Assembly (NCBI RefSeq): GCF_039543825.1
Contig: NZ_BAABKM010000002.1
Coordinates: 2,264,133 to 2,328,132, forward strand
Direction of reading: 5' to 3'
DNA from: Nocardioides conyzicola
Lineage (GTDB): Bacteria; Actinomycetota; Actinomycetes; Propionibacteriales; Nocardioidaceae
Length of the DNA stretch: 64,000 nucleotides
Shown here: positions 1 to 64,000 of the stretch, piece after piece
Position numbering within the stretch: position 1 is the first letter of the stretch
How the letters are laid out: each line of letters opens with the position of its first letter
Position numbers and translations under genes: made by a program
The notes under the pieces: generated by a model
Seen by the model: the letters and a program-made list of their open reading frames with translations, nothing else
What the model was told of the DNA's origin: nothing
The model's database searches: none

Positions 1-57
1 TACGTCGAGGCCGCCCGTCCCGACGGCGCGCACGACCTGGTGACGCTGGTCCGCTGA
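1..57 (+). CDS. 3' end of an unidentified gene (partial)
   Basis: Eighteen codons are open from the window edge to a TGA at 55-57. The visible tail (YVEAARPDGAHDLVTLVR) has codon use like the neighbouring genes and runs head to the sulfotransferase stop, which begins at the next base. A purine gene is often found just before purC in actinobacteria, but the tail is too short to identify, so no function is assigned. Confidence 0.55.
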   Translation, partial: YVEAARPDGAHDLVTLVR

Positions 58-1017
58 CTAGGCCCGGCGGCGCTCCTCGAACGAGCCCTTCGGCTCGGGG
101 GAGAGCCAGTCGGAGAAGTCCTGGCCGCTGAGCTCGGACAGCAGGGCGACGTCCTCGGCGAAGACGGAGACGAGGCGTTCGCGCTGCTCAGGCGTGAGCC
201 GGGGGCGCGGGCCGTCGCCGGTCTGCAGGCGCGCCACCAGCGGCGCGCTGGCGCGGCGCCAGACCTCCGGTGCGGCGAACTGACCCAGGCGGGCGCCGGC
301 GCGGATCACCGGTCCGATGACGGTCGGCCGCCACCCAGGCGGGACATAGCTGCGGGAGTTGTCCCGCGGGATGGTGGCGACCGTGCCCGGGGTGATGCCG
401 AGGAACCGGCAGGCCCGGTCGACCGCGGCGGGAGGGTCGTCGACGATGTCGCGGTAGCGCAGCACCAGGATCCGCTCGGGGTCGACGTGCTGGTGGAGAT
501 GGGCGAGCTGCTCGCCGTACATCCCGAGCTCGCGGTAGCGCCAGAACGGCGCCCACCCGGCCCGCACCCGCGCGTCCTGGCGGCCGAACGCGGTCTCGAA
601 GTCGGCCACCGGCTCGAGCCCGTCGCACCACAGGTGCATCCAGTTGGAGTACGCGCGGTCGACCGGGTCGCGGACCAGGGCGATCAGCTTGACGTCCGGG
701 AGCGACTCACCGATCCGGCGGTGCGCGCCCCGGCTCCACAGGTAGAAGGGCGTGCTCTCGCCGCGGACGGCGTCGGGTGGCGCCGAGGCGAAGAGGTCGG
801 TGTACTCGTCGTACCGCCAGATCCACTCCTGCTGCGAGTGCGCGTCGCCGGGCCCGCGCCAGGCCGGGGGCGGTGCGCCGTCGCAGAGCCAGTACTTCGG
901 CTCCTTCGGCCGGGTCACGAAGACCTCGGGATGCTGCGAGAGCGCGGCGTGCAGCGCGGTGGTGCCGGCCTTGGGTGCGCCCACGATCAGGAAGTCGGGC
1001 TGCGGAGGTCGGATCAC
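58..1017 (-). CDS. Sulfotransferase family protein
   Basis: This 319-aa protein should transfer sulfonate from PAPS to a hydroxyl acceptor in the cytoplasm. The 5'-phosphosulfate loop is seen near residues 11-22 (IVGAPKAGTTAL) and the 3'-phosphate motif as VRDPVDRAYSNW. Length fits the bacterial sulfotransferase family, and the acceptor cannot be read from sequence. A longer frame reaches an ATG at 1047. The GTG at 1017 is preferred because a TACTTT -10 box (1030-1025) ends exactly 7 nt before it, which fits a leaderless transcript, and the protein then begins just before the P-loop. It is divergent from purC with only 58 bp between the starts. Confidence 0.85.
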   Translation of the reverse strand: MIRPPQPDFLIVGAPKAGTTALHAALSQHPEVFVTRPKEPKYWLCDGAPPPAWRGPGDAHSQQEWIWRYDEYTDLFASAPPDAVRGESTPFYLWSRGAHRRIGESLPDVKLIALVRDPVDRAYSNWMHLWCDGLEPVADFETAFGRQDARVRAGWAPFWRYRELGMYGEQLAHLHQHVDPERILVLRYRDIVDDPPAAVDRACRFLGITPGTVATIPRDNSRSYVPPGWRPTVIGPVIRAGARLGQFAAPEVWRRASAPLVARLQTGDGPRPRLTPEQRERLVSVFAEDVALLSELSGQDFSDWLSPEPKGSFEERRRA

Positions 1018-1024
1018 GCATACA

Positions 1025-1030
1025 AAAGTA
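1025..1030 (-). promoter_or_regulatory. Candidate -10 box (TACTTT), sulfotransferase
   Basis: TACTTT reads on the minus strand and is followed by 7 nt and the GTG start at 1017. There is no Shine-Dalgarno, so the mRNA would begin at or next to the start codon. Confidence 0.45.
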
Positions 1031-1063
1031 ACCCAGTACGAAAACACTGAACAGGGCCTCTCC

Positions 1064-1069
1064 TAGAGT
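1064..1069 (+). promoter_or_regulatory. Candidate -10 box (TAGAGT), purC
   Basis: TAGAGT is followed by 6 nt (GAGCGC) and then the purC GTG at 1076. This is the leaderless arrangement found before many genes in the window. No convincing -35 is visible. Confidence 0.5.
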
Positions 1070-1075
1070 GAGCGC

Positions 1076-1960
1076 GTGGCCGACCTCAACATCCCGAGCG
1101 CGCCGGTGATCGACGGTGCCCGGCACCTCCACTCCGGCAAGGTGCGCGACCTGTACGAGCTCCCGGGCGGCGACCTGCTGATGGTCGCCAGCGACCGGAT
1201 CTCGATCTTCGACTTCGTGCTCGACACGACGATCCCGGACAAGGGCGAGATCCTCACCCGGATGTCGCTGTGGTGGTTCGGGCAGCTCGCCGACCTGGTG
1301 CCGAACCACGTGATCAGCACGGACGTCCCGGACGTCGTACGCGGTCGGGCGGTCGTGTGCGAGCGGCTCGCGATGTACCCCGTCGAGTGCGTCGCCCGCG
1401 GCTACCTCACGGGTTCCGGCCTGATCGACTACCGCGCCTCCGGCGAGGTGTGCGGGGTGTCGCTGCCGGCCGGGCTCGAGGACGGCAGCCGGCTGCCCGC
1501 GCCGATCTTCACGCCGGCCACCAAGGCCGACCTGGGCGACCACGACGAGAACGTGTCGTACGACGCGGTCGCGGCCACCATCGGCGCCGACCGCGCCGCC
1601 GAGCTGCGCGACCTGACGCTCGCCGTCTACGCCCGCGCGGAGGGCATCGCCCGCGAGCGCGGGATCATCCTGGCCGACACCAAGCTCGAGTTCGGGGCCC
1701 GCCCCGACGGGACCACCGTGCTCGGCGACGAGGTGCTCACGCCCGACTCCTCCCGCTTCTGGCCGGCGGCCGAGTGGTCGCCCGGCCGCACGCAGGCGTC
1801 GTACGACAAGCAGATCGTGCGCAACTGGGCGCTGTCGCCCGAGTCCGGCTGGGACCGTGCGTCGGGCGAGGCGCCGCCACCGCTGCCGCCGGAGGTCGTG
1901 GAGCGCACCCGCAGCCGGTACGTCGAGGCCTACGAGCTCCTGACCGGGGAGACGTTCTGA
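1076..1960 (+). CDS. purC: Phosphoribosylaminoimidazole-succinocarboxamide synthase
   Basis: PurC (SAICAR synthase) joins CAIR and aspartate using ATP in de novo purine synthesis. The 294-aa protein has the family N-terminus (HSGKVRDLYE), the conserved VASDRISIFD segment and a C-terminal DSSRFW/YDKQIVRNW region. Length is normal for the longer actinobacterial form. The GTG at 1076 is chosen because of the TAGAGT box 6 nt upstream. Its stop overlaps the proposed CTG start of the SRPBCC gene, so the two are probably translationally coupled. The other purine genes lie at 7415-8334, 12699-14960 and 27618-30255. Confidence 0.96.
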   Translation: MADLNIPSAPVIDGARHLHSGKVRDLYELPGGDLLMVASDRISIFDFVLDTTIPDKGEILTRMSLWWFGQLADLVPNHVISTDVPDVVRGRAVVCERLAMYPVECVARGYLTGSGLIDYRASGEVCGVSLPAGLEDGSRLPAPIFTPATKADLGDHDENVSYDAVAATIGADRAAELRDLTLAVYARAEGIARERGIILADTKLEFGARPDGTTVLGDEVLTPDSSRFWPAAEWSPGRTQASYDKQIVRNWALSPESGWDRASGEAPPPLPPEVVERTRSRYVEAYELLTGETF

Positions 1961-2361
1961 AGGTCTCCTTCCCGGTGCCGCCCGCCGTGGCCTTCGACTA
2001 CCTCGCGGACCCGCACCACCGCCCGGAGTGGCAGTCCAGCCTGGACCGCGTCGAGGACGTCGACGGCGAGCCGCGGGTCGGCCAGACCTGGGTCGACGTG
2101 ACCAGGCCCCGCCTGCGCCCGGCGATGGAGACGACCGAGCTGGACCGGCCCCACCGCTGGACCGAGACCGGGACCTGGCGCGGCATCTCCGCCACGCTGA
2201 CGCTGGTCTTCACCGAGACCGCCGCCGGCTGCGACGTGGAGCCGACGATGGTGCTCCGGGGCCGTGGGGTGCTGGCACCGGTGGCGCGCGTGCTGGGCCT
2301 GGCCGCGCCGTACGCCGTCCGGAGTGACCTCCGCCACGCGGCCGGTAGGTTGGCGCCATGA
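1957..2361 (+). CDS. SRPBCC-family (START-like) protein, probable CTG start
   Basis: This 134-aa protein matches the SRPBCC/polyketide cyclase-like fold, a hydrophobic ligand-binding cup. The N-terminus (VSFPVPPAVAFDYLADPHHRPEWQ) and a C-terminal amphipathic helix are typical. No ATG or GTG exists where the family starts. A CTG at 1957 gives a full-length fold and lies 5 nt after GGGGAG (1946-1951), and its CTGA overlaps the purC stop. The alternative GTG at 1975 would remove the first beta-strand. The 3' end overlaps the next ATG as ATGA. The ligand is unknown; location before an acyl-CoA ligase suggests a lipid-like molecule, which is inference. Confidence 0.75.
   Translation: MKVSFPVPPAVAFDYLADPHHRPEWQSSLDRVEDVDGEPRVGQTWVDVTRPRLRPAMETTELDRPHRWTETGTWRGISATLTLVFTETAAGCDVEPTMVLRGRGVLAPVARVLGLAAPYAVRSDLRHAAGRLAP
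2346..2351 (+). promoter_or_regulatory. Candidate internal -10 box (TAGGTT)
   Basis: TAGGTT inside the SRPBCC 3' end is followed by 6 nt and the acyl-CoA ligase ATG. The surrounding GCCGGTAG-N-TTGGCGCC is almost identical to the purL start region, so the ligase may be transcribed separately as a leaderless mRNA. Confidence 0.4.
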
Positions 2362-3920
2362 CGACGTACAACCTGGCGACGCTCCTCGAGGACAGCGCGA
2401 CGACCTACCCGGACCGCACCGCGGTCGTCCTCGGCGAGTCCCGGCTGACCTACGCGCAGCTGAACTCCTTCTCCAACATGGTCGCCAACCTGCTGGTCTC
2501 GCGGGGGATCGGGCCCGGCGACAAGGTGGCCCTCAGCTGCCCCAACCTGCCGTACTTCACCGTCGTCTACTTCGGCATCCTCAAGGCCGGCGGCACGGTC
2601 GTCCCGCTCAACGTGCTGCTCAAGGGCCGCGAGGTCGCCTACCACCTGGGCGACTCCGACGCGAAGGCCTACTTCTGCTTCGAGGGCACGCCCGAGCTGG
2701 CGATGGGGGAGGCCGGTCACGCCGGCTTCCAGCAGGCCGACGGCTGTGAGCACTTCTTCGTCATCACCGCCGCGCTCGACGGCGCCTCGCCGATCGAGGG
2801 CGTCGAGACGATGGCGCAGGCGATGGGCACCCAGTCCGCGGAGTTCGAGACGGTCGCCACCGACGAGGACGACACCGCCGTCATCCTCTACACGTCGGGC
2901 ACCACGGGTCAGCCCAAGGGTGCCGAGCTGCGGCACCGCAACATGCGCGACAACGCGCTGTCGGGCGAGGCCCTGTTCGGCGCGAACACCGAGCGCCCGG
3001 ACACCTACCTGTGCGTGCTGCCGCTCTTCCACTCCTTCGGCCAGACCGTGATCCAGAACGGCGCCTTCGCGTACGGCGGCACCGTCGTGATGCTGCCGCG
3101 CTTCGAGGCGCACGCCGCCCTCGCGCTGATGGCAAAGGAGCAGGTCACCTTCTTCGCGGGCGTGCCGACGATGTACTGGGGCCTGCTCGGCGCCCTCGAC
3201 GAGTCTGTCGACGTGAAGGCGCTCGCCGCCAACCTCCGGGTGGCCGCCGCCGGCGGCTCCGCGCTGCCGGTCGAGGTGCACAAGGACTTCGAGAAGAAGT
3301 TCGGCGTCACCATCCTCGAGGGCTATGGGCTCTCCGAGACGTCGCCCGTGGCGAGCTTCTCGCCGTACGGCGAGCCCGTGCGGGTCGGCTCGATCGGCGT
3401 GCCGATCCCCGGCGTCGAGATGGAGCTGCTCCAGCCGGACAGCTGGGAGACGGTGCCCGACGGCCCGGACGAGATCGGCGAGATCGCCATCAAGGGCCAC
3501 AACATCATGAAGGGCTACTACAACCGCCCCGAGGCCACCGCGGAGGTCATCCACGACGGCTGGTTCCGCTCCGGCGACCTCGGCCGCCGCGACGAGGACG
3601 GCTGGTACTACATCGTCGACCGGTCCAAGGACATGATCATCCGCGGCGGCTTCAACGTGTACCCGCGCGAGATCGAGGAATTCCTGATGACCCACCCGGC
3701 CGTCTCCCTGGCCGCGGTCATCGGCGTTCCGCACGAGAGCCACGGCGAGGAGATTAAGGCGGTCCTGATCCTCAACGCCGGCGCCGAGGTGACCGAGGAC
3801 GAGATCGTCGCCTGGGCCAAGGAGGAGATGGCGGGCTACAAGTACCCGCGCATCGTCGAGTTCGTCGACGCCCTCCCGATGACCTCCACCGGCAAGATCC
3901 TCAAGCGCGAGCTCAGCTGA
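2358..3920 (+). CDS. Long-chain fatty-acid--CoA ligase (AMP-forming, ANL superfamily)
   Basis: This 520-aa cytoplasmic enzyme should activate a carboxylic acid to acyl-AMP and then acyl-CoA. Visible motifs are the phosphate-binding loop ILYTSGTTGQPKG, the adenine motif EGYGLSETSP, the hinge/ATP motif WFRSGDLGRRDEDG followed by VDRSKDMIIRGGFNVYPREIE, and the catalytic Lys in STGKILKRE near the C-terminus. It is a full-length member close to actinobacterial FadD proteins, but chain-length preference cannot be read. The ATG overlaps the stop of the SRPBCC gene (ATGA). Confidence 0.9.
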   Translation: MTTYNLATLLEDSATTYPDRTAVVLGESRLTYAQLNSFSNMVANLLVSRGIGPGDKVALSCPNLPYFTVVYFGILKAGGTVVPLNVLLKGREVAYHLGDSDAKAYFCFEGTPELAMGEAGHAGFQQADGCEHFFVITAALDGASPIEGVETMAQAMGTQSAEFETVATDEDDTAVILYTSGTTGQPKGAELRHRNMRDNALSGEALFGANTERPDTYLCVLPLFHSFGQTVIQNGAFAYGGTVVMLPRFEAHAALALMAKEQVTFFAGVPTMYWGLLGALDESVDVKALAANLRVAAAGGSALPVEVHKDFEKKFGVTILEGYGLSETSPVASFSPYGEPVRVGSIGVPIPGVEMELLQPDSWETVPDGPDEIGEIAIKGHNIMKGYYNRPEATAEVIHDGWFRSGDLGRRDEDGWYYIVDRSKDMIIRGGFNVYPREIEEFLMTHPAVSLAAVIGVPHESHGEEIKAVLILNAGAEVTEDEIVAWAKEEMAGYKYPRIVEFVDALPMTSTGKILKRELS

Positions 3921-3960
3921 CGGGCGTTTCGCACCCGCCGGTCGGGGGCAGGGGACCTGC

Positions 3961-4311
3961 ATGCGCGTCATCCCCCAGGACCTCTCGACCCTCGCGGGCG
4001 CGTGCCTGGCGTCGTCGCAGGAGCTGACGGACGCCTGGAACGGCGCGATCGGCGGCCTCGACCTCCCCGGTGGTGCCGCCGGTGACACCGCCGGTGGGCC
4101 GGCGTTCGTCACCGCCCACGTGGCGGTCGCGGAGGCCGCGGGCACGGCGATCGCGCACCTGTCGTCGGTGCTCGAGCAGGACATGGACGACCTCTACGCG
4201 ATCGCCTTCGACATGACGACGACCGACGAGGACGCGGCCGAGTCGTTGCAGACCCTCACGCCCGGCCTGCCCTCGCCCAGCCCCGGCCCCGCGCCCACGC
4301 CCAACCCCTGA
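3961..4311 (+). CDS. EspC/WXG100-like small protein, probable type VII secretion partner
   Basis: The 116-aa protein has a helical, Ala-rich body without a signal peptide, a WNG turn near residue 27, and a Pro-rich tail (PSPSPGPAPTPNP). This is the general plan of EspC-like ESX-secreted helix-turn-helix proteins. It lies 19 bp before a larger protein with a WXG100-like N-terminus, and such pairs usually form the co-secreted dimer of the ESX pathway. No ESX machinery (EccC etc.) is in the window. The assignment rests on organisation and architecture, because overall similarity is weak. It starts at ATG 3961 after AGGGGAC. Confidence 0.6.
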   Translation: MRVIPQDLSTLAGACLASSQELTDAWNGAIGGLDLPGGAAGDTAGGPAFVTAHVAVAEAAGTAIAHLSSVLEQDMDDLYAIAFDMTTTDEDAAESLQTLTPGLPSPSPGPAPTPNP

Positions 4312-4330
4312 GTCGAGCGAGGAGCACCGC

Positions 4331-6097
4331 ATGCCCGAAGGGATCTTCGACCTCCACGACGAGGCCGCCCGGCTCGACACCGCCTCGACCGCCTGGGCCG
4401 ACCTCGCCTCCGGCATCACCACGGCGAGCGACGGGGTCGACGAGGCCGCCCGGACGGCGCGTGACGCCGGGTGGGAGGGCAAGACCGCCGAGTCGTACGA
4501 CGCTCACCGCAAGAGCCTCGTCGCCGACCTCGACACCGCCTCCGGTCTCGCCGAGTCGCTGGCCTCCACCCTGTCGGCCGCCGCCGGATCGGTGCGCATC
4601 TGCCAGGGCCGCCTCGACCAGGAGTGGGCCAAGGTCGCGTCGCTGACCCGGATGCCGCTGCCGGGCGGTGGCTTCTACTTCCAGACCGAGGACGAGGCCG
4701 AGCGCAAGCGCGCCGACGAGGCGGTCGCCAACGCCCAGGCCCACCGCGCCGAGCTCGACGCCACCCTGGCCACGGACACGGCCGCACTCAACCAGGCGGC
4801 CACGGCCTGGGCGCAGCTCACCTCGACCTGGGCTCCGGTCGCGGACGGCAGCCGCGACGGCTTCGACGGGGTGCCGAGCGACGGCAACGAGGTCGGCGTG
4901 ATCACCGACGGCGACCGCACGATCTTCAGCACCGGCAGCGGCAACGACGACATCCGGGTCGAGATCGACCCGAAGACCGGGGAGCGCGTGGTCACGGTCA
5001 ACGGTCAGAGCTACCGGGTGCCGGACGGCCAGGACCTGGTGATCCGGGCCGGCGGGGGGACCGACACCATCGACGTCCCCGCGGGCACCGACGTGGACGT
5101 CACCCTGATCGGCGGCGAGGGCAACGACACGATCACCACCCGCGGCGGCGACGACACCATCCTGGGCATGGACGGCGAGGACAAGATCGACGCCGGTGAC
5201 GGCGGCGACCGGGTCTCGGGCGGGGCCGACGCCGACTACCTCGACGGGCAGGGCGGCGACGACACCGTCGTCGGCGGGTCCGGTCGCGACACCCTCTACG
5301 GCATGGGGGGCGACGACGTGCTGTCCGGCGGCGAGGGGCAGGACTACCTCGAGGGCGCCGACGGCGACGACCGTCTCGACGGCGGCGAGGGCAACGACAT
5401 CCTCTCCGGCGGCAAGGACGACGACACGATCCACGGCGGCGGAGGCGACGACGTCACCTACGCCGGCCGCGGCCACGACACGACGTACGCCGGAAGCGGC
5501 AACGACACGTCGTACGTCGAGGGCACCGACGCCTCCTACGACACCGAGAAGCGGGTCACGGTCGAGATCCCGGACACCGGCTCCTTCATCAAGGTCGAGG
5601 GCAGCCCGGAGTTCGTGGCGCGGGTGCAGGCGGACCTGGAGATGCTGCGCGGGTCGCCGACCGGTCAGCAGATGCTCGAGAACCTGCAGGACAACCACGA
5701 CAACTCGGGCTTCCTCGGCTTCAACAAGGAGTCCCTCACGATCCGCGAGTACCCCACCCCGGACAACAGCACGGCCACCCCGTCGGGCAACGACAACACC
5801 ATCGAGTACTCGACGCACTTCAACACGCTCTACGACGGTCCGCCGTCCGCCGTGCTCTACCACGAGATGGCGCACGTCTACGACTACATGAACGACACCC
5901 TCGCGGACGGCACCTACCAGGGCGAGGACCTCCAAGACGTCGGTGACAACAACCGCGAGCGGGTGGCGGCCGGCCTGCCGATCGACGACGACAACGATCC
6001 CGACACTCCCGAACGGATCGATCCGCGGCACCCGTACGTCTACACGGAGAACGGACTTCGCGAGGAGATGGGTGCCCCACACCGTGACCACTACTGA
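4331..6097 (+). CDS. WXG100-like/RTX-repeat protein with C-terminal M91-type zinc protease domain
   Basis: This 588-aa protein is probably exported. Residues 1-170 are coiled-coil helices with a WEG turn at 48-50, like LXG/WXG100 substrates of type VII secretion. Residues about 200-400 carry about ten glycine/aspartate RTX nonapeptides (GGxGxDxL type), which bind calcium in the extracellular space. The C-terminus has HEMAHVYD (H511, E512, H515) and a late ENGLREEMG whose Glu is likely the third zinc ligand. This is the pattern of the M91 (NleD-like) effector protease family. AGGAG at 4320-4324 precedes the ATG. It looks like a polymorphic-toxin-style effector; target and cognate immunity are unknown. 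Confidence 0.8.
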   Translation: MPEGIFDLHDEAARLDTASTAWADLASGITTASDGVDEAARTARDAGWEGKTAESYDAHRKSLVADLDTASGLAESLASTLSAAAGSVRICQGRLDQEWAKVASLTRMPLPGGGFYFQTEDEAERKRADEAVANAQAHRAELDATLATDTAALNQAATAWAQLTSTWAPVADGSRDGFDGVPSDGNEVGVITDGDRTIFSTGSGNDDIRVEIDPKTGERVVTVNGQSYRVPDGQDLVIRAGGGTDTIDVPAGTDVDVTLIGGEGNDTITTRGGDDTILGMDGEDKIDAGDGGDRVSGGADADYLDGQGGDDTVVGGSGRDTLYGMGGDDVLSGGEGQDYLEGADGDDRLDGGEGNDILSGGKDDDTIHGGGGDDVTYAGRGHDTTYAGSGNDTSYVEGTDASYDTEKRVTVEIPDTGSFIKVEGSPEFVARVQADLEMLRGSPTGQQMLENLQDNHDNSGFLGFNKESLTIREYPTPDNSTATPSGNDNTIEYSTHFNTLYDGPPSAVLYHEMAHVYDYMNDTLADGTYQGEDLQDVGDNNRERVAAGLPIDDDNDPDTPERIDPRHPYVYTENGLREEMGAPHRDHY

Positions 6098-6818
6098 TCG
6101 GCCGCTGCGGCGGCTCGTCCTGGCCGCCGCCGTGCTCGGGGTGCTGGTCCTGTCGGCGTGCGGCAGCGAGAGCAGCGGCGGTGGAGACGGCGGCGACGGC
6201 GAGACCGGCGCCGGCGGCGACGACGTGAGCTCGAGCGTCCGCGACGGCGGCGAGCCCGCGGACCCGACCGGCCCGGCCGCGCGCCCGGACGCCGACTTCT
6301 CGGCCGAGGTGACCGTCTCCGACGACGCGGTCCGGGTGACCTACCGGCTGGTCAACCGCTCCGGCGGGGAGCTGTTGGTGCCCGACCAGCTCGCCGACGA
6401 GAACGCCGAGTACGACGGCGACACCTCGCGTGCCTATGTCACCGGTGCCGACGGGGGTGTGGTGGTGTCGCAGCGGGTCTTCCCGCAGCCCGACACCGAC
6501 CGCAAGGACTGGGCGCAGGCCCCCAAGGTCCAGGCCACCCGCCTGGCGGCGGGCGAGACCCTGCAGGGCTCGGTCGAGGTCGCGCGCCCGCTGGTGCGGG
6601 TGCAGCCCTTCGGCGACGAGCTCGGCTACGGCACCATCGCGCTGCCGGATCCCGCCGCCGACGCCCGGTTCTGCCTCGGGGTCCTCGCGCCGCCGTACCC
6701 GCCCTCGGTCGACGCCCTGGGCCAGCAGGCCGACCCTCTCATCGACCACAGCAACCAGGTCGCCGCCGGGCAGTACCTCTTCTGCTCGGACCCGGTCCCT
6801 CTCGACGAGGCGGGCTGA
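6072..6818 (+). CDS. Secreted lipoprotein of unknown function
   Basis: The 248-aa product has a lipoprotein signal peptide: RPLRRLVLAAAVLGVLVLSAC, with lipobox LSAC. An Asp/Gly-rich linker and a beta-rich domain follow, with no family I recognise. The GTG at 6072 lies just after GAGGAG (6062-6067) and overlaps the protease gene by 26 bp; GTG 6084 is an alternative. Tight coupling to a predicted exported protease suggests a surface partner or immunity-like role, but this is inference only. Confidence 0.7.
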   Translation: MPHTVTTTDRPLRRLVLAAAVLGVLVLSACGSESSGGGDGGDGETGAGGDDVSSSVRDGGEPADPTGPAARPDADFSAEVTVSDDAVRVTYRLVNRSGGELLVPDQLADENAEYDGDTSRAYVTGADGGVVVSQRVFPQPDTDRKDWAQAPKVQATRLAAGETLQGSVEVARPLVRVQPFGDELGYGTIALPDPAADARFCLGVLAPPYPPSVDALGQQADPLIDHSNQVAAGQYLFCSDPVPLDEAG

Positions 6819-6822
6819 GCGC

Positions 6823-7329
6823 CTACTCGAACGGGTTGGGCAGTGCGCCGGGCAGTTTCGCGAGCAGCTCGCGGGCCTGACCGGCGACCTTGTGCTCGAC
6901 CAGCACCTCGTAGCGGGTGGCGACCACCTGGGTGATCGAGGAGAAGTCGCGCTGCCCGCGGGTGAGGGCGAAGCCGAGGAGTGCCCAGACGACGCCGAAC
7001 CCGGCACCGATCACCATGCAGGAGATGATCAGCCCGAGCAGGCTGTTGTCCTCGGTGAAGAACGAGAAGATCAGGCCGATGAAGAGCCCGAGCCACAGGC
7101 CGGACAGCAGGCCGCCCAGCGCGACGCGGCCGTAGGTCAGCCGCCCGGTGATCCGCTCGACCCGCTTGAGGTCGGTGCCGACGATCATCAGGTTGCTGAC
7201 CGGGAACTCGTTGTCGGACAGGAAGTCGACGGTCTTCTGGGCGGCGGCGTAGTCGTCGTACACCGCCAGGGACTGGGGGAACTCGAGCCGGAGGGCGTTG
7301 GCTCCGGGAAGGCCTGCGGGCATGCTCAT
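6823..7329 (-). CDS. General stress protein 17M-like membrane protein
   Basis: This 168-aa protein has an N-terminal YflT/GSP17M-type domain (SLAVYDDYAAAQKTVDFLSDN through VGTDLKRVERITGRL) followed by two membrane segments around residues 70-125 separated by a short loop. The family is common in actinobacteria and associated with stress regulons, but its biochemical role is not known. The ATG at 7329 is preceded by CACACT plus 6 nt, again without a Shine-Dalgarno. It is divergent from purS. Confidence 0.8.
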   Translation of the reverse strand: MSMPAGLPGANALRLEFPQSLAVYDDYAAAQKTVDFLSDNEFPVSNLMIVGTDLKRVERITGRLTYGRVALGGLLSGLWLGLFIGLIFSFFTEDNSLLGLIISCMVIGAGFGVVWALLGFALTRGQRDFSSITQVVATRYEVLVEHKVAGQARELLAKLPGALPNPFE

Positions 7330-7335
7330 GTCCCT

Positions 7336-7341
7336 AGTGTG
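7336..7341 (-). promoter_or_regulatory. Candidate -10 box (CACACT), stress membrane gene
   Basis: CACACT on the minus strand lies 6 nt before the ATG at 7329 and fits the leaderless pattern. The same hexamer and spacing precede the flavoprotein gene at 17804. Confidence 0.35.
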
Positions 7342-7372
7342 CCCGGCGGTCGGTGCGGTCGCGAGCGGCCAC

Positions 7373-7378
7373 TAGACT
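7373..7378 (+). promoter_or_regulatory. Candidate -10 box (TAGACT), purS-purQ
   Basis: TAGACT followed by GGCG lies 36 nt before the purS GTG. In this case there is a short leader containing the AAGGAG ribosome-binding site (7403-7408). Confidence 0.45.
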
Positions 7379-7414
7379 GGCGGCGCACCCGCAGCCCTCG
7401 TGAAGGAGCCCCCC

Positions 7415-7669
7415 GTGGCCCGTGTCGTCGTCGACGTCATGCCCAAGCCCGAGATCCTCGACCCCCAGGGCAAGGCCGTGCTCGGCGCGCTGCCGCGCCT
7501 GGGCTTCCAGGGGGTCACCGACGTCCGCCAGGGGAAGCGGTTCGAGCTCGAGATCGCCGGTGAGGTCACCGACGCCGTGCTCGCCGAGGTCGAGAAGATG
7601 GCCGAGACCCTGCTCTCCAACCCGGTAATCGAGAACTACACCGTCCGGGTCGACGAGGCCGTGCGGTGA
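7415..7669 (+). CDS. purS: Phosphoribosylformylglycinamidine synthase subunit PurS
   Basis: PurS (84 aa) bridges PurL and PurQ in the FGAM synthase complex of purine synthesis. The sequence [20 protein letters not shown] is typical, as is the C-terminal [10 protein letters not shown]. The GTG at 7415 is chosen over GTG 7400 because AAGGAG (7403-7408) sits 6 nt before it and would otherwise be inside the gene. The stop overlaps the purQ GTG (GTGA), which supports coupled translation of the two subunits. Confidence 0.95.
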
Positions 7670-8334
7670 AGGTCGGGGTCGTCACCTTCCCCGGCTCGCT
7701 CGACGAGGTCGACGCGCAGCGCGCCGTCACCATCGGTGGCCACACGGCTGTCCCGCTCTGGCACGGCGACCACGACCTCCAGGGCGTGGATGCCGTCATC
7801 CTCCCGGGTGGCTTCTCGTACGGCGACTACCTGCGCTGCGGCGCCATCTCGCGGTTCTCGCCGGTGATGGCGGAGGTCATCGAGGCCGCGGGCAAGGGGA
7901 TGCCGGTCCTCGGCATCTGCAACGGCTTCCAGATCCTCTGCGAGTCCCACCTGCTGCCGGGCGCGCTGATCCGCAACGACCACCGCAAGTTCGTCTGCCG
8001 TGACCAGCGCCTGCGCATCGAGAACACCAGCACGCCCTGGACCTCGTCGTACGCCGAGGGCGCCGCGATCACCATCGTCCTCAAGAACGGCGAGGGCGGG
8101 TTCGTCGCCGACACCGAGACCCTCGACCGGCTCGAGGGCGAGGGTCGGGTCGTGGCGCGCTACCTCGACGTGAACCCCAACGGATCGCTGCGCGACATCG
8201 CCGGGATCAGCAACGAGCGGGGCAACGTGGTCGGCCTGATGCCGCACCCCGAGCACGCCGTCGAGGACCTCACCGGCGCCGGCACCGACGGCCTGGGCTT
8301 CTTCACCGGACTCGTCGAGCACGCCTTCGCATGA
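7666..8334 (+). CDS. purQ: Phosphoribosylformylglycinamidine synthase subunit PurQ (glutaminase)
   Basis: PurQ (222 aa) is the class I glutamine amidotransferase that supplies ammonia to PurL. The nucleophile Cys85 lies in VLGICNGFQ, and His194/Glu196 in MPHPEHA complete the triad. The start overlaps purS and the stop overlaps the next ATG (ATGA). purL itself is about 4.4 kb downstream, separated by unrelated genes. Confidence 0.96.
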
Positions 8335-8774
8335 CCCCGCTGAAGACCTTCCGCATCGTTGCGATCGCCGAGGCGATCACCTGGGCGCTGCTGCTCACCG
8401 GCATGGTCCTGAAGTACTCCGACGTCACCGAGCTCGGGGTCCGCGTCTTCGGCATGGTGCACGGCGTCGTCTTCGTCGCCTACTGCCTGACCACGGTCCT
8501 GGTCGCGGTCGACCAGCGCTGGTCGACCGGCCGCCTGCTGCTCGGCCTGGCGGCCTCGGTGCCGCCGTTCTTCACCGTGCTCTTCGACCGGTACGCCGAG
8601 CGGAGCGGCGCGCTCGCCGACAGCTGGCGGCTCACCTCCACCGAGCCGACCCGTCGGCTCGACCGGCCGGTGGCCTGGCTGCTGCGCAACCCGGTCCGCG
8701 GCGTGCTCGCCGGCCTGGTCGCCGTGGCCGCACTGACCGGGGTCGCGCTGCTGGTCGGACCGCCTGCCGGCTAG
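8331..8774 (+). CDS. DUF3817 integral membrane protein
   Basis: This 147-aa protein matches the DUF3817 family, about 90 residues with three membrane helices and a conserved early acidic/His pattern ([16 protein letters not shown], then [14 protein letters not shown]). A fourth hydrophobic segment near 125-143 extends it. The function is unknown. It is translationally coupled to purQ (ATGA). Its TAG stop shares the bases CTAG with the stop of the converging gene. Confidence 0.8.
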
Positions 8775-10165
8775 CGCAGGCCGCGCTGGATCGCGGGCCA
8801 GGTCTCGGTCCCGGCCACCCCGGAGACCTCGACGCCGACCTTCTTCTGCCAGGCCCGCAGCGCCTTGTCGGTCGTGGACCCGAACACGCCGTTGGCGCGG
8901 ACCTCCGCCGCGATCGACCCCACCGCGGCCACGGACAGCGCGCGCTGCAGGCGGCGTACCGCGGACCCGGAGGAGCCGTACTTCAGCACCGGGGTCTCGC
9001 CCGCGCTGAAGAGCGTCATCCAGGCCTTGCGGGACCACGCCGCCCGGACCCCCAGGCCGTGAGCGGTCTGCCACGCGTTGACCGCGGCGAGGGTCCGCTT
9101 GTTGTACCGGCCGTGGATCTTGCCGGTGTAGACGCCCTGCCGCTGCAGCAGGCACTGGAGCACCTTGACCTGGTCGGCGGGCGGGGTCGTCGTCGCCGTG
9201 CGGGGCCGCAGCACGAGGTAGCCGGTGGACCGCACCGGCACTCCGCCGCAGTAGGTCTCGCGGGCGGCGATCGAGCCGCGACCCACGTCGAGGAAGTTGC
9301 GGTCGATGTTGATGGTGATGCCGCCCCAGGTCTCGTCGTGCCCGCCCTGGTACTGCTTCACCCGCGCGTTGGGCGTCCAGCCGTCGTTGCGGATGTACGA
9401 CGTCCTGGTGTTGGCCACGCCGTCCCAGCGGGCGATCCAGATCTGGTCGGGCAGCGTGTACGTCGTGGGCCGGTTGACCCGCGCGTCGTCGAGCGCCTTG
9501 ATCCCCGACCCGGCGCTGGAGTAGACGCCGGAGACGTAGCCGAGCGCCCGGATCTGCTGGGTCCAGCCGCTCAGGAACGACAGCGCCGACTCGCGGCACC
9601 TGGTGTTGGCGAGGTCGAAGCCCTCGAGGTCGTACCAGAGCGTGCTCCCGGCGGCGATGCCCAGCGCCTTCGCCGCGTCGACGGACTCGCTGGCCTGGGT
9701 GCGGCCCTGCTTGAGGGCGGTCGCGTACGCCCCCTTGGAGTTGGCCTTCGGGCTGATCTTGACGTCGTCCTTGTACCGCGGGAACCGCGGCTGGCACGAC
9801 GCCTGCGGGCCGAGGGTGATGGGCAGCAACCGCCAGCCGCGGGCGAGCTGGGTGCTGACCCAGGTCGCGTCGAGGTACTTCTGGTCGCGGCAGGCCCGGG
9901 AGTCGCCGTCGATGTAGATGCCGACCGCGAGGAACGGCGAGCTCTGCAGCCACCGGTCCATCCGCGCCTGGCTCGGTGCCTGGCACTGGTCGAAGCCGTA
10001 CCCGGTGAAGTCGCCGGGCGTGACGACATTGAGCTTCTTGGCCTTCGCGGCGACCGGTGTGGCCGCCTCGCTGCCGCCGACGGCGCCCAGCAGCGTGAGC
10101 GCGAGGACGCCGGCGAGGGCGCCGGTGACGAGGCGTCGGGCGAGGGGCGGGACCGGGCGAGGCAT
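8771..10165 (-). CDS. Secreted DUF1906 glycoside-hydrolase-like protein with two peptidoglycan-binding domains
   Basis: The 464-aa protein has a twin-arginine-like signal (LARRLVTGALAGVLALTLLG), then an Rv2525c-like DUF1906 TIM-barrel domain (about 45-290) beginning TGYGFDQCQAP and including WYDLEGFDL. Two C-terminal repeats follow (about 330-395 and 400-460) of the PG_binding_1 type (QCLLQRQGVYTGKIHGRYN, VRRLQRAL). It probably acts at the cell wall; hydrolytic activity of DUF1906 is unproven. The ATG at 10165 is chosen for its GGAG and correct signal peptide; an upstream in-frame ATG at 10243 would add 26 unlikely residues. Confidence 0.87.
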   Translation of the reverse strand: MPRPVPPLARRLVTGALAGVLALTLLGAVGGSEAATPVAAKAKKLNVVTPGDFTGYGFDQCQAPSQARMDRWLQSSPFLAVGIYIDGDSRACRDQKYLDATWVSTQLARGWRLLPITLGPQASCQPRFPRYKDDVKISPKANSKGAYATALKQGRTQASESVDAAKALGIAAGSTLWYDLEGFDLANTRCRESALSFLSGWTQQIRALGYVSGVYSSAGSGIKALDDARVNRPTTYTLPDQIWIARWDGVANTRTSYIRNDGWTPNARVKQYQGGHDETWGGITINIDRNFLDVGRGSIAARETYCGGVPVRSTGYLVLRPRTATTTPPADQVKVLQCLLQRQGVYTGKIHGRYNKRTLAAVNAWQTAHGLGVRAAWSRKAWMTLFSAGETPVLKYGSSGSAVRRLQRALSVAAVGSIAAEVRANGVFGSTTDKALRAWQKKVGVEVSGVAGTETWPAIQRGLR

Positions 10166-10255
10166 GGGTGCTCCAGGGGAAGGATCAGTGCTGCCTCGCG
10201 GCCGAGGCCACGTCACCATAACCTCACCAATCACACCAGTCACAGGGTCTGCGAT

Positions 10256-10275
10256 GAACTACAGATCTGTAATTC
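10256..10275. promoter_or_regulatory. 20-bp near-perfect palindrome, candidate operator
   Basis: GAAcTACAGATC and its mirror (GATCTGTAaTTC) form a 20-bp dyad with one mismatched pair; the inner 12 bp (10260-10271) are perfect. It sits in an AT-richer divergent intergenic region between the DUF1906 gene and the small ORF at 10371. This fits a binding site for a dimeric repressor, which was not identified. Confidence 0.4.
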
Positions 10276-10370
10276 GCCAGCCGTGAATCGCTAGGTTTCC
10301 GCAACTCGATCCGCCCGGTCGCGGAACGGGAGCACGCTGGCCGCCACGCGAACGATCTGGGGGATCGATC

Positions 10371-10532
10371 ATGGGTGACAACTGGAGCATGCTCCCGTTC
10401 CTGGGACTGGTGCCGGACTTCCATCCGGACCCGGTCGAGGGCGGTACGCCGGTGGCGAGCGCCGACGGCCGTTGGTGGTGGGACGGGCACACCTGGACGC
10501 CCGTCCTCGCCGCCCGGCGGGCGTCGGCCTAA
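10371..10532 (+). CDS. Small W-rich protein with DUF2510-like motif
   Basis: The 53-residue ORF has a good start context (GGGGGA seven bases before the ATG). It contains ADGRWWWDGHTWTPV, reminiscent of the short W-x-W-DG-x-x-WT motif of DUF2510 that often tags actinobacterial membrane proteins. The rest is not recognised. It ends with TAA overlapping the TAG of the converging MFS gene. Its function is unknown and it could be a free-standing motif peptide. Confidence 0.5.
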   Translation: MGDNWSMLPFLGLVPDFHPDPVEGGTPVASADGRWWWDGHTWTPVLAARRASA

Positions 10533-11995
10533 GCGGCCTCCGCCTCGACCAGCGCCTCGTCCACCTGGACCTCGAGGGCCGGCTTGGCCGGGCGCAGCAC
10601 GACCGTCGCCACCACGAGGGCGATGGCGCAGAAGGTCGCGGAGACGAGGAACGCCTCCCGCAGGCCGGGGACGAACGCGCCGGGCACCGCGCCGGCGGCG
10701 TACACCGACACGATGACGGCGACACCCACGGCCGCGCCGAGCTGCTGCGTGGTCTGCAGGAGCCCCGACGCCGATCCGGCGTGCTCGGGCTCGACGCCGG
10801 CCAGGACGGTCGCGGTGATCGGCATGAAGACGAAGCCGGTCGCCAGGCCCGCGATCAGCATCGGGCCGAACACCGCACCGAGGTAGGTGTCCCCGGTGCC
10901 GATGGTGCTGAGCCACGCGTAGCCGACGGCGAGCGCCGCCGTGCCCAGCATCATCATCGTGCGCGGGCCCAGACGGCCGATCAGCCACGGGGTCACGCGG
11001 GACATCGCGAAGATGCCGAGACTGAACGGGAGGAACGCGAAGCCGGACTCGAGCGGGCCGAACCCGAGGACGCGCTGGACGTACTGCACGACCAGGAAGA
11101 ACATCGAGAGGTTCGCGCCGATCACGAGCGCCATGACGGCGAGCGCGCCCACGCGGCTGCGGTTGCGCACCAGGTGGGGCTGCACCATCGGGTGCGGGTG
11201 CCGCACCTCGGTGCGGGCCAGCAGCGCGATCAGGGCCAGGCCGATGGCGAACCCGGCGATGGTGCGGACCGAGGTCCAGCCGTGGTCGGGGGTGCCGATG
11301 AGCGTCCAGACCAGGACGACGGCGCCGCCGGTCGCGGACGCGGCGCCGACCAGGTCGAAACGTCCGGGGCGACGTGCGGTCTCGTCGACGAAGCGTCGGG
11401 CGAGCAGCAGCACGGCGATGCCGATCGGGACGTTGATGAAGAGCGTCCAGCGCCAGGAGCCGACGTCGGTCAGCAGACCGCCGAGGATCAGGCCGATCGA
11501 CGCGCCACCGGAGGAGACGGCACCGAAGAGGGCGAACGCGCGGTTGCGCGCGGCCTGGTCGGGCGCGCTCGTGGTGAGCAGGGCCAGCACGCTGGGTGCG
11601 GCCATGGCGGCGCCGACGCCCTGGAGGGCGCGGGTCGCGACGAGCTGTCCCGGCGTCTGGGCGAGCCCGCCGAGCAGGGAGGCGATGGTGAAGAGGCCGA
11701 GGCCGAGCTCGAACATCCGGAGCCGGCCGAGCACGTCTCCGAGTCGGCCGCCGAGCAGCAGCAGGCCGCCGAAGGCGAGGGTGTAGGCGTTGAGGACCCA
11801 CGAGAGCGACGCGGGGCCGAAGCCGAGGTCGGCGTCGATGCGCGGGAGGGCGACGTTCACGACGGTCGCGTCCAGCACGAGCATCAGCTGGGCGACGAGG
11901 ACGATGGCGATCCCGGTCGCCGCGCGTCCCGCGTTGGGCGGGAGGTCGACGGGCCGGTCCGCGTGGGTGGCGGTGGTGACGGTGTCTGAGGACAT
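10529..11995 (-). CDS. MFS transporter, DHA2 (EmrB/QacA) drug-export family
   Basis: The 488-aa protein has about 14 hydrophobic segments. Typical DHA2 motifs are seen: LDATVVNVALPRI in helix 1 and LLLGGRLGDVLGRLRMF in loop 2-3. It should export a drug or metabolite by proton antiport. The true start is ATG 11995; a longer open frame reaches 12142 but runs through the promoter region and the TetR start. It is divergent from the TetR gene with a palindromic operator between them, the standard arrangement for repressor-controlled efflux. Confidence 0.9.
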   Translation of the reverse strand: MSSDTVTTATHADRPVDLPPNAGRAATGIAIVLVAQLMLVLDATVVNVALPRIDADLGFGPASLSWVLNAYTLAFGGLLLLGGRLGDVLGRLRMFELGLGLFTIASLLGGLAQTPGQLVATRALQGVGAAMAAPSVLALLTTSAPDQAARNRAFALFGAVSSGGASIGLILGGLLTDVGSWRWTLFINVPIGIAVLLLARRFVDETARRPGRFDLVGAASATGGAVVLVWTLIGTPDHGWTSVRTIAGFAIGLALIALLARTEVRHPHPMVQPHLVRNRSRVGALAVMALVIGANLSMFFLVVQYVQRVLGFGPLESGFAFLPFSLGIFAMSRVTPWLIGRLGPRTMMMLGTAALAVGYAWLSTIGTGDTYLGAVFGPMLIAGLATGFVFMPITATVLAGVEPEHAGSASGLLQTTQQLGAAVGVAVIVSVYAAGAVPGAFVPGLREAFLVSATFCAIALVVATVVLRPAKPALEVQVDEALVEAEAA

Positions 11996-12075
11996 GTGAG
12001 GTGGAAGTCCTGTTCTGGCCGGAGCGGCCGAGGTACTCTTGATCCGGAGGATGGCTCCGCTTCCTCCGCTACGAT

Positions 12076-12092
12076 ACGGAGACAGTCTCCGT
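12076..12092. promoter_or_regulatory. Perfect inverted repeat ACGGAGA-N3-TCTCCGT, probable TetR operator
   Basis: A 7-bp inverted repeat with a 3-bp centre lies 27 bp before the TetR start. A second, related dyad (CGGAGG 12045-12050 and CCTCCG 12063-12068) lies next to it. A possible -10 (TACGAT, 12070-12075) abuts the operator. TetR proteins usually bind such sites between themselves and the regulated exporter. Confidence 0.6.
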
Positions 12093-12119
12093 TTAGCAAC
12101 CCCGACGAGGTGAATTTCT

Positions 12120-12668
12120 GTGCGTGCCGATGCCCAGCGCAACTACGACCGCATCGTCGAGGTCGCGCGCCTGGTCTTCCGCGAGCAGGGGTACGACGCC
12201 TCGCTGGACGACATCGCCAAGCGCGCGGGAGTCGGTCCGGGCACGCTCTACCGGCACTTCCCGAAGCGGGAGAACCTGCTCGACGCGGTCATGCAGTCCT
12301 GGGTCGACCGGGTCAACGAGACCGTCGACAAGGCGCTCACCCACGAGGGCACCGACCGGGACGTGCTGCTCAACTGGTTCGAGCAGTACGTCGCCCTGAT
12401 CAGCCAGCACAAGGGCGGTCCGGCCAAGATCACCTCGGCGATGGGCAACCCGGACTCGCCGATCATGACCAAGTGCCAGGTGCTGGCCACGGCCAACCGC
12501 CGCGTCATCGACCAGCTGGGCGAGCACAGCGCGCTCCGTGACGACGTCGACGTCATCCAGGTGTGCCGCCTCGTGGGCGGGGTGGCGACGGTCGCCGACC
12601 AGGCCGGGCTCGACGCCGACGCCGTACGACCGATGCTCGCCGTCCTCGCCGACGGGCTGATGCGCTGA
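12120..12668 (+). CDS. TetR-family transcriptional regulator
   Basis: The 182-aa protein has an N-terminal TetR HTH (YDRIVEVARLVFREQGYDAS, then GVGPGTLYRHFPKRENLL) and a helical ligand-binding domain. It probably represses the divergent MFS exporter through the inverted repeat at 12076-12092. The start is GTG 12120 after GAGG at 12107-12110. The ligand is unknown. Confidence 0.92.
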   Translation: MRADAQRNYDRIVEVARLVFREQGYDASLDDIAKRAGVGPGTLYRHFPKRENLLDAVMQSWVDRVNETVDKALTHEGTDRDVLLNWFEQYVALISQHKGGPAKITSAMGNPDSPIMTKCQVLATANRRVIDQLGEHSALRDDVDVIQVCRLVGGVATVADQAGLDADAVRPMLAVLADGLMR

Positions 12669-12685
12669 CCCACGCCTGGCGCCGG

Positions 12686-12691
12686 TAGATT
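12686..12691 (+). promoter_or_regulatory. Candidate -10 box (TAGATT), purL
   Basis: TAGATT is followed by 7 nt and the GTG at 12699. It is flanked on both sides by GGCGCC (12678-12683 and 12692-12697). The same extended context precedes the acyl-CoA ligase gene at 2358. Confidence 0.5.
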
Positions 12692-12698
12692 GGCGCCC

Positions 12699-14960
12699 GT
12701 GCCAGAGACCCGCATCGCCCATCTCGACACCGTCACCGTCGCCACCGAGGACCCCCAGCGCGAGCAGCCGTGGTCCGACCTCGGGCTGAAGCCCGACGAG
12801 TACGCCGAGATCCGCGAGATCCTGGGCCGCCGGCCGACCAGCTCCGAGCTCGCGATGTACTCCGTGATGTGGAGCGAGCACTGCTCCTACAAGAGCTCCA
12901 AGGTGCACCTCAAGCAGTTCTCGGAGATCCCGCAGACGACGCCCGTCGGCAAGATGCTGGCCGGCATCGGTGAGAACGCCGGCGTGCTCGACATCGGCCA
13001 GGGCTACGCCGTCACGTTCAAGGTCGAGTCGCACAACCACCCGTCGTACGTCGAGCCCTACCAGGGCGCCGCGACCGGCGTCGGCGGCATCGTCCGCGAC
13101 ATCCTCGCGATGGGCGCGCGCCCGGTCGCGGTGATGGACCCGCTGCGCTTCGGCCCGCTCGACGCCGACGACACCCACCGGGTGCTGCCCGGGATCGTCG
13201 CGGGCGTCGGCGGCTACGGCAACATGCTCGGGCTGCCCAACATCGGCGGCGAGGCGGTCTTCGACGCGTCGTACGCCGGCAACCCGCTCGTCAACGCGCT
13301 CTGCGTCGGCGTGCTGCGGCACGAGGACCTGCACCTCGCCAAGGCGTCCGGCGTCGGCAACCAGGTGATCCTGTACGGCGCGCGCACCGGCGGCGACGGC
13401 ATCGGCGGCGTCTCGGTCCTCGCGTCCGAGACCTTCGACGCGGACGGCCCGGCGAAGCGGCCGAGCGTGCAGGTCGGCGACCCGTTCATGGAGAAGCTGC
13501 TCATCGAGTGCACGCTCGAGATCTTCGCGGCCGGGCTGGTCGCGGGCATCCAGGACCTCGGCGGTGCCGGCCTCTCCTGCGCGACGTCCGAGCTCGCGTC
13601 CGCCGGCGACGGCGGCATGCACGTCGAGCTCGACCGGGTGCCCCTGCGTGACTCCACGCTCGCGCCCGAGGAGATCCTGATGAGCGAGTCGCAGGAGCGG
13701 ATGATGGCGGTCGTCGAGCCCGACGACGTCGCGGCGTTCCTGGCGATCTGCGCCAAGTGGGACGTCGAGGCGGTCGTGGTCGGCGAGGTCACCGACACCG
13801 GCCGGCTGCAGATCGACTGGCACGGCGAGCGCGTCGTCGACGTACCCCCGCGCTCCGTCGCGCACGACGGCCCGACCTACCACCGTCCCCTCGAGCGCCC
13901 GTCGTGGCAGGACGACCTGCAGGCCGACGGCGCCGAGTCGCTGCAGCGGCCCGGCACCGGCGCCGAGCTGCGCGACACCGTCCTGCGGATGGTCGCCAGC
14001 CCCAACCTGTGCGACAAGTCGTGGATCACCGACCAGTACGACCGCTACGTGCGCGGCAACACCGTGCTCTCGCAGCCCAGTGACAGCGGGATGATCCGGG
14101 TCGACCCCGACACCAACCTCGGGGTCGCGATCTCGACCGACTGCAACGGCCGGTTCGCCCTGCTCGACCCCTACGCCGGCGCCCAGCTCGCGCTCGTCGA
14201 GAGCTACCGCAACGTGGCCACCGGCGGCGCCGTACCCCTCGCGATCTCGGACTGCCTCAACTTCGGCTCGCCCGAGGACCCGGCCGTGATGTGGCAGTTC
14301 GCGGAGGCCTGCCGCGGCCTCAAGGACGCCTGCCTCACCCTCGGCATCCCGGTCACCGGCGGCAACGTCAGCCTCTACAACCAGACCGGCGAGACCCCGA
14401 TCCTGCCGACGCCCGTCGTCGCCGTCCTCGGCGTGATGGACGACGTCACGCTGCGCACGCCGTCGGCCTGGTCGGCCGGCGGGGAGCGCGTCTTCCTGCT
14501 CGGCGAGACCCGCGAGGAGCTGTCCGGCTCCGAGTGGGCGCACGTGGAGCACGGCCACCTCGGCGGCCTGCCGCCGACGGTCGACCTCGAGGCCGAGCGG
14601 TCCCTGGCCCAGCTGCTGCACGCCGGCGTCGGGCTGCTGTCCTCCGCGCACGACGTGTCCGACGGCGGTCTCGTCCAGACGCTCGCCGAGTCGTCGCTGC
14701 GACACGGGGTCGGCGTCACCGTCAACGTCGTGGGTGACCCCTTCGTCGCGCTCTTCAGCGAGTCCACCGCCCGCGTGGTCGTCACCGTCGCCGACGGCGA
14801 CGCCGAGCGCCTGGTCGAGCTGGCCGGCGAGCACGGCGTCCCCATCGCGCCTCTCGGCGTCACCGGTGGCGACGCCCTCGACGTCGAGGGTGTCTTCGAC
14901 GTGCCCCTCAGCGAGCTCCGCCGGGCCTGGGCGGGCACGCTGCCTGCGGCGTTGGGCTGA
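12699..14960 (+). CDS. purL: Phosphoribosylformylglycinamidine synthase subunit PurL
   Basis: PurL (753 aa, small-form ATPase/synthase subunit) converts FGAR to FGAM with ammonia from PurQ. It begins with the conserved [20 protein letters not shown] and contains [18 protein letters not shown] and paired AIRS-type domains ([12 protein letters not shown], and [12 protein letters not shown]). GTG 12699 is chosen because TAGATT lies 7 nt upstream; a TTG three codons earlier would overlap that box. Confidence 0.96.
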
Positions 14961-14965
14961 GTCTC

Positions 14966-14993
14966 AGGGATACCCGGTTAACCGGGTATCCCT
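14966..14993. promoter_or_regulatory. 28-bp perfect palindrome downstream of purL
   Basis: The half-site AGGGATACCCGGTT is followed directly by its exact reverse complement, with no loop. A -10-like TAGCTT (14994-14999) follows immediately, so the palindrome covers the -35/spacer of a promoter reading into the lipoprotein gene at 15091. This fits a repressor operator better than a terminator, since there is no loop and no T-run. A terminator for purL remains possible. Confidence 0.55.
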
Positions 14994-15090
14994 TAGCTTC
15001 TCAGGCTCTGCAGTGCCCCAGGAGTTCACGAAGTGCCCGAGGAGCTCGGCGCGGACCAGTCGCGATCGCGCCTCGCGCCGAACCACCACC

Positions 15091-15864
15091 ATGCGACGCC
15101 GTACCCTCCTCATGCTGCCCGCGGTCGCGGCGGCACTGGCCGCCTGCTCGGAGGGGAGCACCGTGTCGGAGAAGAAGCCCCCGAAGGGCACGCGCAGGGT
15201 CACCTACGGCGCCGACCCGGCGCAGTACGGCGAGCTCACGCAGCCGTCCGGTGAGCCGCGCGGCGTCGCGGTGCTGGTGCACGGCGGCTTCTGGAAGCCG
15301 GAGTACGGCATCGAGTACGCCACGCCGATGGTCCCGAGCCTGGTCGCGGCCGGCTGGGCCACGTGGGCGATCGAGTACCGCCGCGGCACCGGCGCCTCCG
15401 ACACCCTCGACGACGTCCGCGCGGCGATCGACGCCTGCCCGGTGGACGCCGACGTCGTCGTCGGGATCGGGCACTCGGCCGGCGGGCACCTGGTCACGTG
15501 GGCGGCCGGCCACGGGGGCCTGACCCACGTCATCTCGCAGGCCGGGGTGCTCGACCTGGCCGCGGCGTACGACGAGGGGCTCGGCGGCGGCGCGGTCGAG
15601 GCGTTCCTCGGGCACCCGCCCGGCCCGGACGACGCCGACGTCGACCCGATCCGTCAGGTGCCGCTCGATGTCCCGGTCTGGTGCGTCCACGGCACCGCGG
15701 ACGACAACGTCCCGATCAGCCAGTCCAGGTCGTACGTCGCCGCCGCTCGCCAGGCCGGCGCCACCGCGGAGCTGGTCGAGGTCGAGGGCGACCACTTCGT
15801 CCTCGTCGACCCCGACTCCGACGCCTGGGCCACGACGCTCGCCCACCTGCGCTCACTCGCGTGA
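15091..15864 (+). CDS. Alpha/beta-hydrolase lipoprotein
   Basis: This 257-aa exported protein has a signal with RRRTLLMLPAVAAALAAC (Tat-like; lipobox LAAC, Cys19) and a hydrolase domain of the prolyl-oligopeptidase/esterase type. The oxyanion motif is VLVHGGFWKP, the nucleophile Ser129 lies in GIGHSAGG, and the acid (GTADDNVP) and His (EGDHFVL) follow. It would act on the outer face of the membrane; the substrate is unknown, possibly an ester or kynurenine-formamidase-like amide. ATG 15091 gives a normal signal peptide; GTG 15013 is in frame but adds an atypical leader. Its 3' end overlaps the converging gene by 12 bp. Confidence 0.8.
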   Translation: MRRRTLLMLPAVAAALAACSEGSTVSEKKPPKGTRRVTYGADPAQYGELTQPSGEPRGVAVLVHGGFWKPEYGIEYATPMVPSLVAAGWATWAIEYRRGTGASDTLDDVRAAIDACPVDADVVVGIGHSAGGHLVTWAAGHGGLTHVISQAGVLDLAAAYDEGLGGGAVEAFLGHPPGPDDADVDPIRQVPLDVPVWCVHGTADDNVPISQSRSYVAAARQAGATAELVEVEGDHFVLVDPDSDAWATTLAHLRSLA

Positions 15865-16554
15865 GAGCACCGTGATCTTCTGCCAGATCTTGCGGGACAT
15901 GCCGGTGGTCAGGGTCTCGATGGTGCTGACCGTGTCGAGCACGATCGCGTCGCGGGACTCCTCGGCGCACAGGGCGGCCGTCTTGCCGACCAGGCTGAGC
16001 AGCTCGGAGCAGTAGTCGAGGTAGCGCTCCATCTGGTCGCGATCCAGGTCGTTCGACGTGCTCATCGCCGTCGGCACGAAGCTCGCGCGCAGTCGCTCCG
16101 GGTCCTTCGTCAGCTGGTGCATGTCGATGATGTGGGCCAGCGACCGGAGGCGATGCAGCATCTCGAGGATGTCGCCGCGCTGGAGCCGCTCGGGGAAGGT
16201 GAGCAGGAAGAAGACCGCGATGGCGGCGAAGACCAGGTCGTTGACGGTGGTCTCGATCAGCGGCAGCCAGTCGAGTCCGTCCGGGCCGCTGTCACCGATC
16301 GCGCTGTGGATCGCGAGTCCGAGGGCGAGGGCGGTGCCGGCGACGATGGCCGCGACCAGGACCCTCGACACGATCCGGGCGGTGCGGATCCGCGACTGGT
16401 GGACGGCCGCGTTGGTCGCCACCTGGTCGACCAGGGTCGCGAGCTCGCCGGCCACGTCGCAGAGCCCCCGGCCGGGGAAGCGCGCCTCGATGCGCGCCTG
16501 CAACCGGGCGACCGTGTCGGCCACCGGCCCGGCCATCAGCTTCTCGAACGCCAC
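15853..16554 (-). CDS. Hypothetical two-helix membrane protein
   Basis: The 233-aa protein has a helical N-terminus and two membrane helices (about 63-85 and 105-122: VLVAAIVAGTALALGLAI and LVFAAIAVFFLLTF). A long helical cytoplasmic C-terminus begins FPERLQRGDILEMLHRLRSLAHIIDMHQLT. I do not recognise the family. It starts with GTG 3 nt after the stop of the gene upstream, so the two form an operon. Confidence 0.65.
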   Translation of the reverse strand: MAFEKLMAGPVADTVARLQARIEARFPGRGLCDVAGELATLVDQVATNAAVHQSRIRTARIVSRVLVAAIVAGTALALGLAIHSAIGDSGPDGLDWLPLIETTVNDLVFAAIAVFFLLTFPERLQRGDILEMLHRLRSLAHIIDMHQLTKDPERLRASFVPTAMSTSNDLDRDQMERYLDYCSELLSLVGKTAALCAEESRDAIVLDTVSTIETLTTGMSRKIWQKITVLSRE

Positions 16555-16557
16555 GGC

Positions 16558-17154
16558 TCAGATCCTCTCGGCCAGGCGTACGGCGGCGTGCAGCACCAGG
16601 TCCGTCAGCTCGGGGTCGGTGACGGCCTCCGCGGGGGCGCGGCCGAAGGTCAGTGCGGCGGGCTGGGTCAGCCACGCCCACGCGCGCCAGGGATCCATGC
16701 CCGCGGCGAGCAACGGCTCCAGCAGCGGCGCGACGTCGGGACGGACCTCGCCCTCGTCGGTGAGCTGGAACGCCGGCACCACGGTGCGACCCTCGACCGG
16801 CAGGATCAGCAGCCGGTGGGTCTGGTCGGCCTTGTGCACGGCGTACCGGGTCGCGTCGACCGACGTCCCGCGCACCTCGGCCAGCGTCTCGTAGGTGAAC
16901 CACGGCGTCTCGAGCAGAGTCGCCCGCAGCCGGGCCTGGCGGGCGATCAGGACCAGCGCGACCGGGACGGCGTGCTCGGGCTCGCTGCCCTCGCTGCGCA
17001 GCAGCCGGTCGAGCTCGTCGACCCGGTCGGGCTCGGTCCACACGGCCCGCCCGTCGCCGTCACGGGTGAAGGTCGGCAGGCCCGCCTCGGCCAGGTGGTC
17101 GGCGAGGCCGAGCCCCTCCAGCCAGGTGGCGAGCTCCTCGCCGTCAGCACTCAC
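16558..17154 (-). CDS. Hypothetical protein with MbcA/ParS/Xre-antitoxin-like C-terminus
   Basis: The 198-aa protein has an N-terminal SAM-like segment (ATWLEGLGLADHLAEAGLPTF), a middle helical part, and a C-terminus reading DPWRAWAWLTQPAALTFGRAPAEAV. This resembles the toxin-binding domain of Xre/MbcA/ParS antitoxins (DUF2384). No RES or other toxin gene is adjacent; the downstream partner is a membrane protein, so a toxin-antitoxin role is doubtful. The GTG start is preceded by GAAACT plus 6 nt. Confidence 0.5.
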   Translation of the reverse strand: MSADGEELATWLEGLGLADHLAEAGLPTFTRDGDGRAVWTEPDRVDELDRLLRSEGSEPEHAVPVALVLIARQARLRATLLETPWFTYETLAEVRGTSVDATRYAVHKADQTHRLLILPVEGRTVVPAFQLTDEGEVRPDVAPLLEPLLAAGMDPWRAWAWLTQPAALTFGRAPAEAVTDPELTDLVLHAAVRLAERI

Positions 17155-17176
17155 CGGCCCAGTTTCGCGTACGCCG

Positions 17177-17737
17177 TCACCGCACGTGCATCCGCTCCCC
17201 CTGCGGGCCGTAGAGCGCCAGCAGCTCGACGGGGTGCGGCCCGGGATTGCCCAGCCAGTGCGGGGTGCGGGTGTCGAACTCCACCACCTCGCCCGGCTCG
17301 ATGACCATGTCCTGGTCGCCGAGCAGGAGGCGGAGCCGGCCGGAGAGGACGTAGATCCACTCGTACCCCTCGTGGGTCGCGAGCTTCGACGGCAGGTCCT
17401 CGTCCTTCGGGATGATCACCTTGAACGCCTGGAGTCCGCCCGGCCGCCGGGTCAGCGGGAGGTACGTGCGTCCGTGGCGCGTGATCGGCTTCGCCCGTAC
17501 GCGCGGGTCGCCGGTCTCCGGCGCGTCGACCAGCTCGTCGAGCGGGATCTGGTGCGCCCGCGCCAGGGGCAGCAGGAGCTCCAGGGTCGGCTTGCGCTGG
17601 CCGGACTCGAGCCGCGACAGGGTGCTCACCGAGATGCCGGTCGACTCCGCCAGCTCCGCCAGCGTCGCGCCGCGCTCCAGCCGGGCCGCGCGCAGCCGCG
17701 GGCCGACGGCCTCCAGGACGTCCTCGAAGTCGGTCAT
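17177..17737 (-). CDS. XRE-cupin transcriptional regulator
   Basis: This 186-aa protein joins an N-terminal Xre-type HTH (RLRAARLERGATLAELAEST through VSTLSRLESGQRKP) to a C-terminal cupin (GYEWIYVLSGRLRLLLGDQD, then VEFDTRTPHWLGNPG). Such proteins sense small ligands and act on adjacent genes. It is divergent from the flavoprotein gene and shares its promoter region, so that gene is the obvious target. ATG 17737 has CAAACT plus 6 nt before it; an in-frame ATG at 17761 is less likely. Confidence 0.9.
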   Translation of the reverse strand: MTDFEDVLEAVGPRLRAARLERGATLAELAESTGISVSTLSRLESGQRKPTLELLLPLARAHQIPLDELVDAPETGDPRVRAKPITRHGRTYLPLTRRPGGLQAFKVIIPKDEDLPSKLATHEGYEWIYVLSGRLRLLLGDQDMVIEPGEVVEFDTRTPHWLGNPGPHPVELLALYGPQGERMHVR

Positions 17738-17743
17738 GGTCCC

Positions 17744-17797
17744 AGTTTGCCATTCCGGCAACGAAACTTGTCAATACGGCGAACCGATCCGCACACT
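17744..17797. promoter_or_regulatory. Back-to-back promoters sharing TTGTCAA
   Basis: On the plus strand TTGTCA (17768-17773), 18 nt, CACACT (17792-17797), 6 nt and ATG 17804 form a promoter with a leaderless start. On the minus strand TTGACA (17774-17769), 19 nt, CAAACT (17749-17744), 6 nt and ATG 17737 form the opposite one. The two -35 boxes are the two strands of the odd palindrome TTGTCAA, so the two directions should compete and be co-regulated. Confidence 0.6.
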
Positions 17798-17803
17798 CGG
17801 GGC

Positions 17804-18769
17804 ATGGACACAACACAGACGTACGACGTGGTCGTGGTCGGCGGCGGAGCCGCCGGCCTGAGTGGAGCGCTGGCCCTGGGCCGGGCGCGGCGCAGGGTGC
17901 TGGTCGTCGACGCGGGCGACCCCCGCAACGCCGCCGCCGGGCACGTGCACAACTACCTCGGCCGGGAGGGCACCCCGCCGGCCGAGCTGCTGGAGATCGG
18001 CCGCGCCGAGGTGGCGGCGTACGGCGTGGAGGTGCGGCCCGGCCGCGTCACGACCGCCACGCCGACCGGTGCCGGGTTCGAGCTGACCCTCGACGACGGC
18101 AGCGCCGTCGGGGCGCGCCGGCTGCTGGTCACGACCGGCCTGACCGACGTGCTGCCGGAGATCGCGGGCCTCGCCGAGCGGTTCGGCAACGACGTGCTGC
18201 ACTGCCCCTACTGCCACGGCTGGGAGGTGCGCGACCGGGCGATCGGCATCATCGCGAGCAACGCGTTCGCCCTGCACGGGGCCGGGCTCTGGCGGCAGTG
18301 GAGCGACGACGTCACGCTCTTCCTCAACGACCGGCTCGAGCTGTCTGCGGAGGACGCGGAGCGGCTGGCCGCCCGCGGGGTGACCGTGGTCGCGGGCGCC
18401 GTCGCCGAGGTCGTTGTCGAGGACGACCGCCTCGTCGGCCTGCGCCTGGGGTCCGGGGAGGTCGTGCCCCGGGAGGCGGTCGTCGCCGCACCGCAGTTCG
18501 TCGCCAACTCCGACCTGCTGACCTCGCTCGGCCTGGAGCCGGTGGCCTTCGAGATGAACGGCGTGGTCTTCGGGTACGCCGTCCCCTCGGACGCCAACGG
18601 CGCCACCACGGTGCCCGGCGTCTGGCTCGCCGGCAACGTCACCGACCTGCGTGCACAGGTCATCTCGGCCGCCGCCGGCGGCCTGAACGCGGGTGCCATG
18701 ATCAACATGGACCTGATCGAGGAAGAGACCGCGGCAGCGGTCGCGACGTACCGGAAGGTGTCGGCATGA
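17804..18769 (+). CDS. Thioredoxin-reductase-like FAD flavoprotein with CPYC disulfide
   Basis: This 321-aa protein has the FAD dinucleotide fold (VVVVGGGAAGLSGALALGRA), a redox pair C134-P-Y-C137 (HCPYCHGWE) and a C-terminal FAD motif (VPGVWLAGNVTDL). The second GxGxxG motif expected for NADPH is replaced by GIIASNAFALHGAGLW. It therefore resembles CxxC oxidases/reductases of the GliT/HlmI/DFTR-like branch of the thioredoxin reductase family more than a true NADPH thioredoxin reductase. Its partner is unknown. It overlaps the methyltransferase start (ATGA) and is divergent from an XRE-cupin regulator. Confidence 0.87.
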   Translation: MDTTQTYDVVVVGGGAAGLSGALALGRARRRVLVVDAGDPRNAAAGHVHNYLGREGTPPAELLEIGRAEVAAYGVEVRPGRVTTATPTGAGFELTLDDGSAVGARRLLVTTGLTDVLPEIAGLAERFGNDVLHCPYCHGWEVRDRAIGIIASNAFALHGAGLWRQWSDDVTLFLNDRLELSAEDAERLAARGVTVVAGAVAEVVVEDDRLVGLRLGSGEVVPREAVVAAPQFVANSDLLTSLGLEPVAFEMNGVVFGYAVPSDANGATTVPGVWLAGNVTDLRAQVISAAAGGLNAGAMINMDLIEEETAAAVATYRKVSA

Positions 18770-19401
18770 GCCACGGACACGAGATCACCCGTGAGCACTT
18801 CGAGCAGGCGTCGTGGGACGAGCGGTACGCCGGCGAGGGCCGCACCTGGAGCGGCCGGCCCAACGCGGTGCTGGTCGCCGAGGCGAGCGACCTGACGCCC
18901 GGCCGGGCCGTGGACCTGGGCTGCGGCGAGGGCGGCGACGCGATCTGGCTGGCCGAGCGCGGCTGGCAGGTCACCGCGATCGACTTCTCCGACGCCGGTC
19001 TGCGCAAGGCCGCCGAGCACGCCGCCGAGCGCGGCGTCGCCGACCGGATCGAGTTCCGCCAGGCCGACCTGCGCACCTGGACCCCGGAGGGCGAGCAGTG
19101 GGACCTGGTCACGTCCTGCTTCCTGCACCTGCTCGACCACGGGATGCTCGAGGCGACCCGGCAGATGGCGGCCGGGGTCGCCCCGGGCGGCACCCTGCTC
19201 GTCGCCGGGCACCACCCGGAGGACGAGCACACCGGGCTGCGCTGGTCGATGCCGGGCGTCATGTTCACGGCGGACGAGCTCGCCCCCGCCCTGGATCCCG
19301 CCGCGTTCGAGATCCACGCGGAGGCGCGCACGCGCACCGAGACGCGGCACGACGAGACGCACACCGTCACGGATGCGGTGCTGCGAGCGGTCAGGATCTG
19401 A
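18766..19401 (+). CDS. Class I SAM-dependent methyltransferase
   Basis: The 211-aa protein shows motif I VDLGCGEGGDAIWLAERG, then VTAIDFSDAGL, RQADLRTW and a Leu/His-rich motif IV (TSCFLHLLDHG). The early WDERYAGEGRTWSGRPN is common in the thiopurine/tellurite-type (TehB-like) subgroup. The substrate is unknown. It is translationally coupled to the CxxC flavoprotein, so both may act on the same thiol- or chalcogen-containing compound (inference). Confidence 0.88.
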   Translation: MSHGHEITREHFEQASWDERYAGEGRTWSGRPNAVLVAEASDLTPGRAVDLGCGEGGDAIWLAERGWQVTAIDFSDAGLRKAAEHAAERGVADRIEFRQADLRTWTPEGEQWDLVTSCFLHLLDHGMLEATRQMAAGVAPGGTLLVAGHHPEDEHTGLRWSMPGVMFTADELAPALDPAAFEIHAEARTRTETRHDETHTVTDAVLRAVRI

Positions 19402-19426
19402 CCTCAATTCGCCGTACGCTCGGGGC

Positions 19427-20425
19427 ATGTCGACCAGCGCCCGGATGCTGCGGCTGCTCTCGCTGCTGCAGACCCACCGCTACTGGCCGGGCGCCGAGCT
19501 GTCCGACCGGCTGGCGGTGAGCCCGCGGACGCTGCGCCGCGACATCGACCGCCTCCGGGAGCTGGGGTACGACGTGGACGCCGTCCGCGGGGTGTCCGGC
19601 GGCTACCAGCTCCGGGCCGGTGCGGCGCTGCCGCCGCTGCTGCTCGAGGACGACGAGGCGGTGGCGATCGCGGTCGGGCTGCACACGGCGGCGTCCGGCG
19701 CGGTCGCCGGCCTCGAGGAGACGTCGGTGCAGGCGCTCACGAAGGTGATCGCGCTGATGCCGCCGCGGCTGCGCCGGCGCATGGACGCGCTGCGGTCGCA
19801 GACCGACGGCGTCCCGTGGGGCGGCGGGCCGGCGGTGGATGCCGGGACGCTCACCGTGCTCGCGCAGGCCTGCCGGGACGACGAGCTGCTGACGTTCGGC
19901 TACCAGGCCCGGGTGGGGGACCCCACGCACCGGCGGGTGGAGCCCTTCCGGCTCGTGTCCCTCGGTCGGCGGTGGTACCTCGTCGCCTACGACCGCGACC
20001 GTCAGGACTGGCGGTCCTTCCGCGTCGACCGGATCTCCGGCCCCGAGCTCACCGGGCAGCGCTTCCGTCCGCGCGACCTGCCGGCCGAGGACGCACCGGC
20101 CTTCGTGCGCGCCGGCATCAAGGCAGTCGGCCAGCGGTACGTCGTCCGCGTCCGGCTCACCGCGCCCGCCGCCACGGTCGAGGAGTACGTCGGCCGCTGG
20201 GCCACCATCGAGCCCGACGGCTCCGGCTGCCTGCTGACGATGGCGACGGACACCCTGGACTGGCCGCTGATGGTGCTCGCCCACCTCGACAGCGACTTCA
20301 CCGTGGAGGAGCCGCCCGAGCTGGTCGCGCTGGTCGCCACGGCCGCCGAGCGCTTCGCCCGCTCGGTCAGGCCGGCGCGGTCCACCGCTCCCAGGCGGCG
20401 GGCCGGGGGACCGACCGGACGCTGA
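19427..20425 (+). CDS. HTH/WYL-domain transcriptional regulator
   Basis: The 332-aa protein has an N-terminal HTH_11 (RMLRLLSLLQTHRYWPGAEL, then LAVSPRTLRRDIDRLRELGY) and a central/C-terminal WYL ligand domain (FGYQARVGDPTHRRVEPFRL, then RWYLVAYDRDRQDWRSFRVD). It is a sensor-type DNA-binding regulator. ATG 19427 is preceded by TACGCT plus 6 nt. The last 59 bp overlap the 3' end of the converging MFS gene, a rather long tail-to-tail overlap. Confidence 0.9.
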   Translation: MSTSARMLRLLSLLQTHRYWPGAELSDRLAVSPRTLRRDIDRLRELGYDVDAVRGVSGGYQLRAGAALPPLLLEDDEAVAIAVGLHTAASGAVAGLEETSVQALTKVIALMPPRLRRRMDALRSQTDGVPWGGGPAVDAGTLTVLAQACRDDELLTFGYQARVGDPTHRRVEPFRLVSLGRRWYLVAYDRDRQDWRSFRVDRISGPELTGQRFRPRDLPAEDAPAFVRAGIKAVGQRYVVRVRLTAPAATVEEYVGRWATIEPDGSGCLLTMATDTLDWPLMVLAHLDSDFTVEEPPELVALVATAAERFARSVRPARSTAPRRRAGGPTGR

Positions 20426-21605
20426 CCGACAGGGTGGGGATCAGGGCGACCCCGGCGGTGAGCACCCCGAGCACCGCGATCGCCCAGCCGCCGCCGAGCC
20501 CGGCCAGCAGGGCTCCCGCCAGCACCGGCGCCAGCGGCATCGCCGACATCGACACGAACTGGCTGGTCGCCTGCACCCGGCCGAGCAGCTCCGGCGGGGT
20601 GACCGCCACGCGGTAGGAGCCGATCCCCGCGTTGCCGGCCGGGTTGAGGAACATCCCGGCGGCGAGCGCGGCCGCCACCACGGCCGGCTGGTTCCACAGG
20701 GCGAGAGGTACGACGAGGGGCAGGAAGCTCCAGGCGACCGCGATGGTCAGCCGGCCGGTCGCCGTACGGTCGATGATCCAGGGGGCGACGACGGCGCCGA
20801 GGATGCCGCAGAGCCCCGCGGCGGTCTCGACCAGGCCGATCTGGAAGGCCGGGAAGCCGCCCTCGATCAGGCGCAGCACGGCGACGAAGAAGAGGGCGTT
20901 GACCGCCAGGTTGGTGAGCGCGCCCCACACCGTCAGGACCCGGAAGAACGGGCGCGACGCGATGAACCGGACCCCCTCCGCGAGGTCGTGGGCCGGGCGC
21001 CGCGGGGTCGTCGTGGTCGGTGCGGACAGGTCGGTCCGGACCCGGCCGAGCAGCAGCCACGAGACCGCGAAGGAGACGGCGTCGGCCGCGAACGGCAGCC
21101 ACCGCGTCACGGCGTACAGCACGCCACCGAGCGGTGCGCCGAGCAGCCCGGCGACGTGCAGTCGGGCCTGGTTCTGGCTCATCGCGGTCGGCAGGTCCTC
21201 GGCGGCGACCACGGTGCGGACCGCCGCGAGCTCGGCGGGGGAGAAGAGGCCGGCGGCGGCCCCGGTCAGCAGCGCGACCACGAGCAGGTGCGGGACCGTG
21301 AGCGCGCCGCCGAGGTCGGCCGCCACCAGCGAGGCGTACAGCACCACCCCGATCCCTGCTGACGTGCGCATGATCCGCCGGCGGTCGAACCGGTCGGCGA
21401 GCACGCCGGCGGGCAGCAGCGTCGCCGCCATCCCGAGCAGGTGGGCCGCCTCGGCGCCGGCCGCGACCAGGGTCGATCCGGTGAGGGCGTAGGCGATGAG
21501 CGGGAAGACGAACATGCTCACCCGGCTGCCGAGCTCGCTGATCGTCTGTCCTGCCCAGAGCACCGTGAAGTCGTGGTTGCGGGCGAGGTTCCGGTAGCCG
21601 GTCAT
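20367..21605 (-). CDS. MFS transporter (MFS_3/enterobactin-exporter-like)
   Basis: The 412-aa protein has twelve hydrophobic segments, an N-terminal YRNLARNHDFTVLWAGQTIS typical of MFS_3 exporters, and the loop motif LADRFDRRRIMR. It probably exports a toxic compound. It is divergent from an ArsR-type regulator. ATG 21605 lies 6 nt after TATGGT (21617-21612, minus), so the mRNA is probably leaderless, and the operators overlap the promoter. A longer frame to ATG 21641 would consume the operator region. Confidence 0.9.
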   Translation of the reverse strand: MTGYRNLARNHDFTVLWAGQTISELGSRVSMFVFPLIAYALTGSTLVAAGAEAAHLLGMAATLLPAGVLADRFDRRRIMRTSAGIGVVLYASLVAADLGGALTVPHLLVVALLTGAAAGLFSPAELAAVRTVVAAEDLPTAMSQNQARLHVAGLLGAPLGGVLYAVTRWLPFAADAVSFAVSWLLLGRVRTDLSAPTTTTPRRPAHDLAEGVRFIASRPFFRVLTVWGALTNLAVNALFFVAVLRLIEGGFPAFQIGLVETAAGLCGILGAVVAPWIIDRTATGRLTIAVAWSFLPLVVPLALWNQPAVVAAALAAGMFLNPAGNAGIGSYRVAVTPPELLGRVQATSQFVSMSAMPLAPVLAGALLAGLGGGWAIAVLGVLTAGVALIPTLSVSVRSVPRPAAWERWTAPA

Positions 21606-21611
21606 ATTCGC

Positions 21612-21667
21612 ACCATATATTGCGCAAGTAATGTTGCGCAATAGTGCGTGCGCAATTCCGCTACGCT
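21612..21667. promoter_or_regulatory. Divergent promoter with three TTGCGCAA operators at 14-bp spacing
   Basis: TTGCGCAA occurs at 21620-21627 and 21634-21641, and GTGCGCAA (one mismatch) at 21648-21655, so the period is exactly 14 bp. The MFS -10 box (TATGGT, minus, 21617-21612) and the regulator -10 box (TACGCT, plus, 21662-21667) flank the array, and each ends 6 nt before its start codon. A single dimeric regulator binding the array would control both genes. Confidence 0.7.
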
Positions 21668-21673
21668 GGGCGC

Positions 21674-22264
21674 ATGCCGTATCACTCCCAGGGTCAGCCG
21701 GTCCACGACCCGAAGATCCTGCGGGCGATCGCCCACCCGGTCCGCAACCGGATCCTCACCGAGCTGACCGCGAGCGGCTCGATGCGCGCCGCCGATCTCG
21801 CCCGCGAGCTCGACATCCCGGCCAACCAGGCGAGCTTCCACCTGCGTCAGCTGGCGAAGTACGGGCTCGTCGAGGAGGACCCCGAGGCCGCCCGCGACAA
21901 GCGGGACCGCGTCTGGCGGCCGACCTCGGAGCACGGCCTGTCGGTGAAGATGGACGAGCTCGAGCGGCTCCCGGGCGGCAAGGCGGCCGGAGCGGTCTTC
22001 CGCCAGCACGCCTCGAGCTGGGGGCACGCCGTCGTCGACGCGGCGTACGCCCCCGAGGGTCCCGGCCCCGACACCCTGCGCACCGTCAACGAGAGCGCGG
22101 TCCGGCTGACCCAGGAGGAGGCCGGGCAGCTCGCCGAGGAGCTGGACGCCGTCATCGCCGCCTGGACGAAGCGGACCCGGGGGCGCGATCCCGAGCGCCG
22201 CACGTACCTGTGGTTCTCCGTCCTCCAGCCCTACCCGGAGTCGATCGCGCGGGAGGACGGCTGA
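21674..22264 (+). CDS. ArsR/HTH_20-type transcriptional regulator
   Basis: The 196-aa protein has a winged HTH (LRAIAHPVRNRILTELTAS, then NQASFHLRQLAKYGLVEED) and a longer C-terminal helical domain than classic ArsR. It most likely binds the TTGCGCAA array and controls the divergent exporter and itself. ATG 21674 is preceded by TACGCT plus 6 nt. The stop overlaps the next start by one base. Confidence 0.88.
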   Translation: MPYHSQGQPVHDPKILRAIAHPVRNRILTELTASGSMRAADLARELDIPANQASFHLRQLAKYGLVEEDPEAARDKRDRVWRPTSEHGLSVKMDELERLPGGKAAGAVFRQHASSWGHAVVDAAYAPEGPGPDTLRTVNESAVRLTQEEAGQLAEELDAVIAAWTKRTRGRDPERRTYLWFSVLQPYPESIAREDG

Positions 22265-22623
22265 TGGCGGCCCGTCTGCGCCCGGCCGACCCCACGGACG
22301 TCGCCGCCGCGATGGCCCGGGTGGCCGCCGACGAGGCCGACCGCGCCGACCTCCGGCTGCTCGTCAAGCACTTCCTGGCCGTGCTCGAGGACCGCGCGCC
22401 CGGCCACTCGGTCGAGGTGCGCATCCCGCCGTACGCCGCCGTGCAGGTGATCCCCGGCGTCCGGCACACCCGCGGCACCCCGCCGGCGGTCGTCGAGATG
22501 GACGCCGGCACCTGGGTCGCCCTGGCCTCCGGCGCCCTCACCTGGGCCGACGCCGACGGCACCGGCCGGGTCCGTGCCAGCGGCGAGCGGGCCGACCTGA
22601 CGGCCTACCTGCCGCTGACATAA
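22264..22623 (+). CDS. Sterol-carrier-family (SCP_3-like) protein
   Basis: The 119-aa protein resembles the small actinobacterial SCP2-like family: VEVRIPPYAAVQVIPGVRHTRGTPPAVVEMDAGTW and a Trp-containing tail (LASGALTWADA). The fold binds hydrophobic ligands; no specific role is known. It is coupled to the ArsR-type gene (TGATG). Confidence 0.75.
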   Translation: MAARLRPADPTDVAAAMARVAADEADRADLRLLVKHFLAVLEDRAPGHSVEVRIPPYAAVQVIPGVRHTRGTPPAVVEMDAGTWVALASGALTWADADGTGRVRASGERADLTAYLPLT

Positions 22624-22626
22624 GTT
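22621..22626 (+). promoter_or_regulatory. Candidate -10 box (TAAGTT), M20 peptidase gene
   Basis: TAAGTT is followed by GGCGGGC (7 nt) and ATG 22634, and it begins on the stop codon of the preceding gene. It fits the leaderless pattern. Confidence 0.45.
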
Positions 22627-22633
22627 GGCGGGC

Positions 22634-23971
22634 ATGAGTGACGACTTCGCCGCCAAGGTCCAGTCCGTGCTTCCGGGGGTCCGCAGGGACCTCGAGGACC
22701 TGGTGCGGATCGAGTCCGTCAGCGCCGACCCCGAGCGGCTGACCGAGGTGGAGAAGAGCGCCGAGAAGACGGCCGAGCTCTTCGCCGCCGAGGGGGTCGA
22801 CGTCGAGATCGTGCGCGCGTACGACGGCGCGCCGCCCGCCGTCATCGGGGAGAAGAAGGGGCCGGAGGGTGCGCCCACCGTGCTGCTCTATGCCCACCAC
22901 GACGTGCAGCCCGAGAACGACCACGCCGACTGGGACTCCGCCCCGTGGGAGCCGACCGAGCGCGACGGGCGCCTCTACGGCCGCGGCGCGGCCGACGACA
23001 AGGCTGGGATCATGGCGCACGTCGGGGCGCTGCGGGTGTTCGGCGACGACCTGCCGGTCACCGTGCGCCTCTTCATCGAGGGCGAGGAGGAGGTCGGCTC
23101 GGACACGCTGGTCGAGCTGCTCGGGAAGTACCAGGAGCGCCTCGAGGCGGACGTGATCGTGATCGCCGACTCCGGCAACTGGGACATCGGCGTGCCCGCG
23201 CTGACCACGAGCCTGCGCGGCCTGGTCCGCGTCGACGTCGAGGTCCGCACCCTGACCCACGCCGTGCACTCCGGCATGTGGGGCGGCCTGGTGCCCGACG
23301 CGCTGATGACGCTGAGCCGCGTGATCGCCACGCTCCACGACGACGCCGGGAACGTCGCGATCGCGGGCCTGCACAGCGGTCCCGCCGCCGACGTCGACTA
23401 CCCGGAGGAGCGCCTCCGGGCCGAGTCGGGCGGCGCACCCGGCATCGAGTGGATCGGCAGCGGGTCGACGGTCGAACGGCTGTGGACCAAGCCCGCCCTG
23501 AGCATCACCGGCCTCGACGCGCCCAAGGTCGCCGGGGCCAGCAACACGCTCGTCCCGGCCGCCAAGGCCCGGATCTCGCTGCGCATCGCGCCGGGCGACA
23601 CCACGGAGAACGCGCTCGCCCGCCTGGTCGCCCACCTCGAGGCGAACGTGCCGTGGGGTGCGACCCTGACCCACACCGTCGTCGACACCGGCGAGGCCAC
23701 CCAGATCGACGCCACCGGCCCGGCGTACGACGCGGCGCGGGCGGCGTTCACCGAGGCCTGGGACGGCACCGCGCCGGTCGACATGGGCGTCGGCGGTTCG
23801 ATCCCCTTCATCGCGGAGTTCCTCGAGGCCTTCCCCCGGGCGAGCGTCCTGGTCACCGGCGTCGAGGACCCCGACACCCGGGCCCACGGGGCCAACGAGG
23901 GTCTGCACCTCGCGGAGTTCGAGCGGGTCGTGCTCGCCGAGGCGCTGCTGCTGCGCAACCTCGCGCGCTGA
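22634..23971 (+). CDS. M20/M25/M40 family dipeptidase
   Basis: The 445-aa metallopeptidase has the zinc motifs LLYAHHDVQP (His, Asp), YGRGAADDKAG and FIEGEEEVGS (Glu-Glu), a dimerisation domain with THAVHSGMWGG, and a C-terminal GANEGLHL. It fits the CNDP/PepV-like dipeptidase group and probably cleaves small peptides in the cytoplasm with two metal ions. Its 3' end is 4 bp from the converging kinase gene. Confidence 0.9.
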   Translation: MSDDFAAKVQSVLPGVRRDLEDLVRIESVSADPERLTEVEKSAEKTAELFAAEGVDVEIVRAYDGAPPAVIGEKKGPEGAPTVLLYAHHDVQPENDHADWDSAPWEPTERDGRLYGRGAADDKAGIMAHVGALRVFGDDLPVTVRLFIEGEEEVGSDTLVELLGKYQERLEADVIVIADSGNWDIGVPALTTSLRGLVRVDVEVRTLTHAVHSGMWGGLVPDALMTLSRVIATLHDDAGNVAIAGLHSGPAADVDYPEERLRAESGGAPGIEWIGSGSTVERLWTKPALSITGLDAPKVAGASNTLVPAAKARISLRIAPGDTTENALARLVAHLEANVPWGATLTHTVVDTGEATQIDATGPAYDAARAAFTEAWDGTAPVDMGVGGSIPFIAEFLEAFPRASVLVTGVEDPDTRAHGANEGLHLAEFERVVLAEALLLRNLAR

Positions 23972-23975
23972 CCGG

Positions 23976-25727
23976 TCAGGCGCCCGGCAGCCGGACCCGG
24001 AAGGTGCTGCCGCTACCGAGCTCGGACTCCAGCTCGATCGACCCGCCGTGCCGGTCGACGAGACGGCGCACGATCGCGAGCCCCAGCCCGGTGCCCGACC
24101 GGTGGGCCGCGTCGGGGTCCGCGGAGCGGTAGAACTCCTCGAACACGTGGGCCTGGTCGGCCGCCGAGATGCCGATGCCGTCGTCGGTGCAGGTCAGCAC
24201 CACCTCGCCGGCGACCTGCTCGAGGGTGACGACGACGTGGCCTCCGTCAGGAGTGTACTTCACCGCGTTGCCGACCAGGTTGGCGACGACGTGCTCGAGC
24301 TCGTGCTCGATCCCGCGCACGGGGACCTGTCCGGCTGGGAGGTGTCCGGTCACGGTGATCTGCCGGCGCTCCGCGGGCTCGGCGTTGAGCTCGACGATCC
24401 CGGCGACGGTCGCCCGCAGGTCGACGGTGCCGGCGGCGTCGAGGTCGCCCTCGCCCGTGCGGTGCAGCACGAGCAGCTCCTCCACCACGCGGGAGAGCCG
24501 GACGCTGCCGCGGTGGATCGCCGCGACCGCGTTGCGGGACCGGTCGGACAGGCCGGAGTCGCCCTCGAGGAGCTCGAGGAAGCCGACGATGCTCGTCAGC
24601 GGGGTGCGCAGCTCGTGGGACACGGTGGCCACCAGGTGGCTCTTGTAGTCGGCGAGCTCCTGCAGCTCCTGCACCAGCCGGTGCTCGCGCTCGAAGTTGC
24701 CGGCGGTGGCGAGCGCTCGGCCCAGGTCGCGGCCGATGTCGAACGCCACGTCGGCCTCGCCCGCGCTCCACTCGGCGCCGCCCTGCTCGCGGGTCAGCCC
24801 GAGCCACCCGAGGCACTCCGTGCCGGCACCGAGCGGGACGACGAGCAGCGACTCGCAGTCCATGAACTCGAGCACCTCGGCGAGGTCGGCCGCTCCGAGC
24901 GGCTCCGGCGGCAGCCGGTCGGGCGCGAAGACGCCGACGGTCTGGCGGTCCCACGCGGCCGCGGCGTACCGCGCGAGCAGGTCGATCAGCGTCGGCGGCG
25001 GCGAGTGCGGGTCGGCGTCGCGGACCGGGCGCGGCTCGGCTCCGAAGAGGTGGGTCCACACGGCCTGCGCCCGGAACCCGTCCACGAGGGCCCCGCCGCA
25101 CTGGGTGAGCACGTCGTCGACCGACATCGAGCCGGTCGCGCGCCGGACGATGTCGGCGGCCGCGCCCGCGAGCCGGATCTGCTCGGCGAGGCGCTCCGAC
25201 TCGAGGATGGCGGCGATGGCCCGGCAGGCCTGGCGCGCGTACATCTCGAGCAGCTCGCGGGTGCCGTCGACCGGGACCAGCCCGTCCTTCGGGAGCTCCA
25301 TGCCGAGGATGCCGACCAGCTGTCCGCGGTCGTCGTGGATCGGCGCGACCAGCATGTCCTCGGGGTGCCAGGCACCCTCCGGTACGTCGCGGGGGCGGTC
25401 CGAGAACCAGCCCCACTTGTCCACGTCGATGATCAGGCTGTCGTGGGGGATGAACTTCAGCGTCCCCCAGTCCTCGGCCAGCTCCAGCTGCCCGAGGAGG
25501 TCGGCGACCGGGGCGAGGCTGTCGATCAGCCGCTCGCGCGCGTCGGCCGGGCCCACGAGGCACAGGACGTGCAGGTAGCCGTCGTCGCGCACCGCGCTGA
25601 CCCCGACGACGTCGAAGCCGGCGACCTCGGCCAGCGTCTCGACGATGGACTGGAGCGAGTCCCGGGCCTGGACGTCCGACCACCGCGAACCGCGGACGGG
25701 TCGCTCATCGGTGGGCTGCTCGGACAT
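23976..25727 (-). CDS. GAF-domain sensor histidine kinase (tandem copy 2)
   Basis: The 583-aa soluble kinase has an N-terminal sensor (about 20-180) and a second GAF-like region (about 185-345), then HisKA with VSHELRTPLTSI (His371). The HATPase domain has NLVGNAVKYTPDGG, DDGIGIS and GTGLGLAI. There are no membrane helices. ATG 25727 lies 7 nt after TAGGAT (25740-25735, minus). The frame stays open far upstream, but that is a shadow of the neighbouring paralogue. No response regulator is nearby. Confidence 0.87.
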   Translation of the reverse strand: MSEQPTDERPVRGSRWSDVQARDSLQSIVETLAEVAGFDVVGVSAVRDDGYLHVLCLVGPADARERLIDSLAPVADLLGQLELAEDWGTLKFIPHDSLIIDVDKWGWFSDRPRDVPEGAWHPEDMLVAPIHDDRGQLVGILGMELPKDGLVPVDGTRELLEMYARQACRAIAAILESERLAEQIRLAGAAADIVRRATGSMSVDDVLTQCGGALVDGFRAQAVWTHLFGAEPRPVRDADPHSPPPTLIDLLARYAAAAWDRQTVGVFAPDRLPPEPLGAADLAEVLEFMDCESLLVVPLGAGTECLGWLGLTREQGGAEWSAGEADVAFDIGRDLGRALATAGNFEREHRLVQELQELADYKSHLVATVSHELRTPLTSIVGFLELLEGDSGLSDRSRNAVAAIHRGSVRLSRVVEELLVLHRTGEGDLDAAGTVDLRATVAGIVELNAEPAERRQITVTGHLPAGQVPVRGIEHELEHVVANLVGNAVKYTPDGGHVVVTLEQVAGEVVLTCTDDGIGISAADQAHVFEEFYRSADPDAAHRSGTGLGLAIVRRLVDRHGGSIELESELGSGSTFRVRLPGA

Positions 25728-25747
25728 CGACCCGATCCTATGAGCGG

Positions 25748-27529
25748 TCAGGCCGCCGGCAGGTGGACCCGGAAGGTGCTGCCGTGGCCGAGGTCGGACT
25801 CGATGTCCATGCTGCCGCCGTGGCGCTCCACGATCCGGCGCACGATCGCCAGCCCCAGCCCGGTGCCGGGCTGGGCGAGGGCCAGCGGGTTCGAGGACCG
25901 GAAGAACTCGGTGCCGAGCCGGGCGACGTCCTCCGCCGACATGCCGATCCCCTCGTCGCGGCAGGTGAAGACGACGTCGCCGTCGACGACGTCGATCGCG
26001 ACCGTGACCGAGCCGCCCTCCGGGGTGTACTTCACCGCGTTGCTGATCAGGTTGGCGCACAGCCGGTCCAGCTCGTCGGCGTCGCCCAGCGCGAGGACCG
26101 GCCCGTCCGGCACCTCGACCTTGAGGTCGAGGCGCTTCTGCTGCGCGCTGAGCTCGACCAGGTCGATGACCTCGTCGAGGACGTGGCTCAGGTCGACCGG
26201 GGTGGGAATGACCGGGTTGTCCGGGTCGCCGACCTTCGACAGCAGCAGGAGGTCGTCGATCACCTTGACCATCCGCTGGGCTCCGCGCTCCATCGCCGCG
26301 AGCGACCCCCGCGTCGTACCGGCGAGGTCGCGCGCGGACTCGAGCATCTCGAGGTGGCCGAGCACCGACGACAGCGGGTTCTTGAGCTCGTGGGCGACGG
26401 TGGCGATCAGCTGGCCCTTGTAGGTGTCGAGCTCCTGGAGCTCGACGACCAGCTGGTGCTCGCGCTCGAAGGTGCGGGCGTTGAGGATCGCGCGGCCGAG
26501 GTCGTGCCCGATGTCGAGAGCGGCGGCCGCCTCGGTCTCCGTCCACTCCGGGGCCCCCGGGAGCCGGGTGAGGACCAGGTTGCCCAGGCACTCCGGTCCG
26601 GCACCCAGCGGGATGAAGAGCAGCGACTCGACATCGATGCCCCGGAGGAAGCTGAGCACCGCCGCGCGCTCGGCCGGGTCGAGCGACTCGTCGTCCTCGA
26701 CGTTCGACGCGACGATGACCACCTGCTGGGACCGCCAGGCGGCCTGGGCGGTGGACTCCGCGATCTTCACGAGATCGGGCGTGAGCGCCACCTCGGTGGG
26801 ATTCGACGAGTAGATGTGGCCCAGGCCCTCGGCCCCGCGGGCGAACGTGTGGATCCACATGCCGGCCGCCCGGAAGCCCTCCAGGAGCGCGTCGCGGCTG
26901 TCGGCCGCGATCCGCTCGAGGCTGAGCTGGGCCGTGGCCCGCCGGACGATCCTGCGGGCCGCCTGCGCCATCCGCACCTGCTCGGCGAGGGCCTCCCGCT
27001 CGAGGGCGACGACGACGGCCCGGCCGGCCTGCTCGGCGTACATGTTGAGCAGTGCGCGCTGCTCCTCGCCCGGTCGGCGCCCGTCGGCGGGCACGTCCAT
27101 CGCCAGGGTGCCGCGCAGGACGCCGTTGTCGTCGTACAGGGGCGCGATCAGGAGGTCGAGCGGGTGCCACGCGTCCGGGGCGTCGATCGGCTCGATGTCG
27201 GGGACCCAGCCCCACTCGTCGCCGGCGTCGGGCTCGAGCCGCTCGTGGGGCACGAAGCGGAGGAGGCCCCAGTCGTCCGCCTTCGCGATCTCGCCCGCCA
27301 GGCGGTCCACCGGCGTACGGGATCCCTCGAGCTGGCTGCGGGCCACGTCGCTGCCGGCGACCGCCACGACCTCGAGCTTGCCGTCCTCGCGGACCACGCT
27401 GATGGCGGCGACCCCGAAGTGGGCGACGTCGGTGACGCCCTCGGCGATCAGCTGGAGGGCGTCGCGCGACCCAGCATCCGAGAGGCGCACGCGCCCTCGG
27501 ACGGGCCCTGCCGGGGTGTCCCGGGGCAT
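25748..27529 (-). CDS. GAF-domain sensor histidine kinase (tandem copy 1)
   Basis: This 593-aa paralogue of the next gene has the same plan: a sensor region (20-180), a second GAF-like region (190-355), HisKA VAHELKNPLSSV (His380), and a HATPase with NLISNAVKYTPEGG, DEGIGMS and GTGLGLAI. The segments WGLLRFVPHERL and MDVPADGRRPGEEQRALLNMYAEQA align with WGTLKFIPHDSL and the matching region of copy 2, which shows a tandem duplication. A TACCAT -10 (27566-27561, minus) precedes a short leader. It is divergent from purF. Confidence 0.87.
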   Translation of the reverse strand: MPRDTPAGPVRGRVRLSDAGSRDALQLIAEGVTDVAHFGVAAISVVREDGKLEVVAVAGSDVARSQLEGSRTPVDRLAGEIAKADDWGLLRFVPHERLEPDAGDEWGWVPDIEPIDAPDAWHPLDLLIAPLYDDNGVLRGTLAMDVPADGRRPGEEQRALLNMYAEQAGRAVVVALEREALAEQVRMAQAARRIVRRATAQLSLERIAADSRDALLEGFRAAGMWIHTFARGAEGLGHIYSSNPTEVALTPDLVKIAESTAQAAWRSQQVVIVASNVEDDESLDPAERAAVLSFLRGIDVESLLFIPLGAGPECLGNLVLTRLPGAPEWTETEAAAALDIGHDLGRAILNARTFEREHQLVVELQELDTYKGQLIATVAHELKNPLSSVLGHLEMLESARDLAGTTRGSLAAMERGAQRMVKVIDDLLLLSKVGDPDNPVIPTPVDLSHVLDEVIDLVELSAQQKRLDLKVEVPDGPVLALGDADELDRLCANLISNAVKYTPEGGSVTVAIDVVDGDVVFTCRDEGIGMSAEDVARLGTEFFRSSNPLALAQPGTGLGLAIVRRIVERHGGSMDIESDLGHGSTFRVHLPAA

Positions 27530-27605
27530 CGGTCCTCAACTTCTTCCGGTGGTCGAGGTCATGGTAAGCGCGCGTCCCGGACTGGGTGGCACGGGTGTCC
27601 AGCCG

Positions 27606-27611
27606 TAGACT
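27606..27611 (+). promoter_or_regulatory. Candidate -10 box (TAGACT), purF
   Basis: TAGACT is followed by TCAGGA (6 nt) and GTG 27618. This looks leaderless, although AGGA is also close to the start. Confidence 0.45.
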
Positions 27612-27617
27612 TCAGGA

Positions 27618-29162
27618 GTGCCCTTCCAAAGCAGCCCCCGCAAGGGTGGCGACGGCAGGTTGACCGCGGCGCTCGACCCCCACGACCAGGGTCCTCAGGA
27701 CGCCTGCGGGGTGTTCGGGGTCTGGGCTCCCGGTGAGGACGTCGCCAAGCTGACGTACTTCGGGCTCTACGCCCTCCAGCACCGTGGCCAGGAGTCGGCC
27801 GGCATCGCCGTCAGCAACGGCCGCCAGATCCTGGTCTACAAGGACATGGGCCTCGTCTCCCAGGTCTTCGACGAGACCACGCTGGCGTCGCTCAAGGGTC
27901 ACCTCGCGATCGGGCACAGCCGCTACTCGACGACCGGCGCGAGCACCTGGCAGAACGCGCAGCCGACGTTCCGCCCGACCGCCGACGGCTCCATCGCCCT
28001 GGGCCACAACGGCAACCTGATCAACACCGCCGAGCTCGCCCAGATGGTCGTCGACCTGCCGGGCCCCGATGACGAGCTCGACCTGCACACCCGTCCGCAG
28101 GAGACGTCGACCAACGACACCAGCCTGGTCACCGCGCTGCTGGCCCACCACCCGGACACGTCGCTGGAGCAGCGGGCGCTCGAGGTGCTGCCGCTGCTGC
28201 AGGGCGCCTACTGCTTCGTGTGGATGAACGAGAACACCCTGTACGCCGCCCGCGACCCGCAGGGCATCCGGCCGCTCGTGCTGGGCCGCCTCGACCGGGG
28301 CTGGGTGGTCGCGTCCGAGGACGCCGCCCTGGCCACGATCGGCGCCAGCGTGGTCCGCGAGGTCGAGCCCGGCGAGATGATCGTCATCGACGAGAACGGC
28401 CTGCGCTCCCACCGTTTCGCCGAGCCCGACCGCAAGGGCTGCGTCTTCGAGTACGTCTACCTCGCCCGCCCGGACGCCACCATCAGCGGCCGCAGCGTCC
28501 ACGAGTCGCGCGTCGAGATGGGCCGGCAGCTGGCCCGCGAGTTCCCGGTCGAGGCCGACCTGGTCATCCCGGTCCCCGAGTCCGGCACGCCGGCCGCGGC
28601 GGGGTACGCCGAGGAGTCCGGCATCCCCTTCGGCCAGGGCTTCGTCAAGAACGCGTACGTCGGCCGCACCTTCATCCAGCCCAGCCAGACGCTGCGCCAG
28701 CTCGGCATCCGGCTCAAGCTCAACGCGCTCGAGCACATGATCCGCGGCAAGCGGATCGTCGTCGTCGACGACTCGATCGTCCGCGGCAACACCCAGCGCG
28801 CCCAGGTGCGGATGCTCCGGGAGGCCGGTGCCCTCGAGGTGCACGTCCGGATCTCCAGCCCGCCCGTGAAGTGGCCGTGCTTCTACGGCATCGACTTCGC
28901 GACCCGCGCCGAGCTGATCGCCAACGGCCTGACCCCCGAGGAGATCGCGGCCAGCGTCGGCGCCGACACCCTCGGCTACATCTCGCTCGACGGGATGATC
29001 GACTCGACGAAGCAGACCCGCGACACGCTCTGCACGGCGTGCTTCACGGGTCAGTACCCGATCGAGCTGCCGGACGAGAGCCTGCTGGGCAAGCACCTGC
29101 TCGAGGCGACCCTGAGCTCGCCCACGATGGGCAAGGCGCTGCCCGTCCTCAACAACCCGTGA
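27618..29162 (+). CDS. purF: Amidophosphoribosyltransferase
   Basis: PurF (514 aa) makes phosphoribosylamine from PRPP and glutamine, the first step of purine synthesis. A propeptide of 29 residues precedes the catalytic Cys30 (DACGVFGVW), which becomes N-terminal after processing. The glutaminase motifs (YALQHRGQESAGIA, IGHSRYSTTG) and the PRPP loop (RIVVVDDSIVRGNTQ) are intact, and Cys residues near the C-terminus fit the iron-sulfur type. It is followed 28 bp later by purM. Confidence 0.96.
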   Translation: MPFQSSPRKGGDGRLTAALDPHDQGPQDACGVFGVWAPGEDVAKLTYFGLYALQHRGQESAGIAVSNGRQILVYKDMGLVSQVFDETTLASLKGHLAIGHSRYSTTGASTWQNAQPTFRPTADGSIALGHNGNLINTAELAQMVVDLPGPDDELDLHTRPQETSTNDTSLVTALLAHHPDTSLEQRALEVLPLLQGAYCFVWMNENTLYAARDPQGIRPLVLGRLDRGWVVASEDAALATIGASVVREVEPGEMIVIDENGLRSHRFAEPDRKGCVFEYVYLARPDATISGRSVHESRVEMGRQLAREFPVEADLVIPVPESGTPAAAGYAEESGIPFGQGFVKNAYVGRTFIQPSQTLRQLGIRLKLNALEHMIRGKRIVVVDDSIVRGNTQRAQVRMLREAGALEVHVRISSPPVKWPCFYGIDFATRAELIANGLTPEEIAASVGADTLGYISLDGMIDSTKQTRDTLCTACFTGQYPIELPDESLLGKHLLEATLSSPTMGKALPVLNNP

Positions 29163-29190
29163 CGTCGACCCAGCCCGACCAGGAGACCTC

Positions 29191-30255
29191 GTGAGCGAGT
29201 CCAACGCGTACGCCGAGGCCGGCGTCAACATCCAGGCCGCCGACACGGCCATCGAGCTGATGAAGGGCTGGATCGAGAAGTCGCGGCGGCCCGAGGTCAT
29301 CGGTGGGCTCGGCGGCTTCGCCGGTCTCTTCGACGCGTCGGCGCTGACCCGCTACGAGCGCCCGCTGCTGGCGACCTCCACCGACGGGGTCGGCACCAAG
29401 GTCGCGATCGCCCAGGCGATGGACATCCACGACACCATCGGCTTCGACCTGGTCGGCATGGTCGTCGACGACCTCGTCGTCTGCGGTGCCGAGCCGCTCT
29501 TCATGACCGACTACATCGCGACCGGCCGGGTGGAGCCCGAGAAGATCGCCGCGATCGTGAAGGGCATCGCCGAGGGCTGCGTGCTCGCCGGCTGCGCCCT
29601 CATCGGTGGCGAGACCGCGGAGCACCCGGGCCTGCTCGGGCCGGACGAGTACGACGTCGCCGGCGCGACGACCGGCGTCGTCGAGGCCGCCAAGCTGCTC
29701 GGGCCCGGCCGCGTCCGTCCGGGCGACGTGGTGATCGCGATGGAGGCGTCGGGTCTGCACTCCAACGGCTACTCCCTGGTCCGCCACGTGCTGCTCGAGA
29801 AGGCCGCGCTGCCGCTCGAGGGCCACCACGACGACTTCGGGCGCACCCTCGGCGAGGAGCTCCTCGAGCCCACCCGGATCTACGCGAAGGCCTGCCTCGA
29901 GCTGGCGGACCGCACCCAGACCCACGCGATGTCGCACGTGACCGGCGGCGGCCTGGCCGCCAACCTCGAGCGGGTGATGCCGGTCGAGCTGTCCGCCACC
30001 CTGGACCGGGCGACCTGGACGCCGCAGCCGATCTTCGACCTCGTCCGCCGGGTCGGCGACGTGTCGCAGCCGGACCTGGAGGCCACCCTCAACTGCGGCG
30101 TCGGCATGGTCGCCCTGACCGCGCCGGACGACGTCGACGCCGCGATCGGCGTACTCGCCCAGCACGGGATCCGGGCCTGGGTCGCCGGCGAGGTGACGCC
30201 CGCGACCGGGCGTGGCGGGGCGGTCGAGCTGGTCGGTCAGCACCCCGGCTGGTGA
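29191..30255 (+). CDS. purM: Phosphoribosylformylglycinamidine cyclo-ligase (AIR synthetase)
   Basis: PurM (354 aa) closes FGAM to AIR with ATP. Conserved segments are YAEAGVNIQAADTAIELMK, STDGVGTKVAIAQ, VDDLVVCGAEPLFMTDY, GGETAEHPG and SHVTGGGLAANLERVMP. It starts at GTG 29191 after AGGAGA. It is in an operon with purF. Confidence 0.96.
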   Translation: MSESNAYAEAGVNIQAADTAIELMKGWIEKSRRPEVIGGLGGFAGLFDASALTRYERPLLATSTDGVGTKVAIAQAMDIHDTIGFDLVGMVVDDLVVCGAEPLFMTDYIATGRVEPEKIAAIVKGIAEGCVLAGCALIGGETAEHPGLLGPDEYDVAGATTGVVEAAKLLGPGRVRPGDVVIAMEASGLHSNGYSLVRHVLLEKAALPLEGHHDDFGRTLGEELLEPTRIYAKACLELADRTQTHAMSHVTGGGLAANLERVMPVELSATLDRATWTPQPIFDLVRRVGDVSQPDLEATLNCGVGMVALTAPDDVDAAIGVLAQHGIRAWVAGEVTPATGRGGAVELVGQHPGW

Positions 30256-30317
30256 CATTCGGCGCGATTGCCGTTCGAATCGCTGGAACCGATGTGCAGG
30301 AACAGCCGGGCAACAGG

Positions 30318-30323
30318 TAGCGT
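30318..30323 (+). promoter_or_regulatory. Candidate -10 box (TAGCGT), DUF3073 gene
   Basis: TAGCGT lies about 75 nt before the DUF3073 start and would give a leader of about 70 nt. No clear -35 is seen. Confidence 0.35.
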
Positions 30324-30398
30324 TGGGGTCACGAGAACTCTTTGAGACCAGCCCGGGTGCCACTGTGCCCCGGCCGAGCGTGCGAGGGGGCTGACCCT

Positions 30399-30578
30399 AT
30401 GGGGCGCGGCCGAGCGAAAGCCAAGCAGACGAAGGTCGCTCGCGACCTGAAGTACCAGACTCACGAGACGGACTTCGGTGCACTCGCCAGTGAGCTCCAC
30501 GGCTCCAAGGGCGAGGACGAGCTTCCTCCCGAAGAGCTCGAGAAGTGGTCGGACTACACCGACTCTCGGCGCGACTGA
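30399..30578 (+). CDS. DUF3073 small conserved protein
   Basis: The 59-aa protein begins MGRGRAKAKQTKVARDLKY, the signature of DUF3073, a family found throughout actinobacteria and typically after purM. The N-terminus is strongly basic and the C-terminus acidic (DELPPEELEKWSDYTDSRRD). Its function is unknown. ATG 30399 follows GAGGGGG; longer readings upstream lack family similarity. Confidence 0.9.
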   Translation: MGRGRAKAKQTKVARDLKYQTHETDFGALASELHGSKGEDELPPEELEKWSDYTDSRRD

Positions 30579-30654
30579 GCCTCGTCACACCCGTCACAGG
30601 ATTCACCGGCTGACCGCCGACCCCCGCACGACCCGCCGCAGCGTCGCGGCGTGT

Positions 30655-30692
30655 CGCGAGGGTTTCAGCGGCCGACCGGTGAAACCCTCGCG
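30655..30692. terminator. 13-bp stem hairpin between converging genes
   Basis: CGCGAGGGTTTCA (30655-30667) pairs perfectly with TGAAACCCTCGCG (30680-30692) across a 12-nt loop. It lies between the 3' ends of DUF3073 and the valine dehydrogenase gene, so it can end transcription from both sides. No long T-run follows on either strand. Confidence 0.65.
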
Positions 30693-30701
30693 CCGAGCAG
30701 C

Positions 30702-31778
30702 TCAGCGCTGAGGCACGTACATCCCCCGCAGGCGCCCGACCTCGCGCATCCGCCGCTCGGCGAGCCGGTCGGCGGCGATGGCGGGCGGTACGTCGTCCGA
30801 CGCGGCGAGCTCGAGCACGCGCAGGGTGGTGTCGAAGATGCCGGTCGCGCGCTGCTGGGCGCGCTCGAACGAGAAGCCCTCGAGCTCGTCGGCGACCTGG
30901 ATCAGGCCGCCGGCGTTGACGCAGTAGTCGGGCGCGTAGAGGATGCCGCGCTCCTCGAGCGCCTTCTCGACGCCCGGGTGGGCGAGCTGGTTGTTGGCCG
31001 CGCCGCACACGATCCGCGCGGTGAGCACCTCCACGACCTCGTCGGTGATGGCGTCGCCCATCGCGCAGGGCGCGTAGACGTCGAGCTGCGAGGCGACGAG
31101 CTCGGCCTCGGAGGCCACCACCCGCGCGGTCGGGTGCTCGTCGCGGATCCGGTCGAGGGCCGGGGCGTAGACGTCGGTCACGACGACGTCCGCGCCGTCC
31201 TCGACCAGGTGCCGCACCAGGTGCCGGCCGACCTTGCCGACACCGGCGACGCCGACCGTGCGGCCGGCGAGCGAGGTGGAGCCCCACGCGACCTGGGCGG
31301 CCGCGCGCATGCCCTGGAAGACGCCGTACGCCGTGAGCACGGAGCTGTCGCCCGCGCCACCGTGGGCGACCGTGCGGCCGGTGACGAAGGAGCACTCGCG
31401 GGCGATGTCGTCCATGTCCGCGGAGAAGGTGCCGACGTCGCACGCCGTGTAGTAGCGGCCGCCGAGCGCCTGGACGTGCCGGCCGTAGGCACGCAGCAGC
31501 GGCTCGGACTTCAGGCTGGCCGGGTCGCCGATGATCACGGCCTTGCCGCCGCCGAGGTCGAGCCCGGCGAGCGCGGCCTTGTAGGACATGCCGCGCGAGA
31601 GGTTGAGCACGTCGCGCAGGGCGTCGGCCGTCGAGGCGTAGGGGTGGAAGCGGGTGCCGCCGAGGGCGGGGCCGAGGGCGGTCGAGTGGACGGCGATGAT
31701 CGCCTTGAGACCGGTGGCCGGGTCGTTGGCGAAGACGACCTGCTCGTGCTCGGAACCGAGATCGAAGACGTCGGACAT
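30702..31778 (-). CDS. vdh: Valine (Leu/Phe-type) dehydrogenase
   Basis: This 358-aa NAD-dependent enzyme removes the amino group from branched-chain amino acids. The dimerisation/catalytic domain has [36 protein letters not shown] (Lys67, Lys79) and [16 protein letters not shown]. The Rossmann domain has [14 protein letters not shown]. Similarity and length fit the streptomycete valine dehydrogenase group, which feeds branched-chain precursors. Leucine dehydrogenase is an alternative name for the same family. Confidence 0.9.
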
Positions 31779-31878
31779 GTGTGGTCCTGCTTTCTGGTGT
31801 CGGCCACGGGGTGGTGTGGCGCGGTGACGGTGAGGAGCGCGCAGGGGTGGCGCGTGCTCTGGGTCACACGGTAGACCG

Positions 31879-33093
31879 CTACGCGGGTCGCAGGAAAACG
31901 ACGTCGCCGTGCGTCCCGTAGCCGCAGATGCGGCCGCCGTACGGCGTGCCGTCGAAGGCCACCATCAGCCAGGAGTCCCCGTCGGGCACGAGCGTCGGCC
32001 ACGGGATGTTGGAGAGGTACGGCGCGGCGAGGGTGCCGGTCGGACGCAGGGCGAGGTCGAAGACGGGGTAGGTCCGGGCGCGCTTGTCGCTGGCGAGCAC
32101 CTGCCACGCGCCGTCGAGGTGCAGCAGCGTCGTGCCCTCGGTCTCGGCGAGGCCGGTGGCGGCGCCGCGGAGCGTCAGCGCGTCGAGGGTGGGACCGGCG
32201 GCCAGCGCGGGGTGGAAGCGGAAGTACTTGCGTGCGCTGACGAAGCCGACGAGCCAGCCGTCCTCGGTCCGCACCAGGTGCGGGTCCCACACGCCGACCG
32301 AGCGCAGGCCGTCGACGGGGAGCGGCAGCGGCTCGGTGTCGAGCAGGTGGGTGCCGCTGAGCAGGTCGGCGGTCGTCCGCGCCAGGGTGACCCCCACGGT
32401 CGGTCGCCGCCGGTCGAAGTCGCCCCAGGTGCTGGTCGCGACCAGCCACGCGTCGCCGTCGCGGAGGACGTGCGTCGCGTGGTCGCCGTACGCCCCGGGT
32501 CGGTCGGGCCGCCGGAAGAAGAGGTCCGAGAGGTGGGTGAGACCCAGCGTCGACGGGTCGAGCTCCCACAGCGAGGTGTGCGCCGTGTCGAAGAAGCCCG
32601 GCCCGGCGCTGGTCGCGGACAGCACGACCCGGCCGTCCGGAGCGCCGGTGACGAGCCGGACGTCGCGCAGCCCGAGCTGGCCGAACCGTCCTGCGGTCGG
32701 CGCATCGCTGCCGAGCCGCGCCAGCCAGCTCTCGTCGTGGGTGTCGATCCGATGCTCCAGGTCGACCCGGGCCCGTGCCGTCCACACGCCGTCGTGACGG
32801 GTCAGCGCGGTGACGTGCGTCCCCGTCAGCGCCAGGCCGACCTCGTCGACCGGACCGTCCGGCCGGGCGTCCCGCCGCGAGCGGTGCCGCGTGGTCCGCC
32901 CTCCGGTGGTGACCTCGAGCCAGACCGCGCCCGCGTCGTACGCCGCCACCAGTCGGTCACCGCCCGACGCCAGCTCGAGCGAGCCCGGGCCGGTGACGGC
33001 GGCGTACGGCGCGACGACCTCGTCGAGCGCGGAGCCGGGTACGACGAGGTCGACCGGCCGGCGGCGGGCCACCTCGGTGAAGCGGGGTAGCAC
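31879..33093 (-). CDS. Hypothetical beta-propeller (GH43/GH62-like) protein
   Basis: The 404-aa protein has no signal peptide and repeats of beta-sheet blades typical of five-bladed glycosidase-like propellers ([29 protein letters not shown] and [14 protein letters not shown]). Catalytic residues cannot be assigned. GTG 33093 lies 2 nt after the stop of the hybrid kinase gene, preceded by AAGGA. The two are clearly co-transcribed, which is an unusual pairing. Confidence 0.6.
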
Positions 33094-33095
33094 CG

Positions 33096-36000
33096 TCAGT
33101 GGTCCTTGGCCGTCGCCTGCTGGAGCGCGGAGACGGCGACGAGGACCTCGGCGCTGAGCTCGTCGAGCATCGGCTGGGCTCCGTCCGTCCGGCCCGCGAT
33201 GCCGAGCGCCTCCAGCCGGGCGGCGGCGGTCGCCACCCGGGGCAGGCCGAGGTTGAGGGCGCTGCCCTTAAGCTGGTGGGCGGAGGTCAGCAGGGAGTTG
33301 GCGTTGTCGCCGTCGACCGCGGCCCGGATCGCGACCAGCTGGTCACCGACCCGGCCCATGAACGACGCAGCGGTCCGCTCGAAGAACGACGTGCCGTCCT
33401 TGACCAGGCCCTCGAGCACCTGTACCCGGTCGGCGTCGAGCACGCCGACCGCACCCGCGCCCGCCGCCGGCGGTGGGGCCGGTGGCGCCGGGGCGGGGGC
33501 CGCCTCGGGTGCCGCGACGGCACCCGCGGCCGGGTCGACCGGGTCGGGCAGCTCGGCCCAGGTGTGCAGCGCGCGCTCGACCTCCCGAGCGTTGACGGGC
33601 TTGGTGAGGTAGTCGTCCATGCCGGCCTCGAGGCAGCGCTCCCGCTCGCCCTCGAGGGCGGACGCGGTCATCGCGACGATCGGCACCCGCTGCCCCGGGG
33701 GCTCCTGAGCCCGGATCCGTCGCGTCGCGTCGAACCCGTCGAGCCGGGGCATCCGGCAGTCCATGAACACCACGGCGTACTCGTGCGGCTGCGCCAGCAT
33801 CTCCACGGCGGCCACGCCGTCGTCGGCCACGTCCACGACGCAGCCGAGGTTCTCGAGCAGCCCGGTCGCGACCATCTGGTTGACCGGGTTGTCCTCGACG
33901 ACGAGGACCCGGATCCCGAGCGCGGCGTCCGCACCCGACGTGCGGGCGCGCGCCGCGCCGAGCGGCCGCGGGGCCAGCACCCCGAGGAGCGCGTCGTGGA
34001 GCTCGACCTCCCGCACCGGCTTGCTCAGGCTGGTCCGGATGCCCGCGTCCGCGACCTGCTGACGGGGCACCTGCTCCGAGCTGAGCAGCAGCAGGTGCAG
34101 GCCGACGAGGTCGCGGTCGCTGCGGATCCGCCTGGCGAGCTCCAAGCCGTCGACGTCCGGCATGCGCAGGTCGAGCAGCGCCAGCTCGAAGGGGTCGCCG
34201 AGCTCCACGCCCTCGCGCAGGGCCCGGAGCGCGTCGGCGGCGGAGGGTACGGCGTACGCCCGCATGTGCCAGGCGGACAGTTGGTCCTCGAGGATGAACC
34301 GGTTGGTCTCGTTGTCGTCGACCACGAGGATGCGGCGGCCGCGCAGCTGCACGGGCACGTCGAACTGACGCTCGGCCGCGCCGGCGACCCGGTCGAGCCG
34401 GACGGTGAAGGAGAAGGTGCTGCCGGTGCCGAGCTCGCTGGTGAGCCACAACTCGCCACCGAGCGCGTCGACGAGCTGACGGGAGATCGCGAGGCCGAGC
34501 CCGGTCCCGCCGTGCCGGCGGGTGGTCGACGGGTCGGCCTGGGTGAACGCGTCGAAGAGCCGCTCGCGCGAGGTCGGGTCGATGCCGACACCGGTGTCGG
34601 TGACGTCGACGCGCAGGACCACGTCGTGCGTGGTCTGCCGTTCGACGCGCGCCTCGATGGCGACCTCGCCGCTGTCGGTGAACTTCACGGCGTTGGACCC
34701 CAGGTTGCTGATCACCTGACCGAGCCGGACGGAGTCGCCGCGTAGCTGGACCGGCACGTCGGGGTGGCAGGCGACGATCAGCTCCAGACCCTTCTCGTGG
34801 GCCGGTCCGCTGAGCACCGTGGCGACCTGGTCGAAGACCGCGCGTACGTCGAAGTCCGCGGCCTCGAGCTCGAGCTTGCCGGCCTCGATCTTCGACAGGT
34901 CGAGGATGTCGTTGATGATGCCGAGCAGCGTCATGCCGGCGTTCTGGAGATTGGCCGTCAGCCGCCGCTGGTGCTCGTCGAGGTCGGTGCGCAGCAGCAG
35001 GTCAGTGAGGCCGATGACGCCGTTCATCGGCGTCCGGATCTCGTGCGACATGGTGGCGAGGAACTCCGACTTGAGCCGGGAGGCCTCCATCGCGTCGTCG
35101 CGCGCCTCGGCGAGCTGCGCCGCCGTGCGCTCGCGCCCGGCGACCAGCGCGAGCTGGTGGGAGATCTGGGCCATCAGCTGGTGGGAGTTCTCGTCCGGAG
35201 GGAGCTCGTCCGCCATCAGCTCCACCACGGCGATCACCTCGCCCTCGAGCACCACCGGCATCGCGACCAGGCTGTGGGTCTCGGCCATCGCGGACGGGAC
35301 GCCGATGGTGACCATCGCGGTGCGCCGGGCCTCGGCGGCGAGCTCCGGGTCCGGCGCGACGACGGCCCGGCCGCCGCTCATGTCGAGGACCTCGACCCCT
35401 GCGACCTGCCAGTCGTAGAGGAAGCCGCAGACCGCCGACCAGGTGGTGTGCTCGGGCACCCCGGCGCCCGCGATCAGCAGCGCCTCGCGCAGGTTGGTCG
35501 ACAGGTTGGCGGCGGTCGTCATCTGCTGGAGCAGGAAGAGCCGTCGGGTCGCCTCCTCGGCCTGCTCGTCGGCGGTGTGCAGGTCGGTGATGTCCTGCGC
35601 GGTGCCGCTCATCCGGATCACCGTCCCGTCCGCCGACCGCTCGACGACGCCACGCCCGCGCACCCACCGGACCTCGCCGTCGGGGCGCAGCACCCGGTGG
35701 TCGAACTCGTACGCGGCGCTGCCCTCCTCGGCCGCCCGCTGGATCACCTGGCCCGCGCGCTCGCGGTCACCGGGGTGCAGCAGCGAGAGGTAGGCCTCGA
35801 AGTCCGGCGTCGTGCCGGTCGCGACCCCGAAGATCCGGCACATCTCGTCCGACCACAGCACCCGGTCGCCGGGGACGTCCCACTCCCAGCTGCCGAGGTG
35901 GGCGAGCTGCTGAGCGGTCGCGAGCTGCTGCTCGCGCTCGACCAGGGCCTCCAGCAGCTCCTTGCGCTCGGTGTACGGCGTGACGCGGTGCAGCCAGCCG

Positions 36001-36350
36001 GTCCGGACCCCGTCGTCGTCGAGGACCGGCGCGTAGCTGATGAGTCCCCACACCGCCGTACCGTCGGGGCGGACGAAGTAGGCCTCGATGTTCTCGGCGC
36101 CGCTGCCGGTGGCGAGCATCTCGGCGAGGTGGTCGTCGAAGTCGCGCCGACCCTGCTCGTCGAAGAGCTCGTGGACCGAGACCCCCGACATCGCGTCGAC
36201 CTCGCGCCCGACGATCCGCGCCATCCGCGGGTTCGCCCAGATCGTGACCGCGCGGTCGTCGAAGAGCCACAGGCCGTCCGGGGTGGCGTCGAAGAGTCGC
36301 CGGACGAACGCCGGGTCGTCCTCCGGTCGTGCGTCGTCCCCGGGTGCCAT
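33096..36350 (-). CDS. Hybrid sensor histidine kinase, PAS-PAS-GAF-HisKA-HATPase-REC-REC-HPt
   Basis: The 1084-aa cytoplasmic phosphorelay protein contains two PAS domains (about 12-130, 145-258), a GAF (about 275-405), HisKA MSHEIRTPMNGV (His436) and a HATPase (NLGSNAVKFTDSG, GTGLGLAI). It ends with receiver 1 (Asp727 in LLDLRMP), receiver 2 (Asp864 in FMDCRMP) and HPt SAHQLKGSALNLG (His1025). This gives a full internal His-Asp-Asp-His relay. The final response regulator is not in the window. The start ATG is preceded by CAGGAT plus 6 nt. Confidence 0.92.
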   Translation of the reverse strand: MAPGDDARPEDDPAFVRRLFDATPDGLWLFDDRAVTIWANPRMARIVGREVDAMSGVSVHELFDEQGRRDFDDHLAEMLATGSGAENIEAYFVRPDGTAVWGLISYAPVLDDDGVRTGWLHRVTPYTERKELLEALVEREQQLATAQQLAHLGSWEWDVPGDRVLWSDEMCRIFGVATGTTPDFEAYLSLLHPGDRERAGQVIQRAAEEGSAAYEFDHRVLRPDGEVRWVRGRGVVERSADGTVIRMSGTAQDITDLHTADEQAEEATRRLFLLQQMTTAANLSTNLREALLIAGAGVPEHTTWSAVCGFLYDWQVAGVEVLDMSGGRAVVAPDPELAAEARRTAMVTIGVPSAMAETHSLVAMPVVLEGEVIAVVELMADELPPDENSHQLMAQISHQLALVAGRERTAAQLAEARDDAMEASRLKSEFLATMSHEIRTPMNGVIGLTDLLLRTDLDEHQRRLTANLQNAGMTLLGIINDILDLSKIEAGKLELEAADFDVRAVFDQVATVLSGPAHEKGLELIVACHPDVPVQLRGDSVRLGQVISNLGSNAVKFTDSGEVAIEARVERQTTHDVVLRVDVTDTGVGIDPTSRERLFDAFTQADPSTTRRHGGTGLGLAISRQLVDALGGELWLTSELGTGSTFSFTVRLDRVAGAAERQFDVPVQLRGRRILVVDDNETNRFILEDQLSAWHMRAYAVPSAADALRALREGVELGDPFELALLDLRMPDVDGLELARRIRSDRDLVGLHLLLLSSEQVPRQQVADAGIRTSLSKPVREVELHDALLGVLAPRPLGAARARTSGADAALGIRVLVVEDNPVNQMVATGLLENLGCVVDVADDGVAAVEMLAQPHEYAVVFMDCRMPRLDGFDATRRIRAQEPPGQRVPIVAMTASALEGERERCLEAGMDDYLTKPVNAREVERALHTWAELPDPVDPAAGAVAAPEAAPAPAPPAPPPAAGAGAVGVLDADRVQVLEGLVKDGTSFFERTAASFMGRVGDQLVAIRAAVDGDNANSLLTSAHQLKGSALNLGLPRVATAAARLEALGIAGRTDGAQPMLDELSAEVLVAVSALQQATAKDH

Positions 36351-36461
36351 GGGTCAATCCTGCCGGACCGGGCAGCACGGTGCGGTCAACATCGGTGCAC
36401 TGGGACCACCGCGTTGGTCGACGCCCACGTGACGACCGCCACGGTCGGTCGTTGAGGGTGC

Positions 36462-38735
36462 ATGCGCGCCCGTCCCGATCTGGTCATCCTCGCCCTGCTG
36501 CTGCCGTTCCTCGTCTCGATCCCGGTGACGGCGACGACCGCGGCGCCGGCACCGGGACGGCTCGCGGTCGAGGTGCTCTCCAACCGCGCCGACCTGATCT
36601 CGGGCGGCGACGCGCTGGTCGGGGTGCGGGTGCCGAAGGGCGTCAAGGTGGGCAGCGTCCGGGTGAAGGTCGGCAAGCGCGACGTCACCAAGCGGTTCAC
36701 GAGGACGACCGGGCGCCGGCTGGTCGGGCTGGTCCGCGGCCTCGACCTCGGCCGCAACGTCGTCCGCGCGACGGCCCTGCGCGCCAAGCCGGGCCGGGCG
36801 GTCATCGTCAACCACCCCAACGGCGGCCCCGTGTTCTCCGGTCCCCGGACCAAGCACTACCGCTGCCAGGCGACCGCGCGCGACGCGCGCTGCAACCAGC
36901 CGGCGACGTACGACTACCTCTACCGGTCGACCGACCCGCTGCAGTCCGACCTGCAGCCCTACGATCCCCGCAACCCGCCGGCCGACGTCGCGACGACCAC
37001 CACGGACAAGGGCGTCACGGTGCCGTTCGTCGTCCGCCGTGAGCAGGGCTTCCAGGACCGCGACCGCTACACGATCCTCACCCTCTTCAAGCCGGGCAAG
37101 GCGTGGACGGCGGTGGCGCCCCAGCGGCAGTGGAACCACAAGCTGCTCGTCACCCACGGGGGTGGCTGCGGTGCGTCGTACGCACCGGGTGAGCCGCCGC
37201 TCGTCGACTACTCCGGCACGCTCGACGGCGTCCCCGGGGTCACGTCGAGCTACCTCACCGCCCTGGGCAAGGGCTTCGCGGTGGTCTCGACGGCCCTCGA
37301 CAACACCGGGCACAACTGCGACGTCGCGCTCAACGCCGAGTCGGTGATGATGGCCAAGGAGCGGCTGGTCGAGCACTACGGCACGCTGCGCTACACGATC
37401 GGCACCGGGTGCTCGGGCGGGTCGATCGCCCAGCACACCGTGGCCAACGCCTACCCCGGCATCTACCAGGGGCTGATCACCACCTGCTCCTACCCGGACA
37501 CGTTCACGGCCGGCGCGCAGTTCGCCGACTACCACCTGCTCCGCCTCTACTTCGAGGACCCGTCCCGGTGGGCGCCCGGCGTCGCCTGGCTGCCGACCCA
37601 GATGGCCCAGGTCGAGGGCCACGCCAGCCACCTCAACGCGGTCGTCGCCGACGAGGGCCTCTTCAAGGCGGCGCTCAACCCCGTCCACGAGTGCGCCGGG
37701 ACCGTCGCCCCGAAGGCCGGCGACCCCAGCACCCGCTACGACCCCGCGACCAACCCGAGGGGCGTGCGCTGCTCGGTGCTCGACCTGCTGGTCAACCAGC
37801 TCGGCCGACGACCCAAGAGCGTGTGGACGCCCCAGGAGAAGGCAGCTGGCCACGGCTTCGGCGGGCTGCCGTTCGCCAACACCGGTGTCCTGTACGGGCT
37901 GTCCGCGCTGAAGGCGGGCACGATCACCCCCGCCCAGTTCGTCGACCTCAACGCCAAGGTCGGTGGCCTCGACGTCGACTCCCAGCCGACCGCGGCCCGC
38001 ATCGCCGGCGACCCGGCCTCGATCGCCAACGCCTACCGCACCGGGCTCATCGACGAGGCCAACCACCTCGACGAGGTGGCGATGATCAACCACGGCGGGC
38101 CCGACCCCGGCCTCGCGCACGACTACGCGCACGCGTTCTGGACCGAGGAGCGGCTGCAGGCCGACCAGGGACACACCGACAACCGCGTGATGTGGTTCGG
38201 GCCGACCCCGCTGATCGGCGACGTCAGCTGGGCCACCGAGGCGCTGACGAAGATGGACTCCTGGCTGAGCGCGGTCGAGAAGGACGGCTCCCGCAAGGCG
38301 CTCGCGCGCAAGGTCGTCGACGACAGGCCCGCCGACGTGACCGACCGCTGCGTCGTCGACGCCGCCGCCCAGGTCTGCAGCGTCGAGCAGCTCCAGGCGC
38401 TCCAGACCCGGCTGTCGACGCCGCGCCAGGAGGCGGGCGGCCCGAAGGCCAACGACACCGTCGCCTGCCGGCTGCAGCCGCTGGACCGTGCCGACTTCGA
38501 CTTCATGCTCGTGCCGTTCACGGACGAGGAGTGGGCGACGCTGCAGTCGATCTACCCCGGTGGCGTCTGCGACTGGTCGCGGCCCGGGATCGGGCAGGGA
38601 CCGGCACAGACCTGGCTGCGGTACGACGCCCGCGGCGGCGGCCCGGCGTACGGCGGCCGCAACCTGCCCGCCGTACCCGCTCGCTCAGCGACCGGGGTCG
38701 TCAGCCCGGTGTGGGCGCCGATGCTGCGGAAGTGA
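36462..38735 (+). CDS. DUF6351 family secreted hydrolase-like protein
   Basis: The 757-aa protein has a signal peptide (VILALLLPFLVSIPVTATTAAPA), an early beta-sandwich domain (about 35-115) and an alpha/beta-hydrolase-like body. Motifs are LLVTHGGGCGASY (oxyanion region) and the serine elbow GTGCSGGS. Sequence matches what is known of DUF6351, related to tannase/feruloyl-esterase-type hydrolases; the substrate is unknown. It starts at ATG 36462 after GAGGG. The final 35 bp overlap the converging AAA ATPase gene. Confidence 0.8.
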   Translation: MRARPDLVILALLLPFLVSIPVTATTAAPAPGRLAVEVLSNRADLISGGDALVGVRVPKGVKVGSVRVKVGKRDVTKRFTRTTGRRLVGLVRGLDLGRNVVRATALRAKPGRAVIVNHPNGGPVFSGPRTKHYRCQATARDARCNQPATYDYLYRSTDPLQSDLQPYDPRNPPADVATTTTDKGVTVPFVVRREQGFQDRDRYTILTLFKPGKAWTAVAPQRQWNHKLLVTHGGGCGASYAPGEPPLVDYSGTLDGVPGVTSSYLTALGKGFAVVSTALDNTGHNCDVALNAESVMMAKERLVEHYGTLRYTIGTGCSGGSIAQHTVANAYPGIYQGLITTCSYPDTFTAGAQFADYHLLRLYFEDPSRWAPGVAWLPTQMAQVEGHASHLNAVVADEGLFKAALNPVHECAGTVAPKAGDPSTRYDPATNPRGVRCSVLDLLVNQLGRRPKSVWTPQEKAAGHGFGGLPFANTGVLYGLSALKAGTITPAQFVDLNAKVGGLDVDSQPTAARIAGDPASIANAYRTGLIDEANHLDEVAMINHGGPDPGLAHDYAHAFWTEERLQADQGHTDNRVMWFGPTPLIGDVSWATEALTKMDSWLSAVEKDGSRKALARKVVDDRPADVTDRCVVDAAAQVCSVEQLQALQTRLSTPRQEAGGPKANDTVACRLQPLDRADFDFMLVPFTDEEWATLQSIYPGGVCDWSRPGIGQGPAQTWLRYDARGGGPAYGGRNLPAVPARSATGVVSPVWAPMLRK

Positions 38736-40632
38736 GGGCGGCGACCTCGTCGCCCCACCGGCCGAGCTGTCCGGCGGAGACCCGCTGACGGAGCTTGGTG
38801 AACTCCTCGACGACCGCGGCGAGCACCTCGACCATGCCGATGCGGCGGTCCCGCCCGGCGGCCAGGAAGGCCGCGGTGAGCGCCGCGTTGCGGATCGACC
38901 CGCCGCTCAGCTCGAACGTCCCGGCGACGTGCTCGAGGTCCAGGTCCCCGCGCGGCGCGTCGGCCAGGCACCGGTCCCAGATCCGGGCCCGGTCCGCGGC
39001 GTTCGGGATCGGGAACTGCACGGTGGTGTGGATCCGGCGCAGGAAGGCGTCGTCGATGTTGCCTTGGAAGTTGGACGTCAGCACCACGAAGCCGTCGTAC
39101 GTCTCGAGCCGCTGGAGGAGGTAGGACACCTCCATGTTGGCGTAGCGGTCGCGGGCGTCCGTGACGGCCGACCTGCTGCCGAAGAGCGAGTCCGCCTCGT
39201 CGAAGAGCAGGAGGTAGTTGCCGGCGTGTGCCGCGGAGAAGATCTCCTCGAGGTTCTTCTCGGTCTCGCCGATGTACTTGCTCACCAGCGCCGACAGGTC
39301 GACCCGGAAGAGGTCGACGCCGAGCTCGCCGGCGATCACCTCCGCGCTCGTGGTCTTGCCCGTGCCGGACGCGCCGGAGAAGAGCGCCACCACTCCGGGT
39401 GAGGGGTAGAGCGGCAGGTGCCACTCGTCGTGCACCCGGTCACGGAGCCGGTAGCGGTCGACCAGCGTGCGCAGCTGGCGCTCCTGCGCTGCCGGGAGGA
39501 TGAGGTCCGACCAGCTCGCCCGCGGTTCGACCCGGCGGGCGTGCTGCAGCAGGGAGCCGGACGCCAGCCGGCGCAGCGCCCGGACCGGGTCGGGCAGGTC
39601 CTCGGCCACGACCTCGAGCGAGCGGAGCTGCCCGGCGCTCGGGCGTCGCGACGGCAGCGGAGCGTCGCCGAAGACGGCGCCCCACTCCTCAGCGTTCACG
39701 TCCGGGCCGTCCGCGGTGACCTCGGACCACCGCTGGTGCGAGAGCGAGTCGAGCGAGACCGGGTCGGACGCGCAGACCGCGACCGGCAGGTGGGTGGCGC
39801 GGTCGAGCCACCGTCGCGTGACGGGGCCGAGCGGCTCGGGCCGGTCCTCCGAGCGGGCCGGCAGGTCGAGGATCAGGCCGGCCCCGACGACGGTGGCCTG
39901 CGCGACCAGGGTCTCCCAGCCGCGCTCGTCGTACGGCGGGGTCACGACGAGGAAGGCCGTCCCCGCGGTCGCCCGGGTCGCGGCCTGGATCCGGCGCACC
40001 CGGTCGGATCCACTCGTCAACAGCCGGTGGGCGCCGTCGGACTCGTCGTCGGGGCCGAGGGCTACCTCCAGGTCGGTCGGCAGCTCGGGGTCGAAGGAGA
40101 GGTCGCCGAGCAGTGCCCACGCGACCCGGCGGGCGAGCTGCACCGTCGTCCCGCCCAGCGGCCCGGTCCCCGACAGGCGCACCAGGGCAGCCCGCCTCAG
40201 GGGGGCGTCGTCGGCGACCGCGGCGGCAGCGCCGTCGCCGAGCATCGCGCGCAGCGCCCCGACGGTGAGTGCCCGGCGCTCGGGCTCGCGGCCGGCCGCG
40301 CCGACCAGCTGTCCCACCTCCTCGTCCAGCTCGGCGGCCGCGCAGAGGGCGAGCACGGTGGCGTCCAGCTCACCGAGCCCGGCGTACCCCGCGATCCGGC
40401 CGAAGGTCGTGTCCTGGTCCAGCTCGGCGAGGAGGTCCTTGCGGGCCTCGTCCAGCAGCGGCTCGAACGCGGCGACCACGTCCGCACGGCTCGGGCCGAG
40501 CCGCTCGGGGCGCCCGGCGAGGCGGGCGCGCTCGTCGTCGGTCAGGAGTCCGTCGGGTTCGCCGCGCAGACCGGCGGTGAGGGCGCCTCTCTCGGCGATC
40601 AGGCGACCGATGCGCTCCCAGGCTGCGGCCAC
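38701..40632 (-). CDS. AAA+ ATPase of the contractile-injection-system (eCIS)-associated type
   Basis: The 643-aa protein has a helical N-terminal half (about 1-380) and a C-terminal AAA+ domain. Walker A is SGASGTGKTT (Lys426), Walker B is LLLLFDEADSLFG, with sensor 1 (VLTSNFQGNIDDAFLRRI). The architecture matches the membrane-free AAA ATPases found in eCIS clusters (Afp15/Pvc15-type) and next to DUF4157 proteins. It lies 4 nt after the DUF4157 gene. No sheath, tube or baseplate genes are within the window. It may load or remodel the DUF4157 partner. Confidence 0.75.
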   Translation of the reverse strand: MAAAWERIGRLIAERGALTAGLRGEPDGLLTDDERARLAGRPERLGPSRADVVAAFEPLLDEARKDLLAELDQDTTFGRIAGYAGLGELDATVLALCAAAELDEEVGQLVGAAGREPERRALTVGALRAMLGDGAAAAVADDAPLRRAALVRLSGTGPLGGTTVQLARRVAWALLGDLSFDPELPTDLEVALGPDDESDGAHRLLTSGSDRVRRIQAATRATAGTAFLVVTPPYDERGWETLVAQATVVGAGLILDLPARSEDRPEPLGPVTRRWLDRATHLPVAVCASDPVSLDSLSHQRWSEVTADGPDVNAEEWGAVFGDAPLPSRRPSAGQLRSLEVVAEDLPDPVRALRRLASGSLLQHARRVEPRASWSDLILPAAQERQLRTLVDRYRLRDRVHDEWHLPLYPSPGVVALFSGASGTGKTTSAEVIAGELGVDLFRVDLSALVSKYIGETEKNLEEIFSAAHAGNYLLLFDEADSLFGSRSAVTDARDRYANMEVSYLLQRLETYDGFVVLTSNFQGNIDDAFLRRIHTTVQFPIPNAADRARIWDRCLADAPRGDLDLEHVAGTFELSGGSIRNAALTAAFLAAGRDRRIGMVEVLAAVVEEFTKLRQRVSAGQLGRWGDEVAALTSAASAPTPG

Positions 40633-40636
40633 CCCG

Positions 40637-42940
40637 CTATCCCTGGCCGCCGGCTGCGGCCAGCTTCTTCTGGAGCGGGCCCGCGTTGGCGGTGAGTGCC
40701 TTCCTGACCTGGTCCCGGACCTTGGTCGTCAGCGCCGAGAAGCTCTTGCCGTCTCCCGCCTCCTGCAGCTCGACGATGATCGCCGACATGTCGAGCCCGC
40801 CGACGACCTCGCGGACGAAGGCCTCGGCCACCCGGTCGACCACCGTCGTCGGCAGGTGGTTGTCGAAGATGTAGGCGGCGATCACGGCCACGGCCGGCGA
40901 GTTGGAGTTGCCGCCCCAGAAGTTGCCGACGTCGAGCGCGGCGACCATCAGCCTGTTCAGCTCGCGGTCGGACAGGTCCGGTCCGTCCGGCACCTCGTCG
41001 CGAAGAGCCCGGCGCATCGCGGCGTCGCACTCGACGTCGAGCGCGATCCGGCGGTTCTCGCGCGCGGACTCGTGGTACGTCTTCTGGCCGTGGCGCGACT
41101 TGTCGTACTTCGGTCCGCGCTGGGCCGTCGTCTCGTCCCACTTCTCCTGCAGCTTGCCGTCCTTCTCGGCCTGCTTCACGGCCTTCTGCACCTCGGTGAA
41201 GCGCGCCACCGTCGCCTCGATCTCGGACTTGGACAGCAGGCCGGTCAGGGCACCGCGGATGTCGGCCGGGGTGATGAGCAGGATCTTCGAGCCCATCTCC
41301 TTGTCGATGTACTCGGGGAGCCCCTTGTAGTTCATGGCGCCCTTGTACGCCGTGCTCTGCATGTTGCTGCCGAAGGCCATGTCCAGGTCGATGCCGGTGA
41401 CGCCGGTGACGTTGCCCTTGCCGTCGTCCTGGATGAAGTAGTTGCCCATGTGGCGGTCGAGCTGGCCACAGATCGCGTCGAGGAGCTGCAGCTTGTTGAG
41501 GCCGCGCTGCAGGACCGGGTCGTCGAGACCGAGCGAGTCACCCGACTTCTCGTCGCCCTTCGCGTGGTACTTCACGTCCACAGCCTTCGTGCCCTTGGCG
41601 CTCTCGAGCACCGTGCCCAGGACGCTCTTGCCGTCGCCGTTCTTGTGGACGGCGAACTCGGCGCGCGCCGTGACGCCGGCGTTGAAGAGCTGGTCGAGCC
41701 GGTAGAGAGCGACCGAGCGAGCGCCGTAGTTGGGGTCGATCTGCTTGATGCCGACCTCGATCTCGTGCCCTTCGGACTTGGCGTTGAAGCCCTTGTCCTC
41801 CTTGAAGAAGCCCGTCATCGCCCCGGACTCGGTCTGGTAGTGCAGCTCGGAGACCTGGTTGACCTGACCGCCGTCGGTCCGTCCGGTGCCGCCCACCTGC
41901 TTCGTCGACAGGCCGAGGCTGGAGAGCCAGCCCTGGCTGTCCTTGGAGCTCAGCAGGCTGACCTCGTTGCCGACGCGGGGCTCGAGGAGGGCGACGGCCT
42001 GACGTCGGGGCGCCTTGGTGCGCACGTCCTCGGACTGGTTCTCCTCGATGTCCTTGTTGCTGCCGGTGAACCGGGACTTCTCGAACTTGTCGTCCTGCTT
42101 GTCGCTGTCGTTGGCCTTGCGCCAGTCCTTCACGGCCGACTGGACCTTGGTCAGGATCTTGAGCATCCCGGGCTTGGCCTTCATCAGCTTGATCGGGTCC
42201 GGGTTCTTCCCGCCGGCGAGGAGCTTCTCCTCCTCCGCCTCGTAGGCACGCGTCCCGGCGACGATCTTGTCCCAGTTGGTGAGCATCCCGACCATCTTGC
42301 GCAGCTTGCCGCTGGTCGGCCCGCCGCCCTGGCTCTCGAGGGCCTCGGCCGTGCCGCGGAGCTTGCGCCGTGCGGCGCCGCCGTCCTGCACGGTGTGGGC
42401 GAGCTCGTGCGCGAGCGTGTGCCTGCCCTCGGCCGAGGCAGGGTCGTACTGACCCTTCGCGAAGAAGATGTCGCGGCCGGTCGTGAACGCGCGCGCCGAC
42501 ATCTGGCCGCTCAGCTGGTCGGCCCGGGTGTCGGTGTGGATGCGGACGTCGCCGAGGCTGTGGCCGAACCCGGCCTCCATCTCGCGGCGTACGCCGGCGT
42601 CGAGCGCCGACCCCCCGCCGCGCGCCGACTCGATCGCGCTCGACGACGCATCGTCGAGGGCACCGCCGGCCGCTCCGATCGTCCCCGGCGACCCGGGTGC
42701 CCGGCGTACGGCGGGCTCGTGGTCGTCGTGCACGTGGGGCGTGCCGAGCCGCGCGAGCACCTGCTCGGCGACGGCGTCCGCCTCGTGCTCGGCGCGGTCG
42801 TCCGCGGACCCGACCTCCAGGGCCCGCCGCGCGGTGGGCGCCTCGACCTGGTCGGGGGCCGCGACCGCACGGTCGGCACCCTCGACGATGGAGCGCATCG
42901 CCCGGGCGGGCGTGCGGGGGGCGAAGCCGGCTCGGGACAT
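40637..42940 (-). CDS. DUF4157 protein with PI3/4-kinase-like C-terminal domain, candidate eCIS effector
   Basis: The 767-aa protein has no signal peptide. Residues about 115-190 are DUF4157, including FGHSLGDVRIHTD and the zincin-like HTLAHELAHTVQ (His178, Glu179, His182). A linker follows. Residues about 365-720 resemble a PI3/4-kinase/HipA-like kinase: GAMTGFFKED (possible ATP Lys380), ARSVALYRLDQLFNAGVTAR, catalytic loop AICGQLDRHMGNYF (Asp495, Asn500) and metal motif GIDLDMAFG (Asp518). DUF4157 often marks cargo of extracellular contractile injection systems. GGAGG lies 5 nt before the ATG. The kinase identity is motif-based inference. Confidence 0.75.
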   Translation of the reverse strand: MSRAGFAPRTPARAMRSIVEGADRAVAAPDQVEAPTARRALEVGSADDRAEHEADAVAEQVLARLGTPHVHDDHEPAVRRAPGSPGTIGAAGGALDDASSSAIESARGGGSALDAGVRREMEAGFGHSLGDVRIHTDTRADQLSGQMSARAFTTGRDIFFAKGQYDPASAEGRHTLAHELAHTVQDGGAARRKLRGTAEALESQGGGPTSGKLRKMVGMLTNWDKIVAGTRAYEAEEEKLLAGGKNPDPIKLMKAKPGMLKILTKVQSAVKDWRKANDSDKQDDKFEKSRFTGSNKDIEENQSEDVRTKAPRRQAVALLEPRVGNEVSLLSSKDSQGWLSSLGLSTKQVGGTGRTDGGQVNQVSELHYQTESGAMTGFFKEDKGFNAKSEGHEIEVGIKQIDPNYGARSVALYRLDQLFNAGVTARAEFAVHKNGDGKSVLGTVLESAKGTKAVDVKYHAKGDEKSGDSLGLDDPVLQRGLNKLQLLDAICGQLDRHMGNYFIQDDGKGNVTGVTGIDLDMAFGSNMQSTAYKGAMNYKGLPEYIDKEMGSKILLITPADIRGALTGLLSKSEIEATVARFTEVQKAVKQAEKDGKLQEKWDETTAQRGPKYDKSRHGQKTYHESARENRRIALDVECDAAMRRALRDEVPDGPDLSDRELNRLMVAALDVGNFWGGNSNSPAVAVIAAYIFDNHLPTTVVDRVAEAFVREVVGGLDMSAIIVELQEAGDGKSFSALTTKVRDQVRKALTANAGPLQKKLAAAGGQG

Positions 42941-42999
42941 GAGAACCTCCGCGGGGTGTGAGCAGGAATCACGCTAGCGAGCCGCGGCGCGTCGTACTC

Positions 43000-43009
43000 C
43001 CCAATTGGG
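43000..43009. promoter_or_regulatory. CCCAATTGGG palindrome in divergent spacer
   Basis: A perfect 10-bp palindrome, weakly extended by ACT/AGT on both sides, sits between the DUF4157 gene and the divergent gene at 43053. It may be a regulator site; this rests only on symmetry and location. Confidence 0.3.
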
Positions 43010-43052
43010 TGAAGTCTTGACGTCCGGGGGTGGGAGCGGGGAACGTCCCTCC

Positions 43053-43436
43053 ATGGAGCGCGTGCCCCACGAGAACGTCGCCACCGTGCTGGTGGATCCC
43101 GTCGTGCTGCGCGAGCTCGAGGTGCACCTGATGACCCTCGACCTGCGGCTGTGGCCGATCGCGACCGCGCCGATCTGCCCGGACGGCCCGCGCCGGGCCT
43201 TCCAGGTCCGCAACCGGATGCTGATGGCGCGCCGCGGCGCGTGGGACGACGCCGCTACCTGGACGCCGGCCTGGGTCTCCTTCGGCGACAGCTGGTACGA
43301 CGGCGACGAGCCGCTGCCGTGGGTCGCCCACCAGACGCTCTACCGGACCCTCGAGCAGTACGACGGGCGTGTGCGCTACCGGCCCGGGCTGGGCGGCGTG
43401 CCGCGGCTCGCCGTACCCCGGGAGCGCAGCGCCTGA
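43053..43436 (+). CDS. Hypothetical protein, divergent from the DUF4157 gene
   Basis: The 127-aa product has no signal or membrane segment and no family that I recognise. Features are PICPDGPRRAFQVRNRMLMAR and WTPAWVSFGDSWYDGDEPLPW. Codon use fits the neighbours. ATG 43053 is chosen; a TTG at 43005 and a GTG at 43062 are alternatives. Being divergent from a possible effector gene, it could be related to it, but there is no direct evidence. Confidence 0.5.
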   Translation: MERVPHENVATVLVDPVVLRELEVHLMTLDLRLWPIATAPICPDGPRRAFQVRNRMLMARRGAWDDAATWTPAWVSFGDSWYDGDEPLPWVAHQTLYRTLEQYDGRVRYRPGLGGVPRLAVPRERSA

Positions 43437-43462
43437 CGCTCCGCCGCGAGGCTCGGAGCTCG

Positions 43463-44032
43463 TCACGCCTGCAGGGCCCGCAGGCCGTGGTCGACGAAGT
43501 CGACGATCCAGGTGAAGCTGTCGTCGACAGGGGCGTCGACCTGGAAGCTGCCGGCGAGCTCGAGGGTCCCGAATCCGTGCAGCATGCTGCGGAGCATCCG
43601 CAGGGCGTGGATCTCCTGCTCAGGGGGCAGCTGGTACCCGTGCAGCATGGCGGCCCACGACGCCATGACCCGTTCGCTGGCAGGCAGCAGCGGGTCGTCG
43701 GGCCCGAGCAGCTGGGCGGCGTTGCCCGCGGCATAGCGACCCGGATGCTCGCGCACGAAGGTCCGCATCGCGTGGGCGCCGGCGACCAGGGCGTCCCTGC
43801 CGGCCCGACCCTGGGTGGCGTCCCGGATGGCGTCGGTGACCTCGCCCATGGCGAGGACCGCGATGGCATGGGCCAGGTCGGCCTGACCGGCGACGTGCTT
43901 GTACAGGGAGGGGGTCTTCACCCCGAGCCGCTCCGCGAGCAGGCCCATGCTGAGCTGGTCGAACCCGATCTCGTCGACCAGCGCGGCTCCGGCCTCGGTG
44001 ACGGAGGCGCGCGTCAGCCCGGATCTAGGCAT
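43463..44032 (-). CDS. TetR-family regulator with WHG domain
   Basis: The 189-aa protein has an HTH (ALVDEIGFDQLSMGLLAERL, then GVKTPSLYKHVAGQADL) and a C-terminal TetR WHG-type domain (ALRMLRSMLHGFGTLELAGS). It follows the alpha/beta-hydrolase gene with an 8-bp overlap and is probably autoregulated from the promoter at 44893-44921. Confidence 0.9.
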   Translation of the reverse strand: MPRSGLTRASVTEAGAALVDEIGFDQLSMGLLAERLGVKTPSLYKHVAGQADLAHAIAVLAMGEVTDAIRDATQGRAGRDALVAGAHAMRTFVREHPGRYAAGNAAQLLGPDDPLLPASERVMASWAAMLHGYQLPPEQEIHALRMLRSMLHGFGTLELAGSFQVDAPVDDSFTWIVDFVDHGLRALQA

Positions 44033-44861
44033 CGGCAAGGGTCCTGGCGAGGAACGGCAGCGCCAGTGCGAGGACCTCGTCCGGGGTCTGGGCATGGGGG
44101 TAGTGGCCGGCGCCGTCGATGACCGCCAGCTCACCGAGACCGGCGGGCAGGTCCGCGATGATCCTCTCGCCCTCGGCCCGCGGGTCGGCCCAGTCGGGGT
44201 CGAGGGTGCCCTCGACGACGAGGACGGGGCACGTGACGTTCGCGAGGTGGGCGCCGGCATCGGTCGGCTTGGTCGTGCACATGGCCTGCAGGGCCTCCAT
44301 CCGGCCGGGCTCGCTGAGGTGCTGCTCGATGCGCGTCAGCTCGGTCGACCAGTCGGTGGGCTTGGTCGGGTAGGCGACGTCGAGGTACTTCTTCCAGTTT
44401 GCCAGGCGTCCTCGGACGATGACCATCGCCATCTGGACGTACCCGGCCCGGAAGCGCTTGACCCGGATCAGGCCGCCCAGGTCGACGGACTGCTTGCGGG
44501 TGAAGGGGGCGAGCTCGATGACGCCGCTGATGACGTCGGGCGCAGTGGCGGCAGCGATGGTGGCGGCGCCGCCGCTGATCGACTGACCGATGATGACGGC
44601 CGGGCCGCCCAGGTGACGCACCAGCGCGACCAGGTCGCCGGCGATGTCGGTGCGGCTGTAGCCGTCCCACCCGAGGCTCGACTCCCCGCAGCCGCGGAGG
44701 TCCACGTTCGCGACCCGGTAGCCGGCGGCGACCAGGGCGGGTGCGACGAAGCGGTACGAGTGGCGACTGTCGCCGATGCCGTGCGCGAGGACGACCAGCG
44801 GTCCCTCCCCGGTCAGGTCGTAGGCGATGGTGTTGCCGGCGATGTCCAGGTGCTCGGTCAT
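44025..44861 (-). CDS. Alpha/beta hydrolase
   Basis: The 278-aa cytoplasmic enzyme has the oxyanion loop VVLAHGIGDSRHSYR, the nucleophile Ser94 in IIGQSISGG, an acid in VVEGTLDPDWAD and His in VIDGAGHYPH. It fits the broad esterase/epoxide hydrolase-like class and the substrate is unknown. ATG 44861 follows GGAGG. It heads the operon with the TetR regulator, which suggests substrate-induced expression. Confidence 0.88.
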   Translation of the reverse strand: MTEHLDIAGNTIAYDLTGEGPLVVLAHGIGDSRHSYRFVAPALVAAGYRVANVDLRGCGESSLGWDGYSRTDIAGDLVALVRHLGGPAVIIGQSISGGAATIAAATAPDVISGVIELAPFTRKQSVDLGGLIRVKRFRAGYVQMAMVIVRGRLANWKKYLDVAYPTKPTDWSTELTRIEQHLSEPGRMEALQAMCTTKPTDAGAHLANVTCPVLVVEGTLDPDWADPRAEGERIIADLPAGLGELAVIDGAGHYPHAQTPDEVLALALPFLARTLADA

Positions 44862-44868
44862 GGTTCCT

Positions 44869-44921
44869 CCGTTGGCTATTAGCGTTAGCCATAAGCTAAT
44901 TAAATTAGCCAACGGTGTCAA
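44869..44921 (-). promoter_or_regulatory. Strong promoter overlapped by TetR-type operators
   Basis: Reading the minus strand: TTGACA (44921-44916), 17 nt, TAGCTT (44898-44893). Two arms CCGTTGGCTA (44869-44878) and TAGCCAACGG (44906-44915) form a 10-bp inverted repeat around it. An inner dyad TTAGC-N5-GCTAA (44885-44899) covers the -10. The AT-rich element stands out from the GC-rich surroundings. The downstream TetR is the likely binder. Confidence 0.7.
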
Positions 44922-44944
44922 CCGATCGAGCCGCGAAATGACGA

Positions 44945-44976
44945 GAGCCCCCGCTTGGTCTCCCAAGCGGGGGCTC
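44945..44976 (-). terminator. Terminator after tRNA-Phe
   Basis: A perfect 14-bp stem (GAGCCCCCGCTTGG and its complement) closes a TCTC loop. It follows the 3' end of the tRNA on the minus strand, with TCGTCATTTC after it. It also separates the hydrolase promoter from tRNA transcription. Confidence 0.8.
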
Positions 44977-45006
44977 GCTGTGCAGGTCGCAGACCTGCGG
45001 TGCCGG

Positions 45007-45080
45007 TGGCCAGGGGCGGGGTCGAACCGCCGACCTATCACTTTTCAGGCGATCGCTCGTACCAACTGAGCTACCTGGCC
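45007..45080 (-). tRNA. tRNA-Phe (GAA)
   Basis: The cloverleaf is complete. The acceptor GGCCAGG pairs with CCTGGCC, the D-arm is GCTC/GAGC, the anticodon stem-loop is ATCGC-CTGAAAA-GTGAT with GAA, the T-arm is GGCGG-TTCGACC-CCGCC, and the discriminator is A. CCA is not encoded. A TATGGT -10 (45097-45092, minus) lies 11 nt before the 5' end. Confidence 0.95.
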
Positions 45081-45135
45081 AAGCGACCGAAACCATACAG
45101 GAGCGGCCGGGGTCGCAGGAAAACGGGGAAGGGCG

Positions 45136-45393
45136 TCACCCGGCGGCGTCGACGACGACCTCGTGCACGCCGATCAGCCGGTTGATCTTGGCGGCGACCC
45201 GCGCCACCTGCCAGGTGTCGCCGCGGACCCCGATCACGACGGCGACGTCGTCCCCCGCGCCGACGACGTACTCGAAGTGGTCGATGCTGAACGGCCCGAG
45301 CACCGAGGCGATCCGGGGGAGCATCGCGTTCCCGTCCACCGCGCGCGCCCGCAGGCGCACGGATGGAGCACGGGTGGCCGGGTGCGTGTCCAT
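45136..45393 (-). CDS. Small ACT-like domain protein
   Basis: The 85-aa protein shows the beta-alpha-beta pattern of ACT domains: VRLRARAVDGNAMLPRIASV, then EYVVGAGDDVAVVIGVRGD and ARVAAKINRLIGVHEVVV. Such stand-alone domains bind amino acids or sense metabolites. ATG 45393 is preceded by TACCGT plus 7 nt (leaderless). It is divergent from the peptide-utilisation operon, which may be related by function, but this is not shown. Confidence 0.65.
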   Translation of the reverse strand: MDTHPATRAPSVRLRARAVDGNAMLPRIASVLGPFSIDHFEYVVGAGDDVAVVIGVRGDTWQVARVAAKINRLIGVHEVVVDAAG

Positions 45394-45498
45394 CCTCTGC
45401 ACGGTAGGTGGCCGACCGGGGAGTCGGTTCGTCGGTCTCGACGGGCGCGTGGGGACATCCTTGTCGGATCGGACGAACACCTCCCGTGACCCGACTCC

Positions 45499-45504
45499 TA
45501 GCGT
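45499..45504 (+). promoter_or_regulatory. Candidate -10 box (TAGCGT), head of the peptide operon
   Basis: TAGCGT is followed by GAGCCGC (7 nt) and GTG 45512. It is the only obvious promoter before the operon running to 58633. Confidence 0.5.
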
Positions 45505-45511
45505 GAGCCGC

Positions 45512-46900
45512 GTGAGCAACCTCGATGAACTCCAGGCCTGGATCGACGAGCGGATGCCGGCGCTCCTCGAGAAGTACGGCGTCCCCGCCGCGGCCTGGGG
45601 CGTCCTCGCCGACGGGGCGGTCTTCGACGGCGCCGCCGGGGTGCTCAACAAGGCCACCGGGGTCGAGGCGACGCCCGACTCGGTCTTCCAGATCGGCTCG
45701 ATCACCAAGCTCTGGACGAGCACCCTCGTCCTGCAGCTGGTCGACGAGGGCAAGGTCGACCTCGACGTGCCGGTGCGCACCTACCTGCCGGACTTCCGGA
45801 TCGGCGACGAGGCCTCGGCCGCGGTGATCACCACCCGCCAGCTCCTCACCCACACGGCCGGCTTCGAGGGCGACATCTTCACCGACACCGGTGTCGGTGA
45901 CGACTGCGTCGAGAAGTACCTCGGCGTGCTCACCGAGGTGCCCCAGCTCTTCCCGGTCGGCGAGCGCTTCTCCTACAACAACGCCGGCTACTGCGTGCTC
46001 GGCCGGCTGGTCGAGGTGCTGCGCGAGAAGCACTACGACGCCTGCCTGCGCGACCACCTGTTCGCACCGCTCGGCCTCACGCACGCGGCGACCAACCCCT
46101 ACGAGGCGATCATGTTCCGCGCCGCGATGGGCCACATCGAGCTGGAGCCCGGTGGCGGCTACCAGCCCGCGCCGTACTGGAGCTTCGCCCGGTCGAACGC
46201 GCCGGCCGGCTCGATGCTCTCGATGCGTCCCCGCGACCTGCTGACGTTCGCGGCCATGCACATGCACGACGGCAAGGCCGAGGACGGCACCCAGGTGCTC
46301 GCGCCCGGCACCGCGGAGCGGATGCACGCCAAGGCGGTCGAGCTCCCCGACCTCGGCCTGATGGGCACCTCCTGGGGCCTGGGCTTCGAGCGCTTCGACA
46401 CGCCCGAGGGCGCGATCATCGGCCACGACGGCAGCACGATCGGCCAGAACGCCTTCCTGCGGATCGTCCCCGAGGCGGGCGTCGCGGTCGCGCTGCTCAC
46501 CAACGGCGGCGACGTCGTGTCGCTCTACCAGGACCTCTACAGCCACGTCCTCGACCAGCTCACCGACACCCACCTGCCGTCCCTGCCGGTGCCGCCGGCG
46601 GACCCGCCGGCGGTCGACGCGAGCCGGTACGTCGGGACGTACTCCACCGAGGTCGGCGACATGGTCGTCACCCAGGACGACGACGGCCGGGTCTGGATCG
46701 AGACGATCCCGAAGGGCATGTTCGAGGAGCTCGGCGAGAAGCCCGAGCGCCAGGAGCTCGTCTACTACAGCGACGACAGCCTGATCCCGCTCGAGCCGGA
46801 CCACGGCATGCACATGCCGCACGCCTTCGTCGGTGACGACGGCGAGGGCCGCGCCCTCTACCTCCACGTCGGTCGCGCCATCCGGCGCGCCGGAGCCTGA
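45512..46900 (+). CDS. S12-family serine hydrolase (beta-lactamase fold)
   Basis: The 462-aa protein belongs to the class C beta-lactamase/D-aminopeptidase/DD-peptidase family. Catalytic motifs are S63-I-T-K66 (FQIGSITKLWTS), Y155-N-N157 and a C-terminal HDGSTIGQ (the KTG-equivalent). A C-terminal lipocalin-like domain starts near 375. There is no signal peptide, so it is cytoplasmic. It is clearly paralogous to the C-terminal half of the gene at 52232-55492 (both share DSVFQIGSI-x-K and GxFTDTGxGDD). S12 enzymes often act on D-residue peptides or amides. It begins the operon. Confidence 0.9.
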   Translation: MSNLDELQAWIDERMPALLEKYGVPAAAWGVLADGAVFDGAAGVLNKATGVEATPDSVFQIGSITKLWTSTLVLQLVDEGKVDLDVPVRTYLPDFRIGDEASAAVITTRQLLTHTAGFEGDIFTDTGVGDDCVEKYLGVLTEVPQLFPVGERFSYNNAGYCVLGRLVEVLREKHYDACLRDHLFAPLGLTHAATNPYEAIMFRAAMGHIELEPGGGYQPAPYWSFARSNAPAGSMLSMRPRDLLTFAAMHMHDGKAEDGTQVLAPGTAERMHAKAVELPDLGLMGTSWGLGFERFDTPEGAIIGHDGSTIGQNAFLRIVPEAGVAVALLTNGGDVVSLYQDLYSHVLDQLTDTHLPSLPVPPADPPAVDASRYVGTYSTEVGDMVVTQDDDGRVWIETIPKGMFEELGEKPERQELVYYSDDSLIPLEPDHGMHMPHAFVGDDGEGRALYLHVGRAIRRAGA

Positions 46901-46938
46901 GCACCGCCTCGATGACCACCGCGACGACAGGAATCTCC

Positions 46939-48492
46939 ATGAAGCTAGCCGTCTCCGCCATCAGCCTCTGCGTGACCGCCGCCGTCCTCGCCGGCTGCGG
47001 GGGCAGCGACGACGACCCCGGCTCCGGCAAGTCCGACGCCAGCAAGTACGTCGACGGTGCCACCTTCACCATGGCCATGGCCGGTGACCCCGGCAAGCTC
47101 GACCCGCAGTCCTCGGCGAGCACGCAGCTGTTCACGGTCAACCAGCTCGCCTACGACAACCTGGTCTCGGTCGACGCGAAGACCGGCGAGATCCAGTCCC
47201 AGCTCGCGTCCGCCTGGAAGGTCGACGGCACCACGGTCACGCTGACCCTCGAGAAGGGCATCACCTGCGCCGACGGCAGCGACTTCACCGCGACGACCGC
47301 CGTCGACAACATCACCTACGTGGGCGACCCCAAGAACAAGAGCCCCTACCTCGGCACGTTCCTGCCGGCCGGCGCCACGGCCAAGGCCGACGACGCCGCG
47401 GGCACCGTGACGATCACGCTGGCCCAGCCGGCGCCCTTCGTGCTCAACGGCCTGGCCAGCCTGCCGATGGTCTGCGACGCCGGCATGAAGGACCGCTCGT
47501 CCCTGGCGGCGAAGACCGCTGGCACCGGCCCGTACGAGCTGACCGAGGCCGTGCCCGGCGACCACTACACGTACGAGGTGCGCGACGGCTACACCTGGGG
47601 CCCGAACGGCGCCACGACCGCCGAGAAGGGCATGCCCAAGACCGTCGTCATGAAGATCGTCCAGAACGAGGGCACCTCCGCGAACCTCCTGCTGTCGGGC
47701 GAGATCAACGCGGTCACGGTCCAGGGTCCCGACGCCAAGCGCCTGACCGCTGCGAAGCTCTTCAGCACGAGCACCCCCGCGATGGTGGGTGAGCAGTGGT
47801 ACAACCACGACACCGGCCACGCGACGAGTGACGCCGCCGTGCGGATGGGGCTCACCCAGGCGCTCGACCTCAAGGAGCTCGCCTCGGTGGCGACCGCAGG
47901 TGAGGGCGGACCGGCCACCACGTTCGCCGCCATCCAGCCGGTCTCCTGCCCGGGCGACTCGATCACCGGTGCGCTCCCGGCCCAGGACGTGGACGCGGCC
48001 AAGTCGGCGCTCGCCGGCAAGAAGATCACCTTCCTCTACTCCAGCGCCGCGGGCAGCGCGGTCGCCGCCGCGGCCGAGCTCGCCGTCCAGGAGTGGAAGG
48101 CCGCCGGCGCCGATGTCACGTCCAAGGGCGTCGACGAGACGGCTCTCCAGGGCGCCATCTTCGGCACCGGTGACTGGGACGTCGCCTGGGTGCCGCTCAA
48201 CGTCAACAGCCCCGACCAGCTGACGCCGTTCCTGTCCGGCCCCGGCCTGGCCGACGGCGGCACCAACTTCTCGGGGATCGACAACAAGGACTACACCGAC
48301 GGCGTCGCCGCTGCCAGCGCCAAGAACGGCACCGAGGGCTGCGACACCTGGCTGGACGCGGAGTCCAAGCTCGTCGCGGCAGCGGACGTGGTGCCCTTCG
48401 CCAACAACGAGGTGAAGACCTTCGGCAACGGTGCGGAGTTCGACTACCCCGGTCAGTTCATGCCCACCAGCGTGCGCATGGTGGCGAAGTAG
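46939..48492 (+). CDS. Peptide ABC transporter substrate-binding lipoprotein
   Basis: The 517-aa protein is an SBP_bac_5 (DppA/OppA-like) binding protein. Its lipoprotein signal is MKLAVSAISLCVTAAVLAGC. Typical segments are LDPQSSASTQLFTVNQLAYDNL and a central GTGPYEL. It would capture peptides outside the cell. ATG 46939 follows AGGA by 8 nt; ATG 46912 is in frame but would give an extended signal. The permeases follow 3 nt after its stop. Confidence 0.93.
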   Translation: MKLAVSAISLCVTAAVLAGCGGSDDDPGSGKSDASKYVDGATFTMAMAGDPGKLDPQSSASTQLFTVNQLAYDNLVSVDAKTGEIQSQLASAWKVDGTTVTLTLEKGITCADGSDFTATTAVDNITYVGDPKNKSPYLGTFLPAGATAKADDAAGTVTITLAQPAPFVLNGLASLPMVCDAGMKDRSSLAAKTAGTGPYELTEAVPGDHYTYEVRDGYTWGPNGATTAEKGMPKTVVMKIVQNEGTSANLLLSGEINAVTVQGPDAKRLTAAKLFSTSTPAMVGEQWYNHDTGHATSDAAVRMGLTQALDLKELASVATAGEGGPATTFAAIQPVSCPGDSITGALPAQDVDAAKSALAGKKITFLYSSAAGSAVAAAAELAVQEWKAAGADVTSKGVDETALQGAIFGTGDWDVAWVPLNVNSPDQLTPFLSGPGLADGGTNFSGIDNKDYTDGVAAASAKNGTEGCDTWLDAESKLVAAADVVPFANNEVKTFGNGAEFDYPGQFMPTSVRMVAK

Positions 48493-48495
48493 TCG

Positions 48496-49497
48496 ATGGC
48501 CCTGGCGAGCTCGGTCGCCCCGACCACCAGCCCACGGGTGGGAGTGACCTCCCTCCCGTGGGTGCGGTTCGGGCTGCGACGTCTGGGCCGGTTGCTGGTG
48601 TCCCTCTGGGTGCTGGTCACGGCGTCGTTCCTGATGATCCACCTGATCCCCGGAGACGCGGTGCGGGCCGCACTCGGCCCGACCGCACCGGCGACGCTGG
48701 TGGCGGCCAAGCGCGAGGAGATGGGGCTCGACGACCCTCTCCTGGTGCAGTACTGGCACTACCTGCAGGGCCTCGTCACCGGTGACCTCGGGACGTCGCT
48801 GGTCTCCCAGCTGCCCGTCTCGGAGATCGTGTCGCAGCGGCTGCCCGCCACCCTCACCCTGGCCCTGCTGGGCTTCCTGTTCGCGGTCGCCGTCGCGGTG
48901 CCGCTGGGCGTCACGATGGGGGTGCTGACCCGCCGCGGCCACGGCCACCGGACCGAGCTGGCGTTCACCACCGGCAGCGTCGTGCTCGGCATCATCCCCG
49001 ACTTCCTGATCGGTGTCGGCCTCGTCTACGTCTTCGGCGTCCAGCTCGGCTGGCTCCCGGTGGCGGGCAACGACTCCGCGTCGGCGTACGTCCTGCCGGT
49101 GCTGTCGCTCGCGATCGGCCCGCTCGCGATCCTGTCCCGGATCATCCGCGTCGAGATGGTCACCGTGCTCCAGGCCGACTTCGTGCGTACGGCGCGCGCC
49201 AAGCGACTGCCCAAGCGGACGGTCTACCTCGGCCACGCGCTGCCCAACGCGCTGACCGCGTCGCTCACCCTGGGCGGGCTGATCCTCAGCGGGATGGTCG
49301 CAGGCACGGTGCTGGTCGAGAACGTCTTCGCCTGGCCCGGCCTCGGCAGCACCATCGTGTCGTCGATCCTCAACAAGGACTACCAGGTGGTGCAGGCGAT
49401 CGTCCTCGTGTACGGCGTCGGCGTGCTGCTCGTGAACACCCTGGTCGACGTCGCGCTCGCCCTGCTGGACCCGCGCTCGACGATCAGGGAGGACTGA
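48496..49497 (+). CDS. Peptide ABC transporter permease (DppB-like)
   Basis: The 333-aa membrane protein has six hydrophobic segments and the DppB family layout: LGRLLVSLWVLVTASFLMIHLIPGDAVRAALGP at the N-terminus and the inner-loop motif YVRTARAKR-type (DFVRTARAKRLPKRTVYLGHALPNA). It forms the channel with the next protein. Confidence 0.92.
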   Translation: MALASSVAPTTSPRVGVTSLPWVRFGLRRLGRLLVSLWVLVTASFLMIHLIPGDAVRAALGPTAPATLVAAKREEMGLDDPLLVQYWHYLQGLVTGDLGTSLVSQLPVSEIVSQRLPATLTLALLGFLFAVAVAVPLGVTMGVLTRRGHGHRTELAFTTGSVVLGIIPDFLIGVGLVYVFGVQLGWLPVAGNDSASAYVLPVLSLAIGPLAILSRIIRVEMVTVLQADFVRTARAKRLPKRTVYLGHALPNALTASLTLGGLILSGMVAGTVLVENVFAWPGLGSTIVSSILNKDYQVVQAIVLVYGVGVLLVNTLVDVALALLDPRSTIRED

Positions 49498-49498
49498 C

Positions 49499-51427
49499 GT
49501 GCAGCGCTGGAGAAGCGTGCTGCGCACGCCCGTCGGCCTGACCGCGACCCTGTCCACGGGCGCCGTGCTGGTGCTCGCCGTGATCGCCCCGATCCTGTGG
49601 ACCGACGACGCGAACGCCATCGACACCGGCAACATCCTGGCCGGGCCCTCGGCCGACCACTGGGCCGGCACTGACAACCTGGGTCGCGACATCCTCTTCC
49701 GGACCCTGGTCGCCACCCGGCTCTCGGTCGAGCTCGCCCTGGCCGCGACCGCGATCGCGGTCGTCGTCGGCCTGCTCCTCGGCGCAGCGGCCTTCCTGCT
49801 CGGCCGCCGGTCCGGGCGCCTCGTCAGCGCCGGCATCAACATCGCGGTGGCGTTCCCGGGCATCCTGCTCGCGTTGTTCTTCGCGGTCGTCTTCGGCGTC
49901 GGCGCGACCGGCGCGGTGCTCGCGATCGGCTTCGCCGGAGCCCCGTCGATGGGGCGCCTCACCCAGACCCTGGTCGCCGGGATCGCCGCCCGCGACTACG
50001 TCGCCGCGGCCCAGGTCGCCGGCGTCTCGCGGGTCCGCATCCTGGTCCGGCACATCCTCCCCAACGTCTCGGAGCCGCTGGTCGTGAACGCCACGATCGG
50101 TGCGGGCGGTGCCCTGCTGTCCTTCGCAGGGCTGTCGTTCCTCGGGCTCGGCGTGCAGCAGCCCTCGTACGACTGGGGCCGGCTGCTCTTCGACGGCGTC
50201 AGCTCCATCTACGTCAACCCGGCCTCGGCGCTGGCGCCCGGTGCGGCCGTGCTCGTCGCCGGACTGGCCTTCAACCTCTTCGGCGAGTCGGTCGCCAAGG
50301 TCTTCGGCGTCGGTGCCGTCGGCGGGATCCCCACGCTGGCCGTCAGCGACGCGGCGCCCGCCGCCGACCAGGCAGCGGTCGCCACGCCCACGCACGCGGT
50401 CTCCGACGTCGTGCTCGACGTCCGCGACCTCGAGGTGTCCTTCCCCGGTCCGCACGGGCCGATCCGTCCGGTCCGCGGCCTCACCTTCGCCGTACGCCGG
50501 GGCGAGGCGGTCGGCGTCGTGGGGGAGTCGGGCTCCGGCAAGTCCCTGACGGCCCTGGCCATCTCGCGGCTCGTCGACGACCTCGGCCGCGTCGACGCCA
50601 CCCGGCTCGAGCTGCTCGGCCACGACCTGCGGGCAGCGGACACCCGCGCCCAGCGGCAGCTGCTCGGCACGTCGCTGGCGATGGTGTTCCAGGACCCGAT
50701 GACGTCGTTCAACCCGACGAAGCGGATGGGCGGCCAGCTCGCCGAGGTCGCCCGCCACCACCAGGGCATGGACCGCCGCTCCGCGTTGGCCCGCGCCGTC
50801 GACCGGATGCGTGCCGTCCGGATCGACGACCCGGAGCACCGCACGCACCAGTACCCCCACGAGTTCTCGGGCGGCATGCGGCAGCGCGCGATGATCGGGA
50901 TGGGCCTGATGGGCACACCCGCCCTGATCGTGGCCGACGAGCCGACGACCGCCCTGGACGTGACCGTCCAGCAGCAGGTGCTCGACCTGCTCGCCGCGAT
51001 CCGTGCCGCCGACGACGTCGCGCTGGTCCTGATCAGCCACGACGTCGCCGTCGTCGGCCAGGTCTGCGACCGGGTGCTCGTCATGTACGCCGGCAAGATC
51101 GTCGAGGACCTGCCGGCCGCGGACCTCTCGGCCGGTGCCCGGCACCCCTACACGCGGGCGCTCGTGGCCGCCGTGCCCGACATGGACACCGACCTCTCCC
51201 AGCCGCTCGCGGTGATCCCGGGCCGGCCGGTCGACCCCGCCGACGTGCCGGCCGGGTGCGCGTACGCCGCGCGCTGCCCCCTCGCGACGGCCCAGTGCCG
51301 CACCGACGAGCCGCCGCTGACGACCGACCCCGCCGGGCGCCGGGTCGCCTGCTGGCGCGCGGGCGAGCCCATCGACATCGAGATCCAGGACCGCGAGATC
51401 GACCTCGAGGAGGTGGAGGCATCATGA
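49499..51427 (+). CDS. Fused peptide ABC permease-ATPase (DppC-DppD)
   Basis: The 642-aa protein joins two normally separate subunits. Residues 1-280 are a DppC-type permease with about six helices and the coupling loop AAAQVAGVSRVRILVRHILP (169-188). After a linker (about 281-302), residues 303-620 form an ATPase with Walker A GESGSGKS (342-349), signature FSGGMRQR, Walker B LIVADEPTTAL and the C-terminal oligopeptide domain (PGRPVDPADVPAGCAYAARC). GTG 49499 follows AGGGAGGA. The frame is open throughout with no stop between halves. Confidence 0.93.
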   Translation: MQRWRSVLRTPVGLTATLSTGAVLVLAVIAPILWTDDANAIDTGNILAGPSADHWAGTDNLGRDILFRTLVATRLSVELALAATAIAVVVGLLLGAAAFLLGRRSGRLVSAGINIAVAFPGILLALFFAVVFGVGATGAVLAIGFAGAPSMGRLTQTLVAGIAARDYVAAAQVAGVSRVRILVRHILPNVSEPLVVNATIGAGGALLSFAGLSFLGLGVQQPSYDWGRLLFDGVSSIYVNPASALAPGAAVLVAGLAFNLFGESVAKVFGVGAVGGIPTLAVSDAAPAADQAAVATPTHAVSDVVLDVRDLEVSFPGPHGPIRPVRGLTFAVRRGEAVGVVGESGSGKSLTALAISRLVDDLGRVDATRLELLGHDLRAADTRAQRQLLGTSLAMVFQDPMTSFNPTKRMGGQLAEVARHHQGMDRRSALARAVDRMRAVRIDDPEHRTHQYPHEFSGGMRQRAMIGMGLMGTPALIVADEPTTALDVTVQQQVLDLLAAIRAADDVALVLISHDVAVVGQVCDRVLVMYAGKIVEDLPAADLSAGARHPYTRALVAAVPDMDTDLSQPLAVIPGRPVDPADVPAGCAYAARCPLATAQCRTDEPPLTTDPAGRRVACWRAGEPIDIEIQDREIDLEEVEAS

Positions 51428-51494
51428 ATCACCCCACGACGTTCTCGACCTCCCCCGCTCCGCTCCTCCGTCCGACAACGTCGAGGGGACCCCG

Positions 51495-52235
51495 ATGAGC
51501 GAGCTCCGGTTCGAGGACGTCACCGTCCGCTACGGCTCCACCCTCGCCGTCGACGAGGTCAGCCTCGTCGTGCCCGCCGGCCAGGTCGTCGGCCTGGTGG
51601 GGGAGTCCGGCTCGGGCAAGTCCACGCTGGCCCGCGCCGCGGTCGGCCTCGCGCCGTACGCCGGCCGCATCCTGCTGGGCGACCAGCCGGTGCCGGTGCG
51701 CGGCCGGCACCGGCCGCTGCAGATGGTCTTCCAGGACCCCTACTCCTCGCTCGACCCCCGGATGAGCATCGGCGAGAGCGTCGCGGAGGCGATGCCGCGC
51801 GGGAGCTCCCGGGGCGAGCGGCGTGCGGAGGTCGAGCGGCTGCTGGAGCTCGTCCACCTCGACCCGACGCGGGCCGGCGCCCGCCCGTCCGAGCTGTCCG
51901 GCGGCCAGCGGCAGCGGGTCGCGCTGGCCCGGGCGCTGGCCGGCCGCCCCCAGGTCGTCATCGCGGACGAGATCACCTCTGCCCTCGACGTCTCGATCCA
52001 GGGTGCCGTGCTCAACCTGGTCCGCGAGCTCCAGGCCGAGCTCGGTCTCTCGATGCTCTTCATCTCCCACAACCTCGCCGTCGTGCGGTACGTCGCCACG
52101 CACGTCGCCGTCATGCGCCACGGCCGGATCGTCGAGCAGGGCCCCACCGCCCAGGTGCTGGCCGCGCCCGAGCACGACTACACGCGCGAGCTGCTCGCCG
52201 CCGTCCCCGGAACCACCACCAGGAGCCCCCGATGA
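51495..52235 (+). CDS. Peptide ABC transporter ATPase (DppF-like)
   Basis: The 246-aa ATPase has Walker A GESGSGKST, signature LSGGQRQRVALARAL and Walker B VVIADEITSALDVS. It lacks the C-terminal oligopeptide-binding extension, so it is the short partner of the fused ATPase. ATG 51495 is chosen for GAGGGG before it. The stop overlaps the next ATG (ATGA). Confidence 0.93.
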   Translation: MSELRFEDVTVRYGSTLAVDEVSLVVPAGQVVGLVGESGSGKSTLARAAVGLAPYAGRILLGDQPVPVRGRHRPLQMVFQDPYSSLDPRMSIGESVAEAMPRGSSRGERRAEVERLLELVHLDPTRAGARPSELSGGQRQRVALARALAGRPQVVIADEITSALDVSIQGAVLNLVRELQAELGLSMLFISHNLAVVRYVATHVAVMRHGRIVEQGPTAQVLAAPEHDYTRELLAAVPGTTTRSPR

Positions 52236-55200
52236 CCCGACGCACCCGCCTCGACGACCTCACCTCCCTCGCGGTGCCGTCGCAGCCGGCGCTCTCGCCC
52301 GACGGCAACCGCGTCGTCTACGTGCTGCGCACGCTCGACGTCGCCGAGGACCGCAACGTCGACCAGCTCTGGACCGTGCCGGCGGCCGGCGGCACCGCCC
52401 GTCGACTCACGACCGGCACCACGGACACCGCGCCCGCCTGGTCGCCGGACGGCTCGCGGCTCGCCTTCCTGCGCGACGGCCAGGTGCACCTCCTCGCGGC
52501 CGACGGCGGCGAGGCGGAGCAGGTCACCGACCTCGCGCTCGGCGCCGGTGCCCCGGTCTGGAGCCCCTCCGGCGACCGGATCGCCTTCACCTCCCCGGTC
52601 GACCCCACCGACGGCACCGGACCGCTGGTGACGACGGGCGTGGACTACCAGGCCGACATGGCCGGCATGTTCGGGGCGGTCCGCAACCAGCTGCACCTGC
52701 TCGACGTCGCCTCGGGCGACTGCCGCCGGCTCACCGACGGCGACCACGCCGGCCAGCCGGCCTGGTCGCCCGATGGCAGCACGCTGGCCTTCACCCGCAG
52801 GGTCGGCGCGGACAGCGACCTCACCTTCCGCACGGCGGTCCACCTCCTCGACGTGACCGACGCCAAGGCCGAGCCGCGCGTCGTCGCCCTCGAGGACGGC
52901 ATCGCCGGCACCGTGTCGTACGCCGCCGACGGCCGCAGCCTGCTCGTCGTCGGTCACCCCACGCTCTCCCTGGGCCACGCCCACCTGCTGCGCGTCCCGC
53001 TCGACGGCGGCGACCCGGTCGACGTCGCGGTCCACCTGGACCGCAACGTGATGCCCGGCGGCCCGGCGTACCCCGGCGCCCGTCCGGTCGAGACCGCCGA
53101 CGGCCGCCTGCTCTTCGCGATCCGCGACCGCGGCTGCTCCCACCTGTGGGACGAGCAGGGCCCGGTCCTCGCCGGCGCCGGCCGCGTCGTCTCCGGTCTC
53201 TCCGTCGCCGGCGGCACCGCCGTCGTCGCGCTCGCCACGCCCACGTCGTACGGCGAGATCGTCGCGCTCGACCTCGCCTCCGGCGCCGAGACCGTGCTGA
53301 CCGACCATGGCAACCACGACCTCGAGCTGTTCGTGCCCGAGGAGCGGACCTTCACGATCTCCGACGGCACCGAGGTGCAGGCCTGGCTGGTCCGCGACCC
53401 CGAGCGTCCGGGTCCGCTGCCGCTGCTGCTCGACGTGCACGGCGGACCGCACAACGCCTGGAACGCCGCCGCCGACGAGATGCACTTCTACCACCAGGAG
53501 CTGGCCGCGAAGGGTTGGGCGGTGCTGTTGGTCAACCCCCGCGGCAGCGACGGCTACGGCGAGGCGTTCTACGACGGCGTCCAGGGCGCGTGGGGCGTCG
53601 CGGACCACCTCGACTTCCTGGAGCCGATCGACGCGCTGGTCGCCGAGGGCATCGCCGACGCCGACCGGCTGGCGGTCACCGGCTACAGCTACGGCGGCTT
53701 CATGACCGCCTGGCTGACCGCCCACGACGACCGGTTCAAGGCCGGCGTCGCCGGCGGCATCGTCTGCGACCTGGTGAGCGAGTACGGCGCCAGCGACGAC
53801 GGCGCGATGATGGGCCGCTACGAGCTCGGCGGCACTCCCTGGGACCACGCGGAGGCGTACGCCGCGATGTCGCCGATCACCCGCGTCGGCCGGGTGACGA
53901 CCCCGACGCTCGTGCTGCACGGCAAGGACGACCTGACCTGCCCGGTCGGCCAGGCCCAGCAGTGGCACACCTCGCTGCGCGACCTCGGCGTCCCGACCGA
54001 GCTGGTGCTCTACCCGGGTGCCTCCCACGTCTTCATCCTGCTCGGCCCGCCCTCGCAGCGGCTCGACTACGCCCGCCGCGTGGTCGACTGGGTCGAGAGG
54101 TACGCCGTGCGCGGCGGTCGTCCGCGCCTCGACCTGGCCCACTGGCAGCGCCGGCTCGAGGTCCTGGCGGAGAAGCACCACGTTCCCGGTGCGCAGGTCG
54201 GTGTCCTCGACGGGGACGAGCTCGTCGAGGCGGCGTACGGCGTCCTCAACAAGCGGACCGGCCAGCCGGTCACCACCGACTCGGTCTTCCAGATCGGCTC
54301 GATCAGCAAGGTGTGGACGGCGACCGTCGTGATGCAGCTGATCGACGAGGGCAGGCTCGCGCTCGACACGCCGGTGAACGAGATCATCCCCGAGCTCCAG
54401 CTGTCCGACCCGGACGTCACCAAGCGGCTGACGGTCTGGCACCTGCTGACCCACACCAGCGGCATCGACGGCGACGTCTTCACCGACACCGGCCGCGGTG
54501 ACGACGCGCTGGAGAAGTACACCGAGCTGCTGGCCGACGTCGCCCAGAACCACCCGCTCGGCGCCACCTGGTCCTACTGCAACTCCGGGTGGTCGCTGCT
54601 CGGCCGCGTGATCGAGAAGCTCACCGACCAGACCTGGGACCAGGCGATGAAGGAGCGGCTGTTCACGCCCCTCGGCCTGGACCACACCGTCACCCTGGCC
54701 GAGGAGGCCATCCTCTTCGCCGCTGCCGTCGGGCACGTCGACGCCGACGGGGAGCAGGTCCCCACGCCGGTGTGGGACCTGCCCCGCTCGGTAGGCCCCG
54801 CGGGCCTGATCAAGTCGACGGTCCGCGACGTGCTCGGCTTCGCCCAGCTGCACCTCTCCGGTGGGCGCGCGGCCGACGGCACGCAGGTGCTCTCGCCGGA
54901 GTCGACCGAGGCGATGACGCGCCACGAGGCCGACCTGCCGGACAAGTTCATCCTCGGTGACTCGTGGGGCCTGGGCTGGATCCGGTTCGGCTGGGACGGC
55001 GAGCGCCTGATCGGCCACGACGGCAACACGCTCGGCCAGGCGGGGTTCCTGCGACTGCTGCCCGGGCAGGACGTCGCCGTGGCGCTGCTGACCAACGGCG
55101 GCAACACGCGCGACCTCTACGAGGAGCTCTACCGCGAGATCTTCCGCGAGGTCGCGGGCGTCGAGATGTCCACGCCGTTCGCGCCGCCGGCCGATCCGGT

Positions 55201-55492
55201 CGACGTCGACGTCACGCCCCACGTCGGCACCTACGCGCGCTCCTCGGTGCGCATGGAGGTGCTCGCGCCGGAGGGTGGTGACGGGCCGCGGCTGCGCACC
55301 ACGCTCCTCGGACCGCTGGCGGAGATGGTCCCTGACCCGGTCGACGAGTACCCGATGGTGCCGGTCGGTCCCGCGCTCTTCGCCGTCCGGCCGCCAGGTG
55401 CCGACACCTGGGCGCCGGTGACCTTCTACGAGCTGCCGACCGGGGAGCGCTACGTGCACTTCGGTGTGCGGGCCACCCCGAAGGTGGACTGA
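52232..55492 (+). CDS. Fusion of S9 peptidase and S12 serine hydrolase
   Basis: The 1086-aa polypeptide has an N-terminal WD40-like propeller (1-370), an S9C acylaminoacyl-peptidase-like domain (about 375-625) and a C-terminal S12 domain (about 640-1086). S9 residues are LLLDVHGGPHNAWN, Ser486 in TGYSYGGF, an acid in HGKDDLTCPVG and His599. S12 residues are S690-I-S-K693, Y782-C-N784 and the HDGNTLGQ loop. Both active sites look intact. It is the downstream relative of the S12 gene at 45512 and couples to the M20 gene (TGATG). It likely combines two steps of peptide breakdown in one chain. Confidence 0.9.
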   Translation: MTRRTRLDDLTSLAVPSQPALSPDGNRVVYVLRTLDVAEDRNVDQLWTVPAAGGTARRLTTGTTDTAPAWSPDGSRLAFLRDGQVHLLAADGGEAEQVTDLALGAGAPVWSPSGDRIAFTSPVDPTDGTGPLVTTGVDYQADMAGMFGAVRNQLHLLDVASGDCRRLTDGDHAGQPAWSPDGSTLAFTRRVGADSDLTFRTAVHLLDVTDAKAEPRVVALEDGIAGTVSYAADGRSLLVVGHPTLSLGHAHLLRVPLDGGDPVDVAVHLDRNVMPGGPAYPGARPVETADGRLLFAIRDRGCSHLWDEQGPVLAGAGRVVSGLSVAGGTAVVALATPTSYGEIVALDLASGAETVLTDHGNHDLELFVPEERTFTISDGTEVQAWLVRDPERPGPLPLLLDVHGGPHNAWNAAADEMHFYHQELAAKGWAVLLVNPRGSDGYGEAFYDGVQGAWGVADHLDFLEPIDALVAEGIADADRLAVTGYSYGGFMTAWLTAHDDRFKAGVAGGIVCDLVSEYGASDDGAMMGRYELGGTPWDHAEAYAAMSPITRVGRVTTPTLVLHGKDDLTCPVGQAQQWHTSLRDLGVPTELVLYPGASHVFILLGPPSQRLDYARRVVDWVERYAVRGGRPRLDLAHWQRRLEVLAEKHHVPGAQVGVLDGDELVEAAYGVLNKRTGQPVTTDSVFQIGSISKVWTATVVMQLIDEGRLALDTPVNEIIPELQLSDPDVTKRLTVWHLLTHTSGIDGDVFTDTGRGDDALEKYTELLADVAQNHPLGATWSYCNSGWSLLGRVIEKLTDQTWDQAMKERLFTPLGLDHTVTLAEEAILFAAAVGHVDADGEQVPTPVWDLPRSVGPAGLIKSTVRDVLGFAQLHLSGGRAADGTQVLSPESTEAMTRHEADLPDKFILGDSWGLGWIRFGWDGERLIGHDGNTLGQAGFLRLLPGQDVAVALLTNGGNTRDLYEELYREIFREVAGVEMSTPFAPPADPVDVDVTPHVGTYARSSVRMEVLAPEGGDGPRLRTTLLGPLAEMVPDPVDEYPMVPVGPALFAVRPPGADTWAPVTFYELPTGERYVHFGVRATPKVD

Positions 55493-56628
55493 TGGAGCTC
55501 GCCCCTTCGTTGACAGAGATGCTCGACGACATCCGCGAGCTCATCGAGTGCGAGTCGCCCTCGGCCGACCTCGCGGCCGTCGCCCGGTCCGCCGACGTGG
55601 TCGCCCGCGTCGGTGAGCGCCGCCTCGGCGTCGCGCCCGAGCGGATCGTCCTGGACGGCCGCACCCACCTGCGCTGGCGGCTCGGCAGCGGCACGTCACG
55701 GGTGCTGGTGCTCGGCCACCACGACACCGTCTGGCCCCTCGGCTCCCTGGCCACCCACCCGTGCACCGTCGAGGACGGCGTGCTCCGCGGGCCCGGGTGC
55801 TTCGACATGCTGGCCGGTCTGGTGATGGCGTTCCACGCCCTGACCGGCCTGGACGGCGTCACGCTGCTCGTCACCGGCGACGAGGAGCTCGGCTCGCCGA
55901 GCTCGAGGGAGCTGATCGAGGAGGAGGCCCGGCTCGCCGAGGCCGCGCTGGTCCTGGAGGCCTCCGCCGACGGCGGCGCCCTCAAGACCGAGCGCAAGGG
56001 CGTCTCCCTGTACGACGTCCGCGCCGTCGGCCGCGCCGCGCACGCCGGCCTCGAGCCCGAGGCCGGGGTCAATGCGACCGTCGAGCTCGCCCACCAGGCG
56101 ATCGTCGTCGCGGGGCTCGGTCGCCCCGAGCTCGGCACGACCGTCACGCCGACGGCGAGCCGGTCCGGCACCACGACCAACACCGTCCCGGCCGAGGGGT
56201 CGTTCTCCGTCGACGTACGGGTGCGCACCCTCGAGGAGCAGGACCGGGTGGACGCGGCGATGCGCGGCCTCCGGCCCGTGCTGCCGGGTGCGGTGCTCGA
56301 GGTCACCGGCGGACCGAACCGCCCGCCGCTCGAGGCAGCGGCGTCTGCCGCGCTGTTCGACCGGGTGCGCGGCCTCGCCGTACATCTGGACCTGGCGGAG
56401 CCGACCGCCGCGGCCGTCGGTGGCGCGTCCGACGGCAACTTCACCGCCGGCGTCGGCACCCCCACGCTCGACGGCCTCGGCGCCGTCGGCGGCGGGGCGC
56501 ACGCCGACGACGAGCACGTGCTCGTGGACGAGCTGCCCGGGCGGACGGCGTTGCTCGCCGCCCTGGTGGCCGACCTGCTGGCGCAGCCGACGAACCCGGT
56601 CCTCACGGCTGGTGCGGCCCGACGATGA
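55492..56628 (+). CDS. M20-family deacylase/carboxypeptidase (G2-like)
   Basis: The 378-aa metallohydrolase shows VLVLGHHDTVWP, GPGCFDMLAG and LVTGDEELGS, with an LLEASADGG-type region and a dimerisation domain (GRAAHAGLEPEAGVNA). It resembles carboxypeptidase G2/desuccinylase-like members. Next to an N-acylamino-acid racemase it is best read as the N-acyl-L-amino acid deacylase, but a carboxypeptidase is possible. It overlaps its neighbours by 1 and 4 bp. Confidence 0.85.
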   Translation: MELAPSLTEMLDDIRELIECESPSADLAAVARSADVVARVGERRLGVAPERIVLDGRTHLRWRLGSGTSRVLVLGHHDTVWPLGSLATHPCTVEDGVLRGPGCFDMLAGLVMAFHALTGLDGVTLLVTGDEELGSPSSRELIEEEARLAEAALVLEASADGGALKTERKGVSLYDVRAVGRAAHAGLEPEAGVNATVELAHQAIVVAGLGRPELGTTVTPTASRSGTTTNTVPAEGSFSVDVRVRTLEEQDRVDAAMRGLRPVLPGAVLEVTGGPNRPPLEAAASAALFDRVRGLAVHLDLAEPTAAAVGGASDGNFTAGVGTPTLDGLGAVGGGAHADDEHVLVDELPGRTALLAALVADLLAQPTNPVLTAGAARR

Positions 56629-57530
56629 CGACCCCGGAGGACCTCAGCAGCATGGTAGGCGTGACGAACCTGACGAGCGTTGACACGGATCTGGACGAGG
56701 CGGTCCAGGCCGCCGATGCGGCCGCGCTGGCGGCCGGGGTGTCCGTCCGCGAGGTCTCGGAGCTCGCCGAGCTGGCGGCCGTCGTCGACCTCTACGCGGG
56801 CATCTGGGGGCGCGACGCGAACCCGCCGATGACGCTGGAGCTCCTGCGTGCGTTCACCAAGGCCGGCAACTACGTCGGCGGCGCGTTCGAGGACGGCCGG
56901 CTCGTCGGTGCCTGCGTCGGCTTCTTCCACGCCCCGTCCGAGGACGCGCTGCACAGCCACATCGCGGGCGTGTCCGGCGACGTGCTCGGGCGCCACGTCG
57001 GCTTCGCCCTCAAGCTCCACCAGCGCGCCTGGGCGATGCTGCGCGGCGTCGCGGACATCGCCTGGACCTTCGACCCGTTGGTGAGCCGCAACGCCTGGTT
57101 CAACCTGGTCAAGCTCGCGGCCCACCCGGTCGAGTACCTGCCGAACTTCTACGGCGCCATGGCCGACACCATCAACGGCGACGACGACTCCGACCGGCTG
57201 CTCGTGCGCTGGAGCCTGCGCGACCCGGCCGTCGTCGCCGCGTGCGCCGGGAGCACCTCGCCGGCGCTGGTCGCCGAGGAGCTCTCGGCGGGGGCCGTCG
57301 TCGCGCTCGGCATCGGCGCCGACGGCGGCCCCGAGCCCGGGCCGCTGGACGGGCGGACCAGCCTGGTCGCCGTACCTCCCGACATCAGCGCCCTGCGGGC
57401 CGCCGACCCGGCGCTCGCGCAGAAGTGGCGGCTGGCCGTCCGCGAGGCGCTCTTCGCGCTGCTCGCGGACGGGGCCCGGATCGCGGGCTTCGACCGGTCC
57501 GGCTGGTACGTCGTGAGGAGGGACGCGTGA
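56625..57530 (+). CDS. GNAT-family N-acyltransferase (COG3375-like)
   Basis: The 301-aa protein has a GNAT core (AAVVDLYAGIWGRDANPP, FEDGRLVGACVGFFHAP, then LKLHQRAWAMLRGVADIAWTFDPL and NAWFNLVKLAAHPVEYLPNFYG). Such larger GNATs occur with N-acylamino-acid racemases, where an N-succinyltransferase acylates D-amino acids. The acyl donor is not visible here. ATG 56625 overlaps the M20 stop (ATGA); ATG 56652 is an alternative. It ends with GTGA into the racemase gene. Confidence 0.82.
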   Translation: MTTPEDLSSMVGVTNLTSVDTDLDEAVQAADAAALAAGVSVREVSELAELAAVVDLYAGIWGRDANPPMTLELLRAFTKAGNYVGGAFEDGRLVGACVGFFHAPSEDALHSHIAGVSGDVLGRHVGFALKLHQRAWAMLRGVADIAWTFDPLVSRNAWFNLVKLAAHPVEYLPNFYGAMADTINGDDDSDRLLVRWSLRDPAVVAACAGSTSPALVAEELSAGAVVALGIGADGGPEPGPLDGRTSLVAVPPDISALRAADPALAQKWRLAVREALFALLADGARIAGFDRSGWYVVRRDA

Positions 57531-58633
57531 AGCTCGAGGGAGTGGAGCTGCGCCGGGTGTCGATGCCGCTGGTGTCGCCGTTCCGGACGTCGTTCGGGAC
57601 GCAGACCGCTCGGGAGCTGATCCTCCTGCGCGTGGTCACCGACGAGGGCGAGGGCTGGGGTGAGTGCGTCGCGATGGCGGACCCGCTCTACTCCTCGGAG
57701 TACAACGACGGCGCCGCCGACGTGCTGCGCCGCTTCCTGGTGCCCGCCCTGGCGGCCTCCGGACCCCTTGACGCGCACGCGGTGGCGACGGTGCTGGAGC
57801 CGTTCAAGGGCCACCGGATGGCGAAGTCCGCGCTGGAGATGGGCGTCCTCGACGCCGAGCTCCGGGCCCAGGGGAAGTCCTTCGGCAGCGAGCTCGGCGC
57901 CGTCCACGACCGGGTGCCGTGCGGCGTCTCGGTCGGGATCATGGACAGCATCCCGGCGCTGCTCGACGCGGTCGGCGGGTACCTCGACGAGGGCTACCTC
58001 CGGATCAAGCTCAAGATCGAGCCCGGCTGGGACGTCGAGCCGGTGCGCGCGGTCCGGGAGACGTACGGCGACGACGTCCTGCTGCAGGTGGACGCCAACA
58101 CGGCGTACACGCTCGCCGACGCCGAGCTGCTCGCGGGCCTGGATCCCTTCGACCTGCTGCTGATCGAGCAGCCGCTGGACGAGGAGGACGTGCTCGGGCA
58201 CGCCGACCTGGCCCAGCTGATCGCCACGCCCGTCTGCCTCGACGAGTCGATCGTGTCGGCGCAGTCCGCCGTCGCGGCGATCCGGCTCGGCGCCTGCGCG
58301 ATCGTCAACATCAAGCCGGGCCGCGTCGGCGGCTACCTGGAGGCCAAGCGGATCCACGACGTCTGCGTCGAGGCCGGCGTCCCGGTGTGGTGCGGCGGGA
58401 TGCTCGAGACCGGGCTCGGCCGCGCGGCGAACGTCGCCCTGGCCGCCCTGCCGGGCTTCACCCTGCCCGGAGACACCTCGGGCTCGGGTCGCTACTACCA
58501 CCGCGACATCACGACGCCGTTCGTGCTCGACGACGGGCACCTCACGGTCCCCACGGGTCCGGGTCTCGGCGTGGCTCCGCTGGAGGACGCCCTGGCCGAG
58601 GTGACCACGTCGACCGAATGGCTGACCGCCTGA
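57527..58633 (+). CDS. N-acylamino-acid racemase/o-succinylbenzoate synthase-type enolase-superfamily enzyme
   Basis: The 368-aa protein shows the complete active-site set: K161-x-K163 (RIKLKIEPG), metal ligands Asp189 (VDANTAY), Glu214 (LIEQPL) and Asp239 (CLDESI), and the opposite base Lys263 (NIKPGR). These positions and the length agree with what I know of the Amycolatopsis NAAAR/OSBS enzyme. No menaquinone genes are near, so racemisation of N-acyl (probably N-succinyl) amino acids fits the context. GTG 57527 overlaps the GNAT stop; GAGGAGGG precedes it. Confidence 0.92.
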   Translation: MKLEGVELRRVSMPLVSPFRTSFGTQTARELILLRVVTDEGEGWGECVAMADPLYSSEYNDGAADVLRRFLVPALAASGPLDAHAVATVLEPFKGHRMAKSALEMGVLDAELRAQGKSFGSELGAVHDRVPCGVSVGIMDSIPALLDAVGGYLDEGYLRIKLKIEPGWDVEPVRAVRETYGDDVLLQVDANTAYTLADAELLAGLDPFDLLLIEQPLDEEDVLGHADLAQLIATPVCLDESIVSAQSAVAAIRLGACAIVNIKPGRVGGYLEAKRIHDVCVEAGVPVWCGGMLETGLGRAANVALAALPGFTLPGDTSGSGRYYHRDITTPFVLDDGHLTVPTGPGLGVAPLEDALAEVTTSTEWLTA

Positions 58634-58640
58634 CCGGTCG

Positions 58641-58646
58641 TAGGCT
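58641..58646 (+). promoter_or_regulatory. Candidate -10 box (TAGGCT), PucR gene
   Basis: TAGGCT lies 9 nt before ATG 58656, directly after the operon end. The regulator probably has its own promoter. Confidence 0.4.
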
Positions 58647-58655
58647 GTCGCCGCC

Positions 58656-60287
58656 ATGAACCCGGTCCCGACCTCACGCCCACGCGCCGGTCTCGCCCGC
58701 GTCCTGGACGACCTCGGCGCCACCCTGCTCGACCTCGTGCACGGCGACGCCGAGCGCACCGACGAGATCGGCGGGGTGGTCATCCACGACCCCGTCGACG
58801 TCCCCGTGCTGCCGCCCGACGCGCTGGTGCTCGGCGTCGGGGTCGACGATCCCGACCAGGTCGTCGCCCTGCTGGAGGTCCTCGGCGCCGCCGGTGCCGC
58901 CGGACTGGTGCTCCGGGCGCCGGTCCAGGTGACCCCCGAGGTCCGCGCGGCCGCGGACGCCGCCGGAGTCGCGCTGCTCGGCCTGAGCCGGGGCGCCCCG
59001 TGGGCCCACCTCGCCGCGATGCTGCGCTCGCTGCTCGCGGAGGGCGACGTCCGGGTGGCCGACGAGGAGACGCTGGGTGGGCTGCCCTCGGGCGACCTCT
59101 TCGCGGTCGCCAACGCGATCGCGTCGCTCCTCGACGCCCCGATCACCATCGAGGACCGCAGCTCCCGCGTGCTCGCCTTCTCCGGCCGTCAGGACGAGGC
59201 CGACCCCTCACGCGTCGAGACGATCCTGGGCCGGCAGGTGCCCGAGCGCTACGCCCGGATCCTCAACGAGCGCGGGGTCTTCGGCGAGCTCTACCGCACC
59301 GACCAGCCGGTCTTCATCAGCCCGGCCGACGACCAGAGCGCCTTCTCGATGCCCCGCGTCGCGATCGCCGTCCGCGCCGGTGACGAGGTGCTCGGCTCCA
59401 TCTGGGCCGCCGTGTCGGGCCCGCTGAGCGCCGAGCGCACGGAGTCGCTCGTGGACGCCGCCAAGCTCGTCGCCCTCCACCTGCTCCGGGTCCGCGCCGG
59501 TGCCGACGTACGCCGACGGGTGCGCGCCGACCTGGTCAGCTCGGTCTTCGAGGGCGGCAGCGGCGCCCGGGAGGCGCTCGAGCGGCTCCGGCTGCGGGAC
59601 ACGTCGCTCGTCGTCTTCGGGGTCACCCTGGCCGGCCACGAGTCGGTGGCGGACGCCTCCACGGCCCACGAGCTGCAGCGGCTCGCCGACGCGTTCGCCC
59701 TCCACCTCAACGCCGTCAACCCGCGGTCGGCGGCCGCGCTGCTCGGCGGCGTCGTCTACGGCCTGGCGGCGTCGAGCGGCACCGTCGACGAGAGCGAGCA
59801 GCGCGCCGTCCAGCTCGCCACCGACTTCCTGGACCGGATCGGTGACCGCTCGCAGGCCGTGGTCGCCGTGGGTGGCGCTGCCACGACCGTCGGCGAGATC
59901 GTCGAGGCGCGGATCGCGACCGACCGCATCCTGCGGGTCGTGCGCGAACGCCCAGTGGGCAAGCAGGTTGTGCGGCTGGCCGACATCCAGACCGATGCGC
60001 TCCTCCTCGAGCTGCGCGACCTCGCGGCGGCCCGCAGCGAGCGGCCCACCGGTCCGCTCGGCCGCCTCATCCAGTACGACCGTGACCACCAGGCCCACCT
60101 GGTCGACACCCTGCACGCCTGGCTGGATGCGTTCGGCGACGTGGCCCAGGCAGCGGAGACGCTCTACGTGCACCCCAACACGTTCCGCTACCGCCTCCGG
60201 CGGGTCACCGAGGTCGGCCAGCTCGACCTGCGCGACCCGCGGCAGCGGTTCGCGGTGATGCTCCAGCTCGCCGTCCTGGGCGACTGA
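58656..60287 (+). CDS. PucR-family transcriptional regulator
   Basis: The 543-aa protein has an N-terminal PucR-like sensor segment (10-125), a GAF-like region (about 145-270, FAVANAIASLLDAPITIEDR), a GGDEF_2-like central domain and a C-terminal PucR HTH_30 (LHAWLDAFGDVAQAAETLYV, then HPNTFRYRLRRVTEV). PucR proteins usually activate catabolic genes in response to their substrate. It directly follows the peptide/racemase operon, so it is the likely regulator. Confidence 0.92.
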   Translation: MNPVPTSRPRAGLARVLDDLGATLLDLVHGDAERTDEIGGVVIHDPVDVPVLPPDALVLGVGVDDPDQVVALLEVLGAAGAAGLVLRAPVQVTPEVRAAADAAGVALLGLSRGAPWAHLAAMLRSLLAEGDVRVADEETLGGLPSGDLFAVANAIASLLDAPITIEDRSSRVLAFSGRQDEADPSRVETILGRQVPERYARILNERGVFGELYRTDQPVFISPADDQSAFSMPRVAIAVRAGDEVLGSIWAAVSGPLSAERTESLVDAAKLVALHLLRVRAGADVRRRVRADLVSSVFEGGSGAREALERLRLRDTSLVVFGVTLAGHESVADASTAHELQRLADAFALHLNAVNPRSAAALLGGVVYGLAASSGTVDESEQRAVQLATDFLDRIGDRSQAVVAVGGAATTVGEIVEARIATDRILRVVRERPVGKQVVRLADIQTDALLLELRDLAAARSERPTGPLGRLIQYDRDHQAHLVDTLHAWLDAFGDVAQAAETLYVHPNTFRYRLRRVTEVGQLDLRDPRQRFAVMLQLAVLGD

Positions 60288-60346
60288 CTCCTGCCACACT
60301 GGGCGCTCAGAGGCTCTCGGGCCGATCGTGGCTGGGAGGCCGCCGG

Positions 60347-61510
60347 ATGACGCTCTTCGACGCGACCATCGTGGTCGCCGTGCTGGCAGTCGGGTGCCTC
60401 GGCGCGTACGACGGCCTGGTGCGGGCCTTCTGGGCGCTGCTCGGCATCCTCGCCGGCACCGCGCTGGGCATGGTCGTGGTGCCGCTCCTCTTCGGCAGCG
60501 TCGACCTCTCGCTGTGGGTCGGGCTGCTGTCGCTGGTGCTGCTGATCGGGCTGGCCGCCGGGGGTCGCGAGGTGGCGGTCCGCCTGGAGAAGCGGGGGCG
60601 CGCCCGGTTGGGCTGGACGCCGGTGCGCTGGCTGGACCGCGTCGGTGGCGCCGGACTCGGGGTCGCCGCCGGACTCGGGTTCAGCTGGATGGTCGGGCTC
60701 GCCCTCGCCGGCTCGACCCTGCCCGACCTCGCCCCGGCCGCCAACGGCTCGATGCTGCTGCGCACCCTCGACAACACACTGCCACTGAGCCACTTCATCG
60801 CCCAGCGCTTCGAGGAGCTCGGCGACAGCACGGACTTCCCCCGCTACGTCGACGTGTTCACCACCGAGGAGATCGTCCCCGTGCCGCCGCCGCCGAAGGG
60901 AGTGGTCGACCGGCCCGGGGTGGTGCGGGCCTCCGACTCGGTCTGGCGCATCCGCACCCACGACGCCGGCCTCACCGGCTCCGAGGGCTCTGGCTTCCTG
61001 ATCGCCCCGGGTCGCCTGATGACGGCCGCCCACGTGATCTCCCGGTCGCAGAGCATCGACATCGACACCGCCGACGGCAAGCTGCCGGCCACGATCGTGG
61101 TGTGCGACCCGGTGCACGACGTCGCCGTGCTCGACGTCCCCGGCCTCACGGGGGCCGACCTCACCTTCACCTCGGCGGCGGGCGGCGACCCGGCAGCGGT
61201 CATCGGGTACCCGCGCAACGGCCACCTGCGGCTCACCCCGGCGCGCGTGCGTGAGCGACTCGACTGGCAGTCGGCGGACATCTACGGCCACGGCCGCTAC
61301 GACCACGACGCCTACTCGGTGCGCGCCGAGGTCCACACCGGCAACTCGGGCGGCCCGATGGTGGCTCCCGACGGTCGCGTCCTGGGCGTCGTCGTGGCCT
61401 ACTCGCGAGCCGACGCGGACACGGCGTACGTCCTCACCAGCGACCAGGTCGCCGATGCCGTCGACCGCGGCCGGCGCGCGCAGACCGGTGCCACCGTCAG
61501 CTGCCACTGA
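60347..61510 (+). CDS. marP: MarP-like membrane serine protease (CvpA + trypsin-like)
   Basis: The 387-aa protein has an N-terminal CvpA-type domain with four membrane helices (1-125) and an extracytoplasmic trypsin-like domain with His229 (TAAHV), Asp258 (VHDVAVLD) and Ser334 (TGNSGGPM). This layout and length match MarP/Rv3671c, which protects against acid and oxidative stress. Two Cys (253 and 386) could form the regulatory disulfide. ATG 60347 follows GGGAGG. Confidence 0.9.
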   Translation: MTLFDATIVVAVLAVGCLGAYDGLVRAFWALLGILAGTALGMVVVPLLFGSVDLSLWVGLLSLVLLIGLAAGGREVAVRLEKRGRARLGWTPVRWLDRVGGAGLGVAAGLGFSWMVGLALAGSTLPDLAPAANGSMLLRTLDNTLPLSHFIAQRFEELGDSTDFPRYVDVFTTEEIVPVPPPPKGVVDRPGVVRASDSVWRIRTHDAGLTGSEGSGFLIAPGRLMTAAHVISRSQSIDIDTADGKLPATIVVCDPVHDVAVLDVPGLTGADLTFTSAAGGDPAAVIGYPRNGHLRLTPARVRERLDWQSADIYGHGRYDHDAYSVRAEVHTGNSGGPMVAPDGRVLGVVVAYSRADADTAYVLTSDQVADAVDRGRRAQTGATVSCH

Positions 61511-61524
61511 GCGATCCCGCCGGT

Positions 61525-61554
61525 TTCGTACGACGTTCCGGCTCGCCCTATGCT
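61525..61554 (+). promoter_or_regulatory. Candidate promoter of tRNA-Glu
   Basis: TTCGTA (61525-61530), 18 nt and TATGCT (61549-61554) precede the tRNA by 16 nt. Confidence 0.45.
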
Positions 61555-61570
61555 GCTGCGAGCAGGTCCG

Positions 61571-61646
61571 GCCCCCATCGTCTAGCGGCCCAGGACCCCG
61601 CCCTTTCACGGCGGTAGCACGGGTTCGAATCCCGTTGGGGGTGCCA
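61571..61646 (+). tRNA. tRNA-Glu (TTC)
   Basis: The acceptor GCCCCCA pairs with TGGGGGT (one G-U), the anticodon loop is CTTTCAC with TTC, and the T-arm is CGGGT/TTCGAAT/CCCGT. The discriminator is G and CCA is encoded at 61644-61646. Confidence 0.95.
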
Positions 61647-61675
61647 GTCAGGTCCAGAGGGTTCCCGCAGAGCTG

Positions 61676-61777
61676 GTGGACCTGCACGACCTGAACGACG
61701 ACCTGCTCTCGGGCTGGCGGATCGAGCTCTCCCACCCCGGCACGTGCGAGTTCGAGGTGGCTCTCGACGTCGGATGA
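61676..61777 (+). CDS. Possible 33-aa ORF after tRNA-Glu
   Basis: GTG 61676 opens a short frame ending in SGWRIELSHPGTCEFEVALDVG. It has no good ribosome-binding site. Codon choice looks protein-like, so it may be the tail of a lost gene rather than a functional one. Confidence 0.2.
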   Translation: MDLHDLNDDLLSGWRIELSHPGTCEFEVALDVG

Positions 61778-61795
61778 GGGGGCCCCGGTCCCCGA

Positions 61796-61826
61796 TTGGG
61801 AACCGGCCGCGAGGATGGGTTAGAGT
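61796..61826 (+). promoter_or_regulatory. Candidate promoter of tRNA-Asp
   Basis: TTGGGA (61796-61801), 19 nt and TAGAGT (61821-61826) lie upstream of the tRNA and would give a leader of about 35 nt. The spacing is a little long. Confidence 0.4.
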
Positions 61827-61867
61827 TCCCTCCGCTTCACCAGTGAGGCGACAGCACCACAAAACCT

Positions 61868-61944
61868 GGCCCCGTAGCGCAGTTGGTTAGCGCGCCGCCC
61901 TGTCACGGCGGAGGCCGCGGGTTCGAGTCCCGTCGGGGTCGCCA
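61868..61944 (+). tRNA. tRNA-Asp (GTC)
   Basis: The acceptor GGCCCCG pairs with CGGGGTC. The anticodon loop CTGTCAC has GTC within the GCCGC/GCGGA-type stem, and the T-arm TTCGAGT is standard. The discriminator is G and CCA is encoded (61942-61944). Confidence 0.95.
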
Positions 61945-61950
61945 CCGAGG

Positions 61951-61980
61951 CGCTCCGGATCACCACGATCCGGAGCGTTT
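61951..61980 (+). terminator. Rho-independent terminator after tRNA-Asp
   Basis: CGCTCCGGATC (61951-61961) and GATCCGGAGCG (61967-61977) form an 11-bp stem with an ACCAC loop, followed by TTTCTG. Confidence 0.85.
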
Positions 61981-62004
61981 CTGCATCTCCAGCACAATGG
62001 CCCC

Positions 62005-62358
62005 ATGCCGGTCGAGATGGGTCGCGTGGAGTTCGACGCCCTCGTCGACCGTGCCCTCGACGGGATCCCCGACGAGATCGCCGCGCTGGTGCGCAACGTC
62101 GCCGTGCTCGTCGAGGACGATCCGCCGGCTGACGACCCGGACCTGCTGGGGCTCTACGACGGGATCGCGCTCACCGAGCGCTGGGGCGACCCGATGATGG
62201 AGCTGCCCGACCGCATCTTCGTCTTCCGCAACCCCCTCCTCGACATGTGCGAGAGCTCCGAGGAGCTCGAGGCCGAGGTCCGGATCACGGTCGTCCACGA
62301 GATCGCGCACCACTTCGGCATCGACGACGACCGCCTCCACGACCTGGGCTACGCGTAG
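62005..62358 (+). CDS. Metallopeptidase-family (zincin-like) protein
   Basis: The 117-aa protein fits the small PF06262-type family: FDALVDRALDGIPDEIAALV at the N-terminus and the zinc motif VVHEIAHHFGIDDDRLHDLGY near the end. It is conserved in actinobacteria and its cellular target is not known. The last 10 bp overlap the converging crcB gene. Confidence 0.88.
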   Translation: MPVEMGRVEFDALVDRALDGIPDEIAALVRNVAVLVEDDPPADDPDLLGLYDGIALTERWGDPMMELPDRIFVFRNPLLDMCESSEELEAEVRITVVHEIAHHFGIDDDRLHDLGYA

Positions 62359-62675
62359 AGCCAGAAGCCGGCGGCACACGCCGCCAGCGACACCGCGACC
62401 GTCCCGACGGCGTACGCCGCCCCGCGCCGCGGGCCGAGCCCGTGGGTCTGCACCGCGAACGCCGAGTACGTCGTGAAGCCGCCGCAGAAGCCGGTGCCCA
62501 GCAGCGCCATCGCGTGACCGGACAGCGCCATCGCCGAGAGGGCGCCGAGCAGGGCCGAGCCGACCACGTTGACCGCGAACGTGCCCCACGGCCAGCGGTC
62601 GTCGTACCGGCTCGCGACCACGAACCGCAGCGCCGCGCCGACCGCGGCGCCGAGGGCGACCAGGAGCGGGGTCAC
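62349..62675 (-). CDS. crcB: CrcB/Fluc fluoride channel, subunit 1
   Basis: The 108-aa protein has four membrane helices and typical Fluc motifs: ALRFVVASRYDDRWPWGTFAVNVVGS and GTGFCGGFTTYSAF. CrcB proteins export fluoride as dimers, and paired genes form antiparallel heterodimers. The GTG overlaps the stop of the second copy (GTGA). No fluoride riboswitch is visible upstream. Confidence 0.93.
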   Translation of the reverse strand: MTPLLVALGAAVGAALRFVVASRYDDRWPWGTFAVNVVGSALLGALSAMALSGHAMALLGTGFCGGFTTYSAFAVQTHGLGPRRGAAYAVGTVAVSLAACAAGFWLYA

Positions 62676-63067
62676 TCGTCGCCCCCTTGGCGCGTCCAGC
62701 GGTCGGCGACCGTGACGGCCAGCAGGCAGGCCGCGACGGTGCCGACCAGGTAGGTCACCGCCAGCCCGGTCCGGCCGTGGTCGAGCAGGGCGCGGGACTG
62801 CTCCGAGTACGCCGACAGGGTGGTGAACCCGCCGAGCACCCCCGGACCGAGCGCGACCGCGAGCGCCCGCCGCCGGCGTACGGCGCCGAACGCGGGCAGC
62901 AGCGCCAGCACGAACGAGCCGGCCACGTTGATCGCGAAGATCGCCCACGGGAAGGCGTCGGCGTCGGCCGGGAACGCCTCGGTGAGCCCCCACCGGGCGA
63001 GGGCGCCGACGGCGCCGCCCACGGCGACAGCGGCCAGGAGCCGGGGCGCCGGGGCGCCGGGGGTCAC
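62672..63067 (-). CDS. crcB: CrcB/Fluc fluoride channel, subunit 2
   Basis: This 131-aa partner of the next gene has ARWGLTEAFP, FPWAIFAINVAGSF and GPGVLGGFTTLSAYSEQ. GTG 63067 overlaps the stop of the upstream ATPase gene (GTGA) and gives the same VTP beginning as subunit 1; the frame is open further to 63115 but inside the neighbour. Confidence 0.92.
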   Translation of the reverse strand: MTPGAPAPRLLAAVAVGGAVGALARWGLTEAFPADADAFPWAIFAINVAGSFVLALLPAFGAVRRRRALAVALGPGVLGGFTTLSAYSEQSRALLDHGRTGLAVTYLVGTVAACLLAVTVADRWTRQGGDE

Positions 63068-63996
63068 GACAGGCTGCTCTGGTTCTCGGATCGAGACACG
63101 GGCGCATCCTGCCACGGGAGCGGGGCCTCGCCGCGCTCCTGCCGGACGAACTCACTGAGGAACCAGCGCTGGAAGCGCTGCTGCTCGGGGGTGCGCGCCA
63201 GGGACAGCAGGCGCTTCTCGCGGCAGAACGCGTCGGCGAGCTCGAGCAGCTCGATGAAGCGCCCGATCGTCGCCGCGGTCTCGCGCGGGATCGCGACCCG
63301 GAGGTCGGCGGTCGCGGCGCCCGTCGCCAGCGCCTCCTCGATCTGGTCGGCACCGATCCCGTCGCGCAGGTCGCGCTCGAGCGAGCCGAAGAGCTCGGAG
63401 AGGTCCTTGGCGAGCGGGTAGTCGGTCTCGTGGGCGAGCGACAGCAGCCGCACCTCGCGGCGCAGCTCGCGGTAGTGGCGCTGGAACTCGATGTACATGC
63501 GCAGCGGTACGCCGATGATGTCGATGCGCATGTCGGTCGGCGACGGAGCCCGGCGTACGTCGACCACCTGGCCGGTCACCACGCCCTCGGCCGGCTCGCC
63601 GCCGGGCTCGGTCGCGGGCGCGAACCAGACGGTCTTGCCGTTCTCCTCGAGGTCGACGCCCCAGGCGGTCGAGCAGCGGGCGACGATGCCCAGGCCACGC
63701 CCGAAGGTGAGCAGGAGGTCGTCCTCGTCGGCGACCGCGGAGGGCATCTGCGGGAGCTCGGTGGACCCGTCGTGGACCTCCACGCGCGGGTGCTCGGCGG
63801 TGCCGCGCACCCGGACCGTCAGCGGCAGCACGGCGTGCAGCAGCGCGTTGGTCACCAGCTCGGAGACGCCGAGCTCGGCGCACTCGACGAGGTCGTCGCG
63901 GCCGATGTCACGGCAGGTCTCGACCACCCATCGGCGTGCGTCTTGCACGCCGCGGGGACCCGAGCCCAGCGAGAGGGCGGGCCTGTTCAGCGGCAA
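63064..63996 (-). CDS. Anti-sigma-factor-type ATP-binding protein (start uncertain at window edge)
   Basis: The protein (up to 310 aa seen) has an N-terminal HATPase_c_2 domain like RsbW kinases: the N-box ELGVSELVTNALLHAV, then VEVHDGSTELP and the G-box LLTFGRGLGIV. The C-terminal half (about 155-310) is helical and not recognised. It probably acts in partner switching on a sigma or anti-anti-sigma factor. The first possible start here is TTG 63996; the gene may begin beyond the window. It is in a GTGA-linked operon with the two crcB genes. Confidence 0.8.
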   Translation of the reverse strand: MPLNRPALSLGSGPRGVQDARRWVVETCRDIGRDDLVECAELGVSELVTNALLHAVLPLTVRVRGTAEHPRVEVHDGSTELPQMPSAVADEDDLLLTFGRGLGIVARCSTAWGVDLEENGKTVWFAPATEPGGEPAEGVVTGQVVDVRRAPSPTDMRIDIIGVPLRMYIEFQRHYRELRREVRLLSLAHETDYPLAKDLSELFGSLERDLRDGIGADQIEEALATGAATADLRVAIPRETAATIGRFIELLELADAFCREKRLLSLARTPEQQRFQRWFLSEFVRQERGEAPLPWQDAPVSRSENQSSLS

Positions 63997-64000
63997 GGTC

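Follow-up and report, generated by a model that had tools for sequence, protein, structure and literature searches.

A PucR-linked actinobacterial operon with a predicted role in the use of D-amino acid-bearing peptides by acylation, racemization and deacylation

The best explanation for ten tightly packed open reading frames of Nocardioides conyzicola, all on the plus strand at positions 45512-60287 of the window (the 64,000-nucleotide stretch of DNA that was analyzed), is that they form a PucR-controlled operon using peptides that bear D-amino acids, a reading to which we give a probability of about 0.7. Judging from their families, a lipoprotein and ABC importer would take peptides up, after which an S12 hydrolase and an S9-S12 fusion protein would cleave them in the cytoplasm, with D-residues the probable cleavage sites of the S12 parts. 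A GNAT enzyme would acylate the released D-amino acid, probably with succinyl-CoA if a Geobacillus precedent applies, a racemase (NSAR) would equilibrate the N-acyl-D- and N-acyl-L-amino acids, as is known for close relatives, and an M20 enzyme would deacylate the L form, so making the conversion one-way. PucR probably acts on a twin palindrome before the first gene, with presumed binding and a presumed effector, so that the whole operon would be switched on together.

The unit begins with a 462-residue S12 serine hydrolase (S12a, 45512-46900; PF00144, E 1.1e-61; motifs SITK, YNN and HDG), followed by a peptide-type ABC solute-binding lipoprotein (46912-48492; PF00496, E 1.5e-42; lipobox LAGC), a peptide-type permease of DppB type (48496-49497; PF00528, PF19300), a fused DppC-type permease and DppD-type ATPase (49499-51427; PF00528, PF00005, PF08352) and a second, short ATPase of DppF type (51495-52235; PF00005, E 1.3e-29). 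There follow the 1086-residue fusion of an acyl-peptide-hydrolase-like S9 part with an S12 part (52232-55492; PF07676, PF00326, PF00144), an M20 metallohydrolase of carboxypeptidase G2 type, proposed to be an N-acyl-L-amino acid deacylase (55492-56628; PF01546), the GNAT acyltransferase, proposed to act on D-amino acids (56625-57530; assigned by AlphaFold2 and Foldseek), an N-acylamino-acid (N-succinylamino-acid) racemase of the NSAR/OSBS subfamily (57527-58633; TIGR01928, 291 bits, cut-off 200.65) and a PucR/CdaR-type transcription regulator, the putative operator binder (58656-60287; PF13556, E 2.5e-21). The intergenic distances are, in gene order, +11, +3, +1, +67, -4, -1, -4, -4 and +22 nt. 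The first-pass annotation had described close-packed plus-strand genes with named domains, and this is confirmed for ten reading frames, the GNAT being recognized by its fold, not by domain libraries. A -10-like hexamer, TAGCGT (45499-45504, plus strand), lies 7 nt 5' of the start codon, with a conserved CTAGCGT-like block upstream of the operons, and predicts a short-leader or leaderless mRNA; at the operon, a sigma-70 consensus scan matched no promoter site and a terminator consensus scan gave no useful signal. Co-transcription of the genes is what we infer. Further upstream, a small minus-strand reading frame (45136-45393), which has no Pfam match, is present in 4 of 44 loci and is not counted in the unit.

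The 4.96-Mb genome has seven S12 matches, two of them in this operon, whose gene order also recurs elsewhere; together these facts argue against a chance juxtaposition. By profile matches, the full ten-gene order is present in 35 of 76 genus and order loci, i.e. 13/38 in the genus (all 38 non-own places) and 22/38 in the further order (38 of the 41 places not fetched earlier); among the 35, loci L107, L111, L113 and L117 have one gene with a split, partial or doubled match. An S12-only gene replaces the S9-S12 fusion in nine more genus loci, and the same ten-gene order also occurs on a Streptomyces plasmid. By contrast, the order was found in none of the 34 loci fetched, of 69 non-own places, for a phylum-wide sample. 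Operon parts recur in a different order in other actinobacterial genera among the named loci, a set which tilts to close relatives because it comprises the best 80 of at least 587; in Deinococcus ficus, operon parts are accompanied by an M19 dipeptidase and two genes of the S12 family. Co-conservation of the operon genes was observed, and the linkage, earlier proposed from this one stretch, of an acyltransferase-racemase-deacylase triad to an importer and peptidases proves to be conserved far outside this genome, where it is apparently co-regulated too.

The available evidence for shared regulation comes from a predicted operator, two copies of TTCGTC-N6-GACGAA at 45428-45477 (no strand assigned). 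The two palindromes in the window (45428-45445 and 45460-45477) are 32 bp apart and each matches 10 of 12 consensus bases, and the strict pattern has a single occurrence in the genome. Upstream regions were taken from 44 loci and the window, nine of the 45 being dropped because the sequence retrieved lacked the S12a start or had it misplaced; in 32 of the 36 usable regions the two best palindrome matches are spaced by 31 or 32 bp. In rearranged clusters the pair precedes pucR, S12, S9-S12, binding-protein, GNAT or D-aminoacylase-like genes, and 56 of 58 pairs at the true spacing lie upstream of cluster-family genes, compared with 26 of 93 at control spacings (the controls covering the sampled genus, order and phylum loci and the named loci but leaving out the ten plasmid loci). 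In some Amycolatopsis, Streptomyces, Kutzneria and Acrocarpospora loci it precedes an Amidohydro_3-type gene, the product of which in A. orientalis (L158) has D-aminoacylases and an N-acyl-D-glutamate deacylase as its closest solved relatives. Among loci with PucR, 46 of 127 have an operator pair, against 2 of the 73 that lack PucR (p = 9e-9, for lineages that are not independent); the link is weak within the named loci alone (p = 0.07; best 80 of at least 587), and the phylum-sample loci, with one pair, are not enriched. The twin palindrome probably unites racemase, peptidases and importer in one regulon, and gene order together with the shared operators suggests that the importer is dedicated to this pathway.

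The catalytic residues of S12a, of both halves of the fusion and of the racemase are intact in the window. The S12a motif residues (SxxK, YxN, HxG) are invariant in 38 of 38 aligned sequences, and the S, K, Y, N and H of the S12 half of the fusion are present in 43/43 (the motif G being left uncounted). The S9 triad is present in 35 of 43, the other eight, S12-only genes among them, having gaps or other residues; the closest PDB sequences to this part are 8wt1 and 5yzm. The binding protein, to which 6lu2 is closest in the PDB, has the lipobox pattern in 39 of 41 aligned sequences. The S12 family includes esterases, cyclases and beta-lactamases. The PDB relatives of S12a include alkaline D-peptidase and D-amino acid amidase, with IS11 and 6ksu the best; IS11 and 6ksu are likewise the best matches of the fusion S12 half, with D-peptidases more distant, and these matches weaken the reading of the S12 parts as D-peptidases. 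Since D-peptidase chains are among these relatives and S12 enzymes include D-stereospecific resistance peptidases, it could be argued that the two hydrolases inactivate imported nonribosomal peptide antibiotics containing D-residues, with the triad clearing the debris. Protection would, however, favor action outside the cell, whereas neither S12a nor the fusion has an export signal visible in a crude hydropathy test, S12a appearing cytoplasmic by sequence; the importer would, moreover, carry the drug inward, and GNAT, racemase and M20 would seem to suit nutrition better, making a defensive role quite improbable.

The first-pass annotation had offered cell wall fragments as an example of the peptides used, for which we find no specific support, there being no muropeptide-specific domain in the ten genes. 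Recycling of cell-wall stem peptides is a related proposal, in keeping with the MurR/RpiR-type regulators near NSAR genes in Priestia, D. ficus, Sulfitobacter and Cytobacillus, and with murein peptide use in Bacillus, which involves peptide ABC importers and enolase-superfamily epimerases. We consider it unlikely: domain matches across the operon revealed no amidase, LD-carboxypeptidase, gamma-D-glutamyl endopeptidase or MurNAc enzyme, and wall D-Ala and D-Glu have dedicated racemases.

The M20, GNAT and racemase genes are adjacent, with 4-nt overlaps each, and carboxypeptidase G2 is the only PDB sequence relative of the M20 enzyme at E<=1e-10. The GNAT has no Pfam, NCBIfam or PDB sequence match, and 2490 homologues at E<=0.001 among scored candidates. 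Its AlphaFold2 model (mean pLDDT 87) gave GNAT-type acetyltransferases in all 50 of the PDB matches listed by Foldseek (400 at E<=0.001; best E 9.9e-7), with TM-scores by query length of 0.38-0.45, the model being covered only in part; as modeled, the 56625-57530 product has the GNAT fold. Among the named loci (best 80 of at least 587), GNAT accompanies NSAR in 73 and is its most frequent companion of the families counted. The deacylase-like nature of M20 and of the Amidohydro_3-type gene in sister clusters, and the similarity of the S9 part to acyl-peptide hydrolases, might suggest that the triad processes N-acylated amino acids imported as such, GNAT serving an unrelated step. Hydrolysis alone, however, needs no GNAT, yet the two genes occur together in those 73 loci, and such uptake seems very unlikely.

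The GNAT-NSAR pair is spread more widely than the peptide part. In the phylum-sample loci DppB/DppC-type permeases were found in 0 of 34, and S12 and M20 in 4 of 34 each, while several named loci (best 80 of at least 587) have GNAT-NSAR alone or NSAR alone. There are thus loci with the pair but without permeases, from which it follows that the pair functions without the importer. Of ten representative conserved neighbors of the bare pair in other lineages, five had Pfam matches (gyrase A, a DUF3566 protein, MauE, LGT and a branched-chain amino acid permease) and five had none. These neighbors show no link to peptides, so that a peptide role for the pair in every case becomes harder to maintain.

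The racemase belongs to the NSAR/OSBS subfamily of the enolase superfamily and matches the Amycolatopsis enzyme (1SJA, 4A6G, 7S8W), with 366 residues aligned gap-free to 1SJA (E 1.9e-183), catalytic residues and R266 included. Its key residues are K161/K163, D189, E214, D239, K263 and R266. Both KxK lysines are present in 67/67 aligned sequences, and the metal ligands (D189, E214, D239) and catalytic K263 in 66/67, with one gap. R266 (in K-P-G-R in the window), a position which we take to be linked to racemase specificity, is R in 66 of 67, again with one gap, and by pattern in all 80 named loci (best 80 of at least 587); 7s8w has Q there. Close relatives suggest that the window enzyme has N-acylamino acid racemase activity. 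That it is instead the menaquinone o-succinylbenzoate synthase, incidentally placed in a peptide operon, would agree with the annotation's own caveat that it might act only as an OSBS. That caveat is countered by a separate PRK02901-type MenC in the same genome (442 bits, cut-off 288), adjoining a menE-like gene, although the latter scores 284 bits, under its model's cut-off of 345. MenB is located elsewhere, and the window NSAR is neither linked to menaquinone genes nor the sole OSBS candidate, so that, with MenC in the host, a menaquinone OSBS role for it is unlikely. The recurrent pairing with GNAT also argues against such a role, as do three further NSAR-bearing genomes with no MenB at E 1e-60, two of them with MqnA/MqnD-type genes; the 12 named genomes surveyed were hand-picked. 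An OSBS role for NSAR is possible in Planotetraspora, which has MenB, two NSAR copies and no MenC over cut-off; for the window enzyme it is highly improbable.

A gene near-identical to 1SJA (about 97.5%) lies in a sister cluster of A. orientalis (L158) that bears the same operators, and this genome, too, has its own MenC. In PMC4215206 the Amycolatopsis enzyme is described as biologically an OSBS, whereas the gene context here argues for D-amino acid use. We judge it slightly better than an even chance that actinobacteria share a PucR regulon, marked by twin palindromes, that uses D-residue peptides by acylation, racemization and deacylation, with the Amycolatopsis racemase at its core; the accepted view of that enzyme, a menaquinone OSBS whose racemase activity is accidental, would then be reversed in vivo.

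The proposed operon may thus suggest the true purpose of a puzzling textbook enzyme. NSAR/OSBS enzymes serve both as a stock example of enzyme promiscuity and as useful biocatalysts, and their natural role has been disputed; a gene context in which an importer, deacylases and D-peptide-type hydrolases share one operator allows that role to be tested directly in tractable soil bacteria. The operon may also provide, in many actinobacterial genera, a route by which peptide-locked D-amino acids enter the nitrogen cycle, and the operator can be used for finding further regulon members. No description of the operon or the twin-palindrome operator was found in the titles and abstracts listed, which mostly lie outside subscription journals, such absence being weak evidence of novelty; the operator motif is the new element of this work.

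The operon would encode a variant of an already known acylate-racemize-deacylate pathway. Sakai et al. in 2006 are said to have described irreversible D-to-L conversion in Geobacillus kaustophilus by an N-succinyltransferase, an NSAR and an M20 desuccinylase. That pathway and the operon have in common GNAT, an NSAR/OSBS-subfamily racemase and M20 side by side; compared with it by description, the operon adds a peptide importer, S12, the S9-S12 fusion, PucR and the twin-palindrome operator. A second precedent is dppABCDE-ykfABCD of Bacillus subtilis, for murein peptide use, in which, as in the operon, an importer, a D-aminopeptidase-type enzyme and an enolase-superfamily epimerase occur together. 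In B. subtilis, however, a dipeptide epimerase acts on L-Ala-D-Glu with no acyl step, whereas in the operon the free amino acid would be acylated, racemized and deacylated.

The operon comprises ten consecutive plus-strand genes (window 45512 to 60287), encoding, in order, an S12 hydrolase (S12a), a solute-binding lipoprotein, a permease, a fused permease-ATPase, an ATPase, an S9-S12 fusion, an M20 hydrolase, a GNAT, an N-acylamino-acid racemase (NSAR) and a PucR regulator, with spacings between successive genes of +11, +3, +1, +67, -4, -1, -4, -4 and +22 nt. The families and tight packing described in the first-pass annotation are as seen here, with ten genes in place of the nine claimed. A gene for a Colicin V/CvpA plus trypsin-like protease protein (60347-61510, plus strand) lies downstream of pucR; the operon and this neighbour gene are bounded on one side by a tRNA-Phe gene (45005-45080, minus strand) and on the other by those for tRNA-Glu and tRNA-Asp (61571-61646 and 61868-61944, both plus strand). 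Divergent from the operon is an 85-aa ORF (45136-45393, minus strand), without a Pfam match and recovered by tblastn from 4 of the 44 loci that have the full or the S12-only operon, which, judged by eye only, looks like a small ACT-type protein.

The simplest reading of the operon is a route of import, cleavage, acylation, racemisation and deacylation; what it acts on, which acyl group it uses, its direction and its regulation are our inference. A lipobox marks the binding protein, and S12a, the fusion and the M20 hydrolase are without an export signal in a simple hydropathy test, so that peptides would first be imported by the binding protein and ABC importer, then cleaved in the cytoplasm by S12a and the fusion, the nearest structures to the S12 parts of which are IS11 and 6ksu, neither of them a D-peptidase. 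The GNAT would then acylate the released D-amino acids, the NSAR would racemise the acylated amino acid, and the M20 hydrolase would take off the acyl group. The GNAT had no match in Pfam, NCBIfam or PDB sequence searches, and its predicted structure matches the GNAT fold along part of the chain; named proteins among the matches listed for its relatives are from Nocardioides. Cell-wall fragments, proposed earlier as an example of the peptide source, are not specifically supported.

The objection that the racemase might act only as an OSBS was examined in the host genome (4.96 Mb), where a second enolase-superfamily gene, at position 1148238 of the contig that carries the window at 2264133-2328132, is a PRK02901-type MenC (442 bits, cut-off 288), so that the window racemase is probably not the host's MenC. 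This gene adjoins one best matching o-succinylbenzoate-CoA ligase (284 bits, under the model cut-off of 345). The window NSAR aligns without gaps to the classical Amycolatopsis NSAR/OSBS (PDB 1SJA); none of the catalytic residues is altered in the window, nor is R266, and an alignment of 67 sequences keeps them in 66 (a gap in one). Both KxK lysines are kept in 67/67, and R266 is arginine in 80/80 of the named NSAR loci (best 80 of 587).

GNAT relatives (E<=1e-20, host genome included) occur in 35/118 genus, 46/147 order and 66/396 phylum genomes; of the further places, 38/38, 38/41 and 34/69 loci, respectively, were fetched. By profile matches, the complete order is present in 13/38 genus and 22/38 order loci, four of these 35 (L107, L111, L113, L117) having a split, partial or doubled match in one gene, and 19 of the 22 coming from one large-genome genus, g242, which is probably Kribbella, to judge by the Kribbella proteins listed for GNAT relatives. 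The same ten genes are carried by a linear plasmid of Streptomyces sp. SYP-A7193. The conserved gene order proposed for checking is seen in part of the genus and order loci and on the plasmid, and in 0/34 of the phylum loci fetched. The fusion varies within the genus, as nine more genus loci (L016, L033-L036, L038-L040, L046) have at its position a gene matching only its S12 half.

The association of S12 with NSAR is not chance. Of the seven S12 matches in the host genome, two fall in the operon, and 12 hand-picked named NSAR-bearing genomes have 209 in ~105 Mb, i.e. ~0.04 per 21-kb stretch, versus S12 in 9/12 of their NSAR loci. The GNAT-NSAR pair is itself more widespread than the peptide part of the operon. 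Among the 34 phylum loci, NSAR is present in 31, M20 in only 4, S12 in 4 and DppB/DppC-type permeases in none; the best 80 of 587 named loci, which favour close relatives, have GNAT (73), M20 (51), PucR (52), S12 (45), DppB-type permease (36), S9 (25), M19 dipeptidase (13) and an Amidohydro_3-type gene (13) as NSAR companions, some showing GNAT-NSAR alone and seven being without GNAT. Deinococcus ficus has the arrangement NSAR, GNAT, two permeases, binding protein, S12, Amidohydro_3, M19, S12 and RpiR-type regulator, and GNAT-NSAR pairs are also plasmid-borne in Priestia, Stenotrophomonas and, next to amino acid ABC genes, Sulfitobacter. In five phylum-sample loci from other actinobacterial lineages (L071, L074, L080, L081, L084) the pair is near gyrA and a DUF3566 gene. 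Four GNAT loci with PucR (L048, L041, L130, L131; L048 also holds a whole peptide ABC importer) lack NSAR in the fetched stretch, for which another use of the GNAT or an NSAR encoded elsewhere are both possible. In protein P0092 the GNAT runs in frame into the NSAR start as a single 463-aa ORF, which may be an error because the NSAR part then seems out of frame.

The operon upstream regions, otherwise hard to align, have in common two palindromes, TTCGTC-N6-GACGAA, with a spacing of 32 bp in loci of Nocardioides type and of 31 bp in those of g242 (32 in L099, unlike the others); in the window 34 nt separate the end of the pair from the start codon downstream. The two best matches are 31 or 32 bp apart in 32/36 usable upstream regions (exceptions L014, L016, L027, L098), versus 2.2% of 20,000 random stretches from the same loci. 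Across 76 genus/order loci there are 25 matches at spacing 31 and 8 at 32 (other 40 spacings: mean 0.93, maximum 6), and the best 80 of 587 named loci give 8 and 14 (highest other spacing, 7). The 34 phylum loci have one match at spacing 32, no enrichment; it lies in L054 (4869-4918), a locus that also encodes PucR, an M19 and two S12 proteins. A strict pattern, insensitive in that it misses the pair in many loci where the looser score detects it, has a single match in the host genome, at the operon, and 13 in the 147 order genomes (12 places, one on both strands, in 11 genomes; reversed-pattern control, none); 10/12 places fall in fetched cluster loci by coordinate comparison, the other two belong to genomes for which the order-genome search gave no GNAT match. 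The palindrome pair, like the families, gene order and conservation, is directly observed.

In rearranged clusters the operator stays with the cluster genes. Counting a pair if a correctly oriented cluster-family gene starts no more than 330 nt away on one side or the other, 56/58 qualify (named loci 21/22, G-handle genome loci 33/34, plasmid loci 2/2), versus 10/36 and 16/57 at control spacings in the named and G-handle loci; the genes behind include GNAT, pucR, S12, SBP, S9-S12 and the Amidohydro_3-type gene. PucR is the likely, predicted binder, as pairs occur in 46/127 loci with PucR versus 2/73 without (p = 9e-9, lineages not being independent; p = 0.07 in the best 80 of 587 named loci alone).

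With respect to menaquinone synthesis elsewhere, MenC is above cut-off in 8 of the 12 hand-picked genomes. Actinomadura, Streptomyces naganishii and Catenulispora, without MenC over cut-off, have no MenB at E 1e-60; MqnA/MqnD-type genes were found in the latter two and not in Actinomadura. Planotetraspora has MenB, no MenC over cut-off and two NSAR copies (L227, L189), each beside M20 and GNAT as separate sets in one genome; because of the MenB and the two copies, an OSBS role is possible there.

The NSAR of Amycolatopsis orientalis DSM 43388 (L158) differs from the classical enzyme, 1SJA, at 9/366 positions counted on the alignment. Its locus has the order Amidohydro_3-type gene, M20, operator, GNAT, NSAR, operator and PucR, the end of the M20 match extending into the first operator; in L160, from a related species, an operator, S12, the binding protein and permeases come next. 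The closest solved relatives of the L158 Amidohydro_3-type protein are D-aminoacylase and N-acyl-D-glutamate deacylase; an operator pair scored before this gene in L165, L167, L168, L184, L187 and L091, and not in L158. The L158 genome also has a PRK02901 MenC (444 bits) and MenB. The gene context of the A. orientalis NSAR points away from the OSBS assignment of the classical enzyme in the literature (PMC4215206).
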